Shown piece after piece: positions 1-56,047 of a DNA stretch of 56,047 bases. The DNA is taken from assembly GCF_900499075.1 (NCBI RefSeq), contig NZ_UIHC01000019.1, positions 1-56,047 on the forward strand. The letters run 5' to 3'. Within the stretch, counting starts at the first letter, position 1; each line of letters starts with the position of its first letter. The position numbers were made by a program, and so were the translations under genes. Below the pieces are notes generated by a model, which saw only the letters and a program-made list of their open reading frames with translations, was not told the origin of the DNA and searched no databases. The DNA comes from Roseinatronobacter ekhonensis (GTDB lineage: Bacteria; Pseudomonadota; Alphaproteobacteria; Rhodobacterales; Rhodobacteraceae).

Positions 1-201
1 CTCAATCCAATTGAACGTCTTTGGGCGGTCTTGCACCATTATGTCACCCACAATCGCTACTACCGAAGTCAGAAGCAATTCGCCGACGCCATCCTTGCAT
101 TCATGCGTGAGACCATCCCGCAGGAATGGAAGAAATTCCGCGACAAGGTGTCAGATAACTTCCGCGTCATAACACACGAGAACTTTCGGGTTTTGGAGTA
201 G
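1..201 (+). mobile_element. 3' end of IS630-family transposase (partial)
   Basis: The reading frame is open from the first base and ends in TAG at 199-201. The translation starts with LNPIERLW, the motif around the last catalytic Glu of IS630/Tc1-type DDE transposases, and continues for a short C-terminal tail. Only the last 66 residues are inside the window. It faces the outer-membrane protein gene and marks the left edge of the accessory region. The outer end of the element is not visible, and I could not locate its terminal repeat. Confidence 0.85.
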
Positions 202-217
202 AAGAAGTATAGAAACC

Positions 218-247
218 AAAAAAGGGGAGGCTACCCCCCCCTTTTTT
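218..247. terminator. Bidirectional rho-independent terminator
   Basis: An A-run followed by GGGG, a short loop, a C-run and a T-run form a hairpin with A/T tracts on both sides. It sits between the convergent transposase end (201) and the outer-membrane protein stop (273), so it can serve both. Confidence 0.7.
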
Positions 248-272
248 CCAGAATCGGCAACAGCTCCGACGA

Positions 273-938
273 TCAGAAACGGCGCATAAGGCTGATTCGC
301 GCAGAAACTGTATTTGTGTCGATAGTCGTCGCGCCCGGCACCGTCAGGTTGTATGTCCGGTCGCCAAAGTCGTAATATTCGACATCAGCGCGCACGCTCA
401 GGTCTTCGTTCAGGGCATGGGCAACACCCAAACCGACGGTCGGCCCGTAGTGACGCTGTGCGTTCACGCCGACCTTCACGCCACCGTTACGGATGGTATG
501 GTCCTGCTTGTCAGTCGCATACCCCAAGGTGGCAAAGAGCATTGTCTCGTTGAACGCATAGCCCACCCGCACACGCGCGGCCAGATAGTTCCGGATGCTT
601 GACCGGCAGGTGATACCCCCGCCCAGCCCGCAACCTGCTGCCGTGCCGTCGGCGCGGTCCATGTTGCCCATCAGCTCGCCCCCGTAGACGAAGGCGCCAT
701 CCTGCATCGCGTACCCGAGAATCGCGCTGATCCCGACACCTTCTGCATCCGGCGCGACATAGGCGCTGCCGCCAGTGGTGGTGTAGCTGCCCATGCTGTA
801 GGAAATACCCACCGCCGCATAAGCGCCGCTCCAGTCGTGAACTGAAGTAACACGCGGTGTCTGGACGGATTTATACCCATCTGCAAACGCTTGACCGCCG
901 ACCATAGCTATGACGGCAGCAACCAAAGTGGCTTTCAT
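273..938 (-). CDS. Outer-membrane beta-barrel protein (Omp25/31-like)
   Basis: About 221 residues. The chosen ATG at 938 follows a purine-rich ribosome site (GAGAGGA) and opens directly into a signal peptide, MKATLVAAVIAMVGGQAFA; an ATG further upstream adds 13 residues with no signal character. The body has alternating hydrophobic and glycine-rich strands with aromatic residues, and it ends in RRF, a terminal Phe typical of outer-membrane barrels recognised by the Bam machinery. Small eight-stranded proteins of this kind are common in alphaproteobacteria. It is transcribed away from vgrG, and no link to secretion is evident. Confidence 0.8.
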   Translation of the reverse strand: MKATLVAAVIAMVGGQAFADGYKSVQTPRVTSVHDWSGAYAAVGISYSMGSYTTTGGSAYVAPDAEGVGISAILGYAMQDGAFVYGGELMGNMDRADGTAAGCGLGGGITCRSSIRNYLAARVRVGYAFNETMLFATLGYATDKQDHTIRNGGVKVGVNAQRHYGPTVGLGVAHALNEDLSVRADVEYYDFGDRTYNLTVPGATTIDTNTVSARISLMRRF

Positions 939-1263
939 GACCCATCCTCTCATCTTGTTTTCAAATTCCCGGCACATTTTTTTTGTGTCGTACAGGCTGC
1001 TCGATAGACGGCTTTTGTCGGCCGGGACTATGTGGGTAGCCTAACATTGCTCCTTTGCAGATGCGAGACTGGCGCACACGTAAAGATTGCTTGTCCGCCT
1101 GTGTTGCGAAAACACAACAAAGACATCGGCGCACGCCCCGAGACAGGCCGGAAGCGCCCGCAGAAATACAATTTCATTTCAATTCTGCGGCATCCGGCTA
1201 TTCTTTGACATCTATTTCCGACGGTTTCATGCCGTCCGCTTTGCGAACCAAGAGCTTATACGA
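939..1263. other. Intergenic region between divergent omp and vgrG genes
   Basis: 325 bp without a convincing gene. It must hold the promoters of both divergent genes, but I see no clear -35/-10 pair or sigma-54 site. A short palindrome (GTGTT, 5-base loop, AACAC) lies near 1101-1115. An in-frame extension of vgrG into this region reads as unrelated, low-quality sequence. Confidence 0.5.
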
Positions 1264-3108
1264 ATGATTTCTCAAGACGACAGGCTTGGCAAACTGCATG
1301 CTCCGGGCACCGATCTTGCGCTGATGGCGTTTTCGGGGCGCGAGGGGATCAACATGATCGGCGGCTTCGAGGTCGATTGCCTGTTGCCGACCGGCCAGCT
1401 GGATGCGGATGATGTCCTCGGGCGCAATCTTTGGGTTGAAATGCGAACCATTGATCCGGCCCATCCCGCGCGCATGTTTGACGGCGTGCTGTGCGAGGTG
1501 CGCGAACTGGGTCCGGTCTGGGGCGGCGCAGGCTATGCGCTGGTTCTCAGGCCATGGCTGTGGCTGTTGGGGCTGCGGACCAACCAGCGCATTTTCCACG
1601 AACAGACGCCCCTACAGATCCTTGAGGCGATTTTCGCGGAATATGGCTTTCCGCATGACAGCCTGCTGCAGGGCAGCTACCCGGTGCTTGAATACACCGT
1701 CCAGTATGATGAAACCGATCTGGCCTTCGCCACGCGGCTGATGGCGCACTACGGGATCAACTATTGTTTCCGCTACGAAGGCGGCACGCACCGCGTCGTT
1801 CTGTTTGACGAGGTCGACAGCCTGCCTGAAGTGCCCGGCACGACTCGCCCGATCCGGGCCACTGACCGGCAGTACCGCGACCAGTTGGAACATCTGCATT
1901 CCTGGCGCGTCGGGCGGAAGGTGACGACCGGACGTGTCGCGCTGACCGACTATAACTTCACGGCCCCGCGCAGCGCCATGCTGGCAGAACAGGCCGACAG
2001 CGCGGGACATCCGTTCGACGATATCGAAAGCTTCCAGTTTCCCGGTCGCTACCCGGATCAGGGGGCCGGACGCAGCCTTGCGCAATTGCGCCTGAACCAG
2101 GCCCGCGCCGCGGATGGACGGCATCGCGCGCAAGGTGACAGCCTTGGCCTGGCGGCGGGGCTGCGCATGACGTTGCGCGACCACCCCGACCCCGCCATCG
2201 ACGGGCGCAGCTATCTTGTCACCCAGGCAGAGCATAAATATGTCTCTGAAGGGTATCGCACGGGCGATGGCGGCACGGCGGACCGCGACAGCTACCAAGG
2301 CGTGTTCGAGTTTCTGGACACTGACCGCCCGATGGTGCCCGATGCCGCCCCCGCCGCCCCGCGCGTGCAGGGTCCGCAAACTGCCATCGTCGTCGGCGAG
2401 GGCGAGATCGATTGCGACGAATACGGCCGCATCCTTGTGCTGTTCCACTGGGACCGCGACACCGCGAAATCCATGCGCTGCCGCGTGGCGCAAAGCTCTG
2501 CGGGCAATGGCTGGGGCAGCATGATCGTCCCGCGCGTGGGCATGGAGGTGGTGGTCGAATTCATCGGCGGCGACCCCGCCTGCCCGCTTGTGACCGGCTG
2601 CGTCTACAATGCCGAGAATATGCCCCCCTTCGACCTGCCGGGCGCAAATATGGTCATGGGGATGAAATCCAACAGCACACCGGGCGGGGACGGCTATAAC
2701 GAACTGGTCTTCGATGACACCGCAGGCAAGGAGGGCGTGCGCCTACATGCCCAATACGACCTGACCGCGAAGGTGCTGCATGACCAGACGTGGCATGTGC
2801 TGAATGATCGCGCAACGCAGATTGATAACAATGACAGCCTGAAGGTGAAAGGCACACGCGACAGCCAGATCAGCGGGCACGACACGCTGGATGTCGGGCG
2901 CGAACTGACCATCACGGCAGCCGAGAAGATCACACTGAAGGTGGGCATGAGCTCTATCGTGATGGACGGGTCGTCGATCACGCTCAAATCCCCGACGGTC
3001 GAGGTCAAGGCGGGGATGGAGTTCAAGTCAGAGGCCGGGATGATGTCCCAGCACAAGGCCGGCGCGGTCTATGATATCAAGGGCGCTGTGGTGAAGATAA
3101 ACACGTGA
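1264..3108 (+). CDS. vgrG: T6SS spike protein VgrG
   Basis: 614 residues. VgrG forms the trimeric needle tip of the type VI secretion system and carries PAAR proteins and effectors. The N-terminal half has gp27-like features, including RIFHEQTPLQILEAIF and the ETDLAFATRLMAHYGINY stretch. A gp5-like OB fold follows (EYGRILVLFHWDRD), then repeated beta-helix-type strands near the C-terminus (DTLDVGRELTITAAEKITLK). No extra C-terminal enzymatic domain is visible, so cargo is probably delivered through adaptors. The ATG at 1264 was chosen because upstream sequence is not family-like. The gene is followed in the same direction by the DUF6931 and FHA genes. Confidence 0.95.
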   Translation: MISQDDRLGKLHAPGTDLALMAFSGREGINMIGGFEVDCLLPTGQLDADDVLGRNLWVEMRTIDPAHPARMFDGVLCEVRELGPVWGGAGYALVLRPWLWLLGLRTNQRIFHEQTPLQILEAIFAEYGFPHDSLLQGSYPVLEYTVQYDETDLAFATRLMAHYGINYCFRYEGGTHRVVLFDEVDSLPEVPGTTRPIRATDRQYRDQLEHLHSWRVGRKVTTGRVALTDYNFTAPRSAMLAEQADSAGHPFDDIESFQFPGRYPDQGAGRSLAQLRLNQARAADGRHRAQGDSLGLAAGLRMTLRDHPDPAIDGRSYLVTQAEHKYVSEGYRTGDGGTADRDSYQGVFEFLDTDRPMVPDAAPAAPRVQGPQTAIVVGEGEIDCDEYGRILVLFHWDRDTAKSMRCRVAQSSAGNGWGSMIVPRVGMEVVVEFIGGDPACPLVTGCVYNAENMPPFDLPGANMVMGMKSNSTPGGDGYNELVFDDTAGKEGVRLHAQYDLTAKVLHDQTWHVLNDRATQIDNNDSLKVKGTRDSQISGHDTLDVGRELTITAAEKITLKVGMSSIVMDGSSITLKSPTVEVKAGMEFKSEAGMMSQHKAGAVYDIKGAVVKINT

Positions 3109-3227
3109 TGACGCGCGCCAGAGCCGGAACAACCGGCCAAAACCCGCGCGCTGGCAAAAACAGGAGAGCAGCTTGAACAGGTTTGACGCAAGATCGCCGC
3201 GCAGGCTCGGGGCCGTGGTGGATTAGG

Positions 3228-3863
3228 ATGCAGGCTGATGCCGCCGGGCACGACCACGGGCACACCACGGATCATGGGCATGGCAGGATGGCCAGGATGA
3301 CACAGGACTACCCCCCGAAAAGCGCAAGTCTGCGCGCGCCGCTGGCGACAGAGATCTTTGAGCTGATTCCCGAACTGGCGAATGACATGTCCATGCGCCC
3401 GGACCGCACCGATTCCGTCGCGGCCTTCGGGCAACGATTGCTGCAAGGCGACACACCGGAAGAAGCGATCACCTTCACCTCGCAGATGTTCAAACGGCGG
3501 GTATCGCTTTGGTGGGGCCATGAATGCTTGCGGCACATGGATGACTGCCTGACCGCGCAAGACCGCGAGATGATGGCTTTGGTCGCGGACTGGGTGGCAA
3601 CGCCGGACGACCTGCATCTCAGTGCAACGGCGGATGCGGCCGAGGCAGCCAGCGCCCGCAGCCCGGGCGTCTGGCTTGCCATGGCAACGGGATGGACCGG
3701 CGGCTCGTTGGCCCCGCCCGAGGGTGATCCAGTGGCCCCGCCCCGCTTCCTGACGGGGCGCGGGGTGAATGCCGCCGTGCTGTCGGTTCTGGCACGCGGC
3801 CCACACCGCGCGCGCCGCACAACGCTTGAAACTTTCGTCCAGATGGCGAACGATCTGATCTGA
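3228..3863 (+). CDS. DUF6931 family protein, T6SS-linked
   Basis: About 211 residues from the ATG at 3228. A shorter start at 3297, preceded by an AGG ribosome site, would remove a His/Gly-rich leader (HDHGHTTDHGHG). The body, with TPEEAITFTSQMFKRR and VSLWWGHECLRHM, resembles the DUF6931 family found beside T6SS genes. It is soluble with no signal peptide, and its function is unknown. It lies between vgrG and tagH in the same orientation, which supports a T6SS accessory role. The His-rich leader may bind metal or may simply be untranslated. Confidence 0.7.
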   Translation: MQADAAGHDHGHTTDHGHGRMARMTQDYPPKSASLRAPLATEIFELIPELANDMSMRPDRTDSVAAFGQRLLQGDTPEEAITFTSQMFKRRVSLWWGHECLRHMDDCLTAQDREMMALVADWVATPDDLHLSATADAAEAASARSPGVWLAMATGWTGGSLAPPEGDPVAPPRFLTGRGVNAAVLSVLARGPHRARRTTLETFVQMANDLI

Positions 3864-3958
3864 CATTCATCGAGTTCTACATTTATCAACGCGTCAGCGG
3901 GCCTTGCGCGACACAGAGGCTTGCGCGCCCCGAATTGACAGGCGACAACGACCCTAGA

Positions 3959-5215
3959 ATGACCGACACAGCACTCACCCTGACCATCGTGAATATGACG
4001 AGCCTGCCGGATGGTGGCCCGCTCAGTGTCTCTGCCCGGCCGGGCGAGATATTGGAAGCGGGACGCGACAGCGGGTGGTGCCTGCCCGATCCGCGACGCT
4101 TCATTTCCGGGCGCCATTTCGAAGTGCGCCACGATGCCTCGGGCTGGGCCTTGTTCGACTTGTCCACCAACGGAACCTTCGTGAATGGCGGCACGGCGCG
4201 GGTCAAAAGCCCCTGCCCGCTCAACCACGGTGACCGCTTGCAAGTCGGACAATACACCATCGAGGTCGACTTGCAGCCGCTCGCCGGATCGGACCCAGGC
4301 GCCGGGGCGAGCGCAGGGATCGGCGCGCCACAGACCTCTTGGGAGCCGGGCACCCCCCCGGCGCCGGAACGCCCAACTCCGCGCAGCCTGCCCGGCGGGG
4401 CGGACCCCTGGTCGGGCATCCCGCAGCCCGGCACAAACAATGGCCAAGGCGGCCCGGGCGGCACCGCACCGCTCGATATCTGGGGCGAAGTGACCGGCGG
4501 CAAGACTGCGGAACCCTTTCCGGTGCCGCAGAATACCGGCGGCCATACCGACCCGCAGCCGCCCGTGCCGCCTGTGCAACCCGCGCCCAGCCCGCAACCG
4601 GCACCCGCTCCGGTTGCGCCGCCGACACCGGCGCCGTCCGCGCCAGATGCCGCCGCTCTTCTGGATGTGATCGGTACCGCCGCCGGGCTTGCGCCGGGCA
4701 CGCTTGGCACCAATGACCCGCAGGCCACGGCGGAAGAGATCGGGCAAACGCTGCGCGTGCTGACGGAAGAACTTGCCAGCCTGCTTCAGGCGCGTGCCGT
4801 CGCGCGCCGGTCCGTGCGCTCGGCGCAGGTCACGATGATCGGTCGCGAGGACAACAATCCCCTGAAATTCATGCCGCTGCCCGACCAGGCGCTCAGCATT
4901 ATGTTCGGCCCTGCGCGGCAAGGATTCCAGCGCGGCCCGCAAGCGGTGAAGTCGGGCTTTGCCGATATCAAGGCGCATCAATACGCCACCCATGCCGCGC
5001 TGCAACCGGCACTGGCGCAACTGCTGGATGACCTGTCGCCCGAAGCGGTGGAAAAACGCCTTCAAGGCATGCGCCTGAACCGCAAATCACGGGCTTGGGA
5101 AACCTATGTCGAACGCTGGGACGCCAAGACCCGCAGCCATGACAACGGCATGCTGGACGTGTTTCTGGCGCTGTTTGCCGATGCCTATGACAAGGAAGGC
5201 GGGCGGGGTAGTTAG
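3959..5215 (+). CDS. tagH: T6SS-associated FHA-domain protein TagH/ImpI
   Basis: 418 residues from the ATG at 3959 (a TTG 24 bases upstream is in frame). An N-terminal forkhead-associated domain at about residues 20-95 carries GRHFEVRHD and STNGTFVNG, the loops that bind phosphothreonine. A long Pro/Ala/Gly-rich linker (about 100-240) follows. The C-terminal domain (about 265-418), with DNNPLKFMP and RAWETYVERWD, is typical of TagH. Known TagH/Fha proteins couple a Thr-kinase signal to T6SS assembly. No PpkA-type kinase or PppA phosphatase is in the window. Confidence 0.9.
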   Translation: MTDTALTLTIVNMTSLPDGGPLSVSARPGEILEAGRDSGWCLPDPRRFISGRHFEVRHDASGWALFDLSTNGTFVNGGTARVKSPCPLNHGDRLQVGQYTIEVDLQPLAGSDPGAGASAGIGAPQTSWEPGTPPAPERPTPRSLPGGADPWSGIPQPGTNNGQGGPGGTAPLDIWGEVTGGKTAEPFPVPQNTGGHTDPQPPVPPVQPAPSPQPAPAPVAPPTPAPSAPDAAALLDVIGTAAGLAPGTLGTNDPQATAEEIGQTLRVLTEELASLLQARAVARRSVRSAQVTMIGREDNNPLKFMPLPDQALSIMFGPARQGFQRGPQAVKSGFADIKAHQYATHAALQPALAQLLDDLSPEAVEKRLQGMRLNRKSRAWETYVERWDAKTRSHDNGMLDVFLALFADAYDKEGGRGS

Positions 5216-5237
5216 TGGCTGCCCATATTTCTCAGGA

Positions 5238-5765
5238 TCAGGCGTGCATGGATGTTTTCATCCGCTTGGCCACAGCGTTGACCGCCTTGCTTTGCAGCGG
5301 AAGGCTCCCCTGACGATGCATCGCAGCCAGCCGTCGCACTTCCTTGTCGGACAATTCCCGATCACTCAAGTCACGGATTTGTCCAAACAGTTTGTCGGCT
5401 TCCGCTTTCGGAAGAAATCGCTTCTCGTGCGGCATCACGGAACCAGCCAAGTCAGGACCGGTTTTCTGTTTGCCTTTAGGTGTGTGCTTCGACGGTCCTG
5501 GCTTTTCAGCGCCTTCATTTTGTCGCTGGTCATTCCACTTCAGCAACTTCTTTGCGCCCTTTTCCAAAACAGGGCAAACGGTCAAACCAGCGACAGCACC
5601 TATCATCCCGCCAGCAGGAGCCCCGATTCCTGCGGTTGAACCTGCACCGAAGGCAATACCGAAGCCAATCATTCCAACAGTGCAGGCGTTCTGACCCTGT
5701 TCGAAAATAAGGTCGCGCGCCAAATCTACGATTTTGCGCTCAGAGCGCTCCACCACATCATTCAT
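5238..5765 (-). CDS. Small glycine-zipper membrane protein, unknown function
   Basis: 175 residues. The start at 5765 has a strong AGGAGA ribosome site 7 bases upstream. Residues about 27-70 are hydrophobic and rich in Gly/Ala with small-residue spacing (glycine-zipper-like, GAGSTAGIGAPAGGMIGAVA), suggesting membrane insertion or oligomerisation. The rest is charged and soluble. There is no signal peptide. It is transcribed opposite to tagH and ends 23 bp from it. I do not recognise the family. A pore-forming toxin, an immunity protein or an unrelated membrane protein are all possible. Confidence 0.6.
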   Translation of the reverse strand: MNDVVERSERKIVDLARDLIFEQGQNACTVGMIGFGIAFGAGSTAGIGAPAGGMIGAVAGLTVCPVLEKGAKKLLKWNDQRQNEGAEKPGPSKHTPKGKQKTGPDLAGSVMPHEKRFLPKAEADKLFGQIRDLSDRELSDKEVRRLAAMHRQGSLPLQSKAVNAVAKRMKTSMHA

Positions 5766-5938
5766 CGTGCAACTTCTCCTGACTTTGAATGCTCAGAACG
5801 AGACCATTCAGAACGGTAGCAAAGCAGAGAGTGTTTCCAAAGAGTTTTTGGCGAATGAAGCAGAACCTTCCCGGTTGCCAAATCACCTGACCGTGGTAGC
5901 GTGATGGCATTGCCGAGGATATCCAAGGAACAGCCCCC

Positions 5939-6361
5939 ATGCGTTCATTTGCCCGTTTTCTGCCCATGCTTGCTGCCGGTCTACTCGCGATCAGTCCCGC
6001 CGTGGCGCAGCAAAGCAGTTTCAACATCGAACTCAACAATCTCGAACCGGTGGATGGTGGCTGTCGGCTGACCTTCGTGGCGCAGAACCAGACAGGGGTG
6101 AACCTGTCGCGCACCTCCTACGACGTGGCGGTGTTCGATGACGGTGGTGCGGTGTCGGACCGGCTGATCCTCGAATTCGGCGAATTGCCCGGCGGCAAGA
6201 CGCGGGTTGTGCAGTTCCTGCTCAACCGCAGTTGTACGGCGCTCTCGCGCCTGCTTCTGAACGGGGCAGAGGAATGCACCGACGAAAGCGGCGCTGCAAG
6301 CCGTGTCTGCATGGATGCGCTGGCGCCGTCGAGCCGGGTGCCTGTCAGTTTCGGGTCCTGA
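5939..6361 (+). CDS. Secreted protein, first gene of ExbB/ExbD-like operon
   Basis: 140 residues. The first 23 residues form a clear signal peptide ending AVAQQ, so the product is periplasmic or surface-exposed. Four Cys residues in the mature part suggest disulfides. An AGGAAC ribosome site precedes the ATG. It is 32 bp upstream of the ExbB/TolQ-like gene and in the same orientation, so it is probably co-transcribed. I do not recognise a domain. Its position suggests a periplasmic partner of the motor complex, comparable to YbgF or TolB in Tol-Pal operons, but no sequence similarity to either was seen. Confidence 0.7.
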   Translation: MRSFARFLPMLAAGLLAISPAVAQQSSFNIELNNLEPVDGGCRLTFVAQNQTGVNLSRTSYDVAVFDDGGAVSDRLILEFGELPGGKTRVVQFLLNRSCTALSRLLLNGAEECTDESGAASRVCMDALAPSSRVPVSFGS

Positions 6362-6393
6362 CCCGACGCGCTCACCAATCGAGAGGATAGGCC

Positions 6394-7128
6394 ATGCAAG
6401 CAAGTGCCTTGGCCCAGATCAGCCTTCCGGGTCTTGTGATCCTTGGCGTTCTGGCGGTGATGTCGGTTCTAGGGGCCACGGTATTTTTCGCCAAGCTGGT
6501 GCAGTTCGCGCGCGCGCGGGTGGGGCGTCCCGGCACGGCGGAAACTGCGCTTCTGGCCTGGCATCAGGACCGCGGCAACGAGGCTTTGCAGACACTGGAG
6601 CAAGCACGCGGCCTGCGCGCCCAAGTTGTGCGCGGTGCGCTCTCGACGCTCGCCACTGCGCCCGATGGTGTCGAGCAGGCGCAATCAGGCGCAATGCAAC
6701 AGGCCAGTGACGGTCTAGAGCAACTGGGGCGCAACATGCGCGGGCTGGAAGCCGTGGTTCAGGCCGCGCCGATGCTGGGGCTTTTGGGCACCGTGGTGGG
6801 CATGATTGAGGCCTTCGGCAAACTCGCGGCCAGTTCAGGCGCGGCAGACCCCGCCCAGCTTGCCGGAGGGATCTGGACAGCGTTGCTGACCACGGCCGTT
6901 GGCCTTGCCATCGCAGTGCTGTTCTACCTTGCGTCGCTCTGGCTTGACGGGCGCATCGCCCGCGAACGCCACTTGTTGGAGCAGGCCATCGGCCATATCG
7001 TTCTGACCCAGAAAGCGCGCATGAGCCAACACAGAACCGCAGCCCCGTGGCGTGGTTCTGGCTTTACCGGTGCCGACCCGAGGTCCGGTCTTGGCAGCCC
7101 CGCACCGCAACCCGGCACAGGCAGCTAG
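6394..7128 (+). CDS. MotA/TolQ/ExbB-family proton channel protein
   Basis: 244 residues with a GAGAGGA ribosome site. Three membrane segments are visible, at about residues 8-30, 128-148 and 165-190. The middle one carries APMLGLLGTVVGMIEAF, the hallmark of the MotA/TolQ/ExbB family, and the third carries WTALLTTAVGLAIAV. The family forms pentameric proton channels that power TonB, TolA or flagellar partners through ExbD/TolR-type dimers. The next two genes encode ExbD-like proteins, completing the motor. A T6SS setting is unusual for it. A dedicated ExbBD or Tol-like system is the best reading. Confidence 0.9.
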   Translation: MQASALAQISLPGLVILGVLAVMSVLGATVFFAKLVQFARARVGRPGTAETALLAWHQDRGNEALQTLEQARGLRAQVVRGALSTLATAPDGVEQAQSGAMQQASDGLEQLGRNMRGLEAVVQAAPMLGLLGTVVGMIEAFGKLAASSGAADPAQLAGGIWTALLTTAVGLAIAVLFYLASLWLDGRIARERHLLEQAIGHIVLTQKARMSQHRTAAPWRGSGFTGADPRSGLGSPAPQPGTGS

Positions 7129-7139
7129 GAGGCATCAGG

Positions 7140-7592
7140 ATGGCCGAGGCGCTGCCCGAAACTGCCCCGCTACGGTTGCCGGTGCCACCCGCGCGCAGGC
7201 GGGGTTTCGCGCTGACCCCCTTGGCCGATGTCATGTTTCAACTTTTGCTGTTCTTTATGCTGACATCGTCTTTGGCACCTTATGCGCTGTTGCCGCTGAG
7301 CGCGGCGGCGCCATCATCGGGACAGAGCCTGCGCGATATACCGGCGCAGCAAAGCCCCGCCCCGGCGGCAGAGGCGCAGGTAATCTGGCATCTGGAACGC
7401 GGAGAGATTCGCGCGGGCCAAGCCCGGATACCCCTGTCAGCCTTGCCCGAAGCGATCAGGGCACTTCAAAGCGACTCTGTATCGGACCTTGTGGTTTTTG
7501 TAACCCGCATGGCAGAGGCCAGCGATCTCGCGCTGTTGATAGAGAACGTGCAGGATTCGGGCATCGCGCGTGTGCAATTGGTCGGGACCTGA
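7140..7592 (+). CDS. ExbD/TolR-family protein 1
   Basis: 150 residues. The ATG at 7140 has a perfect AGGAGG seven bases upstream. A cytoplasmic N-terminus is followed by one membrane helix (about residues 25-45), LTPLADVMFQLLLFFML, which keeps the conserved Asp (D30) that carries protons in ExbD/TolR. A Pro/Ala-rich linker leads to a small periplasmic domain (about 80-150) of ExbD type. It should pair with the ExbB-like channel encoded just upstream. Spacing is 11 bp to the previous gene and 1 bp to the next. Confidence 0.9.
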   Translation: MAEALPETAPLRLPVPPARRRGFALTPLADVMFQLLLFFMLTSSLAPYALLPLSAAAPSSGQSLRDIPAQQSPAPAAEAQVIWHLERGEIRAGQARIPLSALPEAIRALQSDSVSDLVVFVTRMAEASDLALLIENVQDSGIARVQLVGT

Positions 7593-7593
7593 G

Positions 7594-8010
7594 ATGCAGC
7601 GCCTGTCCCTGCCCCGCCATGAAACGCGCAAGCCCGATTTTTCGCTGGCCATGGTCAATATCGTGCTGCTGCTGGTCTTGTTCTTTATCGTGGTCGGGGC
7701 GCCCGCCGATCCCGCAGAGCGCGATATCCGCCTGCCCGAAGTGCGCGATCTGCCGATAGAGGCCCTGCCAAGACCGCTCTTGCGGCTAACCTCGGGCGAT
7801 GGGCTGGTGTTGGACGGGCAGATCGTGGCACGCACCGCGCTTATATCGGCAATCCGGCAGGGCGACGGGCCGCAGATGCTGCATCTGCTGGTCGCGCGCG
7901 ACCATGCCGCGCGCGCTGTGCTGGCACTCAGCGCCGAGCTTGGCGCCGCCGGCGCGCAGGTCAAGCTTGTGACTGTCCGGTCTGGTCCGGATGGCGGGGG
8001 CGCACCATGA
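7594..8010 (+). CDS. ExbD/TolR-family protein 2, conserved Asp replaced by Asn
   Basis: 138 residues from the ATG at 7594. It has the ExbD layout of short cytoplasmic tail, one membrane helix (about 17-37) and a periplasmic domain. In the helix, FSLAMVNIVLLLVLFF aligns with the family's LTPLxDVxFxLLxFF, so the proton-carrying Asp is Asn (N22). The protein may be a non-conducting partner in a heterodimer with ExbD 1, or a structural adaptor. Its stop overlaps the start of the next gene (ATGA). Confidence 0.85.
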   Translation: MQRLSLPRHETRKPDFSLAMVNIVLLLVLFFIVVGAPADPAERDIRLPEVRDLPIEALPRPLLRLTSGDGLVLDGQIVARTALISAIRQGDGPQMLHLLVARDHAARAVLALSAELGAAGAQVKLVTVRSGPDGGGAP

Positions 8011-9686
8011 CGGGCGCGGCCCGGCTTGCCGCGCCACCGCTGTCGCCGGGCCCTTTGGGCTGGGGTCTAGCCACCGGGCTATCGGTATCCGTGCATGTGC
8101 TGCTGGCGGCCACGGGGGTTCTGGCAATCGCCTATTCCCCGCCGGCCGCCCCACCTGGTTCACAGACAGAGATCGTGGTTCAGTCCATTCCGCTTGTGGC
8201 CGGCGGCGGTCCGCAAGCCGCGCCCCGGCTTGGCGCCTTGGCACCAGAGCAACGCCAAGCCGGAAGCGCCAACGCCGCGCGACTGCAAGCGCAAAGCGCG
8301 GGAGTCGAGGCCCCCCGCGCAGAGCCGCTTGCCGCCGTGACGCCGGAACCGGTCACGCCGCCCACAGAGTTTGTCGAGCCCTTGCAATCGGTCACGCCAA
8401 GGCGGGTTCAACCCGGCAATGCCGGGGCAGACATCGTGCCGCGCGCGCCAGAGCAACCGGCCCCTGCCGCGGTCACGCGCATTGCACCTCAGCCGGTCTT
8501 GCCCCGGGTCGAGCGTGTCCGCCCCGCCACGCCCAACCGCGCGCAGAGTGCCGTTCGGCCATTGGTGCCATCGACGCCGCGCGCGCTTGCCCCGGCCCAA
8601 CCAGACATGGTGGCCGCACAGCAAAACCGGTCGCGATCGCTTGACCCGACCACACCGCGCGCGGTTGCCCCAGCGCAAACGGACCCTGTGGCCGCACAGC
8701 AGAGCCCGTCGCGGTCGCTGGACCCGACGACCCCGCGCACGCTTGCCCCGGCGCAAGCCGACGCGGCAACTGCGCCGCAAAACGTGGCGCGCCCCGTTAC
8801 GCCCGCCGGGCAACGCCCGCGCGCGCTTACGCCCGCGGCCCTGTCTGCTGCCGTAACAACCGACCGGGCGGCGCCCTCTGGCTTGGCCGCACAGTCCACG
8901 ACAGCTGCGCCACGCGCCGCGCGTGAGGACAGCTTGCTTATGGCCCTGCGCGCCCGCCCCGAACGCACATTGGGCGACCGGCAGGCCGCACCGCGCCTGC
9001 CCGATCCGCCCGGCGGAGGGCTACAAGCCCCCGCCGCCGAAGACACGCAAGCACGCGATCAAGGCCTTTACGCGCAGGTCTTGTCATACCTGCGCAACCT
9101 GCCGGATATCGACTGTTTCGCGGCCTTGCCCGCACTTGGCGCGGATGGTCTGCTCCGGTTCGAGGTGTTCGGCCCCGCCGCGACCGGACTCGACGCCTTT
9201 CGCACCGGGCTGGAGGCAGAGACGGGCCTGATCCCTGCGATGGTTCTGCGCCCGATCTCCGACGGTCAGTGCGCGACGTTGAATTTCGTACGCGCGACAC
9301 CGGATTACCCCGCAACCGGGCTGTATTTCGAACTCGACTCCCGCGTGATCGACAGCGGAAGCCAGCTTTCCGGGCGAATGGCTGGGCGCAGCGCGGATAG
9401 CGGCGCACTGCATCTGTTGTTGGTGGACAATGCTGGGCGGGTACAAGTCCTTGACCGGTTTCTGGGGCCGGATGGCCGTTTCGCGATTCCCATGACATTG
9501 CAGGGCGGTGAGGTGCAGACTTGGCAATTGCTCATGGCCGTATCAGTCCCCGACCGGATCGACCTGCTGCGCAGTCTGGACGGGCCACAGGCCGCAGGTC
9601 CGCTCTTCACCGCGCTGGACGACCTGACGCTGCGCACAGGTCTGCGCCCTGGCGTGGCGCTGGTGGCATTTGCGCTACTAGGCTAG
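8007..9686 (+). CDS. TonB/TolA-like proline-rich membrane protein with C-terminal beta domain
   Basis: 559 residues. One N-terminal membrane helix lies at about residues 19-42. A long Pro/Ala/Gln-rich periplasm-spanning region (about 50-345) includes three 26-residue repeats. A folded C-terminal domain (about 350-559) follows. This is the architecture of TonB and TolA, and the gene directly follows one exbB-like and two exbD-like genes. The C-terminal half (LYFELDSRVIDSGSQLSG, LHLLLVDNAGRVQVL) does not look like TonB or TolA. It resembles beta-rich domains I associate with T6SS-linked kinases and DUF4384-type proteins, which is a weak resemblance. It probably transmits motor force to a periplasmic or outer-membrane partner. 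Confidence 0.75.
   Translation: MTGAARLAAPPLSPGPLGWGLATGLSVSVHVLLAATGVLAIAYSPPAAPPGSQTEIVVQSIPLVAGGGPQAAPRLGALAPEQRQAGSANAARLQAQSAGVEAPRAEPLAAVTPEPVTPPTEFVEPLQSVTPRRVQPGNAGADIVPRAPEQPAPAAVTRIAPQPVLPRVERVRPATPNRAQSAVRPLVPSTPRALAPAQPDMVAAQQNRSRSLDPTTPRAVAPAQTDPVAAQQSPSRSLDPTTPRTLAPAQADAATAPQNVARPVTPAGQRPRALTPAALSAAVTTDRAAPSGLAAQSTTAAPRAAREDSLLMALRARPERTLGDRQAAPRLPDPPGGGLQAPAAEDTQARDQGLYAQVLSYLRNLPDIDCFAALPALGADGLLRFEVFGPAATGLDAFRTGLEAETGLIPAMVLRPISDGQCATLNFVRATPDYPATGLYFELDSRVIDSGSQLSGRMAGRSADSGALHLLLVDNAGRVQVLDRFLGPDGRFAIPMTLQGGEVQTWQLLMAVSVPDRIDLLRSLDGPQAAGPLFTALDDLTLRTGLRPGVALVAFALLG
8574..8807 (+). repeat. Three tandem 78-bp repeats inside the TonB-like gene
   Basis: Units begin at 8574, 8652 and 8730 and encode 26-residue copies starting TPR(A/T)(L/V)APAQ and ending RSLDPT, the third being degenerate. 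The period is exactly 78 bp, so reading frame is kept. They lie in the Pro-rich spacer and are likely to set its length. Confidence 0.8.
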
Positions 9687-9869
9687 CGGCAGCACAAAGA
9701 TGCCGAATCCGCGTGTTGTTTCCAACTCGCCAAAGACTGTTTTCGATCGCCGGGTAGGCAGATCGCAGTCGTTATGCTACGCTAAGGCTGTTGTGTTTGC
9801 ATAATTAGGCACAAACCGAATTACCGTGCGCTCTGCGCGCCCAGACCAGAAACGTCAGGATGAGATATC

Positions 9870-10376
9870 ATGCAAGGACTTGAACAGCAGGATAACTTGC
9901 GCATTGTGGATGGGCGCGGCCTTTCGAACCGCGTTCTTTCTGTCGCGGTCGGCACGGTCGGGTTGGTTGCGATGGGGACTGCCGCTGTGGCCTGGCCAGT
10001 GATGAAATCGGCCATCGCGCCGCAACAGGCATCCAGCATCGTCGCGGCGCCAGATATCGACCCTACCCAAGTATCGGCATTCGTGGGGCAGACGCAGGAA
10101 CAACTCTCATCGACCGAGATGACGGCACCTGCGCAAGCCGTGGAACCGGCCATACTTGCAGATGCCGAAATTTTACCTGCCCCCTCGCCCGAGGCGGCGG
10201 AATATTCCGTCAGACCGGAACCACGCGCATTGGTCGAAGACGCACAAATCGTGACCACACCCGCCAATGTGCAACATTACACGACCGCAGAGTCCGCGCA
10301 GCCCATCCCGACGCCGTCCGCGTCGCAATCAGGCAAGCGCCTTTTGAACCGCTGGAGCTCTGGCGAGTTTCGCTAG
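9870..10376 (+). CDS. Single-pass membrane protein, unknown function
   Basis: 168 residues with an AGGATGAG ribosome site. A short cytoplasmic N-terminus (about 1-22) and one membrane helix (about 23-45, SVAVGTVGLVAMGTAAVAW) precede a long acidic, Pro/Ala/Glu-rich tail with no visible fold. It stands alone, 183 bp after the TonB-like gene and convergent with the sulfotransferase. The tail resembles a spacer, so it may belong with the upstream envelope motor, but that is a guess from position and composition. Confidence 0.65.
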   Translation: MQGLEQQDNLRIVDGRGLSNRVLSVAVGTVGLVAMGTAAVAWPVMKSAIAPQQASSIVAAPDIDPTQVSAFVGQTQEQLSSTEMTAPAQAVEPAILADAEILPAPSPEAAEYSVRPEPRALVEDAQIVTTPANVQHYTTAESAQPIPTPSASQSGKRLLNRWSSGEFR

Positions 10377-10415
10377 GGCTAGACCGAGCTTCACCACCGT
10401 CTGTTCAAGGAACCA

Positions 10416-10437
10416 TCCCGCTGCGCGCGGTGCGGGA
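10416..10437. terminator. Possible hairpin between convergent genes
   Basis: TCCCGC and GCGGGA form a 6-bp GC stem around a 10-base loop, between the stops of the single-pass protein (10376) and the sulfotransferase (10452). There is no clear T-run, so termination is only suggested. Confidence 0.3.
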
Positions 10438-10451
10438 ATAGTCCGCTGTGT

Positions 10452-11315
10452 CTACACGGGCTCGCCATGGGCATCCAGATAGCCAAAGCGCTTCATGACA
10501 GCACCGTGGTCCGCAACGATCCGGACCACTTGGTCCGTGGTCAGCGACTTGCGCCATCCTCCCATCTGCCCGCTTCGGAAGAACTGCTTGGCCTTCGACG
10601 GGCGCTCGCGAAAACCACCGCTTTTTTCCTGATGGGATAGCTTGTCGAATGCGGCAAGAGAGATCGCGCGCGCCAGTTTCTCGTGATCTACCGTCAAACC
10701 AAGCGCGGCGAAGGCGGCGGCAAAGCTCTGCTGCGGCGTGGCGTGCATGTCCTCGTAACGTAAAACATGGCAGGCAATCTCGGTCGCATCCACCCAGCTT
10801 TCGACATGGGAAGACCATGTGCCCATGCGTTGCATCATCTGTGGGTTCAAACCCTTGTCATTGCGCGACAGGCTTGCGTTCGGACTGGACATCAGCTTGA
10901 TGGCGCGATCTATATCCACGCCCAGATGTGCCGCAAAGGATGGGGCCACATCCAGCGGGTTGCGCAGCAGATAAACCGCGCCAGACGTGGCAACCGGGTC
11001 GACAATCGGCTCTCCGGCGTCGTTATACAGATAGGCGTCGTGAATCTTGTGATAGCCCCCCATCCCGTCATGCAGGGCGCTCCAGCGATAAACATGCGGG
11101 CGCAGACGCTCAATCTCTGCCGGGGTCAGATCTGCCGTGTCAAACCCTGCGACGTCATCGACCCATAAACGGCTGCTGCCGATCATGCCTGTCTGCAAAG
11201 CGTTCAGATCAACCTCGGACTCGCCCCCGTCCAGATAGGCACTCAGCACCACGCGAAACCAAGTGTTCCCCGATTTCGGGTAAGAGGCCAGCCAAGACAG
11301 CCCCTGCTGAGTCAT
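10452..11315 (-). CDS. Sulfotransferase, lasso-cluster tailoring candidate
   Basis: 287 residues. Sulfotransferases move sulfate from PAPS to hydroxyl or amine groups. The 5'-phosphosulfate loop SYPKSGNTWFR is at residues 11-21 and the 3'-phosphate-binding RNPLDVAPSF is at about 118-127. A C-terminal KSGGFRERPSKAKQFFRSGQ matches the family's PAPS-binding Gly-rich end. Its ATG overlaps the stop of the upstream kinase gene (ATGA), so the two are translationally coupled. That coupling suggests it acts on the same product as the kinase, here proposed to be the lasso peptide. A glycan substrate is the alternative, since glycan genes lie nearby. Confidence 0.85.
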   Translation of the reverse strand: MTQQGLSWLASYPKSGNTWFRVVLSAYLDGGESEVDLNALQTGMIGSSRLWVDDVAGFDTADLTPAEIERLRPHVYRWSALHDGMGGYHKIHDAYLYNDAGEPIVDPVATSGAVYLLRNPLDVAPSFAAHLGVDIDRAIKLMSSPNASLSRNDKGLNPQMMQRMGTWSSHVESWVDATEIACHVLRYEDMHATPQQSFAAAFAALGLTVDHEKLARAISLAAFDKLSHQEKSGGFRERPSKAKQFFRSGQMGGWRKSLTTDQVVRIVADHGAVMKRFGYLDAHGEPV

Positions 11316-12226
11316 GCCACCGGAACTTTCGACATGTCCTCAAGCAACAAGTCGACCAATCCGTCAATATCGAACCCCGCGTCGGGTCGTCTGACCTGCG
11401 CCATATGCACCAGCCCGGCAAAGCGCCCGCATTGCGCCAGATGATCGGCGTTCAGGTCCATCCCCTCCATGAACCGGCGGCGATAGGTATTTGCCATAAG
11501 CGGCCCGAAACGCGCGATCCCGTTCAGATGGGTCAGCTCAAAATCGGGCTTCTCATGCTTGCCCAGCAAGAACACCCACTTTACTGGACGCGGCGCGCTG
11601 ACCAGAGTTTTCGGCAAAGGCAGATTGAACTTTTCCATTTGCGGGCGGATGCGGTCCAATGATCCGGTCGATAGCGCAAGACGCTCTGCCGCGTCGCGCC
11701 ATATCTTGATGCGCGGAATACCGGGCAGCGCCTGCCCGTCGGCATTGACCGCGACAACATCGTCGGCCAGCACATTGTAGCCCCGCGCTGAAAACGCCGC
11801 CGCCAGAGTGGATTTTCCGGCGCCCGACACGCCAAGGCACAGCATACAGGCGTCGCCCATATCAACCGCGTTTCCGTGCAGCACCAAAAAGCCGCGCTGA
11901 AACAGCAGCGCCCCGATGGCAGAGCCAAGCAGGAACACGCGCACCGATGCCATGTCGATACCGCCGATCGGGGCGACCCGAATGGTCCGGCCACCCTCTA
12001 TCAGAAACCATGCAACATCCGGCACGAACAGCATGAACGCGGTCGGTGTTGTCCAAGCGTATGGTGACAACTGGACCCACTCGTCGCCGGTCGGAGCCGA
12101 GGTCAGGGTAGGATCGCGCGTAATGCTCAGATCGGCGGGCTGGGCCAAGCCCGAAAGCTGCGGCAATTCCGGCAGATCAATCTCGGACGAAATGGTCAAA
12201 CCATAGGCTTGGTAAAGGGTGGGCAT
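11312..12226 (-). CDS. HprK-like serine kinase of lasso-peptide type
   Basis: 304 residues. The C-terminal half resembles HPr kinase/phosphorylase. It has a P-loop GVSGAGKST at residues 132-140 and LADDVVAV at 153-160, matching the HprK Walker-B region. No HPr or PTS genes are nearby. Kinases of this kind occur in paeninodin-type lasso clusters, where they phosphorylate the C-terminal Ser of the precursor. The precursor here also ends in Ser. It is divergent from the B1 gene across a 168-bp intergenic region and coupled to the sulfotransferase. An HPr-related kinase of exopolysaccharide loci is the alternative. Confidence 0.85.
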   Translation of the reverse strand: MPTLYQAYGLTISSEIDLPELPQLSGLAQPADLSITRDPTLTSAPTGDEWVQLSPYAWTTPTAFMLFVPDVAWFLIEGGRTIRVAPIGGIDMASVRVFLLGSAIGALLFQRGFLVLHGNAVDMGDACMLCLGVSGAGKSTLAAAFSARGYNVLADDVVAVNADGQALPGIPRIKIWRDAAERLALSTGSLDRIRPQMEKFNLPLPKTLVSAPRPVKWVFLLGKHEKPDFELTHLNGIARFGPLMANTYRRRFMEGMDLNADHLAQCGRFAGLVHMAQVRRPDAGFDIDGLVDLLLEDMSKVPVA

Positions 12227-12394
12227 AGCAATACAACGCTTGGGAAAGGGTGCCGCCCTTCTGGCCCATCAGGCCTGGAGTTGCAATCACTCACACACAC
12301 AAAGCGGGCAGATTGCCAAAGCGAGCATCATCGGATAACTGCTGTCAGACAGTGCACACTCGCATCGCTGACACGCAGACAACAGGTTTACACG

Positions 12395-12670
12395 ATGACG
12401 AACACCCCCGCCTTTCAACGCGCGACGAATGTGGTCTCTGCCGAGATGGATGGCGAGACTGTCATCATGAGCCTTGAAAAGAACGTCTATTTCGGACTAT
12501 CCGGCAGCGGTGGCCGGGTTTGGGATCTGCTGGAAACCCCTGCCACTCTGGCCGAACTGGTCGATACCTTGTCGCAGGAATACGATGTGACCCCCGAAAC
12601 CTGTCGCGCCGATGTGATGGCTGTTCTGGACGATATGCAGGCCAATGGGCTTGTGGTCAGCGTTGGCTGA
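12395..12670 (+). CDS. PqqD-like RiPP recognition protein (lasso B1)
   Basis: 91 residues from the ATG at 12395. It is a compact PqqD/RRE fold with VVSAEMDGETVIMSLEKN, YFGLSGSGGRVWDLL and a C-terminal helix. Such proteins bind the leader of ribosomal peptide precursors and hand it to the protease and cyclase. The gene overlaps the B2 peptidase gene by 26 bp, the usual split B1/B2 arrangement of lasso clusters. An in-frame extension upstream is possible but is not family-like. Confidence 0.9.
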   Translation: MTNTPAFQRATNVVSAEMDGETVIMSLEKNVYFGLSGSGGRVWDLLETPATLAELVDTLSQEYDVTPETCRADVMAVLDDMQANGLVVSVG

Positions 12671-13151
12671 GCGTGCCCAAAGCCTGTTTGCCGTTCTGCG
12701 GCGCAAGGGGCTTAGCCTGCTATCCCAGCCGGGCCTTGCTCTGGCGCTGTTGGTCCCGGCTTGGGTTTTGCTGGGCGTGTTCCGCCTGCTGATCCTTGCC
12801 GTGCCGCTGAAATACCTGCACCGCGCTTACGGGCATGATATCGGCATTTCCAGCGTGGTGCCGTTGATCGACCAGACGCAAGAGCGGCGCGCGCGGGCGG
12901 TTAAAGCTGCGATCGGCATCGCTGCAACCTACAGCCCTTGGGCGGTCAATTGCTACCCACAGGCGCTTTGCGCGCGCGCATTATTGGCGGTGCTTGGGGT
13001 TCCGCATGTCATCTGTTTCGGGATGCGGCGCAAGAATGGCGCGGTGGAAGCCCATGCTTGGGTTGCGGCGGGTCCCGTTGCGATCACCGGTGGTCGCGGG
13101 TTCGAGGATTTCACGGTTGTGCGCGCCTTCGTATCGCATACGTTTGCCTGA
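12645..13151 (+). CDS. Lasso peptide leader peptidase B2 (transglutaminase-like)
   Basis: 168 residues, the normal size for a B2 protein. The Cys-protease core is visible: NCYPQALCARALLAVLGVP with Cys103 and VEAHAWV with His137; Asp155 in GFEDF could complete the triad. The hydrophobic N-terminus (about 30-55) is typical of the family. B2 cleaves the leader after the Thr-x pair of the precursor, once B1 has bound it. It overlaps the B1 gene and must be co-translated with it. Confidence 0.92.
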   Translation: MGLWSALAERAQSLFAVLRRKGLSLLSQPGLALALLVPAWVLLGVFRLLILAVPLKYLHRAYGHDIGISSVVPLIDQTQERRARAVKAAIGIAATYSPWAVNCYPQALCARALLAVLGVPHVICFGMRRKNGAVEAHAWVAAGPVAITGGRGFEDFTVVRAFVSHTFA

Positions 13152-13478
13152 CGCCAAAGCTGCTGATCGGAAGCGCTTATCCGACGCGCAAACCGAAGGC
13201 CAAAGACGCTTTAACTGCCAGCGGCAACCGTGAGAGCGGTAGCAAGATTTGTCGCATCCGACAAGGCACCGCCAGCTCCCGACTGTGTCAGGTTTGACGC
13301 CGACCCGAACGCAATTAGACAGGGTTGCTGCCAAGGGGATTTGGGCTGTTTCGGGTCGGGCTTAAATTCGTTCGCTTAGGCCACACACACCTCCATTTAG
13401 TAAGAAACACGGCAAAGGTTTCCCATGCCGTGTTAAGCCATCACACATAGCGCCGCCGCATTACAGCGACACCTCAGA
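13152..13478. other. Region between convergent B2 and precursor genes
   Basis: 327 bp with no convincing gene on either strand. It contains the stem-loop at 13406-13434. A longer-range inverted pair, CGACCCGAA near 13302 and TTCGGGTCG near 13349, might end B2 transcription. Confidence 0.5.
13406..13434 (-). terminator. Stem-loop downstream of the lasso precursor
   Basis: A perfect 9-bp stem (AACACGGCA / TGCCGTGTT) surrounds an 11-base loop, 45 bp beyond the precursor stop on the minus strand. A modest T-rich stretch follows in that direction. It probably terminates the precursor transcript or stabilises its 3' end. Confidence 0.55.
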
Positions 13479-13640
13479 TCAGGACTGACCTTCGCCTATG
13501 CCGCCGTTCGTGGTGTTAACTGTATCGCTCTTGACACCCGGCGCATTCTGCATGGTCAATGTGGCCGCATCACCAAACACGACCAGTGCCGGCTTGTCCC
13601 ATGCTTTCAGCTTTGCTTCAACATGATGTTTCTGCTGCAT
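13479..13640 (-). CDS. Lasso peptide precursor (53 residues)
   Basis: The ATG at 13640 is preceded by GGAGG with 7-8 bases of spacing, and the gene ends in TGA at 13479-13481. The leader contains W14-D-K-P17-A-L19 then G23 and T29, fitting the lasso leader pattern Y/W-x2-P-x-L-x3-G-x5-T-x. Cleavage after Thr29-Met30 would give a 23-residue core. That core begins QNAPGVKSD, so Asp is at core position 9, the ring-closing position, and the tail ends GEGQS. The TM cleavage dipeptide, Asp9 and terminal Ser match my recollection of paeninodin. The N-terminal Gln is unusual, because Gly or Ala is more common. It lies on the strand opposite to B1/B2 and the nucleotidyltransferase. Confidence 0.82.
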   Translation of the reverse strand: MQQKHHVEAKLKAWDKPALVVFGDAATLTMQNAPGVKSDTVNTTNGGIGEGQS

Positions 13641-13697
13641 CTTCTCGCCTCCAGTAAATAAATCCGGGAATCAACTCGCGGATGTGTACCTGTGATA

Positions 13698-13719
13698 GGG
13701 TTTTCCTACATCAAAACCC
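13698..13719. promoter_or_regulatory. Perfect inverted repeat upstream of the lasso precursor
   Basis: GGGTTTT and AAAACCC flank an 8-base spacer, 58 bp upstream of the precursor ATG. It lies in the divergent region shared with the nucleotidyltransferase gene. It could be an operator. No convincing -35/-10 pair was identified. Confidence 0.35.
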
Positions 13720-13899
13720 TGTCGTATCGCAAGCGCAAAGCCTCTACTTATACCATATTTTGCGTATTTTCCGCCGGCTGTGCCGTTTGTGCACGCATCT
13801 GCGGCCCGCAAAGCCAGAGTTCCGCGTTGACCCGGCTTGCCCCACCTGTCACTGGCAGGCTACCTTGCCCCTACCCTATATCATGACAAGACCATCCCC

Positions 13900-15147
13900 G
13901 TGACCCCAACCGCTGCCACAGACACAGATTTCGGACCGGAGATGTTGTTGCTGGACCTGTTGTCGGAACGGCTGACAGACCCGTGTCCCAAGCTGTCGGG
14001 CACGGATTGGGCGCGGATCGTCACCCTTGCCAAGCAACAGCGCGTCTTGCCGTGCCTTGAACCCGCGCTGGACAAAGCCGGGTTGGCCCTGCCCGCCGCC
14101 TGTGCGATTGCGCCTGCAACACGGCGCGGTTGGCAGATGCGCGCGCTCTCTCTGCAAGCAGAGACGTTGCGGGTGCATACCCTGTTGCAGGATGCCGGAA
14201 TCGCGCATGTGTTTCTGAAAGGGATTGTACTGGCCGCCTTCGCCTATCCCAACCCCGCGATGCGCCCGATGCGCGATCTGGATCTGTTGGTCCGCCCCAC
14301 AGATCTGCCCCGTGCGCGCAAGATTCTGGCGTTGGCGGGCGGCGAATTGCAGCACATGGCACACAAATCTGCACAAAACGCTCCCGAAGAGGCGAAACAC
14401 GCGACTCCGGTCTGGTCCCCGGGTCAGGTCGTGTCGGTGGAACTCCACGGCCACCTGACCGAACCTTTTGCCGACCTCGACCCGCACGGTTTCGCGCGGT
14501 TCGAGCGCGAGATTTGGGATCGCGCCACAACAGTGTCGCTTGGCGGTCACGATCTGCCCTGCCTTGCGCCCGAAGACATGTGCCTGCATCTGGTGATGCA
14601 CGGGCTATACGATCATGAACTGAATAACGGGCCTGTCTTTGTGACCGATCTGCTGCACCTTTTGCGCGCCAGCCCGTTGGACGCAGTCGCCTTGCAAAAA
14701 CGCGCGGTGGATCTGGGTATCGCGGACGGGTTGGCGCTATCGCTTTCGCTGCTGCCCCATGGGCTTGTTGCCGCGCAGGGCTTCGACTTGGATGGTCGCG
14801 CCCTGCCGCGCGATATGGCTGCGGCGCTGCTGTTTCAGGATGGCAGGTTCCGCACCGACCTGCGCCTTGCCGCCGATCTGGCCGAACGCGGCACAATGGC
14901 CCGTTTCAGTCTGCTTCTGCGCAAGGTCTTCGCCCCGCGCCATACCATGCTGGACCGCTGGCACCGCGAACAGGGGCACGAAGCGCCTGCCCCTGCAGCG
15001 CCCCGGCTTTGGGTCTGGTTCCTGCGCACACGCCGCCGCCAGATGCGGGCCGCTCAGGGCCGGTCCGACAGTCAGCTTGCGCTCGGTCCCGACAAATTGC
15101 GCGCCCATTTGCTGGACCTGCGCGCCTTGCGCACCGGCCGCAAATGA
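13900..15147 (+). CDS. Nucleotidyltransferase-family protein, lasso tailoring candidate
   Basis: About 415 residues from a GTG at 13900. ATG at 13942 and TTG at 13837 are alternatives, and none has a strong ribosome site. The core FLKGIVLAAFAYPNPAMRPM followed by RDLDLLVRP is the DxD-type metal site of the uncharacterised nucleotidyltransferase family (PF14907 type). Members are found in lasso clusters that also encode kinases, and in some exopolysaccharide loci. It is translationally coupled to the next glycosyltransferase gene (ATGA). In this setting it may add a nucleotide or similar group to the peptide. This role is inferred. Confidence 0.8.
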   Translation: MTPTAATDTDFGPEMLLLDLLSERLTDPCPKLSGTDWARIVTLAKQQRVLPCLEPALDKAGLALPAACAIAPATRRGWQMRALSLQAETLRVHTLLQDAGIAHVFLKGIVLAAFAYPNPAMRPMRDLDLLVRPTDLPRARKILALAGGELQHMAHKSAQNAPEEAKHATPVWSPGQVVSVELHGHLTEPFADLDPHGFARFEREIWDRATTVSLGGHDLPCLAPEDMCLHLVMHGLYDHELNNGPVFVTDLLHLLRASPLDAVALQKRAVDLGIADGLALSLSLLPHGLVAAQGFDLDGRALPRDMAAALLFQDGRFRTDLRLAADLAERGTMARFSLLLRKVFAPRHTMLDRWHREQGHEAPAPAAPRLWVWFLRTRRRQMRAAQGRSDSQLALGPDKLRAHLLDLRALRTGRK

Positions 15148-16037
15148 GCCCGCGACCACGACTGACGATCCTGACGGCAAGCTGGGATCGCGCTCACCTG
15201 CTCGGGCGGTTGCACGCGTCCCTGATGCGCCAGCCTGTCGCGCACGGGCAGGTGGAATGGCTGGTCGTCGACGATGGCTCTACCGATGAAACGCACGCCG
15301 AACTGGCGCGCCTGTCCGCACAACCCGGCACGATACCGATGCGCTATGTGCGCCAGCCCCATGGCGGCAAGCACCGCGCGCTGAACACCGGATTTGCCGC
15401 AGCGCATGGCGACTGGATCGCGGTTATCGACAGCGACGACTGGTGCCGCGACAACGCCCTTCCGGCTGTGCTGGCCCTGCTGGACCAGATTGCGCAGGAA
15501 GATGTCTTTGCCGCGATCCTGCCGCTGATCGTTCCCAAGGCCGCGCGGCAATATTGCTTTCGGCAGCCTGACCGCGCCCTGACCTACACAGAGCGCGCAA
15601 ATACCGAACCGGCCTTCGACTGCACCCTGATTTTCCGGCGAGACACCGACGGCCTGCGATTCCCGGAATTTCCGAAAGAGGATTTTCTGGCCGAAGCCGC
15701 GCTGCTGTTCCAGCTTGGGCGCGACCGTCGTGTCTGGCTGTCCAACCATGTTCTTGTCGAAGCCGAATACCAGCCCGACGGCCTGTCGGCGCATATCCTG
15801 CGCAAGCGTATGGCGTCGCCGGTTGGCGCGTGCCATGGGTATCAGGTCACGCTTGCCTGCCGGCTGCGCCCTGCGCTGAGACTGCGGACGCTGGCCAATT
15901 ACGGACGGTTCTGGTGGCATGCGCAGCTGCGCCGCAGCCGCCCACCTGCGCCCGCAAGCCTGCCCCAAGGATTGGCGCTGCTGCCCGGGGCGCTGTTTTA
16001 CCTGATCGACGTGGCATTCAGCGCGGCACGGCGTTAG
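15144..16037 (+). CDS. Family 2 glycosyltransferase in the lasso cluster
   Basis: 297 residues. The N-terminal GT-A fold has LTILTASWDRAHLLGRL, EWLVVDDGSTDET and VIDSDDWCRDNA (the DxD motif that binds the nucleotide sugar). No membrane helix is obvious except a possible hydrophobic C-terminus. It starts inside the stop codon of the nucleotidyltransferase gene, so the two form a unit. Glycosylation of the lasso peptide is possible. Use in the nearby surface glycan is equally plausible. Confidence 0.85.
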   Translation: MSPRPRLTILTASWDRAHLLGRLHASLMRQPVAHGQVEWLVVDDGSTDETHAELARLSAQPGTIPMRYVRQPHGGKHRALNTGFAAAHGDWIAVIDSDDWCRDNALPAVLALLDQIAQEDVFAAILPLIVPKAARQYCFRQPDRALTYTERANTEPAFDCTLIFRRDTDGLRFPEFPKEDFLAEAALLFQLGRDRRVWLSNHVLVEAEYQPDGLSAHILRKRMASPVGACHGYQVTLACRLRPALRLRTLANYGRFWWHAQLRRSRPPAPASLPQGLALLPGALFYLIDVAFSAARR

Positions 16038-16044
16038 GCCGAAT

Positions 16045-17994
16045 TTATCCCTGCAAGGCGGCATCCACCAATTTGCGGAACCCGGCTAGGCCCGCAGGCT
16101 CGGAAATCCGCCGCGCCGTGCGCCCCGACCGCCCCCGCATCTTGCGTTCTGCCCAGTCAACGACATACGCGGCATCATGCCCGCGCAGGAACGGGTTGGC
16201 GTTGATTACCCCGGCCCCGAACAGGGCCTGAAGATCGGCTGACGGGTCGGCGCTAAGCGCCACATGCGCGCCATCCATGCCCAGGAAATGCGCCAGATAA
16301 AGCCGCCCGGCGGTAATGTCATGCCCCCGCGCGCGCAGGTAGCTTTCGCCTTCACGGGCCAGATTCAGCACCATCGCGCGTGAGATATCGGGATCGGTGC
16401 GCAAAGCAAGCAATTCACCGCGCGACAGACTGGCGGTCAGGTCGGGGCGGTAGGTGCGCATCATCCGCAACCAAGTGCTGGAGATGAACTGCCCCAACCC
16501 CGTTGCCGTTGATAGCGGGTTCTTGGCATCCGCGCGCCCCGCGGATTCGACCTGAATGATGCGATTGACCAATTGCTCGACCGCGTCGCTGGCGATAACG
16601 GATTGCCCTGCGCCTGCCGGGGCAGCCGCCGCAACCGCCACCGTGCTGCCGGCCCGACGTTGGCCATAACACGCCGGGGCACGGTCGGGGCCGGGCCGGT
16701 AGACATAGCATTCCAGATCAAGCCCCTCTGCCTGCAACCCGATGAACAGGATTTGATCCAGAGCCGAGCCCGTGCTCGCGTCCCCCACCGCCGGTTGCGC
16801 CGTGCGCAACAGCTCGAACCGGTCAACCGGGCGCGCAAGCATATCCAGCTTGTAGGTTTGCGACAGCAGCATGATGACCTGACCCACCAGGCCGGGCGAC
16901 AGGCCGTGGCGCAACCCGGCATCATACAGCGCGTCCATCACGCGCGGCGTTGTGACAACCGGTTGCGCGGTGGTGTCGGCTTCACCAAGCCGGGCGGGCA
17001 AATCCTGCTGGACCCACGGGTCAGAGGCCGGTTGCAACGGGGTCGCCTCGGGCCCCTCGGTCGTGAAAAGCGGCGGCGCATCTGCCTGCGCCACGGCACC
17101 GATGTAGCGATCATCTTGATACAACGCCATCTGCACGATCTCGGGCGACGTTCCGCGCAAGCGCAGCGCAAGCAAGCTGCCCTCGGCGGCGACACGTCCG
17201 CCCAGATGGCTGGCGGCAGCGGCAGCCGCCCCGTCAGCTTGGGACTGCGGCACGTTTTCCAGTTGCAACAGCTCCGCCAGATCAGACTGGTGCCCGACCC
17301 GAAGCACCAGATCGCGCCAAGCGACGCGACGCGCATCGGCGGGGCGCAGGGCAATCGTGTTCGACCCGTAAAACAGACTGTCGGCCTCTTGCTGCGCCGC
17401 CACCCAGGCCCGTGCTTCCGCGACCGAACGCGGCGGGCGCGCCAAGGCTTGCCCGGACAGAGGCCGTGCGCGGGCCTGCGTGGCGCGTTGGCGCTGCCCC
17501 TGAAAGATCGCGAAATCCTCTTGGCTGGACGGCAGCGCGACCGCAAGGCGCTCGCCCGGCGGTAAAAGCGGGCCACGGGCCAAAAGCAGCTCGCCCCGAC
17601 CGCGGCTTGCGTCCAACCCGTCGGGGCGCGGCTTGACCTGCGCTTGCGGCGCGACGGCATTGCCCAGAACCAGAAGGATCGGATCGCCCGGCAGGTCAAG
17701 ACTGGCGCGGGGACCGCCAAGCTCATCTTCGTCATCTGCGAGATTAGAATCGGCGGGGCGCGAAAGAGTTTCCGGCTCTGACCCGTCTAGAACGGGCTGG
17801 TCCGTGACAGGCTGTTCCGCCTTGGGGGCCACGGCAATATCCAGTGCCGGCTTGGGCAGGACAAGCCAGACACCCAAACCACCAATCACAATGATGATCG
17901 CACCGGCCAGTGCGACCCAGCGCCACCGTCCGGTGCGGCGGCGTCCCTGTGCCCGGCGACGCGCTTCTTTGAAGCGGGGGTCGACCGCACTCAC
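16045..17994 (-). CDS. Membrane-anchored lytic transglycosylase
   Basis: 649 residues, GTG start. A basic cytoplasmic N-terminus (about 1-24) leads to one membrane helix (about 26-47) and a long periplasmic middle region with little recognisable fold. The C-terminal SLT-type domain (about 470-620) has IIQVESAGR with the catalytic Glu483, and TGLGQFISSTW. Such enzymes cut the glycan strands of peptidoglycan. The gene is 15 bp downstream of the caspase-like gene, so they share an operon. Placement between T6SS genes suggests it opens peptidoglycan for assembly of the secretion apparatus. Confidence 0.85.
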   Translation of the reverse strand: MSAVDPRFKEARRRAQGRRRTGRWRWVALAGAIIIVIGGLGVWLVLPKPALDIAVAPKAEQPVTDQPVLDGSEPETLSRPADSNLADDEDELGGPRASLDLPGDPILLVLGNAVAPQAQVKPRPDGLDASRGRGELLLARGPLLPPGERLAVALPSSQEDFAIFQGQRQRATQARARPLSGQALARPPRSVAEARAWVAAQQEADSLFYGSNTIALRPADARRVAWRDLVLRVGHQSDLAELLQLENVPQSQADGAAAAAASHLGGRVAAEGSLLALRLRGTSPEIVQMALYQDDRYIGAVAQADAPPLFTTEGPEATPLQPASDPWVQQDLPARLGEADTTAQPVVTTPRVMDALYDAGLRHGLSPGLVGQVIMLLSQTYKLDMLARPVDRFELLRTAQPAVGDASTGSALDQILFIGLQAEGLDLECYVYRPGPDRAPACYGQRRAGSTVAVAAAAPAGAGQSVIASDAVEQLVNRIIQVESAGRADAKNPLSTATGLGQFISSTWLRMMRTYRPDLTASLSRGELLALRTDPDISRAMVLNLAREGESYLRARGHDITAGRLYLAHFLGMDGAHVALSADPSADLQALFGAGVINANPFLRGHDAAYVVDWAERKMRGRSGRTARRISEPAGLAGFRKLVDAALQG

Positions 17995-18009
17995 CAGACC
18001 AGACCCCTG

Positions 18010-19668
18010 CTACCTGAAACCGCTGCCGAACGAATTCGACAGCGATCGACGGGACGGTTCAGGCGCCGGGGGTGGCGGAGCCGGTGCTGCCGGGCGCGGG
18101 GTAGAGGTGGTGCGTGCACGGGTCACCGGCGCCGCCGCGGGCGCGGCACAAATCTCGCCCTCTGCAGCGCTGACCAGTCGCCACATCTCTGCGGTGGGAG
18201 TGGTATCTTCGCCAGTGTCACCGGTCTCGCTTAGAAACGCCCGCATGGCGCGGGCTGACCCGCCGCCCCAAGCCCCGTCAACCCGCATCCGGTAACAGCC
18301 GACGCGCTGCAATTCGGTCTGCAAAGCCCTTGCCAGATCCTCTGGCGCCTCTTCGGGGGTGGCATCGGTGCCGATCAGTCGCCGCAACCGGATATCGGGC
18401 GCGGGGTCGGGCGACAATGCGGCGAGCCGCGCGATCGGCGCATCGGGGATGAAGGGCGCGCGCGAACCCTGCGCCGCCTCGACCGAAAGCTGCTGCAGTG
18501 GCAGGGCTCGTGTCCGCCCCATTTCGGGCTCGGCTGTGGTCGCGTCCGGCAACGCCGCGACAACCATGGGAGCAGCCGGATCGGGTTCCGGGCTTTGCTC
18601 GGCCACAACGGGTGCAACGGGGTCCGGCACAGGGTCGTCTTCGATCATGATGAAGTCGAATTGTGGTGCCTCGACCGTGGGATCAGCGGCCGGTGATGGC
18701 GCGTCATCTGCCGCAGAAACAGTCGGCGCATCTATGGCAGCTTGCGCTCCGGACGCAGCCATTGCTTGCAGGTCATCACGACTGATCTGGGCGCCCTGCC
18801 GGGCCCATGAACTCAGGAAGAAATCCTGAATCTCGGGGTCCATCTGTGCAACCTGCGCAATCTCATCGGGACCTGGCATGAAGGGCCGGAAAAAGAACGA
18901 CCCTGTGAGCGATGACTGATCCCAAGGGGTTTGCCGCCCAAGCGTGGCGGTTTCGACCGCGTTGCGCACGGCGATCATCATTTCCGAAATCGACTGCCCT
19001 TCGGTCCCGATATTGTCGAGCAGAGCGCGTGTAAACGGGCTGTTTTCGCCCACGCGGCCATCATAGCTCAGGTTGCCCGGCTGGGTCGAGAATGCGACAA
19101 ATGTATCGCGCCCCGTGGCAGGCGCCGCCAGTCCGAGCGAGCCGTCCTCGCGCAGATTGGGCGGCAGCGGGTTGTTGCGGCAGGCATCCAGAAGGATGAC
19201 GGTCTGGCGCCCCGGTGCAGACAGTCGCGAGATTATAGTGTCCAGCCGCTGCGTTTGCGCGGCAATATCCCCGGCGCTGGACAGAACCGCGTCCACCGGC
19301 GCCAGATAGTTGATCCCCCCCAACTGAAAACCGTGGCCGGAGTAATAGAACACCACTTCCGCGTTCTCGCCGGCCCGCTCGCCGAAATTGCGGATCGTGG
19401 TGTCGAAAACCTCGCGCGCACTGTTCAAAAGCAGGGTCACTTCAAAGCCCTGCGTTTCCAGCCTATCCGCCATATCGCGCGCATCCCGTCCGGCATTGGG
19501 CAAATCTTCCAACGTGTCATAGCCCGAATTGCCAACCACAAGCGCCACACGGCGCGGCGTTTCTGCGGTCGTTTGCGCATAGGCCGCACCAACGCCGACT
19601 GCGCAAAGCGCAAGCAAGGCAGCCAACAGGGCCGACCGGGGTGTAACAAGATAACCAAAAAGACTCAT
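18010..19668 (-). CDS. Secreted caspase-like peptidase with peptidoglycan-binding-like tail
   Basis: 552 residues. A signal sequence (about 1-31, ending AAYAQ) precedes a caspase/metacaspase domain (about 38-260). The dyad is visible: His112 in YYSGHGFQ and Cys163 in ILLDACRNNP. A disordered acidic/Pro linker (about 300-440) follows, then a C-terminal repeat-like domain (LQRVGCYRMRVDGAWGG) resembling peptidoglycan-binding domain 1. Bacterial caspase-like proteins cleave after basic residues, and their substrates here are unknown. It is divergent from the OmpA-family gene and upstream of the transglycosylase. Confidence 0.85.
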   Translation of the reverse strand: MSLFGYLVTPRSALLAALLALCAVGVGAAYAQTTAETPRRVALVVGNSGYDTLEDLPNAGRDARDMADRLETQGFEVTLLLNSAREVFDTTIRNFGERAGENAEVVFYYSGHGFQLGGINYLAPVDAVLSSAGDIAAQTQRLDTIISRLSAPGRQTVILLDACRNNPLPPNLREDGSLGLAAPATGRDTFVAFSTQPGNLSYDGRVGENSPFTRALLDNIGTEGQSISEMMIAVRNAVETATLGRQTPWDQSSLTGSFFFRPFMPGPDEIAQVAQMDPEIQDFFLSSWARQGAQISRDDLQAMAASGAQAAIDAPTVSAADDAPSPAADPTVEAPQFDFIMIEDDPVPDPVAPVVAEQSPEPDPAAPMVVAALPDATTAEPEMGRTRALPLQQLSVEAAQGSRAPFIPDAPIARLAALSPDPAPDIRLRRLIGTDATPEEAPEDLARALQTELQRVGCYRMRVDGAWGGGSARAMRAFLSETGDTGEDTTPTAEMWRLVSAAEGEICAAPAAAPVTRARTTSTPRPAAPAPPPPAPEPSRRSLSNSFGSGFR

Positions 19669-19911
19669 CGCCCGTCAAAAACCTTTGAATGCAACCACAT
19701 GTAATGAGAAATGATAGCGCGAATCCAACGCACAGGCGAGTCTTGCGCCGGTTTTTCGCGCGTCCTGCCAATTCGGGCGGCACAGACGGCCATGTGTGGC
19801 ACCCACGCTGCACAATTCAGCAACGCGCGCGCCCTGCGACAGAAGGTTTGTCCGGCAGCGCCCAGCCTGCTAAAGGGGTGGAAATTTAAGGGCCTATTGG
19901 AAGGACTTCAC

Positions 19912-20442
19912 ATGTATGCCAAGCGTTTCAGAACCAAGGCCAGCGGCATTCTACTGGCAGCTATTGTCGCCATTCCGTCAGGCGTTCTGGCCGAAGACAC
20001 ACCCTATTCGCGCGAACAGATCGTTCAGGCGCTGATCACCTCGGTTGATCTGGGCGCGGCGCGGGCCGTGTGCATCGGCACCAAATCCGACTGCGCGCCG
20101 CAAGCAGATGGGCTGGATATGCGGGTCGGGTTCGCCTTCGATTCGGATGTTCTGGACCCCTCTGCCCAAGACGCACTCAGGGTGTTTGCTGCGGCGCTGC
20201 GCGACCCGCGTCTGGAACAAGCGATCTTCAAGGTCGAGGGGCATACCGACGCCGTGGGAGCAGAGATTTACAACCTTGATCTGTCCGAGCGCCGGGCGCG
20301 CGCAGTCCATGACTTCTTGCGCGAACAGGGCTTGCCGCAGGCGCGTCTGGAAGCTGTCGGGCTGGGGCAATCGGCCCCGCGCGTGGCTGACCCGCGCGAT
20401 CCCGCGAACCGGCGTGTCGAGCTTCATGCCGTGCTGCGCTGA
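19912..20442 (+). CDS. OmpA-family peptidoglycan-binding protein
   Basis: 176 residues. The ATG at 19912 follows a GGAAGGA ribosome site and opens into a signal peptide of about 27 residues (ending VLAED). The OmpA C-terminal domain (about 65-176) includes FKVEGHTDAVG, YNLDLSERRARAVHDFL and DPANRRVEL, the residues that hold meso-diaminopimelate of peptidoglycan. There is no lipobox or N-terminal barrel, so it is probably periplasmic. It is immediately upstream of tssA. It could anchor the T6SS, or act as a Pal-like partner of the ExbBD/TonB-like motor. Confidence 0.88.
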   Translation: MYAKRFRTKASGILLAAIVAIPSGVLAEDTPYSREQIVQALITSVDLGAARAVCIGTKSDCAPQADGLDMRVGFAFDSDVLDPSAQDALRVFAAALRDPRLEQAIFKVEGHTDAVGAEIYNLDLSERRARAVHDFLREQGLPQARLEAVGLGQSAPRVADPRDPANRRVELHAVLR

Positions 20443-20474
20443 ATGCCGCAGCCTCTTCCGGTAACGGCCCGCCA

Positions 20475-21785
20475 ATGACACTTCCAGACTTCACACAAGC
20501 CCTGAATGCCGAGGCGCCATGCGGGCCGGACCTGTTGATGGACGGCGATCCCGCGTTCGACGACTACGACCTTGATGCCGCCGAGCGGTTGTCAGACCGG
20601 TTCTTCGATGCCGAGGGCAAGGCGATGGTCGATCCCGCGTCGATCCGCGTGTCCGACGAATTGACCAAAGCCGGTGAATTGCTGGCACGGGCTTATGACC
20701 TGCGCATACTGGCGGCCCTGGCCCAGTATTGCGCCCTTGCCCGCAATCTTGCCGTTCTGACGGATGTGTTTGAAGCAACCGCGACTTTGCTGGAAACGCA
20801 TGGCCAACACGTGCACCCACAAATGGATGGCGATGTCATCGCTCGCCAGAACACGCTGGAATTGCTGGCAAACAAGCCGACACTTGTGATGCCGCTAGAG
20901 TTCATGCCGCTGGCAGAAGACCGCCGTTTGCGCGCGTTGACATGGCGCAAATATGCGGTTGCGATGGATCTGCGCCGCGCGATGGCAGAAGACGGGCAAA
21001 GCGTTGATGCCGAAAGCCTGCTTGCAGCCCTGCGCTCTGCCGAGAATGGCGATCAGGTGAGTGCGAGCCACGCCTTGCTGAAACGTCTGGACAGTGCCGC
21101 GCAGAACATCCAGAACATCTGCCTGATAGATGAGGATACGCCCTTCAGGCCCGATCTGGACCCGTTACGCGGACAGGTCGGCGACATGCTGCGGCTGCTG
21201 GAACAAGCACGACCGGACCTAGGCGGGGAAACTGCCGAAGCTACGGCGGATGATGCCGACAGCGTGCAAGACACGGCCGCGGAGACCGCGCCCGGCGTGA
21301 CGCCACATCAGGCCGCGCCTGCACCCACCGGTGCCGTCGCCTCGCTATCGCAGGCACGCCGCGCGCTGGATGCGCTGGATGCCTATTTCAGTGTGCATGA
21401 ACCGTCATCGCCCAGTTTCCTACTGGTCCGGCAGGCGCGCGAACTGGTCGGGCGCCCGCTTGTCGAAGCGTTGGAACTGCTGGTGCCGGAACGGTTCGAA
21501 TCCGCCCGGATAGATTTCAGCCGCGACATGGGGTTTGTGCTGACCATGGACCGGATGCGCGCCTTGTCGGATCTGGACCGCAACGACGCCGAAGAAGACG
21601 ACAGCGAACCGCCCGTTATCAGCACGCGGGCCGAAGCGTCCAGCATGATGAGCGCGCTGGAGCGGTATTTCACAGCAACCGAACCTTCCAGCCCTGTCCC
21701 GCTTTTGATGACCCGCGCGCGGGGCTATCTGAACCAGAGCTTTTCGGCGATCCTTGCGGAACTCTTCCCGCCCGAAGACGATTGA
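20475..21785 (+). CDS. tssA: T6SS baseplate/cap protein TssA with duplicated C-terminal motif
   Basis: 436 residues. The N-terminal ImpA_N domain (about 10-130) has EAPCGPDLLMDGDPAFDDYD and WRKYAVAMDLRRAM. TssA caps and guides polymerisation of the sheath and tube. The C-terminal part contains two copies of the same element: ALDAYFSVHEPSSPSFLL and, about 100 residues later, ALERYFTATEPSSPVPLL. TssA proteins I know of carry one. It lies 33 bp after the OmpA-family gene. The remaining T6SS core genes are outside the window. Confidence 0.9.
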   Translation: MTLPDFTQALNAEAPCGPDLLMDGDPAFDDYDLDAAERLSDRFFDAEGKAMVDPASIRVSDELTKAGELLARAYDLRILAALAQYCALARNLAVLTDVFEATATLLETHGQHVHPQMDGDVIARQNTLELLANKPTLVMPLEFMPLAEDRRLRALTWRKYAVAMDLRRAMAEDGQSVDAESLLAALRSAENGDQVSASHALLKRLDSAAQNIQNICLIDEDTPFRPDLDPLRGQVGDMLRLLEQARPDLGGETAEATADDADSVQDTAAETAPGVTPHQAAPAPTGAVASLSQARRALDALDAYFSVHEPSSPSFLLVRQARELVGRPLVEALELLVPERFESARIDFSRDMGFVLTMDRMRALSDLDRNDAEEDDSEPPVISTRAEASSMMSALERYFTATEPSSPVPLLMTRARGYLNQSFSAILAELFPPEDD

Positions 21786-21804
21786 GCGCGGCAAGCGGCT
21801 AAAC

Positions 21805-22938
21805 TCAACCCGCCTGACCCGTCGCATCGGCCAGTGCCTGACGATACGCCGCGATCACATGTGCCTCGCCGAACAGGCGCTCGGCGCGGGCGCGTCCGGC
21901 TTGCCCCATTGCGGCCCGCGCTTCGGGAGTCAGGGTGATAAAGTCGGCGCAGGCGCGTGCAAGGCTCGCGCTGTCGCGCGGCTGGCACAGCAGCCCCGTC
22001 TTTCCAGCGTCCAACGCATCACGGCAACCGGGCACATCGGTGGTGATGACAGGACGTGCCATGGCCGCAGCTTCCAGCAAAACCCGCGGCATGCCTTCCC
22101 GGTATGAGGGCAGGACGACGCAATCGGCCTCGGCAATCGCGGGCCGCACATCGGGCATGGCCCCAAGGTGAACGATATGCCCCGCGTCCTGCCAACGCAT
22201 GATCTGCGCTGGCGGCAAGGCCGAGCGGTTCTCGGTCCCGAACGGACCAACTATGCGAAACTGCGCGTGCGGGAATTGCCGCCGCACGACCGCCGCGGCA
22301 TCGGCGAATTCGACCACGCCCTTGTCCCGCAACAAGCGCGCGATCATCAGGAAGACAGGCGCGTCCGGCGGGTTTTCCGGCATCGGGGCTGGCGCAAAAC
22401 GCGTCAGGTCTATCCCCGAACCCGGCAAAACCCGCGCCTGACCGGGGCGGACCAACCCCATTCCCGCGAACAGTTCCAGATCGTCACGGTTCTGGAAAAA
22501 CACGACCGGCAAGCCGCGAAAGGCATGGCGATAAATCATCTGTGCAACCCGTTGCAATCCGCCGCCCGATAGAAACGCTGTGCCAAGCCCTGTCACATTC
22601 GGAATAAACGGAATGCGCCGACGGCGCGCGGCCAACGCGCCGAACAGGTTGTTCTTGATCGTAAAGCTCAGAACGACATCGGGGCGCAGCCTGTCCATCG
22701 CCGCGCCCAGCCGCCGCCAAATGTGCAGATTGGCCAGCGGGGACAGGCCCTTGCGGTTCATCGGCAGGTCCACGAAGGCGCAACCCAGCGCCTGCAATCT
22801 GGCCACACTGTCATCATGCGGGGCCAGCACGGTCACACGGTGGCCATCCGCGATCAGGGCACGCAGCAGTCCAGTGCGAAAATTGACGAGGTTCCACGCC
22901 GCATTGACCGTCACGACGATATGCAAAGGCCGGGTCAC
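21805..22938 (-). CDS. Family 4 glycosyltransferase (PglA/CapM-like)
   Basis: 377 residues with a GT-B fold. The N-terminal domain begins LHIVVTVNAAWNLVNFRTGL. The C-terminal nucleotide-sugar site is PVFLMIARLLRDKGVVEF followed by ADCVVLPSYREGMPRVLLE (the E-x7-E motif). The overall pattern is that of PglA/CapM-type transferases that add a sugar to a lipid-linked precursor on the inner face of the membrane. It is 3 bp downstream of the EpsG-like gene and the last gene of a minus-strand glycan operon. Confidence 0.88.
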   Translation of the reverse strand: MTRPLHIVVTVNAAWNLVNFRTGLLRALIADGHRVTVLAPHDDSVARLQALGCAFVDLPMNRKGLSPLANLHIWRRLGAAMDRLRPDVVLSFTIKNNLFGALAARRRRIPFIPNVTGLGTAFLSGGGLQRVAQMIYRHAFRGLPVVFFQNRDDLELFAGMGLVRPGQARVLPGSGIDLTRFAPAPMPENPPDAPVFLMIARLLRDKGVVEFADAAAVVRRQFPHAQFRIVGPFGTENRSALPPAQIMRWQDAGHIVHLGAMPDVRPAIAEADCVVLPSYREGMPRVLLEAAAMARPVITTDVPGCRDALDAGKTGLLCQPRDSASLARACADFITLTPEARAAMGQAGRARAERLFGEAHVIAAYRQALADATGQAG

Positions 22939-22941
22939 GCT

Positions 22942-24015
22942 CTAGCCCCCCAGATGCATGCGGTAAGGCACCCAAGCAAACGAAAAGGAGCCGAAATTGA
23001 ACCAGACGAACAGGATTGCGGTGTAATAGGCCACGATCATACTGACGATACCCGAGTTCTGTTTGCCGTAGCGCCCCATCAGGTCTGGCAGATGCGAGAA
23101 CACGAACAATTGCAAGGGCAGCATATACAGACCCATCCGGTCCAATGCAGTCGAGGCCCCGGAGCCGAAGAAACCGATAAACATCCCGACCGATATCAGC
23201 GCGAATAACCGCCAGATTCGGTATTCCGAGGGCGAAACCCGAAGACGCTTGCGGTAATACAGGAACAAAAGCGCCGGCAGGGCATTCATTCCCAGCCGGA
23301 TCAGCGCACCGCCGGACTGCAATTCTGCCTCGACATAGTTGCTGATCAACTGTTCGGCGGCATCTCCCAGCAGAACTTGATAGCCGAGCGCACCTGTCAC
23401 GCCGACCAGCAGGATGATAAGCCAGCGATTGCGGGTCATTGTCAGCGCCACGATCGGTAGCAGCATGACAGCGGTCTTGTGAAAAGTCGCGGCAAGCAGA
23501 ACCCAAAAAATGAACTGGATCCATTTCTGGCGTCCCAAGGCCACAAGCCCCAACAGAACCAGCCCGATCGCGACACCTTGGCGCGCGTAGCCCATGCCGA
23601 CCACGATCACCAGATAGGGCACGGCCACGGCCAGCGCCAGCCATGGGCGCGGCAGGCTGCGGCAAAAGGCCAGAAGTCCGGCGCTGAAGATCAGCCCAGA
23701 GACCGTGTTGACACCGATGATCCCGAATCCCAGCCAGATCGAGAGCAGGTTCAGAAAACGAAAGCCGGGATCGTCCATCAACAAGGTTTCGCGCAGGTCC
23801 GATGTCGCCGCGAAAGCAAGATACTCAAAATATGCTCCCCAGTCGCCGCCGACGCGGTAGCGAAAGCCGATCATGATGGTCAGCAGCAGCAGCATGAACA
23901 CCCAGATCGGGTCGGACTGGGTGAACCGTGTCCCGTCGCGTCGCACCTTGCGCGACGGCGGGCTGGTAATGGCCAGAAGGGCCGGCATCAGAAACAAAAG
24001 CCAGTAGGGCAGCAT
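22942..24015 (-). CDS. EpsG-family polysaccharide polymerase
   Basis: 357 residues from the ATG at 24015, which overlaps the end of the asnB gene by a few bases. About ten hydrophobic helices are visible. Motifs such as MIGFRYRVGGDWGAYFEY and LLAATFHKTAVMLLP (the His in a helix near the middle) are typical of EpsG/Wzy-type polymerases that link repeat units in the periplasm. It is coupled to asnB upstream and a GT4 gene downstream. Confidence 0.85.
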   Translation of the reverse strand: MLPYWLLFLMPALLAITSPPSRKVRRDGTRFTQSDPIWVFMLLLLTIMIGFRYRVGGDWGAYFEYLAFAATSDLRETLLMDDPGFRFLNLLSIWLGFGIIGVNTVSGLIFSAGLLAFCRSLPRPWLALAVAVPYLVIVVGMGYARQGVAIGLVLLGLVALGRQKWIQFIFWVLLAATFHKTAVMLLPIVALTMTRNRWLIILLVGVTGALGYQVLLGDAAEQLISNYVEAELQSGGALIRLGMNALPALLFLYYRKRLRVSPSEYRIWRLFALISVGMFIGFFGSGASTALDRMGLYMLPLQLFVFSHLPDLMGRYGKQNSGIVSMIVAYYTAILFVWFNFGSFSFAWVPYRMHLGG

Positions 24016-24017
24016 CG

Positions 24018-25997
24018 CTAGACGTCTCCTGCCGGAAGATGATCGAGCCATGCCAGAAGCATCAGCACGGCCCAAAGCGCCTGACCTTCATTGCCGCGCC
24101 GCGCGAGGTGGCGCGCCCAAAGACCACGGCAAGCCGCGTGGTCCAGCCCCGCCTCGGCCAGCAGATCATCGCGGTCCAGCAATCGCTCGGCCCAGCTGCG
24201 CAGACCGCCGCGCAACCACTCGTCCAGCGGGATCGCAAACCCCTGCTTGGGGCGGTCGGTCAGGGCGGGCGGAACGTGGCGCGCCAGAATATCGCGCAGG
24301 ATCACCTTGCCGCGCCGGGCGCGCCCTGCCCCGTCGATCCGGTCGGCCGCGTCCAGCGCCCACGCCGAGGATACCACGCGCCCGTCCAGATACGGCGTGC
24401 GGGTTTCCAAAGACACGGCCATCGCGGCGCGGTCGACCTTTACCAGGATGTCGTCGGGCAGATAGCCGATACTGTCGCGCGCCATCAGCCAGTCAGCGCG
24501 TCCCGGTGGCAGATCGGTCAACGCACCCGGCAAGGGCGGCTCATGCACAGCGCCGGGGTCATGCGCCATCAGCGCCGCGGGATCGGCGATCCCGCGTGTC
24601 AGAAAGGCGTAGAACTGGTCGGGCGTGCCAGCTTCGGCGCTCATCCGGCCCAGCCGTGCCAGCTTGTCGATGAGCGTGACCGGCAGGCGGAACCGGCGCG
24701 CCAAGGCCTGCAATCGGTCGCTCGACGCAGCACCGCGTCCCGCGACCGCCATCACCGCCTTGCCCAGCGCCGCGCGCACGGGGCGCGGCAGGCGCGACAG
24801 GTTGCGCCACAATCCCGGACCAAGCACATGCCGGTTGTAGCCGCCGAACACCTCGTCGGCCCCGTCGCCGGTCAGCGCGACGGTGACATGCGCGCGCGCC
24901 TGACGGCATAGCAAGGTGGTGGGAATCTGGGAACTGTCGGCAAAAGGTTCGTCATAGATGCGCGGCAGCTCTGGAACCAATGCCAGCGCATCCTCTTCGG
25001 TCACATGCAAGGTCTGATGGGCACATCCCAGATGACGGGCGACCGCCTCGGCATGCGGCGACTCGTCGAAGCGGCTGCCCGAAAAGCCGATCGAGAAGCT
25101 TTGCACCTGCTGTGCCGATCCCGCCTGCATAAGCGCCGCCACGAGCGACGAATCAATCCCTCCAGACAGGAAACACCCCAAGGGCACATCGCTGATCTGT
25201 TGTTGCGAAACGACCTCCGCCAGCAGGTCTTCCAGCCAGCGCCGAAGCGCCGGGGCCGCATTGGGGGGCGGGGTCTGCAAGGCAGCACCGCCGGCCAGAG
25301 CGCCAAAATCTTGCCAACTGCCGTGAACCGGGGCCTGTCCGGCCTGCAAGCTGACCATGCCGCCGGGCGCGACACGCATCAGCCCCTGCATAAGGCTTTC
25401 ATGCGCGTCTACATAGCCGCGCGCCAGATAGGCAGCCACGCCGCCACGCGACAGGCCGGGCGCGAACCCCGGCAACGCTCGCAGCGCCGAAGGTTGGGAT
25501 GCAAAGGCCCAATGCCCGTTCCAGTCGGCCCAATAGAGCGGCTTTTCCCCCATACGGTCGCGGGCGAGGGACAGGGTCTGTGTGTCACGGTCCCACAGGG
25601 CAAGAGCGAACATCCCAAAAGACGCTTGCAGCGCAGGCACCAGCCCCCATGCTGCAATCGCGGCCAAAAGGGTTTCGGTATCGGAATGCCCGCGCCACTC
25701 GGGGGCGTGCCCCTGCGCTGCAAGCGCTTTGCGCAGGTTCAGATGGTTGTAGATCTCGCCATTGAAGACGATGACGAACCGCCCGCAGGCAGACTGCATC
25801 GGTTGCGCACCGGCGTCTGAAAGGTCGATGATCGCCAACCGTCGATGCCCGAGCGCGACACCACGCTCCGCGTCACGCCAATGGCCGTCTGCATCCGGAC
25901 CACGCGCCCGGATCGCGTCGGTCATGGCCTGCAAAACCGCGGGCGCGGGCGCCATGGCAGCGGAACCCTGTCCCAAAAGCCCTGCAATGCCGCACAT
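24018..25997 (-). CDS. asnB: Glutamine-hydrolysing asparagine synthetase-type amidotransferase
   Basis: 659 residues. Cys2 of MCGIAGLL is the nucleophile of a class II glutaminase domain (about 1-200). The synthetase domain carries the PPi loop SGGIDSS at about 278-284. Both halves are intact, so it should make an amide from a carboxylate using Gln and ATP. AsnB paralogues in polysaccharide loci probably amidate uronic acids or amino-sugar carboxyls. It keeps the glutaminase Cys, so it is less likely to be the lasso cyclase than the homologue at 35622-37520. Confidence 0.9.
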   Translation of the reverse strand: MCGIAGLLGQGSAAMAPAPAVLQAMTDAIRARGPDADGHWRDAERGVALGHRRLAIIDLSDAGAQPMQSACGRFVIVFNGEIYNHLNLRKALAAQGHAPEWRGHSDTETLLAAIAAWGLVPALQASFGMFALALWDRDTQTLSLARDRMGEKPLYWADWNGHWAFASQPSALRALPGFAPGLSRGGVAAYLARGYVDAHESLMQGLMRVAPGGMVSLQAGQAPVHGSWQDFGALAGGAALQTPPPNAAPALRRWLEDLLAEVVSQQQISDVPLGCFLSGGIDSSLVAALMQAGSAQQVQSFSIGFSGSRFDESPHAEAVARHLGCAHQTLHVTEEDALALVPELPRIYDEPFADSSQIPTTLLCRQARAHVTVALTGDGADEVFGGYNRHVLGPGLWRNLSRLPRPVRAALGKAVMAVAGRGAASSDRLQALARRFRLPVTLIDKLARLGRMSAEAGTPDQFYAFLTRGIADPAALMAHDPGAVHEPPLPGALTDLPPGRADWLMARDSIGYLPDDILVKVDRAAMAVSLETRTPYLDGRVVSSAWALDAADRIDGAGRARRGKVILRDILARHVPPALTDRPKQGFAIPLDEWLRGGLRSWAERLLDRDDLLAEAGLDHAACRGLWARHLARRGNEGQALWAVLMLLAWLDHLPAGDV

Positions 25998-25999
25998 AC

Positions 26000-26794
26000 C
26001 TAGCCTTTCCCGCTCAATCCGAACTCTGCCAGAACCCTTTTCGTCTCTGCGCGCGACAATGTCGACTCTCGGTCGCGCCAGGCCCGAAGCAAGCGCCCAA
26101 GCCCGCCGAAGCGGGCCTGCCCGTTCGAGACGTTATTGGCATGTAGCACTGTCATGCTCAATGGATCGGGCATATCTTCGACACGGCCAATTCGTGCGCG
26201 CAGGTTTTCATGGCGCGCGATCAGGACGGTGCGCGGCCCGTCCCCCCACGGGCCCGACTCCCACCCGGTCGGGCCGGGCGCTTCAAGGACCGAGGCGAAG
26301 GGCGACACCACGTCGGAGCGGAAGCGCTGCGCGCGCGGACTGCCTTCGCGCCACCAGGTCAGGGTCGGGAAGTCGATGACCAAGGGCAGCTCGCCGGGTG
26401 CCGCCTGCGCCGCGCGGGCGTGCAAGCGCGCGATGAACTCCGGATGCAACATGTCGTCATTGTCCAGCCGCGAGGTCAAGAGCGCCTGCCCGGTCCCGGC
26501 CCGCGCGCGGATATCGGCCAGCATTTCGGCCGGATCGTCGATATGAATGGCCCGGAAGCGCGGATCATCAAGCAGCGGGGCAAGCCGGTCCAGATAGGGC
26601 ACGGTGCGCGCCCGATCGAAATACACCAGCCATGTAAAGTTCTGCGAGGTCTGACGGCGGACTGACGGTTGGCAGAACCGCGCGAACAGGTCCATGCGGT
26701 GGCGCATCCAATCCTCGGAATACGGATACAAATCGCCGTAATTCAGGTTGAACCGGGTAATCAGGAAATGGCGGAATGGCGGCGCTTCCCTCAT
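26000..26794 (-). CDS. Putative rhamnosyltransferase-type glycosyltransferase
   Basis: 264 residues from the ATG at 26794, which overlaps the stop of the acyltransferase gene (ATGA). FRHFLITRFNLNYGD at the N-terminus and SRLDNDDMLHPEFIARL (a DxD-like motif) match the family annotated as putative rhamnosyl transferase (PF11316 type). A longer frame exists upstream but lies inside the acyltransferase gene and is not real. It is likely to be cytoplasmic and to act on the lipid-linked glycan. Confidence 0.8.
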   Translation of the reverse strand: MREAPPFRHFLITRFNLNYGDLYPYSEDWMRHRMDLFARFCQPSVRRQTSQNFTWLVYFDRARTVPYLDRLAPLLDDPRFRAIHIDDPAEMLADIRARAGTGQALLTSRLDNDDMLHPEFIARLHARAAQAAPGELPLVIDFPTLTWWREGSPRAQRFRSDVVSPFASVLEAPGPTGWESGPWGDGPRTVLIARHENLRARIGRVEDMPDPLSMTVLHANNVSNGQARFGGLGRLLRAWRDRESTLSRAETKRVLAEFGLSGKG

Positions 26795-28764
26795 GCGGGC
26801 GTGTCCTTTAGTCGTGCAGCCAGCGGCGTCAGGCGCGGCATGAAATGCCGCATGCCCGCCACCGACCAGTGATGCCCATCGATCCAGTAAATATCGGTAC
26901 AGGATGTGATATCGACAGCTGTGTCCAGAGCGATTAGCCCCTGCAAAGAAACATAGCGCACCCCAAGCGATCGCGCAGCTTCGGCGGCGCGGTCGTCCAT
27001 TTCGGAAAACAGCCGGGTCTGCCCCGGTCGCAGCGCGTGCCGCGCCGTGCATCCGGCGCGCAGCAGCCCCGCAATCGGAAGGTAGTGTCCCAGCCCTGAC
27101 CCGAGCCAATGCACCTGCGGACCACCCGGCAGGGATATCTCTGCCAAAAACCCGGCCACATGGTCGATATTGGTCTGGTTTACGGAAATTCCAGCCACCG
27201 GCTCTTCCGGGCCGATGCGCTCGAACATGTCCGGTGTGCCGGCATGCGCCGTGCCATCCGTCAGCAGTGACTGCCCGACCACATGGTAGACAATGTCCGA
27301 AAACAGCGCGGGCGCGTCGCGCAGCAAGGTCCGCAACTCTCGCGCATGGGTGCATTCAGGCCGTTGCGAGAAGCTCTGACACCCGCCCTGGGCAAGGGTT
27401 ACAACAAATGGGCGCTCCGTAAGCCAGTGCAAGCCGGGCATCACCATGCGAGCATGGCTATCGCCCGCCACCAGCAGCCCCGGCCCATGCTTTTCCCGAC
27501 ACGCGCGCAACCTGTCCATATGGCCGTCAAGGCGTGTCAGTTGCATAACACAGGGCACCGCCGGGTCAGCACGCCAGCCAGCCCCTTCGGCCCGTGCCTG
27601 TTCCCACAGACGATACATCTGGACCTGCGCCACGGCCGCATTTTTCATCCATATGTCGCGCCGTCCTTCCGTCACATGCCCATGGACCCCCACTGCCAGC
27701 AGCAATGCCAGACTGGGCAGCAGAACCGCGCCCAACCGGGCCGGGGGCGCGAAGGTGGCGCCCGGGCGCCGGAACGGCTGCTCGACAAAGCGCCACGTGA
27801 CATAGGCCAGCGGAAAGGACAGCGCCCCTAGCGCAAGCATCAACCACAGGGGTGGCGCGGACAGGTGGGCGATGCGCGCGAACGCCATCAGCGGTTGGTG
27901 CCACAGATAGGCCGAGTAGCTGACCAGCCCGATCCCCACCATGGCCCGCCATGACAAAAGCCGGCCGGTCCAGCCACCGGGCCGCGCGAACAGGATCACC
28001 GCCGCCGTGCCCAGCACCGGCACCAAGGCCCAGAGCGAGGGAAAGGGCGTCGTGCCATCGAACCACAGGACCGATAGCATGATCGCCCCCAACCCCAGCG
28101 CTGCAAGCCCGTCATGCCCTGCACGCGAGCGCGCGGTCAGCCAAAACGCGCAGAGCGCGCCCACCAGCAATTCCCATGCCCGCGTCGGCAACAGGAAGAA
28201 ATTTGCACTGGGCATTGTGTCGGCGGCGTAATGGCTCAGGCCAAGGCTGATCAGCGCGAATACCGCCAGAACGCCCGCCACACCTCGCTGTCCAAAGCGC
28301 CACAGAACCGCCATCAGCAGCGGGAAGACCAGGTAGAACTGCTCCTCGACCGACAGTGACCACGTGTGCAAGAGCGGCTTTTCTTCCGCCGCTGCCGCGA
28401 AATACCCCGACTCGCGCCAGAACAGGATGTTCGATCCGAACAGCCCCACCGCAACCAGCGACCGTGCGAAATCACGATACTGGTCGGGCAACATCAGCGC
28501 CCAAGCGACCGGAATGCAGGCCAGCATCACCACGTAAAGCGCGGGCAGGATGCGCCGCGCCCGCCGTTCCCAGAAGCGCAGCATGGAAAACCGCCCCTCG
28601 GCGCGCTCGCGCAGGATGATCGAGGTGATCAGGTAGCCGGAAATGACGAAAAACACGTCAACCCCCACGAACCCGCCCGCAAGCGCGCCCACGCCCGCGT
28701 GAAACAGGATCACCGGCACGACGGCCACGGCGCGCAGGCCGTCTATCTCGGGGCGGTAAGTCAT
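26791..28764 (-). CDS. Acyltransferase-3 / SGNH O-acyltransferase, copy 1
   Basis: 657 residues. The N-terminal membrane domain (about 1-370, ten or so helices) starts YRPEIDGLRAVAVVPVILFH, with the conserved R-x10-H of acyltransferase-3 proteins. The periplasmic C-terminal half (about 390-650) is SGNH-like (GLLVAGDSHARMVMPGL, IYWIDGHHWSVAGMRHF). Such proteins O-acetylate surface glycans, with the membrane half supplying the acyl group and the SGNH half transferring it. A similar gene is at 33491-35524. Confidence 0.9.
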   Translation of the reverse strand: MTYRPEIDGLRAVAVVPVILFHAGVGALAGGFVGVDVFFVISGYLITSIILRERAEGRFSMLRFWERRARRILPALYVVMLACIPVAWALMLPDQYRDFARSLVAVGLFGSNILFWRESGYFAAAAEEKPLLHTWSLSVEEQFYLVFPLLMAVLWRFGQRGVAGVLAVFALISLGLSHYAADTMPSANFFLLPTRAWELLVGALCAFWLTARSRAGHDGLAALGLGAIMLSVLWFDGTTPFPSLWALVPVLGTAAVILFARPGGWTGRLLSWRAMVGIGLVSYSAYLWHQPLMAFARIAHLSAPPLWLMLALGALSFPLAYVTWRFVEQPFRRPGATFAPPARLGAVLLPSLALLLAVGVHGHVTEGRRDIWMKNAAVAQVQMYRLWEQARAEGAGWRADPAVPCVMQLTRLDGHMDRLRACREKHGPGLLVAGDSHARMVMPGLHWLTERPFVVTLAQGGCQSFSQRPECTHARELRTLLRDAPALFSDIVYHVVGQSLLTDGTAHAGTPDMFERIGPEEPVAGISVNQTNIDHVAGFLAEISLPGGPQVHWLGSGLGHYLPIAGLLRAGCTARHALRPGQTRLFSEMDDRAAEAARSLGVRYVSLQGLIALDTAVDITSCTDIYWIDGHHWSVAGMRHFMPRLTPLAARLKDTPA

Positions 28765-28890
28765 GGGCGGGCGTGCCTGCTCGCGGGCAAAGGGGTTGGC
28801 GTGGGGTTAGCCCGTTTCCAAGGGGAAATACAAGGCTCGGCCTGTCAGCCCGTGTCATTTCCCCCGAAGCGTCACCGAACTGCCCGAAGC

Positions 28891-29595
28891 CTAGGCCAAA
28901 CGCGCAACCTCTGTGGCCAAAGCCGTGAGCAAGGCCCCGTCGAATTGCGGGCTGGCGTGGCGAAGGGTCCGTGCCGGATTGCCAACGACAACTGCATCCT
29001 CGCCAATATCCCGCAGGACAACACTCCCTGCGCCGACGTAGGCCCCTGCACCCACGGCCACGTCAGGAAGGATCGTAGAATTTGTCCCCAGAGTCGCAAA
29101 TGCGCCAACGGTTACGCGCCCGGCCACGGCTGCCTGCCCCATGACATGCACGCCCCGCCCCAGTGTACATTCATGGTCGATGCAGGCACCTGTGTTCAAA
29201 ATGGCGTAGCCTCCGACCGAGCAGAACTTCTGCACGATCACACCTGGCATAACTACACTGCCACGACCGATTTGGCTTGTCGGGTCCAAAATTGCCCAAG
29301 GCGAAAACACAGAAACCGGCAAAAGCCCGTGTTCTGCAAGGAACTCTCCGATCTTTACGCGGGCAAAGCCGTTCTGATTACCGATACAGACGACAAAACC
29401 GTCGAAATCCGGCAACCTCTTAGCCAGCGTTTTGACATCTCGGATGATCTCCAGATCGGTTGTAAGGTCTGAATTGCCCAAAGGGTCGAACACTGCACTG
29501 GCATCCGACAGTTTCTCCGTGTCCCGAAGCATGGCTTCGACAAGACGGGCCTGACTTCCCGCACCCCAAAGCAATATCGTCTTTTGACGCTCCAC
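28891..29595 (-). CDS. NeuD/PglD-like sugar O/N-acetyltransferase
   Basis: 234 residues. An N-terminal Rossmann-like half (TILLWGAGSQARLVEAML) is followed by a left-handed beta-helix of hexapeptide repeats (IGRGSVVMPGVIVQKF, VGGYAILNTGACIDHECTLG) and a catalytic His in the IDHE stretch. This is the layout of PglD and NeuD, which acetylate amino-sugars or sialic acids. It is 6 bp downstream of the unrecognised 391-residue gene and may work on the product of the WecE-like aminotransferase. Confidence 0.87.
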   Translation of the reverse strand: MERQKTILLWGAGSQARLVEAMLRDTEKLSDASAVFDPLGNSDLTTDLEIIRDVKTLAKRLPDFDGFVVCIGNQNGFARVKIGEFLAEHGLLPVSVFSPWAILDPTSQIGRGSVVMPGVIVQKFCSVGGYAILNTGACIDHECTLGRGVHVMGQAAVAGRVTVGAFATLGTNSTILPDVAVGAGAYVGAGSVVLRDIGEDAVVVGNPARTLRHASPQFDGALLTALATEVARLA

Positions 29596-29601
29596 CTTCC
29601 G

Positions 29602-30777
29602 CTAGCCCGCTGACTTCTTCGAGAAAATTCCCTCATAAAAAATCCAGAACCTGTCACGCGACTCGGCCATAATCCGTTCGAAATCAGACGCTTCATGCTT
29701 TTCGTCCACAAGCTCCTGAAAGATGTTTTTGCGGCGATAGATAACCGGAGCGTTCCACGAATCGGCAAAAAGCCGTTCATTATAGGTGCCACGCACCAAC
29801 ACAAGGTGGCGTCCATTACGGGCGGCCTCTGTCATCGCACCAACACCACTGCGCCCTTGCCCAACCAGCGCATAACAACGCAACAAGTTCGTCATGTATT
29901 CATGACGTGACAGCGACGCCAAGAACCGGATTCGAATATCCGGTCGCCCGAAACGGCGCAGCACCGGCGACAACCATGAAACTAGGATCATGATGAACCG
30001 ATATTCGATTTTATCCCACATTTTCCAAGGCTTGCGACGCTCCCAGAATAATACTGTTACCGCATGGCGCGACCGCCCGAACAGGCAGAATCTGAAAAGG
30101 TCACGCACATAAAGCCGCTTGCGGTCATAGGGCAGCGGTTTGGACAGGACCATGATCGTCCGGCGGTTGGCGATGCGTTCCAGATGGTCGATATCGTCTT
30201 TCACCCGACCGGTGAACACGGCGTAATCCGTAGGCTCAGGTAGCATTTTGCGGATCGGAAATGTGTCCGAAATATTCAAATGGCGCCCGAGGATCAATTC
30301 CAGCGTTTCCCCAAAAGGGACGCGGGCGCAACAGAAGCTGTCGATATGCTGCAGCGCATGTTTCACATCATCTGTGATGGTCTTGGTACGCCCTGCCTCA
30401 ATCGACCCGAATCGGTCGAAATGAGTTTTCCACAGATCAACCTCATTGTCGGTAATGATGATCCCGACCTTATCATAGGTCAGACCCGTGTTTGATGCGA
30501 GTTCACGCAAGGCCCGCGCGTTGGCCGGATAGAGGCTTTGCAAGATAACGGCCTTTATCGCCCCGCCCTGAAGCGAAACAGCATCTTCCCAAGGCATTTC
30601 GATAATGCCCTCGGGAAGTTCGGAATTGCCAGATTTTGTCTCAGCGTCGAAGAAAACCACAACAAAACTATCACGATCAACCGAATACTCATTCACCAGA
30701 GTCGATAGCAAGGTTGGGTTATGGATATTGCCGCGACTGAGCAGCAAGATCGTCTGCATTCCCTCCACCACGGTCAT
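29602..30777 (-). CDS. Unrecognised protein of glycan locus, possible GT-B glycosyltransferase
   Basis: 391 residues. The start overlaps the stop of the aminotransferase gene (ATGA). There is no signal peptide. The N-terminal half has alternating strands and helices. Near the C-terminus, GRSGVGAMTEAARNGRHLVLV resembles a nucleotide-sugar pocket of GT-B enzymes, though the E-x7-E motif is absent. Codon use is less GC-biased than that of its neighbours. Coupling with the aminotransferase and acetyltransferase genes suggests it transfers the modified amino-sugar. I cannot name the family. Confidence 0.55.
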   Translation of the reverse strand: MTVVEGMQTILLLSRGNIHNPTLLSTLVNEYSVDRDSFVVVFFDAETKSGNSELPEGIIEMPWEDAVSLQGGAIKAVILQSLYPANARALRELASNTGLTYDKVGIIITDNEVDLWKTHFDRFGSIEAGRTKTITDDVKHALQHIDSFCCARVPFGETLELILGRHLNISDTFPIRKMLPEPTDYAVFTGRVKDDIDHLERIANRRTIMVLSKPLPYDRKRLYVRDLFRFCLFGRSRHAVTVLFWERRKPWKMWDKIEYRFIMILVSWLSPVLRRFGRPDIRIRFLASLSRHEYMTNLLRCYALVGQGRSGVGAMTEAARNGRHLVLVRGTYNERLFADSWNAPVIYRRKNIFQELVDEKHEASDFERIMAESRDRFWIFYEGIFSKKSAG

Positions 30778-31940
30778 GCAACGACCTCTGAGGTCTCAAT
30801 CGCTGCTTCCACCTCTGCCACAATCTCGGGGACGTGCTCTGCGACCCCCGGCCAGAGCGGCAGGCGCAACAGGCAGGATCCTGCGCGATGGGCCTCGACC
30901 ATCTGGCCTGACACGCGCCCGAAGCGGCGACCCGCCACCGTGTCATGCAGCGGCACATAATGGAACGGCGCGCTGATCCCGCGGCGCGACAACTCCGCTA
31001 TGACGCCCGGACGCAGGGCCGGATCGGGCAGAATGATGAAATAGATGTGCCCGTTATGCACGCACCCCTCAGGCACATGCGGGCGGGCCGCGATCAGCCC
31101 GGCCTGTTCCAGCGGCGCGAACGCGGCGTGATAGGCATTCCAGCCGGCGATGCGCGCTCCGTTGATCTCGTCCGCGCGCCGCAACTGGCCCAGAAGCACG
31201 GCGGCGGCGATCTCGCTGATGACACCCGATGTGCCCAGATCAACCCAGGAATACTTGTCGACCAGCCCTTGGAAAAACTGGCTGCGGTTGGTGCCTTTTT
31301 CCAGCAGGATCGCGGCGCGGTCGCACAGGTCGGGGTTGTTGACGACCAGCGCGCCCCCTTCCCCGCAAGACAGGTTCTTGGTGTGGTGAAAGCTGAAGGT
31401 CGCGACATCGCCGCGCGTGCCGACCGCCTGCCCCTGCGCGGTTGCGCCATAGGCTTGCGCGGCATCCTCGATCAACATGGCGCCGCAGTCGCGGGCAATG
31501 GCTGACAGTCGGTCCATGTCGCAGGACACGCCACAATAATGCATCGCGATGACAACGCGGGTTGCGGGCGTGACGGCGGCGCGCACAGCCTCCGGGTCGA
31601 TGTTAAAACTGCCGGGTTCGCTATCGACAAAGACCAGTGTCGCGCCGCGCAGGGCAAAGGCCGTTGCAGTCGACGAAAAGGTGTAGGACGGCAGGATCAC
31701 CTCGTCGCCCGGCCCGACGCCGGACAAAAGCGCCGCCACCTCCAGCGCGCTGGTGCAGGACGGTGTCAGGAACACCCGCTGAGGCGGCTGCGGCACGTCC
31801 AACCTGCGCGCAATCTCCTCGGTGCACAGCGCGGAGTGGCTGAAACCAAGGGTCATGTTGTCGCGTTCCATCAACTCTGTCACCAGCCCCAATTCGTGCT
31901 GCGTGAAGGTGGATTTCACATAGGGGTATTTCAGGGTCAT
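30774..31940 (-). CDS. WecE-like DegT/DnrJ/EryC1 sugar aminotransferase
   Basis: 388 residues from the ATG at 31940. Strong similarity to WecE runs along the whole length: LTPSCTSALEVAALL, VILPSYTFSSTATAF, FSFHHTKNLSCGEGGAL with the PLP lysine K188, and EKGTNRSQFFQGLVDKYSW. WecE makes dTDP-4-amino-4,6-dideoxygalactose from the 4-keto sugar. No dehydratase that would make the substrate is in the window. It probably supplies an amino-sugar to the neighbouring acetyltransferase. Confidence 0.9.
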   Translation of the reverse strand: MTLKYPYVKSTFTQHELGLVTELMERDNMTLGFSHSALCTEEIARRLDVPQPPQRVFLTPSCTSALEVAALLSGVGPGDEVILPSYTFSSTATAFALRGATLVFVDSEPGSFNIDPEAVRAAVTPATRVVIAMHYCGVSCDMDRLSAIARDCGAMLIEDAAQAYGATAQGQAVGTRGDVATFSFHHTKNLSCGEGGALVVNNPDLCDRAAILLEKGTNRSQFFQGLVDKYSWVDLGTSGVISEIAAAVLLGQLRRADEINGARIAGWNAYHAAFAPLEQAGLIAARPHVPEGCVHNGHIYFIILPDPALRPGVIAELSRRGISAPFHYVPLHDTVAGRRFGRVSGQMVEAHRAGSCLLRLPLWPGVAEHVPEIVAEVEAAIETSEVVA

Positions 31941-32094
31941 GGCAGCGCCTGCATTTGGTCGAACACGGTCAGGGAACCGGGGCGCACACCGCCGCGCCCT
32001 CGTCACTCCGAGCTTGAGGGCGCTCTAGCATATCTGCAAAGGGAAATACCATTGGTAACCGAGGCTCTTGGAAAGAATGGGGTCAACGCCCAGC

Positions 32095-33231
32095 TTACCG
32101 TCGCAGCGCTTCTGTCGCGAGTTCCATTGGCCCTTCACGCTCGAACACGGCAGGCCTGCGGTTGTTGTTGGCCAGCCGCATCCCCATCAGATAAGCGACA
32201 ACGAAACCAGAGACCTGCACACCCAAGAGCGCGGCTATCGCGAGAGGATTGTTATAGAGCATGACATGGCCGAGGATGCCCAGACCGATGACAGGCAGCA
32301 ACAGCGCGCTGGCAAGCGGGTTTGAGACATGCCGACGGCCACGCCCAACGATCATTATTTCAAGACCGCGCATGACCAACTGATGGAAATGCAGACGGTC
32401 GGGCTGGTCCGCGCGCCGTCCGGCACGCCGCCGCCGATAAATGGCAAATAATGTGTCCGTCACCGGCCAGAAGAACAAACCGACAATGGCCAGCATCGAC
32501 ACTTCGGGCTGGCGTGCAACCAGCAGGATGCCCAGCCAGACCAGCAGATGCCCGAGGGAATATGCGCCCGCGTCGCCCAGAAACAGGCGGCCATAGGGCC
32601 AGTTGAACACCAGAAACCCCAGAATGGCCGGTACGAGTAGCAAAGCGGCCAGCGCGATCCCAGGCTCTCCAACAGAGTGGGCAATCGCGGCAAGACCGAG
32701 GGCAGACAAGGCCGCGGTCCCCGAACTCAGACCGTTGACACCGTCTATCAGGTTGAAAGCGTGGCAAACGCCAGCCCCCCAAATCGCGGTGGCCAGAAGC
32801 CCGATTGCGGGGATGACCAAGATCATATCCAGTCCTGGAATATCGCTGCTCGTGACCCAATGTCCGACCAGACCCGCCGCCAGAAGTGACGCGAACGCCG
32901 CCGCGCCAAGGCGCACGCGCGGGCTAATCCGCAGGCCCAGATCTTCTGCAAGTCCGGCAAGGAAAATAGGCAGCGCGGAAATGAAGATTACCTTCAACCC
33001 CGGCTCGACCTCTTTCGGGAGCGATATGACAAAAGCAGCCAAGGCCCCGCACATTATCCCGACGCCGCCCAACCGCGATGTGGGACGGCGATGCGCCGAT
33101 TGCTTGGCCTTCAGATCCGAAGGGCGGATTACCCAGTCCGGGCGAAGCTGGCTTGCTACGACAAGCAACCCGCACACCGTGAATGAAATTGCGAACATTC
33201 CAAGCGCGAGATTAATGATCTCGATTTGCAT
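32095..33231 (-). CDS. WecA/MraY-type undecaprenyl-phosphate sugar-phosphate transferase
   Basis: 378 residues with about ten membrane helices. The family's cytoplasmic motifs are present: AFNLIDGVNGLSSG, RLFLGDAGAYSLG and a His-rich loop, RLHFHQLVMRG. This enzyme loads the first sugar-1-phosphate on undecaprenyl phosphate and so starts glycan assembly. It fits the other genes of the operon. It is 154 bp upstream of the aminotransferase gene. Confidence 0.9.
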   Translation of the reverse strand: MQIEIINLALGMFAISFTVCGLLVVASQLRPDWVIRPSDLKAKQSAHRRPTSRLGGVGIMCGALAAFVISLPKEVEPGLKVIFISALPIFLAGLAEDLGLRISPRVRLGAAAFASLLAAGLVGHWVTSSDIPGLDMILVIPAIGLLATAIWGAGVCHAFNLIDGVNGLSSGTAALSALGLAAIAHSVGEPGIALAALLLVPAILGFLVFNWPYGRLFLGDAGAYSLGHLLVWLGILLVARQPEVSMLAIVGLFFWPVTDTLFAIYRRRRAGRRADQPDRLHFHQLVMRGLEIMIVGRGRRHVSNPLASALLLPVIGLGILGHVMLYNNPLAIAALLGVQVSGFVVAYLMGMRLANNNRRPAVFEREGPMELATEALRR

Positions 33232-33490
33232 TTAGGCCTGCCTTTGATTTGACGAACAGATCCGCTGATTATGATGCATGCGCCACACTGCGCGGGTGCC
33301 AGAACAAAACTGCCTCCGCAATCTCATATCAGAGCTACATGCAGTTGTGTATCCCTAGGCACCGCACAAATCATGCTGCGTTGCAAAATAGGCGAACTTC
33401 CACCCTCTGGATCGGATCCGACCGGCATTTGCCCAAAAAACAATCAACGCTATAACGGCGAACCGGGCGCAGGTCGCAGCATAACCCAGA

Positions 33491-35524
33491 TTACTCTGCG
33501 CCGAAGATGTCGCGTATGACGGGACGGATCGCGTCTGCAACCCAGCGCGCGCCGGCGTTCGATAGATGATCATCGTCGAAGTACAGCACGTCGCCATCCC
33601 ATTCGTTCAGGCAGCGCCCGGCGAGTTTGGTATCGCAGAACACATCATACGGATTCACCCGATACAGGTTGGGATGATCTATCGACTCAAACAGATCATT
33701 CACGGGCTGGTTGCGTGCCAGAACACGGGCCGAATCGGTGCTCAGCGGTGTCGCGATTCCATCGCCATAAAGCGTTCTGTGCACGAGTGTGCGTGGCACG
33801 TTCCAGCCCGCCTCCGGGATTGGATGCAAAAGGATGATGTTGAACTCCTCGACAAGCGCAAACAGCTCGGTCCGCCAGCCCTCAAGCACACGGGTCCGAC
33901 GTGCCGGGTCGTCTTGCGCGCCCAACTCGCTGACCGTGGCGCGTTGATCGATATAGGCGCCCGACACATGCTCCACGCCGCCTTCGCCATTGTCGAACCC
34001 GGTCCCCTCCAGTTGCTGCGTGAAACGCGCGGCGATGATAACGGTTCCGATCTGATTGTCGCGCATATACCCGAGCAGACTGTCGATATACGCATCGCAT
34101 TGCTGCGCCTCGCGGCGATCAGCACGCATAAAGCCGGGCAAAACCGGACAGCCGCCATAGGACAAGAAGTAGGTGCCTAGCCCTTCGGCCTGCAACATGG
34201 TTGCGGTTTCAAAGGCGATGGCATGGGAATGGCTGTCACCCATGATGACGACATCGGCGCTCCCATCGATCAAAAAATCCGAACAGGGTGCGAAAGGATG
34301 CGCCGGAGGCGGCGCGTATATGCTCAGGTTACACTCCCGCAGATAGGGATTGCGGTCCAACTCAGCCTCGGCGAAGCGCAGCGCCTCGGGTGGTAGGCGT
34401 TGCGGCAGGCCATTGCCCAGCCACCCAAGCGTTCCGACCGTGGCAAAGGCCACCAGACCGGCCAAAGACCACCCGAACACCTGCGCCTGACCCGACAGTA
34501 CGCGGCCTTTGTGCCGCCGGAACGGCTGTTCGACAAAACGCCACGTGAGCCAGGCAAGGCCAAGTGACACCACCGATAGGCCCAGCATAACCGCCATAGA
34601 GGGCGGATCGAAGCTGCGGATGCGCGCAAAGGCGAAAAGCGGCTGATGCCAAAGATACGCCGAATAACTGATCAGCCCGACCCAGACGAACGGGCGCAGG
34701 GACAGCAGCCGTCCCGCAACGGTTTCGGCGCGCGCGTAGCGCAGCACAAGCACGGTGCCGACAACCGGCAGCAACGCCCAGATGGATGGGAACGGCGTGG
34801 TATGGTCAAAGATCGCAACCGACAGGGCGATCATGGCCAAACCCAAGGCGGCAAGCCAGCCGTCGAAACGGGTGACACGCATTGCGACCAATGCGCAAAG
34901 CGCGCCTGCAAGCAATTCCCACGCGCGGGTCGGCAACAGGTAGAAGACCGCAGAGTCGGAAACCTGTGGCAGGCGCAAGCCGATCTCGGTCAGGGCAAGG
35001 CTACCAAGCGCGATCAGCGCGACCATCCAGACCAGCCGACGCGAGCCGCGCGCCCAAAGCGCCATTAGCAACAGCGGAAACACCAGGTAGAACTGCTCTT
35101 CCACCGCCAGTGACCATGTATGCAGCATGGGTTTGAGCTCTGCGGCCGCGGCGAAATACCCGTCTTCGCGCCAGAACAGGATATTCGCTCCGAACAGCGC
35201 GACCGCCAGCAGGCTGACCGAAAACGCCTCGTATTGTTGCGGCATCATCCATGCGTATGCGAAGGGCACGCTTGCGGCCATAACGACGAATAACGCAGGA
35301 AGGATTCGGCGGGCGCGCCGTTCGTAGAACCGCGCCAACGAGAAACGCCCCTGCGCCAGATCGCTCACAAGGATCGCGGTGATAAGATAGCCCGAAATGA
35401 CGTAGAAAACGTCGACCCCGACGAAACCGCCGGAAAAACCGGGCAGTCCGGCGTGAAACAGGATGACGGGAACAACAGCAACGGCCCGCAAGCCATCGAC
35501 CTCGGGACGATATTTCATGTCCAA
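33491..35524 (-). CDS. Acyltransferase-3 / SGNH O-acyltransferase, copy 2
   Basis: 677 residues. The membrane half (about 1-375) closely follows copy 1 (KYRPEVDGLRAVAVVPVILF, GGFVGVDVFYVISGYLIT). The SGNH-like half is clearly different in sequence (SADVVIMGDSHSHAIAFET, YFDDDHLSNAGARWVADAI). The shared membrane half and divergent transfer half suggest two acceptor positions. It is divergent from the lasso-cyclase-like gene, 97 bp apart. Confidence 0.9.
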   Translation of the reverse strand: MDMKYRPEVDGLRAVAVVPVILFHAGLPGFSGGFVGVDVFYVISGYLITAILVSDLAQGRFSLARFYERRARRILPALFVVMAASVPFAYAWMMPQQYEAFSVSLLAVALFGANILFWREDGYFAAAAELKPMLHTWSLAVEEQFYLVFPLLLMALWARGSRRLVWMVALIALGSLALTEIGLRLPQVSDSAVFYLLPTRAWELLAGALCALVAMRVTRFDGWLAALGLAMIALSVAIFDHTTPFPSIWALLPVVGTVLVLRYARAETVAGRLLSLRPFVWVGLISYSAYLWHQPLFAFARIRSFDPPSMAVMLGLSVVSLGLAWLTWRFVEQPFRRHKGRVLSGQAQVFGWSLAGLVAFATVGTLGWLGNGLPQRLPPEALRFAEAELDRNPYLRECNLSIYAPPPAHPFAPCSDFLIDGSADVVIMGDSHSHAIAFETATMLQAEGLGTYFLSYGGCPVLPGFMRADRREAQQCDAYIDSLLGYMRDNQIGTVIIAARFTQQLEGTGFDNGEGGVEHVSGAYIDQRATVSELGAQDDPARRTRVLEGWRTELFALVEEFNIILLHPIPEAGWNVPRTLVHRTLYGDGIATPLSTDSARVLARNQPVNDLFESIDHPNLYRVNPYDVFCDTKLAGRCLNEWDGDVLYFDDDHLSNAGARWVADAIRPVIRDIFGAE

Positions 35525-35621
35525 CCGCTCTGGAAACTATGCCGTGATCCTATGCCACGCTGTCTGGCCAGAGGCAACAGCGCCCCTTGCCAAGCGCGGA
35601 TGACTGTCACACAAGCGGCGC

Positions 35622-37520
35622 ATGATTGGCGCTTATCTTCTTTGGGACAGCCCCGACCCCGGACCCGACCGGGCGCATGCCTTTGCCGGAGCCTTGCGCA
35701 CGGGCCTGACCAACCCGACCTGCCACCGCATGAACGGCGCGTTGCTGTGCGATGGGGCGGCACCTGCGCAGAGCGCTCTGCCCCGAATGGCGGATGGCAC
35801 AGCGGTTCTGTTCACGGGTTTTATTTCCAACCGCCCCGCGTTGCGGTCTGCGCTTGGCGCGGCACCGGTGTCTGACGCGGCGCTCTATGCGGCGGCACGC
35901 TCGGCATGGGGGGACACCGCCGACACCCGCGTCCTGGGCGAGTACGCTGCGATCCTGATCCCGCCACATGGCGGCGAGTTGCATATTCTGCGCAGTCCGA
36001 TCTTCGCACCCACACTGCATATCTGGCATGACACTGACCGGTGCATCGTCGCCAGCACCGCCGCCGCGCTCTTTGCGACCGGCGAAGTCACGCGCGAACT
36101 CGACGAGGAAAAACTGTCGGACGGCCTGTTTCTGAACTATTGCGACGAGCGGCGCGGCTGGTTCACAGGCGTCACCCGTTTGCCGCGCGGCGCACGCGCG
36201 CGCATCACGCGCGAACGGATGCACGAAGAGACGTGGTATCGGCTGGATGACATCGCACCTCTGAAGCTGAAATCCGACGCCGACTATGTCGAGGCCGCAG
36301 ACGCGCTGTTCGCAGAGGCGACAGACGCAGTGTTAGACGGGTTCGACACGCCGCTTGTCAGCTTGTCGGGCGGATACGATTCGCAAGCGGTCGCAGCATA
36401 TGCCATGCGCAGCCGCCCCGGCATGCCGCTTCTATCGGCCACATCTGTCCCGCAAGCTGACTGGCGCCCCCCGGCGCGCAGCCGCGCCTTGGTCGATGAG
36501 CGTCCCCATGTCGAAGCGCTGGCGGAAATGTATCCTCAACTGCACCCGCATTGGGTGGACGGGGCGGGACGCGATTTATCGCATCATCTGCGCGACATGT
36601 TCGATAGGGCGATGGCCCCGCCGCGCAATGTCGGCAACCTGCATTGGGCGCATGATATCCGCCAGCTTGCGCGGCGCGAAGGCGCAGATGTTGTCCTGAC
36701 CGGGGCGATGGGCAACCTGACGTTCAGCTATGACGGCACGGGCTACCTGCCGGACCTGTTCCGCACGGGCCACTGGCTGCGACTGGCGCGCGAATTGTGG
36801 CTTGGCGGCCCCCGCGCGGCAGTGGGCAAACGGGCATTTCGGCAAGCGGTTCTGCCGGTCTTGCCCCCTGCCCTACAAAAACCGCTCATGGCGTGGCGCG
36901 ACGGGCCGTTCGAGGACCCGCTGCAAAGCTGGTCGCCGCTGCGGGCCGATTACGCGCGGGAAAGCGGGGTTCTGGACCGCGCGGCACACCAGGGGTTCGA
37001 CCCGTTTTTCCTGCCGATCGGATCGGTACGGGAATTTCGTACGCGGATGATGTCCAATGCCGTCAACGAGGCGGGCGACATAACCGGCGCGATCGAACAG
37101 ATCCACGGGGTGCCCATGCGCGACCCGACACGTCACCGCCCGTTTCTGGAGTTCTGCTTTGCGATCCCGCCCCGCCAATACCTGAATGACGGGGTCAAAC
37201 GGTGGCTGGCCAAGCGCCTGCTTGCGGGCAAGGTTCCCGACATGGTGCTGAATGAAACGCGCCGCGGGCAGCAGGCAGCCGACTGGTCCGCCCGCATGCG
37301 CCCGGCCCGTGCGGCACTGCTGGACGAGTTGGAGATGCTGGCGCGCGATCCCGATGTTGCGGGACGGATTGACACCGAGCGTCTGCGCCGCGGGCTCGAA
37401 GCGCTGCCAGAGGATGACACCAAGATCACCAAAGCTGATACGATGGCCTATCACGCCCTCACCCGTGGCGTGGTCTCGGCGCGTTTCATCGGCTATCTGA
37501 AAGGCCGCAACGATATCTGA
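35622..37520 (+). CDS. Lasso cyclase-like asparagine synthetase homologue
   Basis: 632 residues. The N-terminus reads MIGAYLLWDS, with no Cys2, so the glutaminase half is inactive. The synthetase half keeps the ATP-binding loop SGGYDSQ (249-255), EFCFAIPPRQYLNDGVKRWL and NETRRGQQAADW. The last motif and the missing Cys are features I associate with lasso isopeptide-forming cyclases, which activate the Asp/Glu side chain as an adenylate and close the ring on the core's N-terminus. It is the only good cyclase candidate here, but it lies 20 kb from B1/B2. A glycan-modifying homologue is the alternative. Confidence 0.75.
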   Translation: MIGAYLLWDSPDPGPDRAHAFAGALRTGLTNPTCHRMNGALLCDGAAPAQSALPRMADGTAVLFTGFISNRPALRSALGAAPVSDAALYAAARSAWGDTADTRVLGEYAAILIPPHGGELHILRSPIFAPTLHIWHDTDRCIVASTAAALFATGEVTRELDEEKLSDGLFLNYCDERRGWFTGVTRLPRGARARITRERMHEETWYRLDDIAPLKLKSDADYVEAADALFAEATDAVLDGFDTPLVSLSGGYDSQAVAAYAMRSRPGMPLLSATSVPQADWRPPARSRALVDERPHVEALAEMYPQLHPHWVDGAGRDLSHHLRDMFDRAMAPPRNVGNLHWAHDIRQLARREGADVVLTGAMGNLTFSYDGTGYLPDLFRTGHWLRLARELWLGGPRAAVGKRAFRQAVLPVLPPALQKPLMAWRDGPFEDPLQSWSPLRADYARESGVLDRAAHQGFDPFFLPIGSVREFRTRMMSNAVNEAGDITGAIEQIHGVPMRDPTRHRPFLEFCFAIPPRQYLNDGVKRWLAKRLLAGKVPDMVLNETRRGQQAADWSARMRPARAALLDELEMLARDPDVAGRIDTERLRRGLEALPEDDTKITKADTMAYHALTRGVVSARFIGYLKGRNDI

Positions 37521-37618
37521 CCGAAGTGCGCGGGCTGTGACTACCGGCCTGCAAAGGCCCTTGAGTGAAACGTCAAGCCACGCTAGCGTTGGGCTATATT
37601 TGATCTCGGGATTTGAAA

Positions 37619-38098
37619 ATGCGCCCAGCGGCACGATTAAGCGACATGCATGTTTGCCCGATGGTTATTCCGGGCACTCCCCCGATCCCGCATGTGGGCG
37701 GGCCGATCATGCGCGGAGCCCCTACTGTGCTGATCGGCGGCATGCCCGCGGCGCGCCTGTCCGACACGTCGCTGTGCACTCCGGTCGGCATTCCCGACCC
37801 GATCGTATCCGGCTCTGCGACGGTAGTGATCTCGGGACTGCCCGCCGCACGGTTGGGCGATTCCACAGCGCATGGTGGCAAGATTACCTCTGGCTGCCCG
37901 ACGGTATTGATCGGCGATGGCGGCCATTCCAGCGCGGCGCGCGGTGGCACGGGACGCGGCAGCGACGGCACGGCCCAGCATGACACGCCAGAGGCGATGG
38001 CCAGCGGCAAGGCCTTGCGCGCCCCGCAGCGGCAGGCCCGCACGTTGCGGCGCGCCTCTGCAAGCGGGGCCGCCTTTTGTGAATTGTGCAATCCATGA
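37619..38098 (+). CDS. T6SS PAAR-domain tip protein
   Basis: 159 residues from the ATG at 37619. The PAAR fold covers most of the protein, with motifs HVGGPIMRGAPTVLIGG, MPAARLSD and LPAARLGDSTAHGGKI; it sharpens the VgrG spike and carries effectors. A basic, Ala-rich tail (about 105-159) follows and is not obviously enzymatic. The stop overlaps the start of the DUF4123 gene. A VgrG is encoded at the far left of the window. Confidence 0.92.
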   Translation: MRPAARLSDMHVCPMVIPGTPPIPHVGGPIMRGAPTVLIGGMPAARLSDTSLCTPVGIPDPIVSGSATVVISGLPAARLGDSTAHGGKITSGCPTVLIGDGGHSSAARGGTGRGSDGTAQHDTPEAMASGKALRAPQRQARTLRRASASGAAFCELCNP

Positions 38099-38592
38099 GC
38101 GTGGCGCGACAGACGCCCCAAGACGCAGCACTGTATTGCGCGGTTGACTGCGCTGCGGACCAACGGCTTTATGGTGCGGTTCTGCAAGCGGGCCGTGGCA
38201 CGGCCCTGTTCGCCGGTGAATTGCACCCCGATCTTGCCGAAGCCACACCGCATCTTGTGCAGGTGGACCAGGATTCTGCTTTGCTGGCACTGCTCGCAAG
38301 TCCGGAGGGACGCGCCGGGGCCTTTGGCTGCGTGCTGCGCGCACATCCTCACATGGCCACGGTCTGGCGCGCATTGCGCAAGCATTTGCTGGCCCGCATG
38401 CCCGATGGCAGGGTCGTCATGTTCCGATTTTTTGATCCGCGTGTCATGGCTCCTTATCTGGGCAGTCTGACACCATCAGAGCTGGCCCCGTGGTTCGCGC
38501 ATGTCAGCGATTGGTGGCTGCCGCTGCCGGACGGGACATGGCATTTCACATTGTCGGATACCGGGCTGTCCCGGTCCGTGATCCCGGCCTGA
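38095..38592 (+). CDS. DUF4123 T6SS effector adaptor
   Basis: 165 residues. VMFRFFDPRVMAPYLGSLTPSEL is the core of the DUF4123 family, whose members (Tap/TEC) chaperone effectors onto VgrG or PAAR. It is coupled to the PAAR gene and precedes a small protein and a 740-residue candidate effector, the usual order of a delivery cassette. Confidence 0.88.
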   Translation: MSVARQTPQDAALYCAVDCAADQRLYGAVLQAGRGTALFAGELHPDLAEATPHLVQVDQDSALLALLASPEGRAGAFGCVLRAHPHMATVWRALRKHLLARMPDGRVVMFRFFDPRVMAPYLGSLTPSELAPWFAHVSDWWLPLPDGTWHFTLSDTGLSRSVIPA

Positions 38593-38608
38593 AACGGGGC
38601 GTTGCGCG

Positions 38609-38983
38609 ATGCTGACAATTTCAGCCGAAAGCCTCGACACTCTCGCCCGTGAACAGGCTACCGGGGCACGGGCCCGCCTGTGCCGGTGGCTTGTCGCAAA
38701 TGCGCCCCGATTCGGTCTGCCCGCACCGGCGCCGCAACAGGCAGAGCATGCCGTCGATGCCGCGCTTGAGCTGTGTCTGCCCAATGGAATCCGGCGCGAG
38801 GGCGATATTGCGCGCATCGCGCTGCGGGCGTGGCGCTTCGGTCCTGCGATCATGGACCAACCGGATTATGAATATTTGCGGCAGGCACTGACTGCCGAGA
38901 CCGTTGATCCTGACCGCCGCGTCATGCTGGTCAAGCTGATCGAGATCGGGCACAAACCCGCGACGGGGCCTTGGCATGTCTGA
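38609..38983 (+). CDS. Small T6SS cassette protein, unknown function
   Basis: 124 residues, soluble and mainly helical. I do not recognise it. It is 16 bp after the DUF4123 gene and overlaps the start of the next gene by 8 bp, so it is almost certainly part of the cassette. A second adaptor or a chaperone for the downstream cargo is a reasonable guess. Confidence 0.6.
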   Translation: MLTISAESLDTLAREQATGARARLCRWLVANAPRFGLPAPAPQQAEHAVDAALELCLPNGIRREGDIARIALRAWRFGPAIMDQPDYEYLRQALTAETVDPDRRVMLVKLIEIGHKPATGPWHV

Positions 38984-41198
38984 TAACGTCGACCAAAACG
39001 CCCGACTTCGCCAGCATTTCAAGGATCGTGAAGAGCAAAAAGCCAACTCGCAGGCTGGGCTTCGACCGCAAAAGGTCGGCGATCCGACCAGTGCCTGTGA
39101 TGACACACCGCCCCCAGACCCGGAGATAGAAGAGAGCGTCACCGTCTGGGACAGCGAAAGCAAAGGCGCGCGCTACTGGGACGAAGCCACGCGCACCCTG
39201 CATATTGTGCAGACCAACGCCACCGACGGCGTATCGATCCAATATACCGGCCCGACGCCACCGACTGCGATGGATGTGTATTGCAACGATATCCTGAAGG
39301 CCAATCTGGGCGGTGGAACGCAATGGTCCTACAACGTGACCTATCACCCGCCCAAGGCGCCCTACAGCGTCAAGAAAGCCGTGGCCGCGCCGTTCAAAGA
39401 CCTGCTGACCTTCGCAGCGGATGTCAGCAGATGGGAATTCCGAGCGCCAGAGTTCACCGCAACGGTCTTGGTTTACAACCCCGACCAATGGAGCTTCAAA
39501 GCCACGGTTCCCCCGCTTTTCGAGAGCCAAAAGATCCACCGGGAATGGCGTGGCAAGGATGGCACAAGCGGCACATCCGACAAGCACACGACCAAGACCC
39601 ACAGCCTGAGCGGGACGGCGGAAACCCACAGCGCGGAAAGCAGCAGTGAGCGTGATAAATCCGGTGGCAGGACCGAGAAGTTAAAAGAATCCGATAGCTG
39701 GACCAATCGCCACGGCGATAGCATCACCGAAGACGAGACCCTATCACACGCCATCGGGGCCGATGGGGCGACCACGACAATCCATGAAACCGAGACCAGA
39801 CTGGACATGCGCGACGGGCGCTCGGAAACGGACACCAAGAAGACAAAGGACACTATGAGCGTCGACGGGCGCGAACACGACACCGAGACGACCCTGTCCG
39901 CCAGCAAGTCCGATGGGAAAACCACCGAAACATGGGAACTGAAAGGTGAGGCGCTCAAGAACATCGGTTACGACCCAGAACACGGCTATGTCGAAAGCGA
40001 TATCCCAGATGAAGCGCGCAGCACCAAAAAGACCGAAAACGGAACGGTTTTGTCCGGGCTGGGCAGCGACATCTTCTCACTGACCTGCAACACGCGGCGA
40101 CAAGATTTCCCAGCCCTAGAGATGCTTGCTGTCGTTTTCCGCCTCGGGCAGAGCATTCAAGACATCAAGGACACGATCCGGAATACGGTTCCCGAAATCG
40201 GTTGGACGTGGGATTTCTCCTATTCGTTCCTCGATGGCGAGATCGCCTTGGACTGGGGGTGGCAAGAACGCGACGCCGGACATGCCAAAAGCCACGATGT
40301 GTTCTACAATCTCAGCACATCGGGCGAGATTACGCTGGTCAAGGCAGGCGGGAAAATCGGTGTTGGGATCATGGCCTATGGTGTCGGCGCACAGGCCATG
40401 CTGTCGGCAGAGGGTGCTTTCAAACTGACCATTCCGGGCGTGTCGTTCGAGTTCGACAGCGACGGTCCAGGATTCGCAAAGTCTGACAAGATCGGCGAAG
40501 TGACGGGCACCTTTACCGTTTCCGCCTATATCAATGTCAGTGCTGGCGACATCGTTTCGGCCACGGGTGGCGTCCGCGGCAATCTTCTGAAAGCGACCGG
40601 CGCGGGGCATATGGACGGCGGGCAGGATTTCTATATCGCAACCGAGGTCCATTTCGACGGCGTTGAGCTCTATGCCACGGTTACGACCGCGCGCGTGTTC
40701 AACAAGGACTTCTCGACACCGCTTCTGGGACCGAAAGAGTTGGGTAAGCACGACTTCCTGCGTGCGTCCAAAATACCGGAGGATCCGGCGCTTGGCTTCG
40801 CAGAGATTAAGGCAGTGGTTGAAGAAGCCTTCACAAGGCGTTGGTATCAATTCAATTATTCATTCTACCAAACCACTGTTGAACGCAAAGAGATCTACAA
40901 GTTCTTCAGACCGACCGGACGGTATGAGTATGTCGAAAAACAATCGAAAGTGGCCGCAGACGACATTTACACGATGATTACCAAGAAACTATACGACAAC
41001 CGGACCACGCTGGAGATGAAGCCGCGCACGATCGAGGGCCTTGTACAAGTCGTCTACAATAACATCACCCAGAACGACGAAACGCGGAAAATCGACCTCG
41101 AAGACGTCTTTGATGCACTGTTATCGGGTGACTTGGACACAGCGATCGATGCTGCCGCCTGCCCGGTCAAGCGTGCCAAGCTTAGTGTTGGAGCGTGA
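38976..41198 (+). CDS. Candidate T6SS effector or cargo protein, unknown function
   Basis: 740 residues, no signal peptide or obvious membrane helix. There are three parts. Residues about 1-190 are mixed. Residues about 190-330 are a hydrophilic, low-complexity stretch rich in Thr, Ser, Asp, Glu and Lys (for example THSLSGTAETHSAESSSERD). Residues about 370-740 are beta-rich and Gly-containing. Its base composition is less GC-rich than its neighbours', suggesting transfer. It follows PAAR, DUF4123 and a small gene and precedes a 250-residue gene. No catalytic motif was recognised, so the toxic activity, if any, is unknown. Confidence 0.6.
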   Translation: MSDNVDQNARLRQHFKDREEQKANSQAGLRPQKVGDPTSACDDTPPPDPEIEESVTVWDSESKGARYWDEATRTLHIVQTNATDGVSIQYTGPTPPTAMDVYCNDILKANLGGGTQWSYNVTYHPPKAPYSVKKAVAAPFKDLLTFAADVSRWEFRAPEFTATVLVYNPDQWSFKATVPPLFESQKIHREWRGKDGTSGTSDKHTTKTHSLSGTAETHSAESSSERDKSGGRTEKLKESDSWTNRHGDSITEDETLSHAIGADGATTTIHETETRLDMRDGRSETDTKKTKDTMSVDGREHDTETTLSASKSDGKTTETWELKGEALKNIGYDPEHGYVESDIPDEARSTKKTENGTVLSGLGSDIFSLTCNTRRQDFPALEMLAVVFRLGQSIQDIKDTIRNTVPEIGWTWDFSYSFLDGEIALDWGWQERDAGHAKSHDVFYNLSTSGEITLVKAGGKIGVGIMAYGVGAQAMLSAEGAFKLTIPGVSFEFDSDGPGFAKSDKIGEVTGTFTVSAYINVSAGDIVSATGGVRGNLLKATGAGHMDGGQDFYIATEVHFDGVELYATVTTARVFNKDFSTPLLGPKELGKHDFLRASKIPEDPALGFAEIKAVVEEAFTRRWYQFNYSFYQTTVERKEIYKFFRPTGRYEYVEKQSKVAADDIYTMITKKLYDNRTTLEMKPRTIEGLVQVVYNNITQNDETRKIDLEDVFDALLSGDLDTAIDAAACPVKRAKLSVGA

Positions 41199-41219
41199 TG
41201 GTGCAAGGACAGATCGAAC

Positions 41220-41972
41220 ATGCATGATTTCGCCTACCTTACCATGACGGCATCGGAGGATGCGCAGTGCCACCTCATGCTGAACGGCCTGCCGATTCTA
41301 CACGGCCCGCGCGGTGCAAACCTGCAATGGATGGATATCCTGAATCTGCGGATGAAGCGCCACAACACTCTTGAAATAGAGATTGCGGCAGAGCCGGGCC
41401 AACATCTGGACGCTATGTTTCGATTGAGCCGTCATGCACCCGGCACCGTCATGGCACCGGACACCGGCATCGGCCTGCGTGCCGAAATCCGCGATGCGAC
41501 GGGCGCTCCCATCCCGCAGGAACCGGATGGTCGTTTCACTCTGTCTGGGCCGAGCCCGTTTCGGGCGGAGCTGCGCTTTGAGAGCTTCGGGCCAGATTTC
41601 ACGCACCGACTTGAACCGGCAGCGGCACTGCCCTCATCGCTGGCACAAGAGATGGGCCTCACGGCGCTGCGCGCTCTTGAAGCGCGCAATATCGACCAGA
41701 TCCTGACCATGATGACACCGCTTCTCGAAGATATTGTCATTGTCTGGCAAGATCCCCTATCGACACTCCGCGACGAAATCCGACAAGGGTTTCTAGAAAT
41801 TGCAGATGGCCTGCCCGAACGCGGGCTGGACTATGCGCTCAGCACCCAGCAACTAGGCCCGCTGGTGCGGGTGATGCGCGACGGCGGGGCCTTGTTTCAA
41901 TCCATGGACCGGACCATGCGGATGGAAGCCACATTCGGTCTGGTCGACGGGCAAGTCATGATTCTGCGGTAG
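41220..41972 (+). CDS. Unknown protein following the T6SS candidate effector
   Basis: 250 residues, soluble, with a beta-rich N-terminal half and a helical C-terminal half. It is 21 bp after the candidate effector and in the same orientation. Its position fits an immunity protein or another delivery component. No signal peptide was seen, so an immunity role would be cytoplasmic. I do not recognise a family. Confidence 0.55.
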   Translation: MHDFAYLTMTASEDAQCHLMLNGLPILHGPRGANLQWMDILNLRMKRHNTLEIEIAAEPGQHLDAMFRLSRHAPGTVMAPDTGIGLRAEIRDATGAPIPQEPDGRFTLSGPSPFRAELRFESFGPDFTHRLEPAAALPSSLAQEMGLTALRALEARNIDQILTMMTPLLEDIVIVWQDPLSTLRDEIRQGFLEIADGLPERGLDYALSTQQLGPLVRVMRDGGALFQSMDRTMRMEATFGLVDGQVMILR

Positions 41973-42005
41973 CGGCGGGGCCAGTCTTGCAGCCGCCTCG
42001 ACGGT

Positions 42006-43844
42006 TCAGGTCGTTGGATGCACGCTGGCAATCCTCTGGAACGTGTCGTTTTCGGCCATGAGGTCATCCCACGGTGCGAAGCCTGCGAGACGGCCCTTGT
42101 CGAGCACGATGATCCGGTCGCAGTTGCGCACGGTGCTCAGGCGGTGGGCGATCAGCAGGATGGTCTTGTCGCCGGGCAGCGCGTCGATGGCCGACATCAC
42201 GTCGCGCTCGGTGGCATTGTCGAGCGCGCTGGTCGCTTCGTCGAACACGATCAACTCGGCATTGTGATACAGCGCCCGCGCGATCCCAAGCCGCTGGCGT
42301 TGCCCGCCCGACAGCCGCACGCCGCGTTCGCCCACCGGGGTGGCGTAGCCCTCCGGCAGGTCCGACAGGATGAACTCATGCAATTGCGCGCGTTTCGCGC
42401 AATCCTCGGCCCGCGCGGTATCGACCTGCTCGGGTGCGATGCCAAGGGCGATATTGCTGGCAATACTGGAATCGGTCAGGAATATCTCCTGCGGGACATA
42501 GCCCACGCTCTGCTGCCAGGCGCGCAGGTTGTCCTCGGTGATGACGGTGTCATCGGCGCGCAACGCGCCCGCTTGCGGGCGCAACAGGCCCAGCGTGATA
42601 TCGGCCAGCGTCGTCTTGCCCGCGCCTGTCGAGCCGACAATCCCGATCCGCTCGCCCGCGCGGATGGTCAGGCTGACATCGCGCAACCCGCGGTCGGTCG
42701 TGTTGGGATAGCTGTAGCTGACCCCCTCGAACCGCAACTCCCGCGAGAGACCAAGACCCGGCGGGATCGACTCTGGCAACGGCGGCAGGTCGCGCATCTG
42801 AGCGAGTTCCTGCGTCACATGCCGCACGACGCTTGCACCGAAGGCCAGCTTGGTCGCCGAGCCGTATAGCTTGCCCAGCTCTGGCAGGATGCGTTGTCCG
42901 GCAAAGGCGAATACACCGATCAGCGGCAGCAATTCCCCCAAGGCCGCGCCCTGTTCGTAGCGCGCCCGGTCGACCAGCAACAGGCAAACCACAATAATCC
43001 CGCCGAAGGCCACGGACTGGACCACGAATTGCGGAAGACTAGAGACCACGTTGGCCTTGACCTGCACATCCGCCATGGCAAGCGAGGGACCGTGGTAGCG
43101 TTCCAGCGTCTGGTGTTCGCGGCCTGTGATCTTCATGCTCTTGATGCCGCCAAACGCCTCGCCGACAATGCGGAACCGGGCCCCGTTATGCTGGATGCGG
43201 GCCGATCCCAAGCGGTCCAGAAACGCGCGTGACCACAGGAAGATTGCTCCATAGCTGCCACCCAGCATCAACAAGGCGATCAGCGCGATCACCGGATCGA
43301 CCCAGATCACCACGGTCACAATTGCGAGCGCCGCGAGGGTGCTGGCGATCAGTTCCGATGCAGGACGGAAGAAATTTGCGACGATCTGCGAACTTTCCGT
43401 CAGGATGGTCTTGTTAAGTTTCGTCGTGTGATTGTTCAGAAAATAGACATAGCCCGACCGCAAGTATCGTTCTAGCAAACGAATGCTGACCGAATAGGTC
43501 AGCATGTTTGTGAACTGCAAGACGAGATATGTCTTGAGCATCTGGATCAGGTTCGACAGAGCAATCACGAGAAAAGAGCCGATGCCGAGTGCCACAAGGA
43601 ACGCGTAGTCGCTCTGGAATCCGAATGTCTCGTACAGCCACAACAAGCTGGAATTCCGCTGAATGGTGTCGCGATCTGCAAGCACCGCAAGGAACGGAAA
43701 GATCGAGACAACCATGAAGGCCGAGGAGAGCGCCGCCAGGACAACGACGAACAACATCCAGCGTGCGCGCCGTTTTTCAGCGGAATCGAGCAGGTTCCAC
43801 GCCTTTTTCCACACGCCGAGATTGGAGGTCGGAAAGCTGGTCAA
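42006..43844 (-). CDS. PglK-like ABC exporter, copy 1
   Basis: 612 residues. Six membrane helices (about 30-340) precede an ATPase domain (about 365-600) with GSTGAGKTT, LSGGQRQRLG, LIVFDEATSALD and AHRLST. As a one-chain half-transporter in a glycan locus, it resembles PglK flippases that move lipid-linked oligosaccharide across the membrane. The start appears to be TTG at 43844, matching the homologous start of copy 2. Its ATPase half is almost identical in DNA to copy 2, while its membrane half is not. Confidence 0.88.
   Translation of the reverse strand: MTSFPTSNLGVWKKAWNLLDSAEKRRARWMLFVVVLAALSSAFMVVSIFPFLAVLADRDTIQRNSSLLWLYETFGFQSDYAFLVALGIGSFLVIALSNLIQMLKTYLVLQFTNMLTYSVSIRLLERYLRSGYVYFLNNHTTKLNKTILTESSQIVANFFRPASELIASTLAALAIVTVVIWVDPVIALIALLMLGGSYGAIFLWSRAFLDRLGSARIQHNGARFRIVGEAFGGIKSMKITGREHQTLERYHGPSLAMADVQVKANVVSSLPQFVVQSVAFGGIIVVCLLLVDRARYEQGAALGELLPLIGVFAFAGQRILPELGKLYGSATKLAFGASVVRHVTQELAQMRDLPPLPESIPPGLGLSRELRFEGVSYSYPNTTDRGLRDVSLTIRAGERIGIVGSTGAGKTTLADITLGLLRPQAGALRADDTVITEDNLRAWQQSVGYVPQEIFLTDSSIASNIALGIAPEQVDTARAEDCAKRAQLHEFILSDLPEGYATPVGERGVRLSGGQRQRLGIARALYHNAELIVFDEATSALDNATERDVMSAIDALPGDKTILLIAHRLSTVRNCDRIIVLDKGRLAGFAPWDDLMAENDTFQRIASVHPTT
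42028..42764 (-). repeat. Long inverted repeat, left arm (ABC ATPase half)
   Basis: 737 bp matching 45420-46156 in the opposite orientation. I counted about 14 mismatches and no indels by eye, about 98% identity. It covers the ATPase half of copy 1 only. Confidence 0.9.
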
Positions 43845-44339
43845 TGAGAAACTGCCGTGCTTGCTGCAATCTGGAACTGCTGCGCTGACTTAGCGGCTTT
43901 CCGCAAAGATGAAAAGACCGTATCGCCCTGCCCGCATGATCAGCGGGCTTCACCGCGCCCTGCGTGCTGCGTCCGCGCTTTGCGGGGGCGACAGTGCGGG
44001 TCACCTGCGCCATTGGGCCGGTCCGAAACCGCGATGGCGGCCTGTGGCGGCGCGCGCTCTCGATCCTTCTTCCCGCACGCTGCGCGAAGCATCCGCGTTC
44101 GCGGCAGGGTCAGAGCAAGGCCACATGATCAACCGCGGAAGGACTACCACATCCGACGGCCGAGGGCCCTCATGCAGTGGATGTCAACCGCTCCGGCCCG
44201 AAAGCTTGCCCCGCGCGGAAGGTTCGGGCATCGACGTTTCGGGCCGGACATAGAGGGGAGATACGGACTTTCCTTTCCAGCGGAAAACGGCTAACTCGTC
44301 ACAGCCAGCGCCAGGTGCAGAAAGAACGGCAGAACTCCC
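43845..44339. other. Intergenic region between divergent ABC exporter genes
   Basis: 495 bp. A 114-codon plus-strand frame at 43909-44253 exists but has no recognisable protein character, so I do not call it. The region must carry both promoters, but no strong consensus was found. Both flanking genes appear to use non-ATG starts. Confidence 0.5.
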
Positions 44340-46178
44340 GTGACCAGCTTACCGCTCTCTAATCTCAGCGTATGGAAAGTGGCGTGGAGCCTGCTGACCA
44401 GAGCCGAGAAGCGCCGCGCGCGCTGGATGCTTGGGATCGTGGTTTTCGCGGCGCTCTCCTCGGCATTTATGGTCGTGTCGATTTTTCCGTTCCTTGCGGT
44501 GCTCGCGGATCGTGACCGCATACACTCCACACCGGCCCTGCAATGGGCCTATGACTTTTTCGGATTTCAGAGCGACTACGGGTTCGTCATTGGTCTCGGC
44601 GTTGCGTCGCTGCTGGTCATCACTCTTTCGAACCTGATCCAGCTTCTGAAAACCTATCTCGTTTTGAAATTCACGATGTTGCAGATGCACTCGATCTCTT
44701 TGCGTCTGTTGCAAACCTATCTATGCCAACCTTACGAGTTTTTTCTGGACCGCCATAGCGGGCATCTGAGCAAATCGATCCTCGATGAAAGTCTGCAGGT
44801 GGTCAGTTCGTTCTTCCGTCCCGCCGCAGAAATGGTCGCGAGTGCGCTTTCGGCGCTGGCCATCCTCGCGGTGATAATCTGGGCGGACCCGGTTATCGCC
44901 TTTATCGCGCTGGCGGTCCTCGGTGGCAGCTACGGGATATTGTTTCTGGGGTTGCGCGGGGTTCTGGACCGGCTTGGTATGGCGCGTGTGCGCCACAATT
45001 CCGGGCGCTACCGAGTCACCAACGAGGCGTTCGGCGGAATCAAGGATATCAAGGCGCTTGGTCGCGAGCGTTTCCTTCTGTCCCGGTTCCAGAAAACCGC
45101 GTTGGACATGGCGCATGTGCAGGTGAAGGCGAATGCGATTTCGGCATTGCCGCAATTCGTCATGCAATCCGTGGCGTTCGGCGGGATCATCCTGCTGTGC
45201 CTGTTGCTTGTGGACCGGGCCAGCTACGAGGGTGGCACCGGTCTGGGCGCGCTTGTGCCTGTGATCGGGGTGTTTGCATTTGCGGGCCAGCGGATCTTGC
45301 CGGAATTGTCGAGGCTCTACAGTTCCGCCGCAAAGCTGGAATTCGGCACCGCCGTCGTGCGCCATGTGGCGGGAGAGTTGCGGGTCCCTGTTCCGTCATC
45401 AGGTCCGCCGAAAACCATGCCGCCGGGTCTTGGTCTCTCGCGGGAGTTGCGGTTCGAGGGGGTCAGCTACAGCTATCCCAACACGACCGACCGCGGGTTG
45501 CGCGATGTCAGCCTGACCATCCGCGCGGGCGAGCGGATCGGGATTGTCGGCTCGACAGGCGCGGGCAAGACGACGCTGGCCGATATCACGCTGGGCCTGT
45601 TGCGCCCGCAAGCGGGCGTGTTGCGCGCCGATGACACCGTCATCACCGAGGACAACCTGCGCGCCTGGCAGCAGAGCTTGGGCTATGTCCCGCAGGAGAT
45701 TTTCCTGACCGATTCCAGTATTGCCAGCAATATCGCCCTTGGCATCGCACCCGAGCAGGTCGATACCGCGCGGGTCGAGGATTGCGCGAAACGCGCGCAA
45801 CTGCATGAGTTCATCCTGTCGGACCTGCCGGAAGGCTACGCCACCCCGGTGGGCGAACGCGGTGTGCGGCTGTCGGGCGGGCAACGCCAGCGGCTGGGGA
45901 TCGCGCGGGCGCTGTATCACAATGCCGAGTTGATCGTGTTCGACGAAGCGACCAGCGCGCTCGACAATGCCACCGAGCGCGACGTGATGTCGGCCATCGA
46001 CGCGCTGCCCGGCGACAAGACCATCCTGCTGATCGCCCACCGCCTGAGCACCGTGCGCAGCTGCGACCGCATCATCGTGCTCGACAAAGGCCGCCTCGCA
46101 GGCTTTGCACCGTGGGATGCCCTCATGGCCGAAAACGACACGTTCCAGAGGATTGCAAATGCCCATCCCGCATCTTGA
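44340..46178 (+). CDS. PglK-like ABC exporter, copy 2
   Basis: 612 residues from a GTG at 44340, the same length as copy 1. Six helices and one ATPase domain are arranged as in copy 1. The membrane half differs from copy 1 at roughly 40% of positions, whereas the ATPase half is nearly unchanged. The galE start at 46159 lies inside its last codons (20-bp overlap), so it leads the galE-to-glycosyltransferase operon. The different membrane half probably handles a different lipid-linked glycan. Confidence 0.88.
   Translation: MTSLPLSNLSVWKVAWSLLTRAEKRRARWMLGIVVFAALSSAFMVVSIFPFLAVLADRDRIHSTPALQWAYDFFGFQSDYGFVIGLGVASLLVITLSNLIQLLKTYLVLKFTMLQMHSISLRLLQTYLCQPYEFFLDRHSGHLSKSILDESLQVVSSFFRPAAEMVASALSALAILAVIIWADPVIAFIALAVLGGSYGILFLGLRGVLDRLGMARVRHNSGRYRVTNEAFGGIKDIKALGRERFLLSRFQKTALDMAHVQVKANAISALPQFVMQSVAFGGIILLCLLLVDRASYEGGTGLGALVPVIGVFAFAGQRILPELSRLYSSAAKLEFGTAVVRHVAGELRVPVPSSGPPKTMPPGLGLSRELRFEGVSYSYPNTTDRGLRDVSLTIRAGERIGIVGSTGAGKTTLADITLGLLRPQAGVLRADDTVITEDNLRAWQQSLGYVPQEIFLTDSSIASNIALGIAPEQVDTARVEDCAKRAQLHEFILSDLPEGYATPVGERGVRLSGGQRQRLGIARALYHNAELIVFDEATSALDNATERDVMSAIDALPGDKTILLIAHRLSTVRSCDRIIVLDKGRLAGFAPWDALMAENDTFQRIANAHPAS
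45420..46156 (+). repeat. Long inverted repeat, right arm (ABC ATPase half)
   Basis: Partner of 42028-42764, with equal length (737 bp). The match begins just before the ATPase domain and stops 3 bases before the galE start codon, after which the two C-termini differ. Confidence 0.9.
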
Positions 46179-47211
46179 GCCAGACCCAATTCTGTCCCGC
46201 CCCGTCATGGTGACCGGGGGGGCCGGCTATGTCGGCAGTCACATTGCTCTGGCGTTGCTGGATGCCGGTCACACGGTGGTCGTTGCCGACAATTTATGCA
46301 CCGGGTTGCGCTGGCTTGTACCGGACGGAGCCGCGTTCGAGCAGGTCGACCTGCGCGACGGGGACGCGCTGGAGCAGATCATGCGGCGCCACGAAGTGGG
46401 CGCCGTAATCCATTGCGCTGCTTCGACCGTCGTGCCGGACTCTGTGGCCGACCCGCTGGGCTATTACGGCAACAATATCGGCGCCACGCTCAGCTTGCTG
46501 GGGGCAATGGCGCGAGCGGCGGTCGGGCGGATCATCTTTTCCTCAACCGCGGCGGTTTACCGGGCCGACACAGCGGGCGCCCCGATCGCAGAGGACGCCC
46601 CGACCGACCCGCTATCACCCTATGGTGCGACCAAGCTCATGGCCGAGCGCATGATCCGCGATACCGCCGCCACGGGCATACTGGACTATACCATCCTGCG
46701 GTATTTCAACGTCGCCGGGGCCGACCCCGATGGCCGCGCGGGCCAATCCACGCCCGCGGCCACGCATCTGATAAAGCTGGCTTGCGAGACGGCCTGCGGA
46801 CACCGCCCTTCCCTGACGATCTACGGCACTGACTGGCCGACGCCCGACGGGACCGGCGTGCGCGATTTCGTTCATGTCTCTGATCTGGCGCAGGCACATA
46901 TAATGGCGCTGCAACAAGGTGCTGGGGCCGCGCGCAATCGCATTTTCAATTGCGGTTATGGCAGCGGCTACAGCGTGCGCGATGTGATCAAGGAACTTGA
47001 AACAGCAACCGGATCAGCCCTGCCGATTCAGACAGCCCCGCGCCGCGCGGGCGATCTGGCGCAGGTTGTTGCGGATGGCCGCGCCCTTGCGGACGCATTG
47101 GGCTGGCGCCCGCAATATGCCGATCTGAGCCGAATTATCGCGCATAGCCTTGCATGGGAAGCCAGTCATTCCACAACCAAACGCCAAGGCCTGACCGGCC
47201 ATCCAAACTAG
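46159..47211 (+). CDS. galE: UDP-glucose 4-epimerase-type sugar epimerase
   Basis: 350 residues from the ATG at 46159, overlapping the ABC gene. The NAD-binding loop VTGGAGYVGSHIALALL is near the N-terminus. The catalytic Ser/Thr in IFSSTAAVY and Tyr155-x3-Lys159 (SPYGATKLMAERM) are present, as is the GalE-like ILRYFNVAGADPDG. It interconverts UDP-glucose/galactose or their N-acetyl forms and would supply the glycan. Regulation by its own promoter is unlikely given the overlap. Confidence 0.9.
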   Translation: MPIPHLEPDPILSRPVMVTGGAGYVGSHIALALLDAGHTVVVADNLCTGLRWLVPDGAAFEQVDLRDGDALEQIMRRHEVGAVIHCAASTVVPDSVADPLGYYGNNIGATLSLLGAMARAAVGRIIFSSTAAVYRADTAGAPIAEDAPTDPLSPYGATKLMAERMIRDTAATGILDYTILRYFNVAGADPDGRAGQSTPAATHLIKLACETACGHRPSLTIYGTDWPTPDGTGVRDFVHVSDLAQAHIMALQQGAGAARNRIFNCGYGSGYSVRDVIKELETATGSALPIQTAPRRAGDLAQVVADGRALADALGWRPQYADLSRIIAHSLAWEASHSTTKRQGLTGHPN

Positions 47212-47219
47212 GAGAGCAC

Positions 47220-48323
47220 ATGTATACGATCGCGAATATCAGGCCACTTGGCTATAATGTCGGCAATCATGCGATCAATTTCGCATTGCGCCATATGCTG
47301 TATGAAACCTTCGGGCGGCTCGTTTCGGTCATCGAATACCCTGCGACCAGCAAGCATGAAAGCACCACAAAGGCGGGGTTGAGCGCGGGCACAGTCCACG
47401 AGATTAACCGCTTCGCCGATGGTGTCATCGTCGGCGGGGGCAACTTGTATGAAAACGACGAGATCGCGGTCGACCCGCGCGCGCTGGCGGCCCTGCAACC
47501 GCCATTGATGCTGTTCTCGAATTCGCGCGGGCGGATCTATGACCGGCACGGCAACCTGTCCGACCGGTCGGACGTGATCCCCGATTCGAAGCTCGCAACC
47601 CTGCTGGGGCGGGCCGATATTTCGTTGTCGCGCGACACGGCCACGCATGACTATCTGTCCAAGATCAATGCACGGGACCAGCTTGGATGGTGCCCGACCA
47701 TCAATATGAATCGCTACGCGGGCAACCTGCCCTCCCTGCCGGAAAACGAAGATGCGGGCGCGCTGATTTCGGTGCGCACGCCGGGGCTGATGAATGTGCC
47801 CTACTTGTTCCAGAGCCGTATCCAGCTTGATATCGAGCGCGCCATCGACGCGCTGCGCGATGCAGGCCACAAGCGTATCCGCATTCTGTGCAATGACAGC
47901 CGCGACCTCGATTTTGCGACCGCCTTTCGCTACACCAAGCAGGTGGACTCGGTGTATACAAACGATGTCTACCAGTATCTGTCGCTGCTGAAATCGGCGA
48001 GCATGGTGGTCAGCTACCGGCTGCACGCGACCCTGCCCGCGATTTCGTTTGGCACGCCGACCGTGAACATTGTCTATGACGAGCGCGCCATGTCGCTGTT
48101 CGACGATCTGGGCCTGACCCCGGCCACGCTGAACATGGTTGAACTGGGGACCGGTTTTGCCGACACGTTGGCAGCGACAATCAGCAAGGGCGGCTATACC
48201 GCGCAGGATCATGTCGGGCTTGCCCCGGACTGGACCGCCAAAGGGGCCGAGCAATTTGCACAGTTTGCCCGGTTCAAGGACATGATGCAGCAGTATCTTG
48301 AACGTGCGGGCCGCGACGGGTGA
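47220..48323 (+). CDS. Polysaccharide pyruvyltransferase-family protein
   Basis: 367 residues from the ATG at 47220 with an AGGAGAG ribosome site 5 bases away. ADGVIVGGGNLYEND and SYRLHATLPAISFGTPTVNIVYD are the two signature regions of the CsaB/PssM family. These enzymes add a pyruvyl ketal from phosphoenolpyruvate to surface glycans. It is 8 bp after galE, and its stop overlaps the GTG start of the PseG-like gene. Confidence 0.88.
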   Translation: MYTIANIRPLGYNVGNHAINFALRHMLYETFGRLVSVIEYPATSKHESTTKAGLSAGTVHEINRFADGVIVGGGNLYENDEIAVDPRALAALQPPLMLFSNSRGRIYDRHGNLSDRSDVIPDSKLATLLGRADISLSRDTATHDYLSKINARDQLGWCPTINMNRYAGNLPSLPENEDAGALISVRTPGLMNVPYLFQSRIQLDIERAIDALRDAGHKRIRILCNDSRDLDFATAFRYTKQVDSVYTNDVYQYLSLLKSASMVVSYRLHATLPAISFGTPTVNIVYDERAMSLFDDLGLTPATLNMVELGTGFADTLAATISKGGYTAQDHVGLAPDWTAKGAEQFAQFARFKDMMQQYLERAGRDG

Positions 48324-49297
48324 ACTTGGCGGACACCCCTGCCGGAACGCGACCTGAAGAGCGCCTGCCGGTGCTGTTTCATGTGCAGGCCGGGGCCAGT
48401 GTCGGTATGGGGCATCTGGCCCGCAGTGCGGCCCTGATGGCGGGGTTGGAGGGCGAAGGCGTCACATGTCGGCTGAGCCTTGATGCCGATGCCGCAGGCC
48501 AGGCCTTTGCGAAAGCGCGGGGGCTGGCCGCAACGGCCACGCTTGGCGATCCGTGTGCTGCGTTGGTTGTGGATGCGCTGGACCTGCCAAGCGCAACACG
48601 CGATGCCGCGCAGCACGTATTCCCGCGCATCCTGATTTCGCCGGTCTGCGCCGATGCCGATGTCGCGACACATGTGCTTTTGCGCGATATGCCGCCGGGT
48701 CTGGCCGGGCAGTTGGCCAAAGACACGCGGGTTCTGACCGATCCTGACTTTGCCTTCGTGACCGCACAAGGTCTGGTGCGGCGCGAACGCATCTATGACA
48801 GATTGCGGATCGGCCTTTGCCTGTCCGGCGGCGTGGACCGCACGGCGCTGGACCCGCTGGTCGACTGTCTGTTGGCTGCGCCCGAAGTCGCGCAGCTGAC
48901 CGTGATCGACCCGCGCCGTCCCTTGCGGGCGGATGACACGGATGGTCGCGTGGTCCATGTCGCCCCCGGCGCTGCCCCATGGGGCGCTCTACAGGATATC
49001 AACCTGTTCATCGGCGGCGATGGTGTCATGCTGGCCGAAGCGATCGCGCAAGCCATCCCCGCCCTTAGCCTGACCACCGCAGACCGTTTGCCAAAGAATG
49101 CCGCATTGATGGCCACCGGGGCATTGGCCTGCGTGCTGCGCGGACCGGGTATGGACGCGGAGTTGACAAAGCGCATCCGTGATCTTACCGCGCTAAAGCG
49201 AATGCACGCCAACGCATGGCACCTTGACGGGCCCGGCCGCGCAACCGCGCTGGCGCGCGCTGTCATCACCACGTTGCACGATAGGCCGAAGGTTTAA
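48320..49297 (+). CDS. PseG-like nucleotide-sugar hydrolase
   Basis: 325 residues with a GTG start. The Gly-rich GMGHLARSAALMAGL motif (about 29-43) and FIGGDGVMLAEAIAQAIPAL match PseG, which removes UDP from the 2,4-diacetamido-trideoxyhexose precursor of pseudaminic acid. It is directly upstream of the neuB-like and cytidylyltransferase-like genes, as in nonulosonic-acid operons. The usual dehydratase partner is absent here. Confidence 0.82.
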   Translation: MNLADTPAGTRPEERLPVLFHVQAGASVGMGHLARSAALMAGLEGEGVTCRLSLDADAAGQAFAKARGLAATATLGDPCAALVVDALDLPSATRDAAQHVFPRILISPVCADADVATHVLLRDMPPGLAGQLAKDTRVLTDPDFAFVTAQGLVRRERIYDRLRIGLCLSGGVDRTALDPLVDCLLAAPEVAQLTVIDPRRPLRADDTDGRVVHVAPGAAPWGALQDINLFIGGDGVMLAEAIAQAIPALSLTTADRLPKNAALMATGALACVLRGPGMDAELTKRIRDLTALKRMHANAWHLDGPGRATALARAVITTLHDRPKV

Positions 49298-49302
49298 GCA
49301 CC

Positions 49303-50430
49303 ATGACCCAGTTTCCAGAGATCATTGCCGAAGCGGGCAGCAACCATAATGGCGATCCCGCGCGTGCCTGCCAGTTGATCGACCTCGCGGCGCAAGCGGG
49401 CGCGAGTTCGATCAAGTTCCAGTTCATCTATGCCGACGGGCTCTATCTGCCCGACTATCCCGAACACGGTTCGGACGGGTCGGTCGTCTACAGCCCCAGC
49501 ACTGTTTTTGCGCAGCGCACGCGCGAAGAGATGTCCGACACCGATTGGCAGACGATCTGGGACCACGCGGCCCGCGTGCGCATTACGGTCTCGGCCTCTG
49601 TGTTTTGTGAGCGCGGCATCGCATTGCTGAAGCGGCTTGGCGCGCCCTATGTCAAGATCGCCTCGACCGACCTGACCAATCACGCGCTGATCGCGCGCGC
49701 CTGTGAGAGCTTTCCACGGGTGATCGTGTCGACCGGCATGGCCACGATGGGCGAGATCGAGGCGATGGTCGCCATGGTCAAGCGCGACCATCCGGGCACC
49801 GACTTTAGCCTGATGCATTGCGTTTCGGCCTACCCGTGTGATCTGGCGCAGGCAAATACCGGGCGCGTCGCGCTTCTGGCCCGCGCGTTCGAGGTGCCGG
49901 TTGGCTATTCCGACCATACGGGAGAGGATATTTCTGCGGCCATGGCGCTTGTGCAGGGGGCCAGTTTTTTCGAAAAGCACTTCACCACCGACCGCAGCCT
50001 TCCGGGGTTTGACCATGCCCATGCGCTTGATGGTCCGGCGCTTCAAAGCTATGTCCTTCATCTTCGCGCTGCGGCCCAAAGCCTTGCCCAGCCCGCGGCG
50101 GGGCTGGCCAAACAAGAACTTGTCACAAAGGTCCGTGCCCGCCGTGGGCTCTATGCCGCGCGCGATCTGCCAGCCGGGCATGTGCTGACCGCCGATGATC
50201 TGCTGTTCGTGCGCCCCTCGACGGCGTTTCAGGCGACCGATCCTGCCCAGCTTGTCGGGCAGCGCCTGACGCAGGACGTGCCGCGCCACGCGGCCCTTGG
50301 GCCGGGTGCAGGTGTCGGGATTATCGCATCGAACTGGGGCAGCGCCGGCAGCTATTGGGGACAAGAGATGCAGGAAAAGGGCATGACCCCCGCGCCAGCA
50401 AACGCCGGCACGGCCGAACCGCAGGGCTGA
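49303..50430 (+). CDS. NeuB-family nonulosonic acid synthase
   Basis: 375 residues. The TIM-barrel domain begins IIAEAGSNHNGDPARA and contains YVKIASTDLTNHALI, SLMHCVSAYP and GYSDHTGEDISAAM. A C-terminal SAF (antifreeze-like) domain follows (about 285-345). The family condenses phosphoenolpyruvate with a 6- or 5-carbon amino-sugar to form sialic, legionaminic or pseudaminic acid. The upstream PseG-like gene favours pseudaminic-type or related acids. The substrate cannot be settled from sequence alone. Confidence 0.9.
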   Translation: MTQFPEIIAEAGSNHNGDPARACQLIDLAAQAGASSIKFQFIYADGLYLPDYPEHGSDGSVVYSPSTVFAQRTREEMSDTDWQTIWDHAARVRITVSASVFCERGIALLKRLGAPYVKIASTDLTNHALIARACESFPRVIVSTGMATMGEIEAMVAMVKRDHPGTDFSLMHCVSAYPCDLAQANTGRVALLARAFEVPVGYSDHTGEDISAAMALVQGASFFEKHFTTDRSLPGFDHAHALDGPALQSYVLHLRAAAQSLAQPAAGLAKQELVTKVRARRGLYAARDLPAGHVLTADDLLFVRPSTAFQATDPAQLVGQRLTQDVPRHAALGPGAGVGIIASNWGSAGSYWGQEMQEKGMTPAPANAGTAEPQG

Positions 50431-50437
50431 TACGCGG

Positions 50438-51139
50438 ATGCAGCCTGTCGTTTTCATCTATGCGCGCAGCGATTCGCAGCGGTTGCCGGGCAAGGCGCTG
50501 ATGCCGCTTGCGGGAACCCCGCTGGTCGCGCTTGTCGCCGCGCGGGCCGCCCGTGTTGGCGCACGGTCTTGTGTGCTGGTCACGACCGACCGCGCGGTAG
50601 ATGACCGGCTGGCCGACACCGGGCGCGCGCTGGGGCTGGGCGTGGTGCGCGGGCATGCCACCGACCTTGTGGCGCGAAGTCTTCAGGCGATTGCGGAAAC
50701 CGGCGCGACCCATTTCCTGCGCGTGAATGGTGACAGCCCGTTTTTCGCCCCCGAACTGGCCGCTGCCGCGATGGACCACTTGCGCGATGCCGACCTTGTC
50801 AGCAATCTGATCCGTCGCCGCTTTCCATACGGCGTGGCTGTCGAATGGATGAGCGCCGATGCCTATGCAACCCTGTCGGACAGCGCAGCCGAGGCTGAAC
50901 GCGAACACGTTACCCAGCACCTGTATCGCCAGCTTTCAAAGCTGAGGGTCCTGTCGCTGGAACAGGCGCGCGATGACAGCCATCTGCGGCTGGCCCTCGA
51001 TACCGCGCAGGAACATGCCGACCTGACGCGCCTGATCGGCTCGCAAGATCCCACTCAGCTAAGCTACTGGTCAGCTTGCGGTCTGGCCGCGCCCACGCTT
51101 GGCATGATCCCCCAGACCACGCAGGCGGGTACCCCATGA
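50438..51139 (+). CDS. CMP-sugar synthetase-like / SpsF-type cytidylyltransferase
   Basis: 233 residues. YARSDSQRLPGKALMPLAGTPL is the nucleotide-binding start of the NeuA/KdsB/SpsF family, and FLRVNGDSPFFAPEL carries a metal-site Asp. It should activate the acid made by the NeuB-like protein as its CMP derivative. It is 7 bp after neuB and coupled to the next gene (ATGA). The sequence is nearer to SpsF-type proteins than to standard NeuA. Confidence 0.82.
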   Translation: MQPVVFIYARSDSQRLPGKALMPLAGTPLVALVAARAARVGARSCVLVTTDRAVDDRLADTGRALGLGVVRGHATDLVARSLQAIAETGATHFLRVNGDSPFFAPELAAAAMDHLRDADLVSNLIRRRFPYGVAVEWMSADAYATLSDSAAEAEREHVTQHLYRQLSKLRVLSLEQARDDSHLRLALDTAQEHADLTRLIGSQDPTQLSYWSACGLAAPTLGMIPQTTQAGTP

Positions 51140-52920
51140 ACACCCCTGTTCCCGATCCGATGCGGCGCGACGTGCCGGGACTGGCGCTGCTGAAGGGGGC
51201 GCCGACCATCGCGGACCTGTTCCTCGACGGAGAGCCCTTGTCGCGCCATCTTGGCTGGTCCGAGACGCTGGCTTGCATGGATCGCGCGATTGCCCGTCTG
51301 TTTCGGTTTTTCCGGGCACAGTATGATCTGCCAGACCGCCATGACAGCGATCTGCTATTGTTCGAGGGCGGCTGGATTTATGCCAAGCGTGACGGGATTG
51401 CCGGACCGGTGCTGTGGTTGTTCCTGCTGGAACAAATCAAGGCAGCGCGCGCACAACCAGATCTGGCCGACCGGGTCGGCAGCGGCACGGTGCTGCACAT
51501 GACAAAGGGGTTTCGCGCGCCCGAGCCTTTCATTCGCGCGCTCCGCGACGAGTTCGGATTGGCCACCCCAGACCCGTCACAGTTCCCGTCCGGGCTGGCG
51601 GCGGTGATGTTCTCCAGCTCCGACAGAATCGGGATGTGGCGGTATTTGATGCGGTCCTGCCTGCGCGTTGGGCTGGCCCGTCCGGCTTCGCGCGCCGCCA
51701 AATCACAGGACAGCGCCAAGCGGTTGCTGGTTTCAAGTGCAAACTTTGAAAAACACCGCTACGGCCCCTTGATCGCGGATTTGCGTGCCAAGGGGTATGA
51801 GTTGACCGGGGTGCACCCGAAGGAACGCCCCTGGGCCGGTAGCGACGGCTACGCAGCGGACGTGGTCTCTGCCCATTTTGAAGGTGGCGGCCCCGGCGCA
51901 CTGGTTCAGGCCACAGCGCTGGCGCTTCGGCTGATCCGGCGGCAGGCGCGTATTGCGCCATGGCTGGGCCGCGTCGATCCGGTGATGGCGCCGATGTTTC
52001 GCTACAAGATACCACATCTGTTCCATGTAGCTTTGCACGCCACCTGTCTGGAGCGTATGGCGCGGCGGATGTCACCGGCAGCTTTCTTGCGCAACGGAAA
52101 TTACAACACCCCAGATGAGCGGCGTACGAATTTCGCATGCCGCCGCGCAGGCGTTCCGACACTGGTGGTCACGCCCCGCGCGCTAAGTCCGCGCATGCCG
52201 GCCATGCCCATAGACTACGCCCGCGAGCACGCCAGCCTGCCCGCAGGGTTCATCGTCTCTGACAAGCATTCCGCGCGGCTTTTGTCCGAATGGGGTGTCC
52301 CAAACGAGATGGTGGCACTTGGCAGCCGCGAATTGATGGTTGATGACATGGCAATCGCCGCCCCGCATCCCGAAGCCTTGCCGGTGCTTCTGGTTTTGCT
52401 GGACAACGCCATGAACAGCCCTGCAATGTTGTCGGACATTCTGACAAACTTGCCGACAGACCTGCGCTACACCTTGCGGATAAGAGCCAACCCGGTCTGG
52501 CCGATGGACAAGATGCCAGCGCTTATGGCGCAGCTGGAAGGCGTGACATGGGAAAACGCCACCGGCAAGCCGCTGGAAGACGTGGTCACGCCCGGTCGCA
52601 CGCTTGCAATCACGCCCTGTTCCGGTGTCGGCGCCGATTGTGTCCGGTGCGGTGCGGCGCTTCTCAGCCTGCCCTACCTGTCCTCGAACGCACCGGCCCA
52701 TGCCGATGTGCTGGAAACGACGGGTCGCATCTGTCTGGACCGACCGACACTGGCCCAGCAGCTACGGTTGCTCGAAGATACTGCAAGTCTGCATGCCCGG
52801 TGCCTAGAGGACAGGGACAGATTGACTGCGTCCATCGATCCGGCCCCGCGCCCGCTGATCGACGCGGTAGAAGCGCAGCTTGACCGCTTCGCGCATGGCT
52901 CACAGCCAAGCCCGCGCTGA
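51136..52920 (+). CDS. Large putative glycosyltransferase, family unrecognised
   Basis: 594 residues from the ATG at 51136, overlapping the previous stop. The N-terminal 210 residues are of unknown type. The C-terminal part (about 215-560) looks like two Rossmann-type halves: KRLLVSSANFEKHRYGPLIA and later TPCSGVGADCVRCGAALLSL then PYLSSNAPAHADVL. This is reminiscent of GT-B capsule or sialic-acid-type transferases. As the last gene of the nonulosonic-acid operon, it probably transfers the CMP-activated sugar. That role is inferred from position. Confidence 0.6.
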   Translation: MNTPVPDPMRRDVPGLALLKGAPTIADLFLDGEPLSRHLGWSETLACMDRAIARLFRFFRAQYDLPDRHDSDLLLFEGGWIYAKRDGIAGPVLWLFLLEQIKAARAQPDLADRVGSGTVLHMTKGFRAPEPFIRALRDEFGLATPDPSQFPSGLAAVMFSSSDRIGMWRYLMRSCLRVGLARPASRAAKSQDSAKRLLVSSANFEKHRYGPLIADLRAKGYELTGVHPKERPWAGSDGYAADVVSAHFEGGGPGALVQATALALRLIRRQARIAPWLGRVDPVMAPMFRYKIPHLFHVALHATCLERMARRMSPAAFLRNGNYNTPDERRTNFACRRAGVPTLVVTPRALSPRMPAMPIDYAREHASLPAGFIVSDKHSARLLSEWGVPNEMVALGSRELMVDDMAIAAPHPEALPVLLVLLDNAMNSPAMLSDILTNLPTDLRYTLRIRANPVWPMDKMPALMAQLEGVTWENATGKPLEDVVTPGRTLAITPCSGVGADCVRCGAALLSLPYLSSNAPAHADVLETTGRICLDRPTLAQQLRLLEDTASLHARCLEDRDRLTASIDPAPRPLIDAVEAQLDRFAHGSQPSPR

Positions 52921-52924
52921 TCCT

Positions 52925-52946
52925 CCCGCCAACGTAGCGCGGCGGG
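52925..52946. terminator. Possible hairpin between convergent operons
   Basis: CCCGCC and GGCGGG form a 6-bp GC stem around a 10-base loop, just after the stop at 52920 and before the convergent stop at 52953. There is no T-run, so this is tentative. Confidence 0.3.
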
Positions 52947-52952
52947 CTGGAC

Positions 52953-53756
52953 TCATCTGGCACCGCCCTGGAACGCCACCAGATTGCGGAACCCGGCCGC
53001 GCGCAACTGGGCGGCGGTGGTGTGCGGGGCGGTGCCGGGAGCAAAAATCAGACCGCGCGCACTGCCGGTATGCGCTGCCGCCCAGCCCAACGCGCCCAAA
53101 TTGCGCGCCAGCCGCGCAGTGGGATCGGCCACCGGGCCGCGCAGTGCCACACAGCGCGCCGCACTTTCCGAAGCGAGCGCTGCATACTCCGCAAGGGTTC
53201 GGGCGCTTTGCCATGCACCCAAGATATCCGAAATATCGGGAAAGCGGCTGTCGGTGGGGTCCGTCGGTTGCCCAGCGCCCCACAGGCCGCCGATAATCTG
53301 GTAGCGCGGCAATTCGGGCAGGCCGCCCAGCCGCTGCCCCAAACGCGAGGCCCAGAGGATCCTCTCGGGCGCGGCGCACCAGAGCGGGTCGCTTGCCCCT
53401 TCGGCGCGCAGACAGGCGCGGGCCAAGACGGCGTCCGGCGCGGCGCACCCCGCCAGCCGCGCCAACGCCACAAGCCGCGCGGTGGACACGCCCATGCCTT
53501 GCCCCGGCGGCACAAGGGGCTTCATCTGCACACGGCCCGTCAGGGGACAGCCCAGCCGTTGCAAAAAGTGCCGCGCCTGGCCCGCTGTCAGCCCAGCGCC
53601 GGATAGGCGCAGTGGCCCCCGCCCCGCGATATGCCATGCCCGCAGCACCGGGCGTGGGAACGGCAGGCTGACCAAAACCACCGGCCCGTCCGGCCCCAAG
53701 CGCCCTTGCATCCATTCGCCGAAATGGCCGGGCTGCTCTAAAATGCGCCTATGCAA
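52953..53756 (-). CDS. L-threonine kinase-like GHMP protein (BluE/PduX type)
   Basis: 267 residues with a TTG start at 53756, supported by GAGG upstream and the family-like GHFGEWMQG near the N-terminus. The GHMP ATP-binding loop PPGQGMGVSTARLVAL is clear. PduX and BluE phosphorylate L-threonine for the cobalamin aminopropanol arm. It overlaps the DUF1491 gene by 8 bp, so it belongs to the era operon. A GHMP kinase of another specificity cannot be excluded. Confidence 0.75.
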   Translation of the reverse strand: MHRRILEQPGHFGEWMQGRLGPDGPVVLVSLPFPRPVLRAWHIAGRGPLRLSGAGLTAGQARHFLQRLGCPLTGRVQMKPLVPPGQGMGVSTARLVALARLAGCAAPDAVLARACLRAEGASDPLWCAAPERILWASRLGQRLGGLPELPRYQIIGGLWGAGQPTDPTDSRFPDISDILGAWQSARTLAEYAALASESAARCVALRGPVADPTARLARNLGALGWAAAHTGSARGLIFAPGTAPHTTAAQLRAAGFRNLVAFQGGAR

Positions 53757-54084
53757 GCCCGTCCTCTTCCAGCAGATGACGGCCCTTGGCGTCCTCGACC
53801 TCTATTACCCAAAGGTCGCTGTCGAAGCTGCGCTGGCGGGAGATTGCGGCATCAACATCGGTCTCCGCCCCGTCGCACAGGACGTCCCAGACCCGTGCAT
53901 CCCGCTCGAAATCGTAGCGGCGCAGATAGGCGCGCGCGGTCCCGTCCAGCAGCGCCAGTTTAACAAGCACCGCGCCCGCCGTATCGTCGCCTTTGGCCGT
54001 GATATAGGCGGGAAGCCCCGCCAGTTGCAGCCGCCGCACATAGGCCGAAACCCAGATACCCGTTGCCAGCCGCGCCTCTGTCAT
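53749..54084 (-). CDS. DUF1491 family protein
   Basis: 111 residues. ARLATGIWVSAYVRRLQLAG at the N-terminus and GDDTAGAVLVKLALLDG match the alphaproteobacterial DUF1491 family, whose function is unknown. It is coupled to era upstream (ATGA overlap) and to the kinase-like gene downstream. Confidence 0.9.
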   Translation of the reverse strand: MTEARLATGIWVSAYVRRLQLAGLPAYITAKGDDTAGAVLVKLALLDGTARAYLRRYDFERDARVWDVLCDGAETDVDAAISRQRSFDSDLWVIEVEDAKGRHLLEEDGLA

Positions 54085-54992
54085 GCGTTGCCGTCGCGAA
54101 ACTCCAGACCCATCTCGGAATAGCGCTCGGACTCTTCCATCCAGTTTTCGCGCACCTTCACTTGCAGGAACAAGTGCACGGGGCGGCCCAGAAACTCCGT
54201 AATCTCGGCCCGCGCGGCGGTCGAAATCGCCTTGATCGTCTCACCCTTATGGCCCAGCACAATGCCCTTATGGCCATCGCGCATGACATAGATGGTCTGG
54301 TCAATCCGAGCAGAGCCGTCCTTGCGTTCTTCCCAGTTCTCGCTCTCCACGGTCAACTGGTAGGGCAGTTCTTCATGCAGGCGCAAGGTCAGCTTCTCGC
54401 GCGTCATTTCAGCCGCGATCATGCGCATGGGCAGATCGGCGATCTGGTCTTCGGGATACAGCCACGGGCCTTCGGGCAGTTGCGTCGCCAACCAGCGGCG
54501 CAGGTCGTCCACGCCATGACCACGCTCGGCAGAGATCAGGAAGGTCTGCGCGAACGGATAGGCCTCGTTCAGCTTGGCGGTCAGGGCCAGCAGCACCTCG
54601 GATTTCACACGATCAATCTTGTTGATCGCCAGCGCCACGGTCTGTTCGGGGCGCGCGCGCTCACGCAGCGTGTCGAATATGGTCTGCACACCGTCCGTCA
54701 ACCCGCGATGCGCCTCTACCAGTAGAACGATCACATCGGCATCGGCAGCGCCCCCCCAAGCAGACGCAACCATGGCGCGGTCCAGACGGCGGCGCGGACG
54801 GAACAGACCGGGCGTATCGACAAAGACAAGCTGCGCATCCCCTTCCAGCGCGACGCCGCGAATGCGCGTCCGGGTGGTTTGCACTTTATGCGTCACAATG
54901 CTGACCTTGGCCCCGACCATGCGGTTGGTCAGGGTGGATTTGCCCGCATTGGGTTCGCCGATCAGGGCAACAAAGCCCGCGCGTTTTGTCAT
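54081..54992 (-). CDS. era: Ribosome-associated GTPase Era
   Basis: 303 residues, the usual Era length, from the ATG at 54992 (an in-frame TTG lies 24 bases upstream). G1 is GEPNAGKST near residues 12-20. G3 is FVDTPGLFRP and G4 is AINKIDRVK. A C-terminal KH domain ends with VHLFLQVKVRENWMEESER. Era helps mature the 30S subunit through 16S rRNA. It is a core gene and marks the return to conserved chromosome. Confidence 0.97.
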   Translation of the reverse strand: MTKRAGFVALIGEPNAGKSTLTNRMVGAKVSIVTHKVQTTRTRIRGVALEGDAQLVFVDTPGLFRPRRRLDRAMVASAWGGAADADVIVLLVEAHRGLTDGVQTIFDTLRERARPEQTVALAINKIDRVKSEVLLALTAKLNEAYPFAQTFLISAERGHGVDDLRRWLATQLPEGPWLYPEDQIADLPMRMIAAEMTREKLTLRLHEELPYQLTVESENWEERKDGSARIDQTIYVMRDGHKGIVLGHKGETIKAISTAARAEITEFLGRPVHLFLQVKVRENWMEESERYSEMGLEFRDGNA

Positions 54993-55012
54993 GGAATAGG
55001 CCCCGTTTGCAT

Positions 55013-55185
55013 TCAACTGCCGCCTTTAGCCGGTTTCAGCCCGCCCCGCCAGAGCGTATAGAACCATCGGTGCGGGATCAACGCGGCCAGACAGAGTGTC
55101 GGCACACGCAACTGCGCGTTGGGCGTGGTCCATATCCGACGATCACAGGCCATGCCGCGCATGATCTGGTCCAAACTGCGTATTC
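55013..55185 (-). pseudogene. 3' remnant of a gene cut by the IS21 element (possible SDR)
   Basis: A minus-strand frame ending in TGA at 55013-55015 reads about 55 sensible residues (LDQIMRGMACDRRIW, then PTLCLAALIPHRWFYTLW, then GGLKP). It resembles the C-terminus of short-chain dehydrogenases. The frame runs into the IS end sequences near 55185, so the rest was displaced by the insertion. The family call is tentative. Confidence 0.5.
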
Positions 55186-55191
55186 CGGAGG

Positions 55192-55250
55192 ATCCGGCCA
55201 CCTATTCCGACAACATCCGGCCACCTGTTCCGGGGTATCCGGCCACCTGT
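55192..55250. repeat. Three short terminal repeats of the IS21-family element
   Basis: The unit ATCCGGCCACCT(A/G)TTCCG occurs at 55192 and 55215, with a partial copy from 55237, at 22-23 bp spacing. Multiple terminal repeats are typical of IS21-family ends where transposase binds. The exact outer boundary is uncertain, near 55185. Confidence 0.7.
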
Positions 55251-55283
55251 GACGCGTTGCCGTGAGGCAGCGTATTTTGGTTA

Positions 55284-56042
55284 TCAGTCTTGAGGGGTTT
55301 CGTCATCTATTTTAGTGATGGTCTTGCGCATGGATTGCCCCTCGAGTTCGAGGCGGTAGGCGTTGTGAACGATGCGGTCCAGGATGGCATCTGCAAAGGT
55401 TGGTTCGCCGATGACGTCGTGCCAGGTTTTGACGGGTAATTGGCTTGTGATCATCGTTGAGCCGCGGCCGTAACGCTCTTCGACGATCTCCATGAGATCG
55501 CGGCGTTGCGGTGATGTCAGCCTGTCTGGGCCCCAGTCGTCCAAGATCAACAATTGCGCCTTCGTGATGCTGCGGAACAAGCGGGGGAAGCGTCCGTCAC
55601 CATGGGACAGCTCCAATTCTTCAAAGAGACGCGGCATCCGTTTGTAGACCACAGTTACGCCGTCACGACAGGCCGCCTGTGCCAGTGCGCACCCAAGCCA
55701 GGTTTTGCCGACGCCGCAGGGGCCAGTGATGATCAGATTACGCTTGTCGGTGATCCATTTGCCGGTGAGCAGGCTTTGGAACAGCGCCTTATCGAGGCCC
55801 CGGCGTGCGCGGTAATCGACATCTTCCGGGCTGGCGCCAACATGGCGCAGCCTGGCAGTCCGCATGCGGGCCTCAAACCGCTTTGTTTCTCGGCTTGCAA
55901 CCTCGCGGTCAACGAGCAGGCCAAGCCATTCAGCGTGGCTGAGATCGGCAGCTCTATCCTGCATCTGCAGTTCGGCAAAAGCTTCGGCCATGCCGTCCAG
56001 CCTGAGGGCCTTGAGGTGATGAAGAGTTGGATGATCAAGCAT
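55284..56042 (-). mobile_element. istB: IS21-family helper ATPase IstB
   Basis: 252 residues. IstB is the AAA+ helper that assembles the IS21 transposome. The Walker A is ITGPCGVGKTWLGCALA, the Walker B is LLILDDWGPDRL, and SMITSQLPVKTWHDVIGEPT is a family signature. IstA lies outside the window. The gene lies just inside the terminal repeats. Confidence 0.95.
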
Positions 56043-56047
56043 TGTGT

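Follow-up and report, generated by a model that had tools for sequence, protein, structure and literature searches.

According to the accessible text of the papers cited here, paeninodin-type loci of Paenibacillus combine a WxxP leader, separate B1 and B2 proteins, an HprK-like kinase and a C-terminal Ser (PMC8498205, PMC13381572), and paeninodins are termed restricted to Bacillota (PMC13381572). Pseudomycoidin of Bacillus pseudomycoides involves a kinase (PsmK) and a nucleotidyltransferase-type protein (PsmN). PsmN is required for attaching one or two hexoses to the phosphate on Ser, a review allows hexose or nucleotide addition, and the available parts of that source mention no sulfotransferase or GT2 (PMC9266682). 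Sphingobium yanoikuyae SyanK clusters join a proteobacterial kinase to a C-terminal Ser (PMC8498205). HPr kinase and sulfotransferase genes were noted in some Gram-positive lasso clusters in 2014, and their role there is stated as unclear (PMC4289311, PMC8498205). Finally, the LPPs of Bacilli, as described in the accessible text, have HprK, an RRE, an NTP transferase and an MsbA-like exporter in a capsule-locus setting, together with a SipW-like peptidase and a YxxP leader and without a cyclase (PMC13381572). No sulfated lasso peptide was found in the accessible portions of the open-licence literature searched.

The locus described here lies in a 56,047-nucleotide window, contig NZ_UIHC01000019.1 of Roseinatronobacter ekhonensis (Table 1), and, judged from its sequence, is probably a functional, physically split lasso-peptide locus. 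It shares with paeninodin-type loci the leader motif, discrete B1 and B2, the kinase and the C-terminal Ser, the last two also with the SyanK clusters; with pseudomycoidin the pairing of kinase and nucleotidyltransferase-type protein; and with LPPs the kinase, RRE, NTP transferase, exporter type and setting. Unlike paeninodin-type loci, it is alphaproteobacterial, has a precursor unmatched by the paeninodin model NF033524, adds a sulfotransferase (ST) and a glycosyltransferase (GT2), neither of them mentioned for pseudomycoidin, and keeps its cyclase candidate 22.5 kb from B2. Unlike LPP clusters, it has a macrolactam cyclase homologue at all. Unlike the Gram-positive clusters, a set of cyclase loci from alphaproteobacteria has ST directly behind the kinase gene (K). 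Among proteobacterial kinase clusters, L050, a Sphingomonadales MAG with the order A-B1-B2-C-K and a cyclase of 47% identity, has K without a mapped ST, whereas the window has ST, NT and GT2.

Table 1. Features of the locus and candidate exporters in the window.
Feature	Position	Strand	Basis or remark
ST, PAPS-type sulfotransferase	10452-11315	-	PF00685 3.6e-17
K, HprK-like peptide kinase, predicted C-terminal Ser phosphorylation	11312-12226	-	PF07475 5.3e-7
B1, discrete RRE (PqqD-like), predicted leader binder	12395-12670	+	PF05402 2.8e-21
B2, transglutaminase-like leader peptidase	12645-13151	+	NF033537 67.8 bits, cut-off 33, passed
A2, precursor-like frame, core SGAGGALSDATNLATALTVAAGS	13211-13375	-	no ATG/GTG/TTG start; in-frame stop just upstream
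Perfect 9-bp inverted repeat between A1 and A2	13406-13434	-	RNA fold
A1, precursor, 53 aa	13479-13640	-	ORF and ribosome site; leader match to NF033534 below cut-off; homologue in R. domitiana
NT, NTP_transf_5 protein	13900-15147	+	PF14907 2.8e-46; 74% in R. domitiana
GT2, glycosyltransferase	15144-16037	+	PF00535 7.7e-24; 79% in R. domitiana; start overlaps NT stop
C, lasso macrolactam cyclase homologue	35622-37520	+	SGGYDS motif; NF033535 best model
MsbA/PglK-like ABC exporter, candidate lasso exporter	42006-43844	-	
ABC exporter, paralogue of 42006-43844, likewise candidate	44340-46178	+	

Precursors and leader-processing proteins

The seven genes that a first-pass annotation listed in 10452-16037 are all in place by Pfam and NCBIfam searches and ORF calls. 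Its 53-codon gene, A1, is a real precursor gene: it begins with ATG behind the strong ribosome site that had been claimed (GGAGG at 13652-13648) and has a homologue in Roseibaca domitiana V10 (NZ_JALZWP010000009.1), the main comparison genome. The leader ends in WDKPALVVFGDAATLTM, and the 23-residue core proposed earlier is supported as QNAPGVKSDTVNTTNGGIGEGQS, with Asp9 as predicted ring acceptor and Ser as C-terminal residue. Core residue 1 is Gln, which is unusual as a ring residue, and the predicted ring closes at residue 9 as in paeninodin-type peptides. The leader follows the pattern W..P.L...G.....T, whose Thr stands two positions ahead of the predicted core. This leader of predicted RRE-binding type, and with it the WxxP motif, is common to A1, the A2 frame and both R. 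domitiana precursors; the lasso leader pattern noted at first pass therefore stands, except that it opens with Trp and not Tyr.

Profile matches to A1 are weak. The 'rhodolasso' model NF033534 gives 16.7 bits (cut-off 30) and aligns the leader portion alone, while NF033524 leaves A1 and the two R. domitiana precursors unmatched and hits three of ten scanned precursors (L107, L118, L120), all below cut-off. A1 matched its own genome alone among 248 family-sample genomes and nothing in a plasmid search, and a promoter and terminator scan around it found nothing. A1 is nevertheless more than a chance frame, because its homologue occupies the equivalent place (L039:7590-7739, minus strand; dN/dS 0.39 over 47 codons) and Asp9 and the last Ser persist despite a diverged core. 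Absence of the gene beside B1 and B2 in related strains had been named as a refutation; in R. domitiana it is kept beside them.

The earlier account of a single precursor overlooked A2. Its homologue is intact in R. domitiana (pN 0.28, pS 0.71 over 53 codons), and A2 is probably a silenced precursor copy. The RNA of 13396-13445, spanning the inverted repeat between the two frames, folds at -18.3 kcal/mol (z -4.1). A terminator scan has no entry at the repeat, and this hairpin is possibly a weak terminator.

Both leader-processing proteins required of a lasso locus, a B1 RRE and a B2 peptidase, are present. Of the lasso-specific models suggested as a check, the one for B2 was passed, while A1 fell short, as did B1 by 1.8 bits (NF033536, lasso PqqD: 78.2 bits, cut-off 80). 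B1 starts at the ATG at 12395, was analysed from 12398 and has TbiB1 as a solved relative (8.8e-11). In B2, Cys103 and His137 are unchanged in all seven aligned sequences, the window's own counted, and Gly stands 12 residues after the His, at what we take to be the position of the McjB catalytic Asp. A profile search of genome contigs with B2 alone found no relative, and a plasmid search gave a single weak match (Butyrivibrio).

A cyclase candidate beyond the annotated interval

The first-pass annotation was right to call a lasso-peptide cluster and wrong to treat 10452-16037 as a complete set. That interval holds no cyclase, so no macrolactam would come from it alone; the likely enzyme, C, lies about 22.5 kb from B2 on the same contig as A1, B1 and B2, with exopolysaccharide genes between. 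Its N-terminus, MIGAYL, is without the Cys2 of glutamine-hydrolysing relatives. Among NCBIfam models, the lasso cyclase NF033535 fits best (2e-36); C misses its cut-off of 525 bits, a score test and not a biological definition, at 125.8. No match in the seven genomes searched exceeds that cut-off, and below-cut-off matches occur in 9 of 14 control genomes. Moreover, the exopolysaccharide amidotransferase at 24018-25997 outscores C on this model (156.5 vs 125.8 bits; rerun, 140.7 vs 102.1), so that score alone cannot single out a lasso cyclase. This amidotransferase was rejected as the cyclase because MCGIAG is retained, its score clears the asn_synth_AEB cut-off and its best-scoring model is TIGR03108. 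The only solved structure matching the C profile is 7ylz, a hydroxyamidotransferase (2.4e-6).

Linkage also points to C. R. domitiana has the order ST-K-B1-B2-A2-A1-NT-GT2, then C 22.5 kb on, the same split across exopolysaccharide genes, with C 86% identical. In G264 it is 53-54% identical and closes a compact set, B2-B1-K-ST-C inside 4.7 kb, and it adjoins the lasso genes also in L049, L050 and several other loci of the class. C is the likely macrolactam cyclase of the locus, and a short interval drawn around B1 and B2 can overlook a cyclase that lies over 20 kb from them.

C is matched at E<=1e-30 in 4 of 248 family genomes, its own counted, all four with a B2 match; of 37 genomes of the genus, five gave a B2 match, which is weak in two cases, and a cyclase-alignment search of genome contigs gave five loci. 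The acid expected at core position 7-9 is Asp9 in all four Roseibaca cores, each of which ends in Ser. Among 24 related precursors, picked by hand with their acids visible, every one has an acid 18-22 residues past the Pro of the leader (mean on shuffling 8.6; none of 5000 shuffles gets to 24), and Ser is the last residue in 20 of them. No convincing precursor was seen in the examined stretches of G264, G041 and G154. A precursor profile search of 13 loci gave weak matches throughout; the best of them, L020:2154-2453 on the minus strand (15.1 bits, E 0.0034), falls among unrelated genes. G154, considered as a cyclase-free locus with NT, B1, K and ST, was rejected as such, a 613-aa cyclase homologue lying on another of its contigs, so that it makes no case for a linear peptide.

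Tailoring enzymes and competing explanations

The presence of several candidate tailoring enzymes is borne out by the gene identities. K, beside B1, scores 29.8 bits against PF07475 (cut-off 33.3), has P-loop residues unchanged in 7 of 7 aligned sequences and finds HPr kinases among its best matches with solved structure; an HprK-like kinase and a C-terminal Ser are thus both found, as in the paeninodin family. ST overlaps K by 4 nt and has Teg12 and Teg14 as closest solved relatives. Its YPKSGNTWFR and YED motifs, which we take to bind PAPS, are unchanged in five of five aligned sequences, and an APS kinase domain in the genome (3.1e-68) means that PAPS is plausibly made; ST is a predicted PAPS-dependent sulfotransferase. 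NT is possibly a counterpart of PsmN, by its PF14907 family assignment. It was correctly listed as a nucleotidyltransferase gene; by analogy with the proposal for PsmN, it may add a hexose to the Ser phosphate rather than the nucleotide first suggested (PMC9266682, accessible part). GT2, which could extend the sugar, is the weakest link to peptide tailoring. As for export, no lasso-specific exporter was identified in this genome, and a lasso-linked ABC protein from G041 matches another contig of the window's own genome slightly better (127 vs 135 bits).

The tailoring combination had been called unusual. It is less so than claimed, because the K-ST pair recurs, ST coming immediately after K in the same orientation in 10 of 19 sampled cyclase loci of the class, and has been noted in Gram-positive lasso clusters, as far as the accessible text goes (PMC4289311, PMC8498205). 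The gap between the two genes runs from -115 to +11 nt (12 pairs). Five of the 19 loci have none of the mapped partners, and the L049 contig stops where K would be. In L107 and L108 the kinase and sulfotransferase looked fused; overlapping long frames account for this, and the idea was rejected.

In the proposed pathway, B1 would bind the WxxP leader of A1, and K would phosphorylate the linear precursor at its C-terminal Ser, as paeninodin-type and proteobacterial kinases suggest. NT, perhaps with GT2, would place a hexose on the Ser phosphate, and ST would put sulfate on peptide or sugar. B2 would cleave after ...LTM, and C would join the new N-terminus to Asp9, giving a ring of 9 residues and a tail of 14. 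The likely product is a lasso peptide with this 9-residue ring that carries phosphate on its C-terminal Ser and is possibly glycosylated and sulfated as well.

Were the core to stay linear, the product would be a phosphorylated RiPP resembling the Bacilli LPPs, and C an asparagine-synthase homologue of exopolysaccharide synthesis. The cyclase-free annotated interval, the gene types shared with LPP clusters (PMC13381572, accessible part) and the standing of C far under the lasso-cyclase cut-off and below the neighbouring AsnB homologue speak for this. It is nonetheless improbable, given the conserved split and compact arrangements of C with B1, B2, K and ST, its missing Cys2, the fixed Asp9, and a B2 where LPPs are described with a SipW-like peptidase and a YxxP leader. 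Less probable still is a decaying locus without a product in this strain. In favour of decay, A2 is startless, the genes are scattered across 27 kb and few genomes of the genus have the locus; against it, the ribosome site of A1 is strong and the enzyme genes have open frames, with dN/dS of 0.07-0.21 against R. domitiana for ST, K, B1, B2, NT, GT2 and C.

Alternatively, the lasso core of A, B1, B2, C and K is real, and ST, NT and GT2 serve exopolysaccharide or another surface polymer. Exopolysaccharide-type genes do flank the locus, the G264 lasso genes have no adjoining NT or GT2, NT is mapped in just 3 of the 19 class loci (L102, L103, L107), and ST homologues are common (93 of 385 class genomes). 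Set against these are the recurrent place of ST behind K and the membership of NT in the kind of nucleotidyltransferase implicated in pseudomycoidin (PMC9266682, accessible part), which leave this division of labour unlikely.

A broader proposal can be made tentatively, at somewhat less than even chance: that there is an alphaproteobacterial lasso family to which a coupled K-ST pair adds both phosphate and sulfate, the C-terminus of the thread bearing a headgroup of phosphate, sugar and sulfate. Should ST act on the peptide, the product would count as a sulfated lasso peptide. What the sulfotransferase does in lasso clusters is an old question, and it becomes directly testable with the K-ST-C set, which is compact in G264 and comes with two intact precursors in R. 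domitiana. If such a headgroup family exists, the exopolysaccharide setting in Roseibaca would suggest a cell-surface or biofilm role over simple antibiosis.

The precursor locus and its surroundings

All genes named in the first-pass annotation are present at the positions it assigned, among them the precursor gene A1, which has a start codon and, in keeping with the strong ribosome site claimed for it, a GGAGG site. Its leader is of lasso type, with a Trp where the pattern has Tyr; paeninodin-like precursors from Bacillota almost always have Trp at that position (excerpts of PMC13381572).

The processing proteins B1 and B2 differ in how they score. B2 scores above the NCBIfam cut-off for lasso B2 proteins, and B1, whose nearest solved relative is TbiB1, falls 1.8 bits under the cut-off for Bacillus-type lasso PqqD proteins. 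The kinase K resembles HprK below cut-off, and its best solved relatives are HPr kinases. The nearest solved relatives of the sulfotransferase ST are Teg12 and Teg14, known glycopeptide-antibiotic sulfotransferases.

The locus is surrounded by genes of exopolysaccharide type and by components of type VI secretion (VgrG, PAAR, DUF4123, ImpA_N). The region directly after the candidate cyclase C resembles an effector module of type VI secretion; no Pfam match was found for its 250-aa protein. By eye, the lasso genes of another genome, G264, also seem to adjoin chain-length-determinant-like and T6SS-like genes. Paeninodins and linear polyphosphorylated peptides of Bacilli often accompany capsule loci too, according to portions of PMC13381572, much as the Roseinatronobacter locus sits among exopolysaccharide-type genes.

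Features of the window discussed in the text
Feature	Coordinates	Strand	Detail
VgrG-like spike protein, T6SS part	1087-3108		PF05954, PF04717, PF22178; lasso-gene side
ST, sulfotransferase	10452-11315	-	PAPS-type
K, HprK-like kinase	11312-12226	-	
B1, PqqD-like RRE protein	12395-12670	+	
B2, transglutaminase-like leader peptidase	12645-13151	+	
A2, precursor-like frame	13211-13375	-	
Second own-genome match to A1	13241-13339		E 7.7e-4
A1, precursor gene	13479-13640	-	53 codons
NT	13900-15147	+	NTP_transf_5
GT2, glycosyltransferase	15144-16037	+	
Caspase-domain protein near lasso genes	18010-19668		PF00656, 2.4e-34
Exopolysaccharide-type amidotransferase	24018-25997		Cys2 present
C, candidate macrolactam cyclase	35622-37520	+	
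PAAR (PF05488), DUF4123 protein, 124-aa frame, 740-aa protein, 250-aa protein	37613-41972		directly after C
ABC exporter	42006-43844		
ABC exporter	44340-46178		

A candidate cyclase and its partners

Any lasso peptide requires a macrolactam cyclase. The interval 10452-16037, annotated at first pass as a lasso cluster, holds the other genes but no cyclase. Three Asn_synthase matches occur in the genome. One of them, C, lacks Cys2 and retains an SGGxDS motif; among NCBIfam models it matches that of the lasso cyclase best (2e-36, 125.8 bits against a cut-off of 525). Because the exopolysaccharide-type amidotransferase scores higher on the same model (156.5 bits), C is assigned by the rank of its best model, by Cys2 and chiefly by linkage.

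In the window B2 and C are 22.5 kb apart, a spacing repeated in the same-genus genome G250 (B2 81%, C 86%). B2, B1, K, ST and C all fall inside 4.7 kb in G264. In G041, one contig ends with K-ST-C and a different one carries NT-ABC-B2-B1. A Pseudorhodobacter MAG has the set B2-B1-C-ST, and a Sphingomonadales MAG B1-B2-C-K. Locus L020 (G154:C10) reads NT-B1-...-K-ST-ABC with no cyclase nearby; its genome's cyclase homologue sits on a different contig, and split loci may therefore be more common. A dense array of lasso-type genes occupies L109 (G598:C3:1-19900), where 20 kb hold two B2 genes and three each of K-ST pairs, B1 genes and cyclase-like genes.

Counting the own genome throughout, B2 matches (E<=1e-3) occur in 10/248 family and 5/37 genus genomes, and C matches in 4/248 family (E<=1e-30), 4/37 genus (E<=1e-20) and 14/385 class genomes (E<=1e-40). 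Apart from the own genome, the class survey gave 19 C places in 13 genomes, some of them closely related; every place was mapped over ~9 kb of flank on each side by profiles built from our own alignments. B1 was present at 13 of the 19, ST at 10, B2 at 9, NT at 3 and K at 11, leaving out a weak, distant match in L115; 5 had none of these partners. ST homologues are common (93/385 class genomes), and ST by itself is therefore uninformative. At all 10 class C loci with ST, it lies immediately behind K on the same strand. Measured by open frames in 12 K-ST pairs, the gap is -115 to +11 nt. C and ST stand tail-to-tail, <=45 nt apart, in 9/24 loci examined.

Precursors

With A1 as query, the second match lies ~0.1 kb downstream, in the A2 frame. 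This frame combines a leader of lasso type with a 23-residue core that carries Asp9 and ends in Ser; it lacks a usual start codon and has a stop just upstream. Both precursors are intact in G250. For A2, a pN of 0.28 vs a pS of 0.71 suggests past constraint. A 9-bp inverted repeat with a strong fold (z -4.1) lies between A1 and A2.

Short frames with [WY]xxP leaders adjoin surveyed cyclases and B1 genes. Among 24 precursors picked by hand, not blind, and including A2, every one has Asp/Glu 19-22 residues past the motif Pro (P+18 to P+22 tested); shuffled cores gave a mean of 8.6 (sd 2.2) and reached 24 in 0/5000. Ser is C-terminal in 20 of these hand-picked 24, with a frequency of 0.12 elsewhere in cores. 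It ends 15/15 precursors at loci with a mapped K and 5/9 at loci without one, the latter including L049, the Pseudorhodobacter MAG, whose contig stops where K would be. The stretches searched of G264, G041 and G154 yielded no convincing precursor; L020 gave one frame at 15.1 bits, within an unrelated gene region. L117:8419-9100 has three tandem precursor-like genes immediately upstream of a single cyclase. Outside the 24, a frame at L104:8483-8725, just upstream of a cyclase, has a W..P leader, an acidic core residue and a final Ser.

Proposed pathway and known relatives

B1 would present the linear precursor to the enzymes. K would phosphorylate its last Ser, by analogy with paeninodin-type and proteobacterial kinases, whose substrate is the linear rather than threaded peptide (as excerpted from PMC8498205). 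NT may place a hexose on the Ser phosphate, as does, by proposal, the pseudomycoidin nucleotidyltransferase-type protein PsmN, for which true nucleotidyl transfer is also possible (sections of PMC9266682). ST is predicted to add sulfate; B2 would cut off the leader and C close the ring at Asp9.

An APS kinase domain in the genome makes its own PAPS supply plausible. Candidate exporters are the two MsbA/PglK-like ABC proteins encoded close to C; a lasso-linked ABC of G041 has a slightly better match on another contig than to them. The two window ABC exporters are divergently placed paralogues, 64% identical over the first 355 residues and 95% over the last 257 (DNA 96%), a pattern that points to gene conversion in the half with the ATPase.

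In the open-licence literature searched, neither a sulfated lasso peptide nor any work combining Roseibaca and lasso was found. HPr kinase and sulfotransferase genes were recorded in Gram-positive lasso clusters in 2014 (passages of PMC4289311) and again in Firmicutes in paeninodin work (through PMC8498205, in part); as far as these passages go, the Roseinatronobacter locus, with K and ST, carries the same two gene types.
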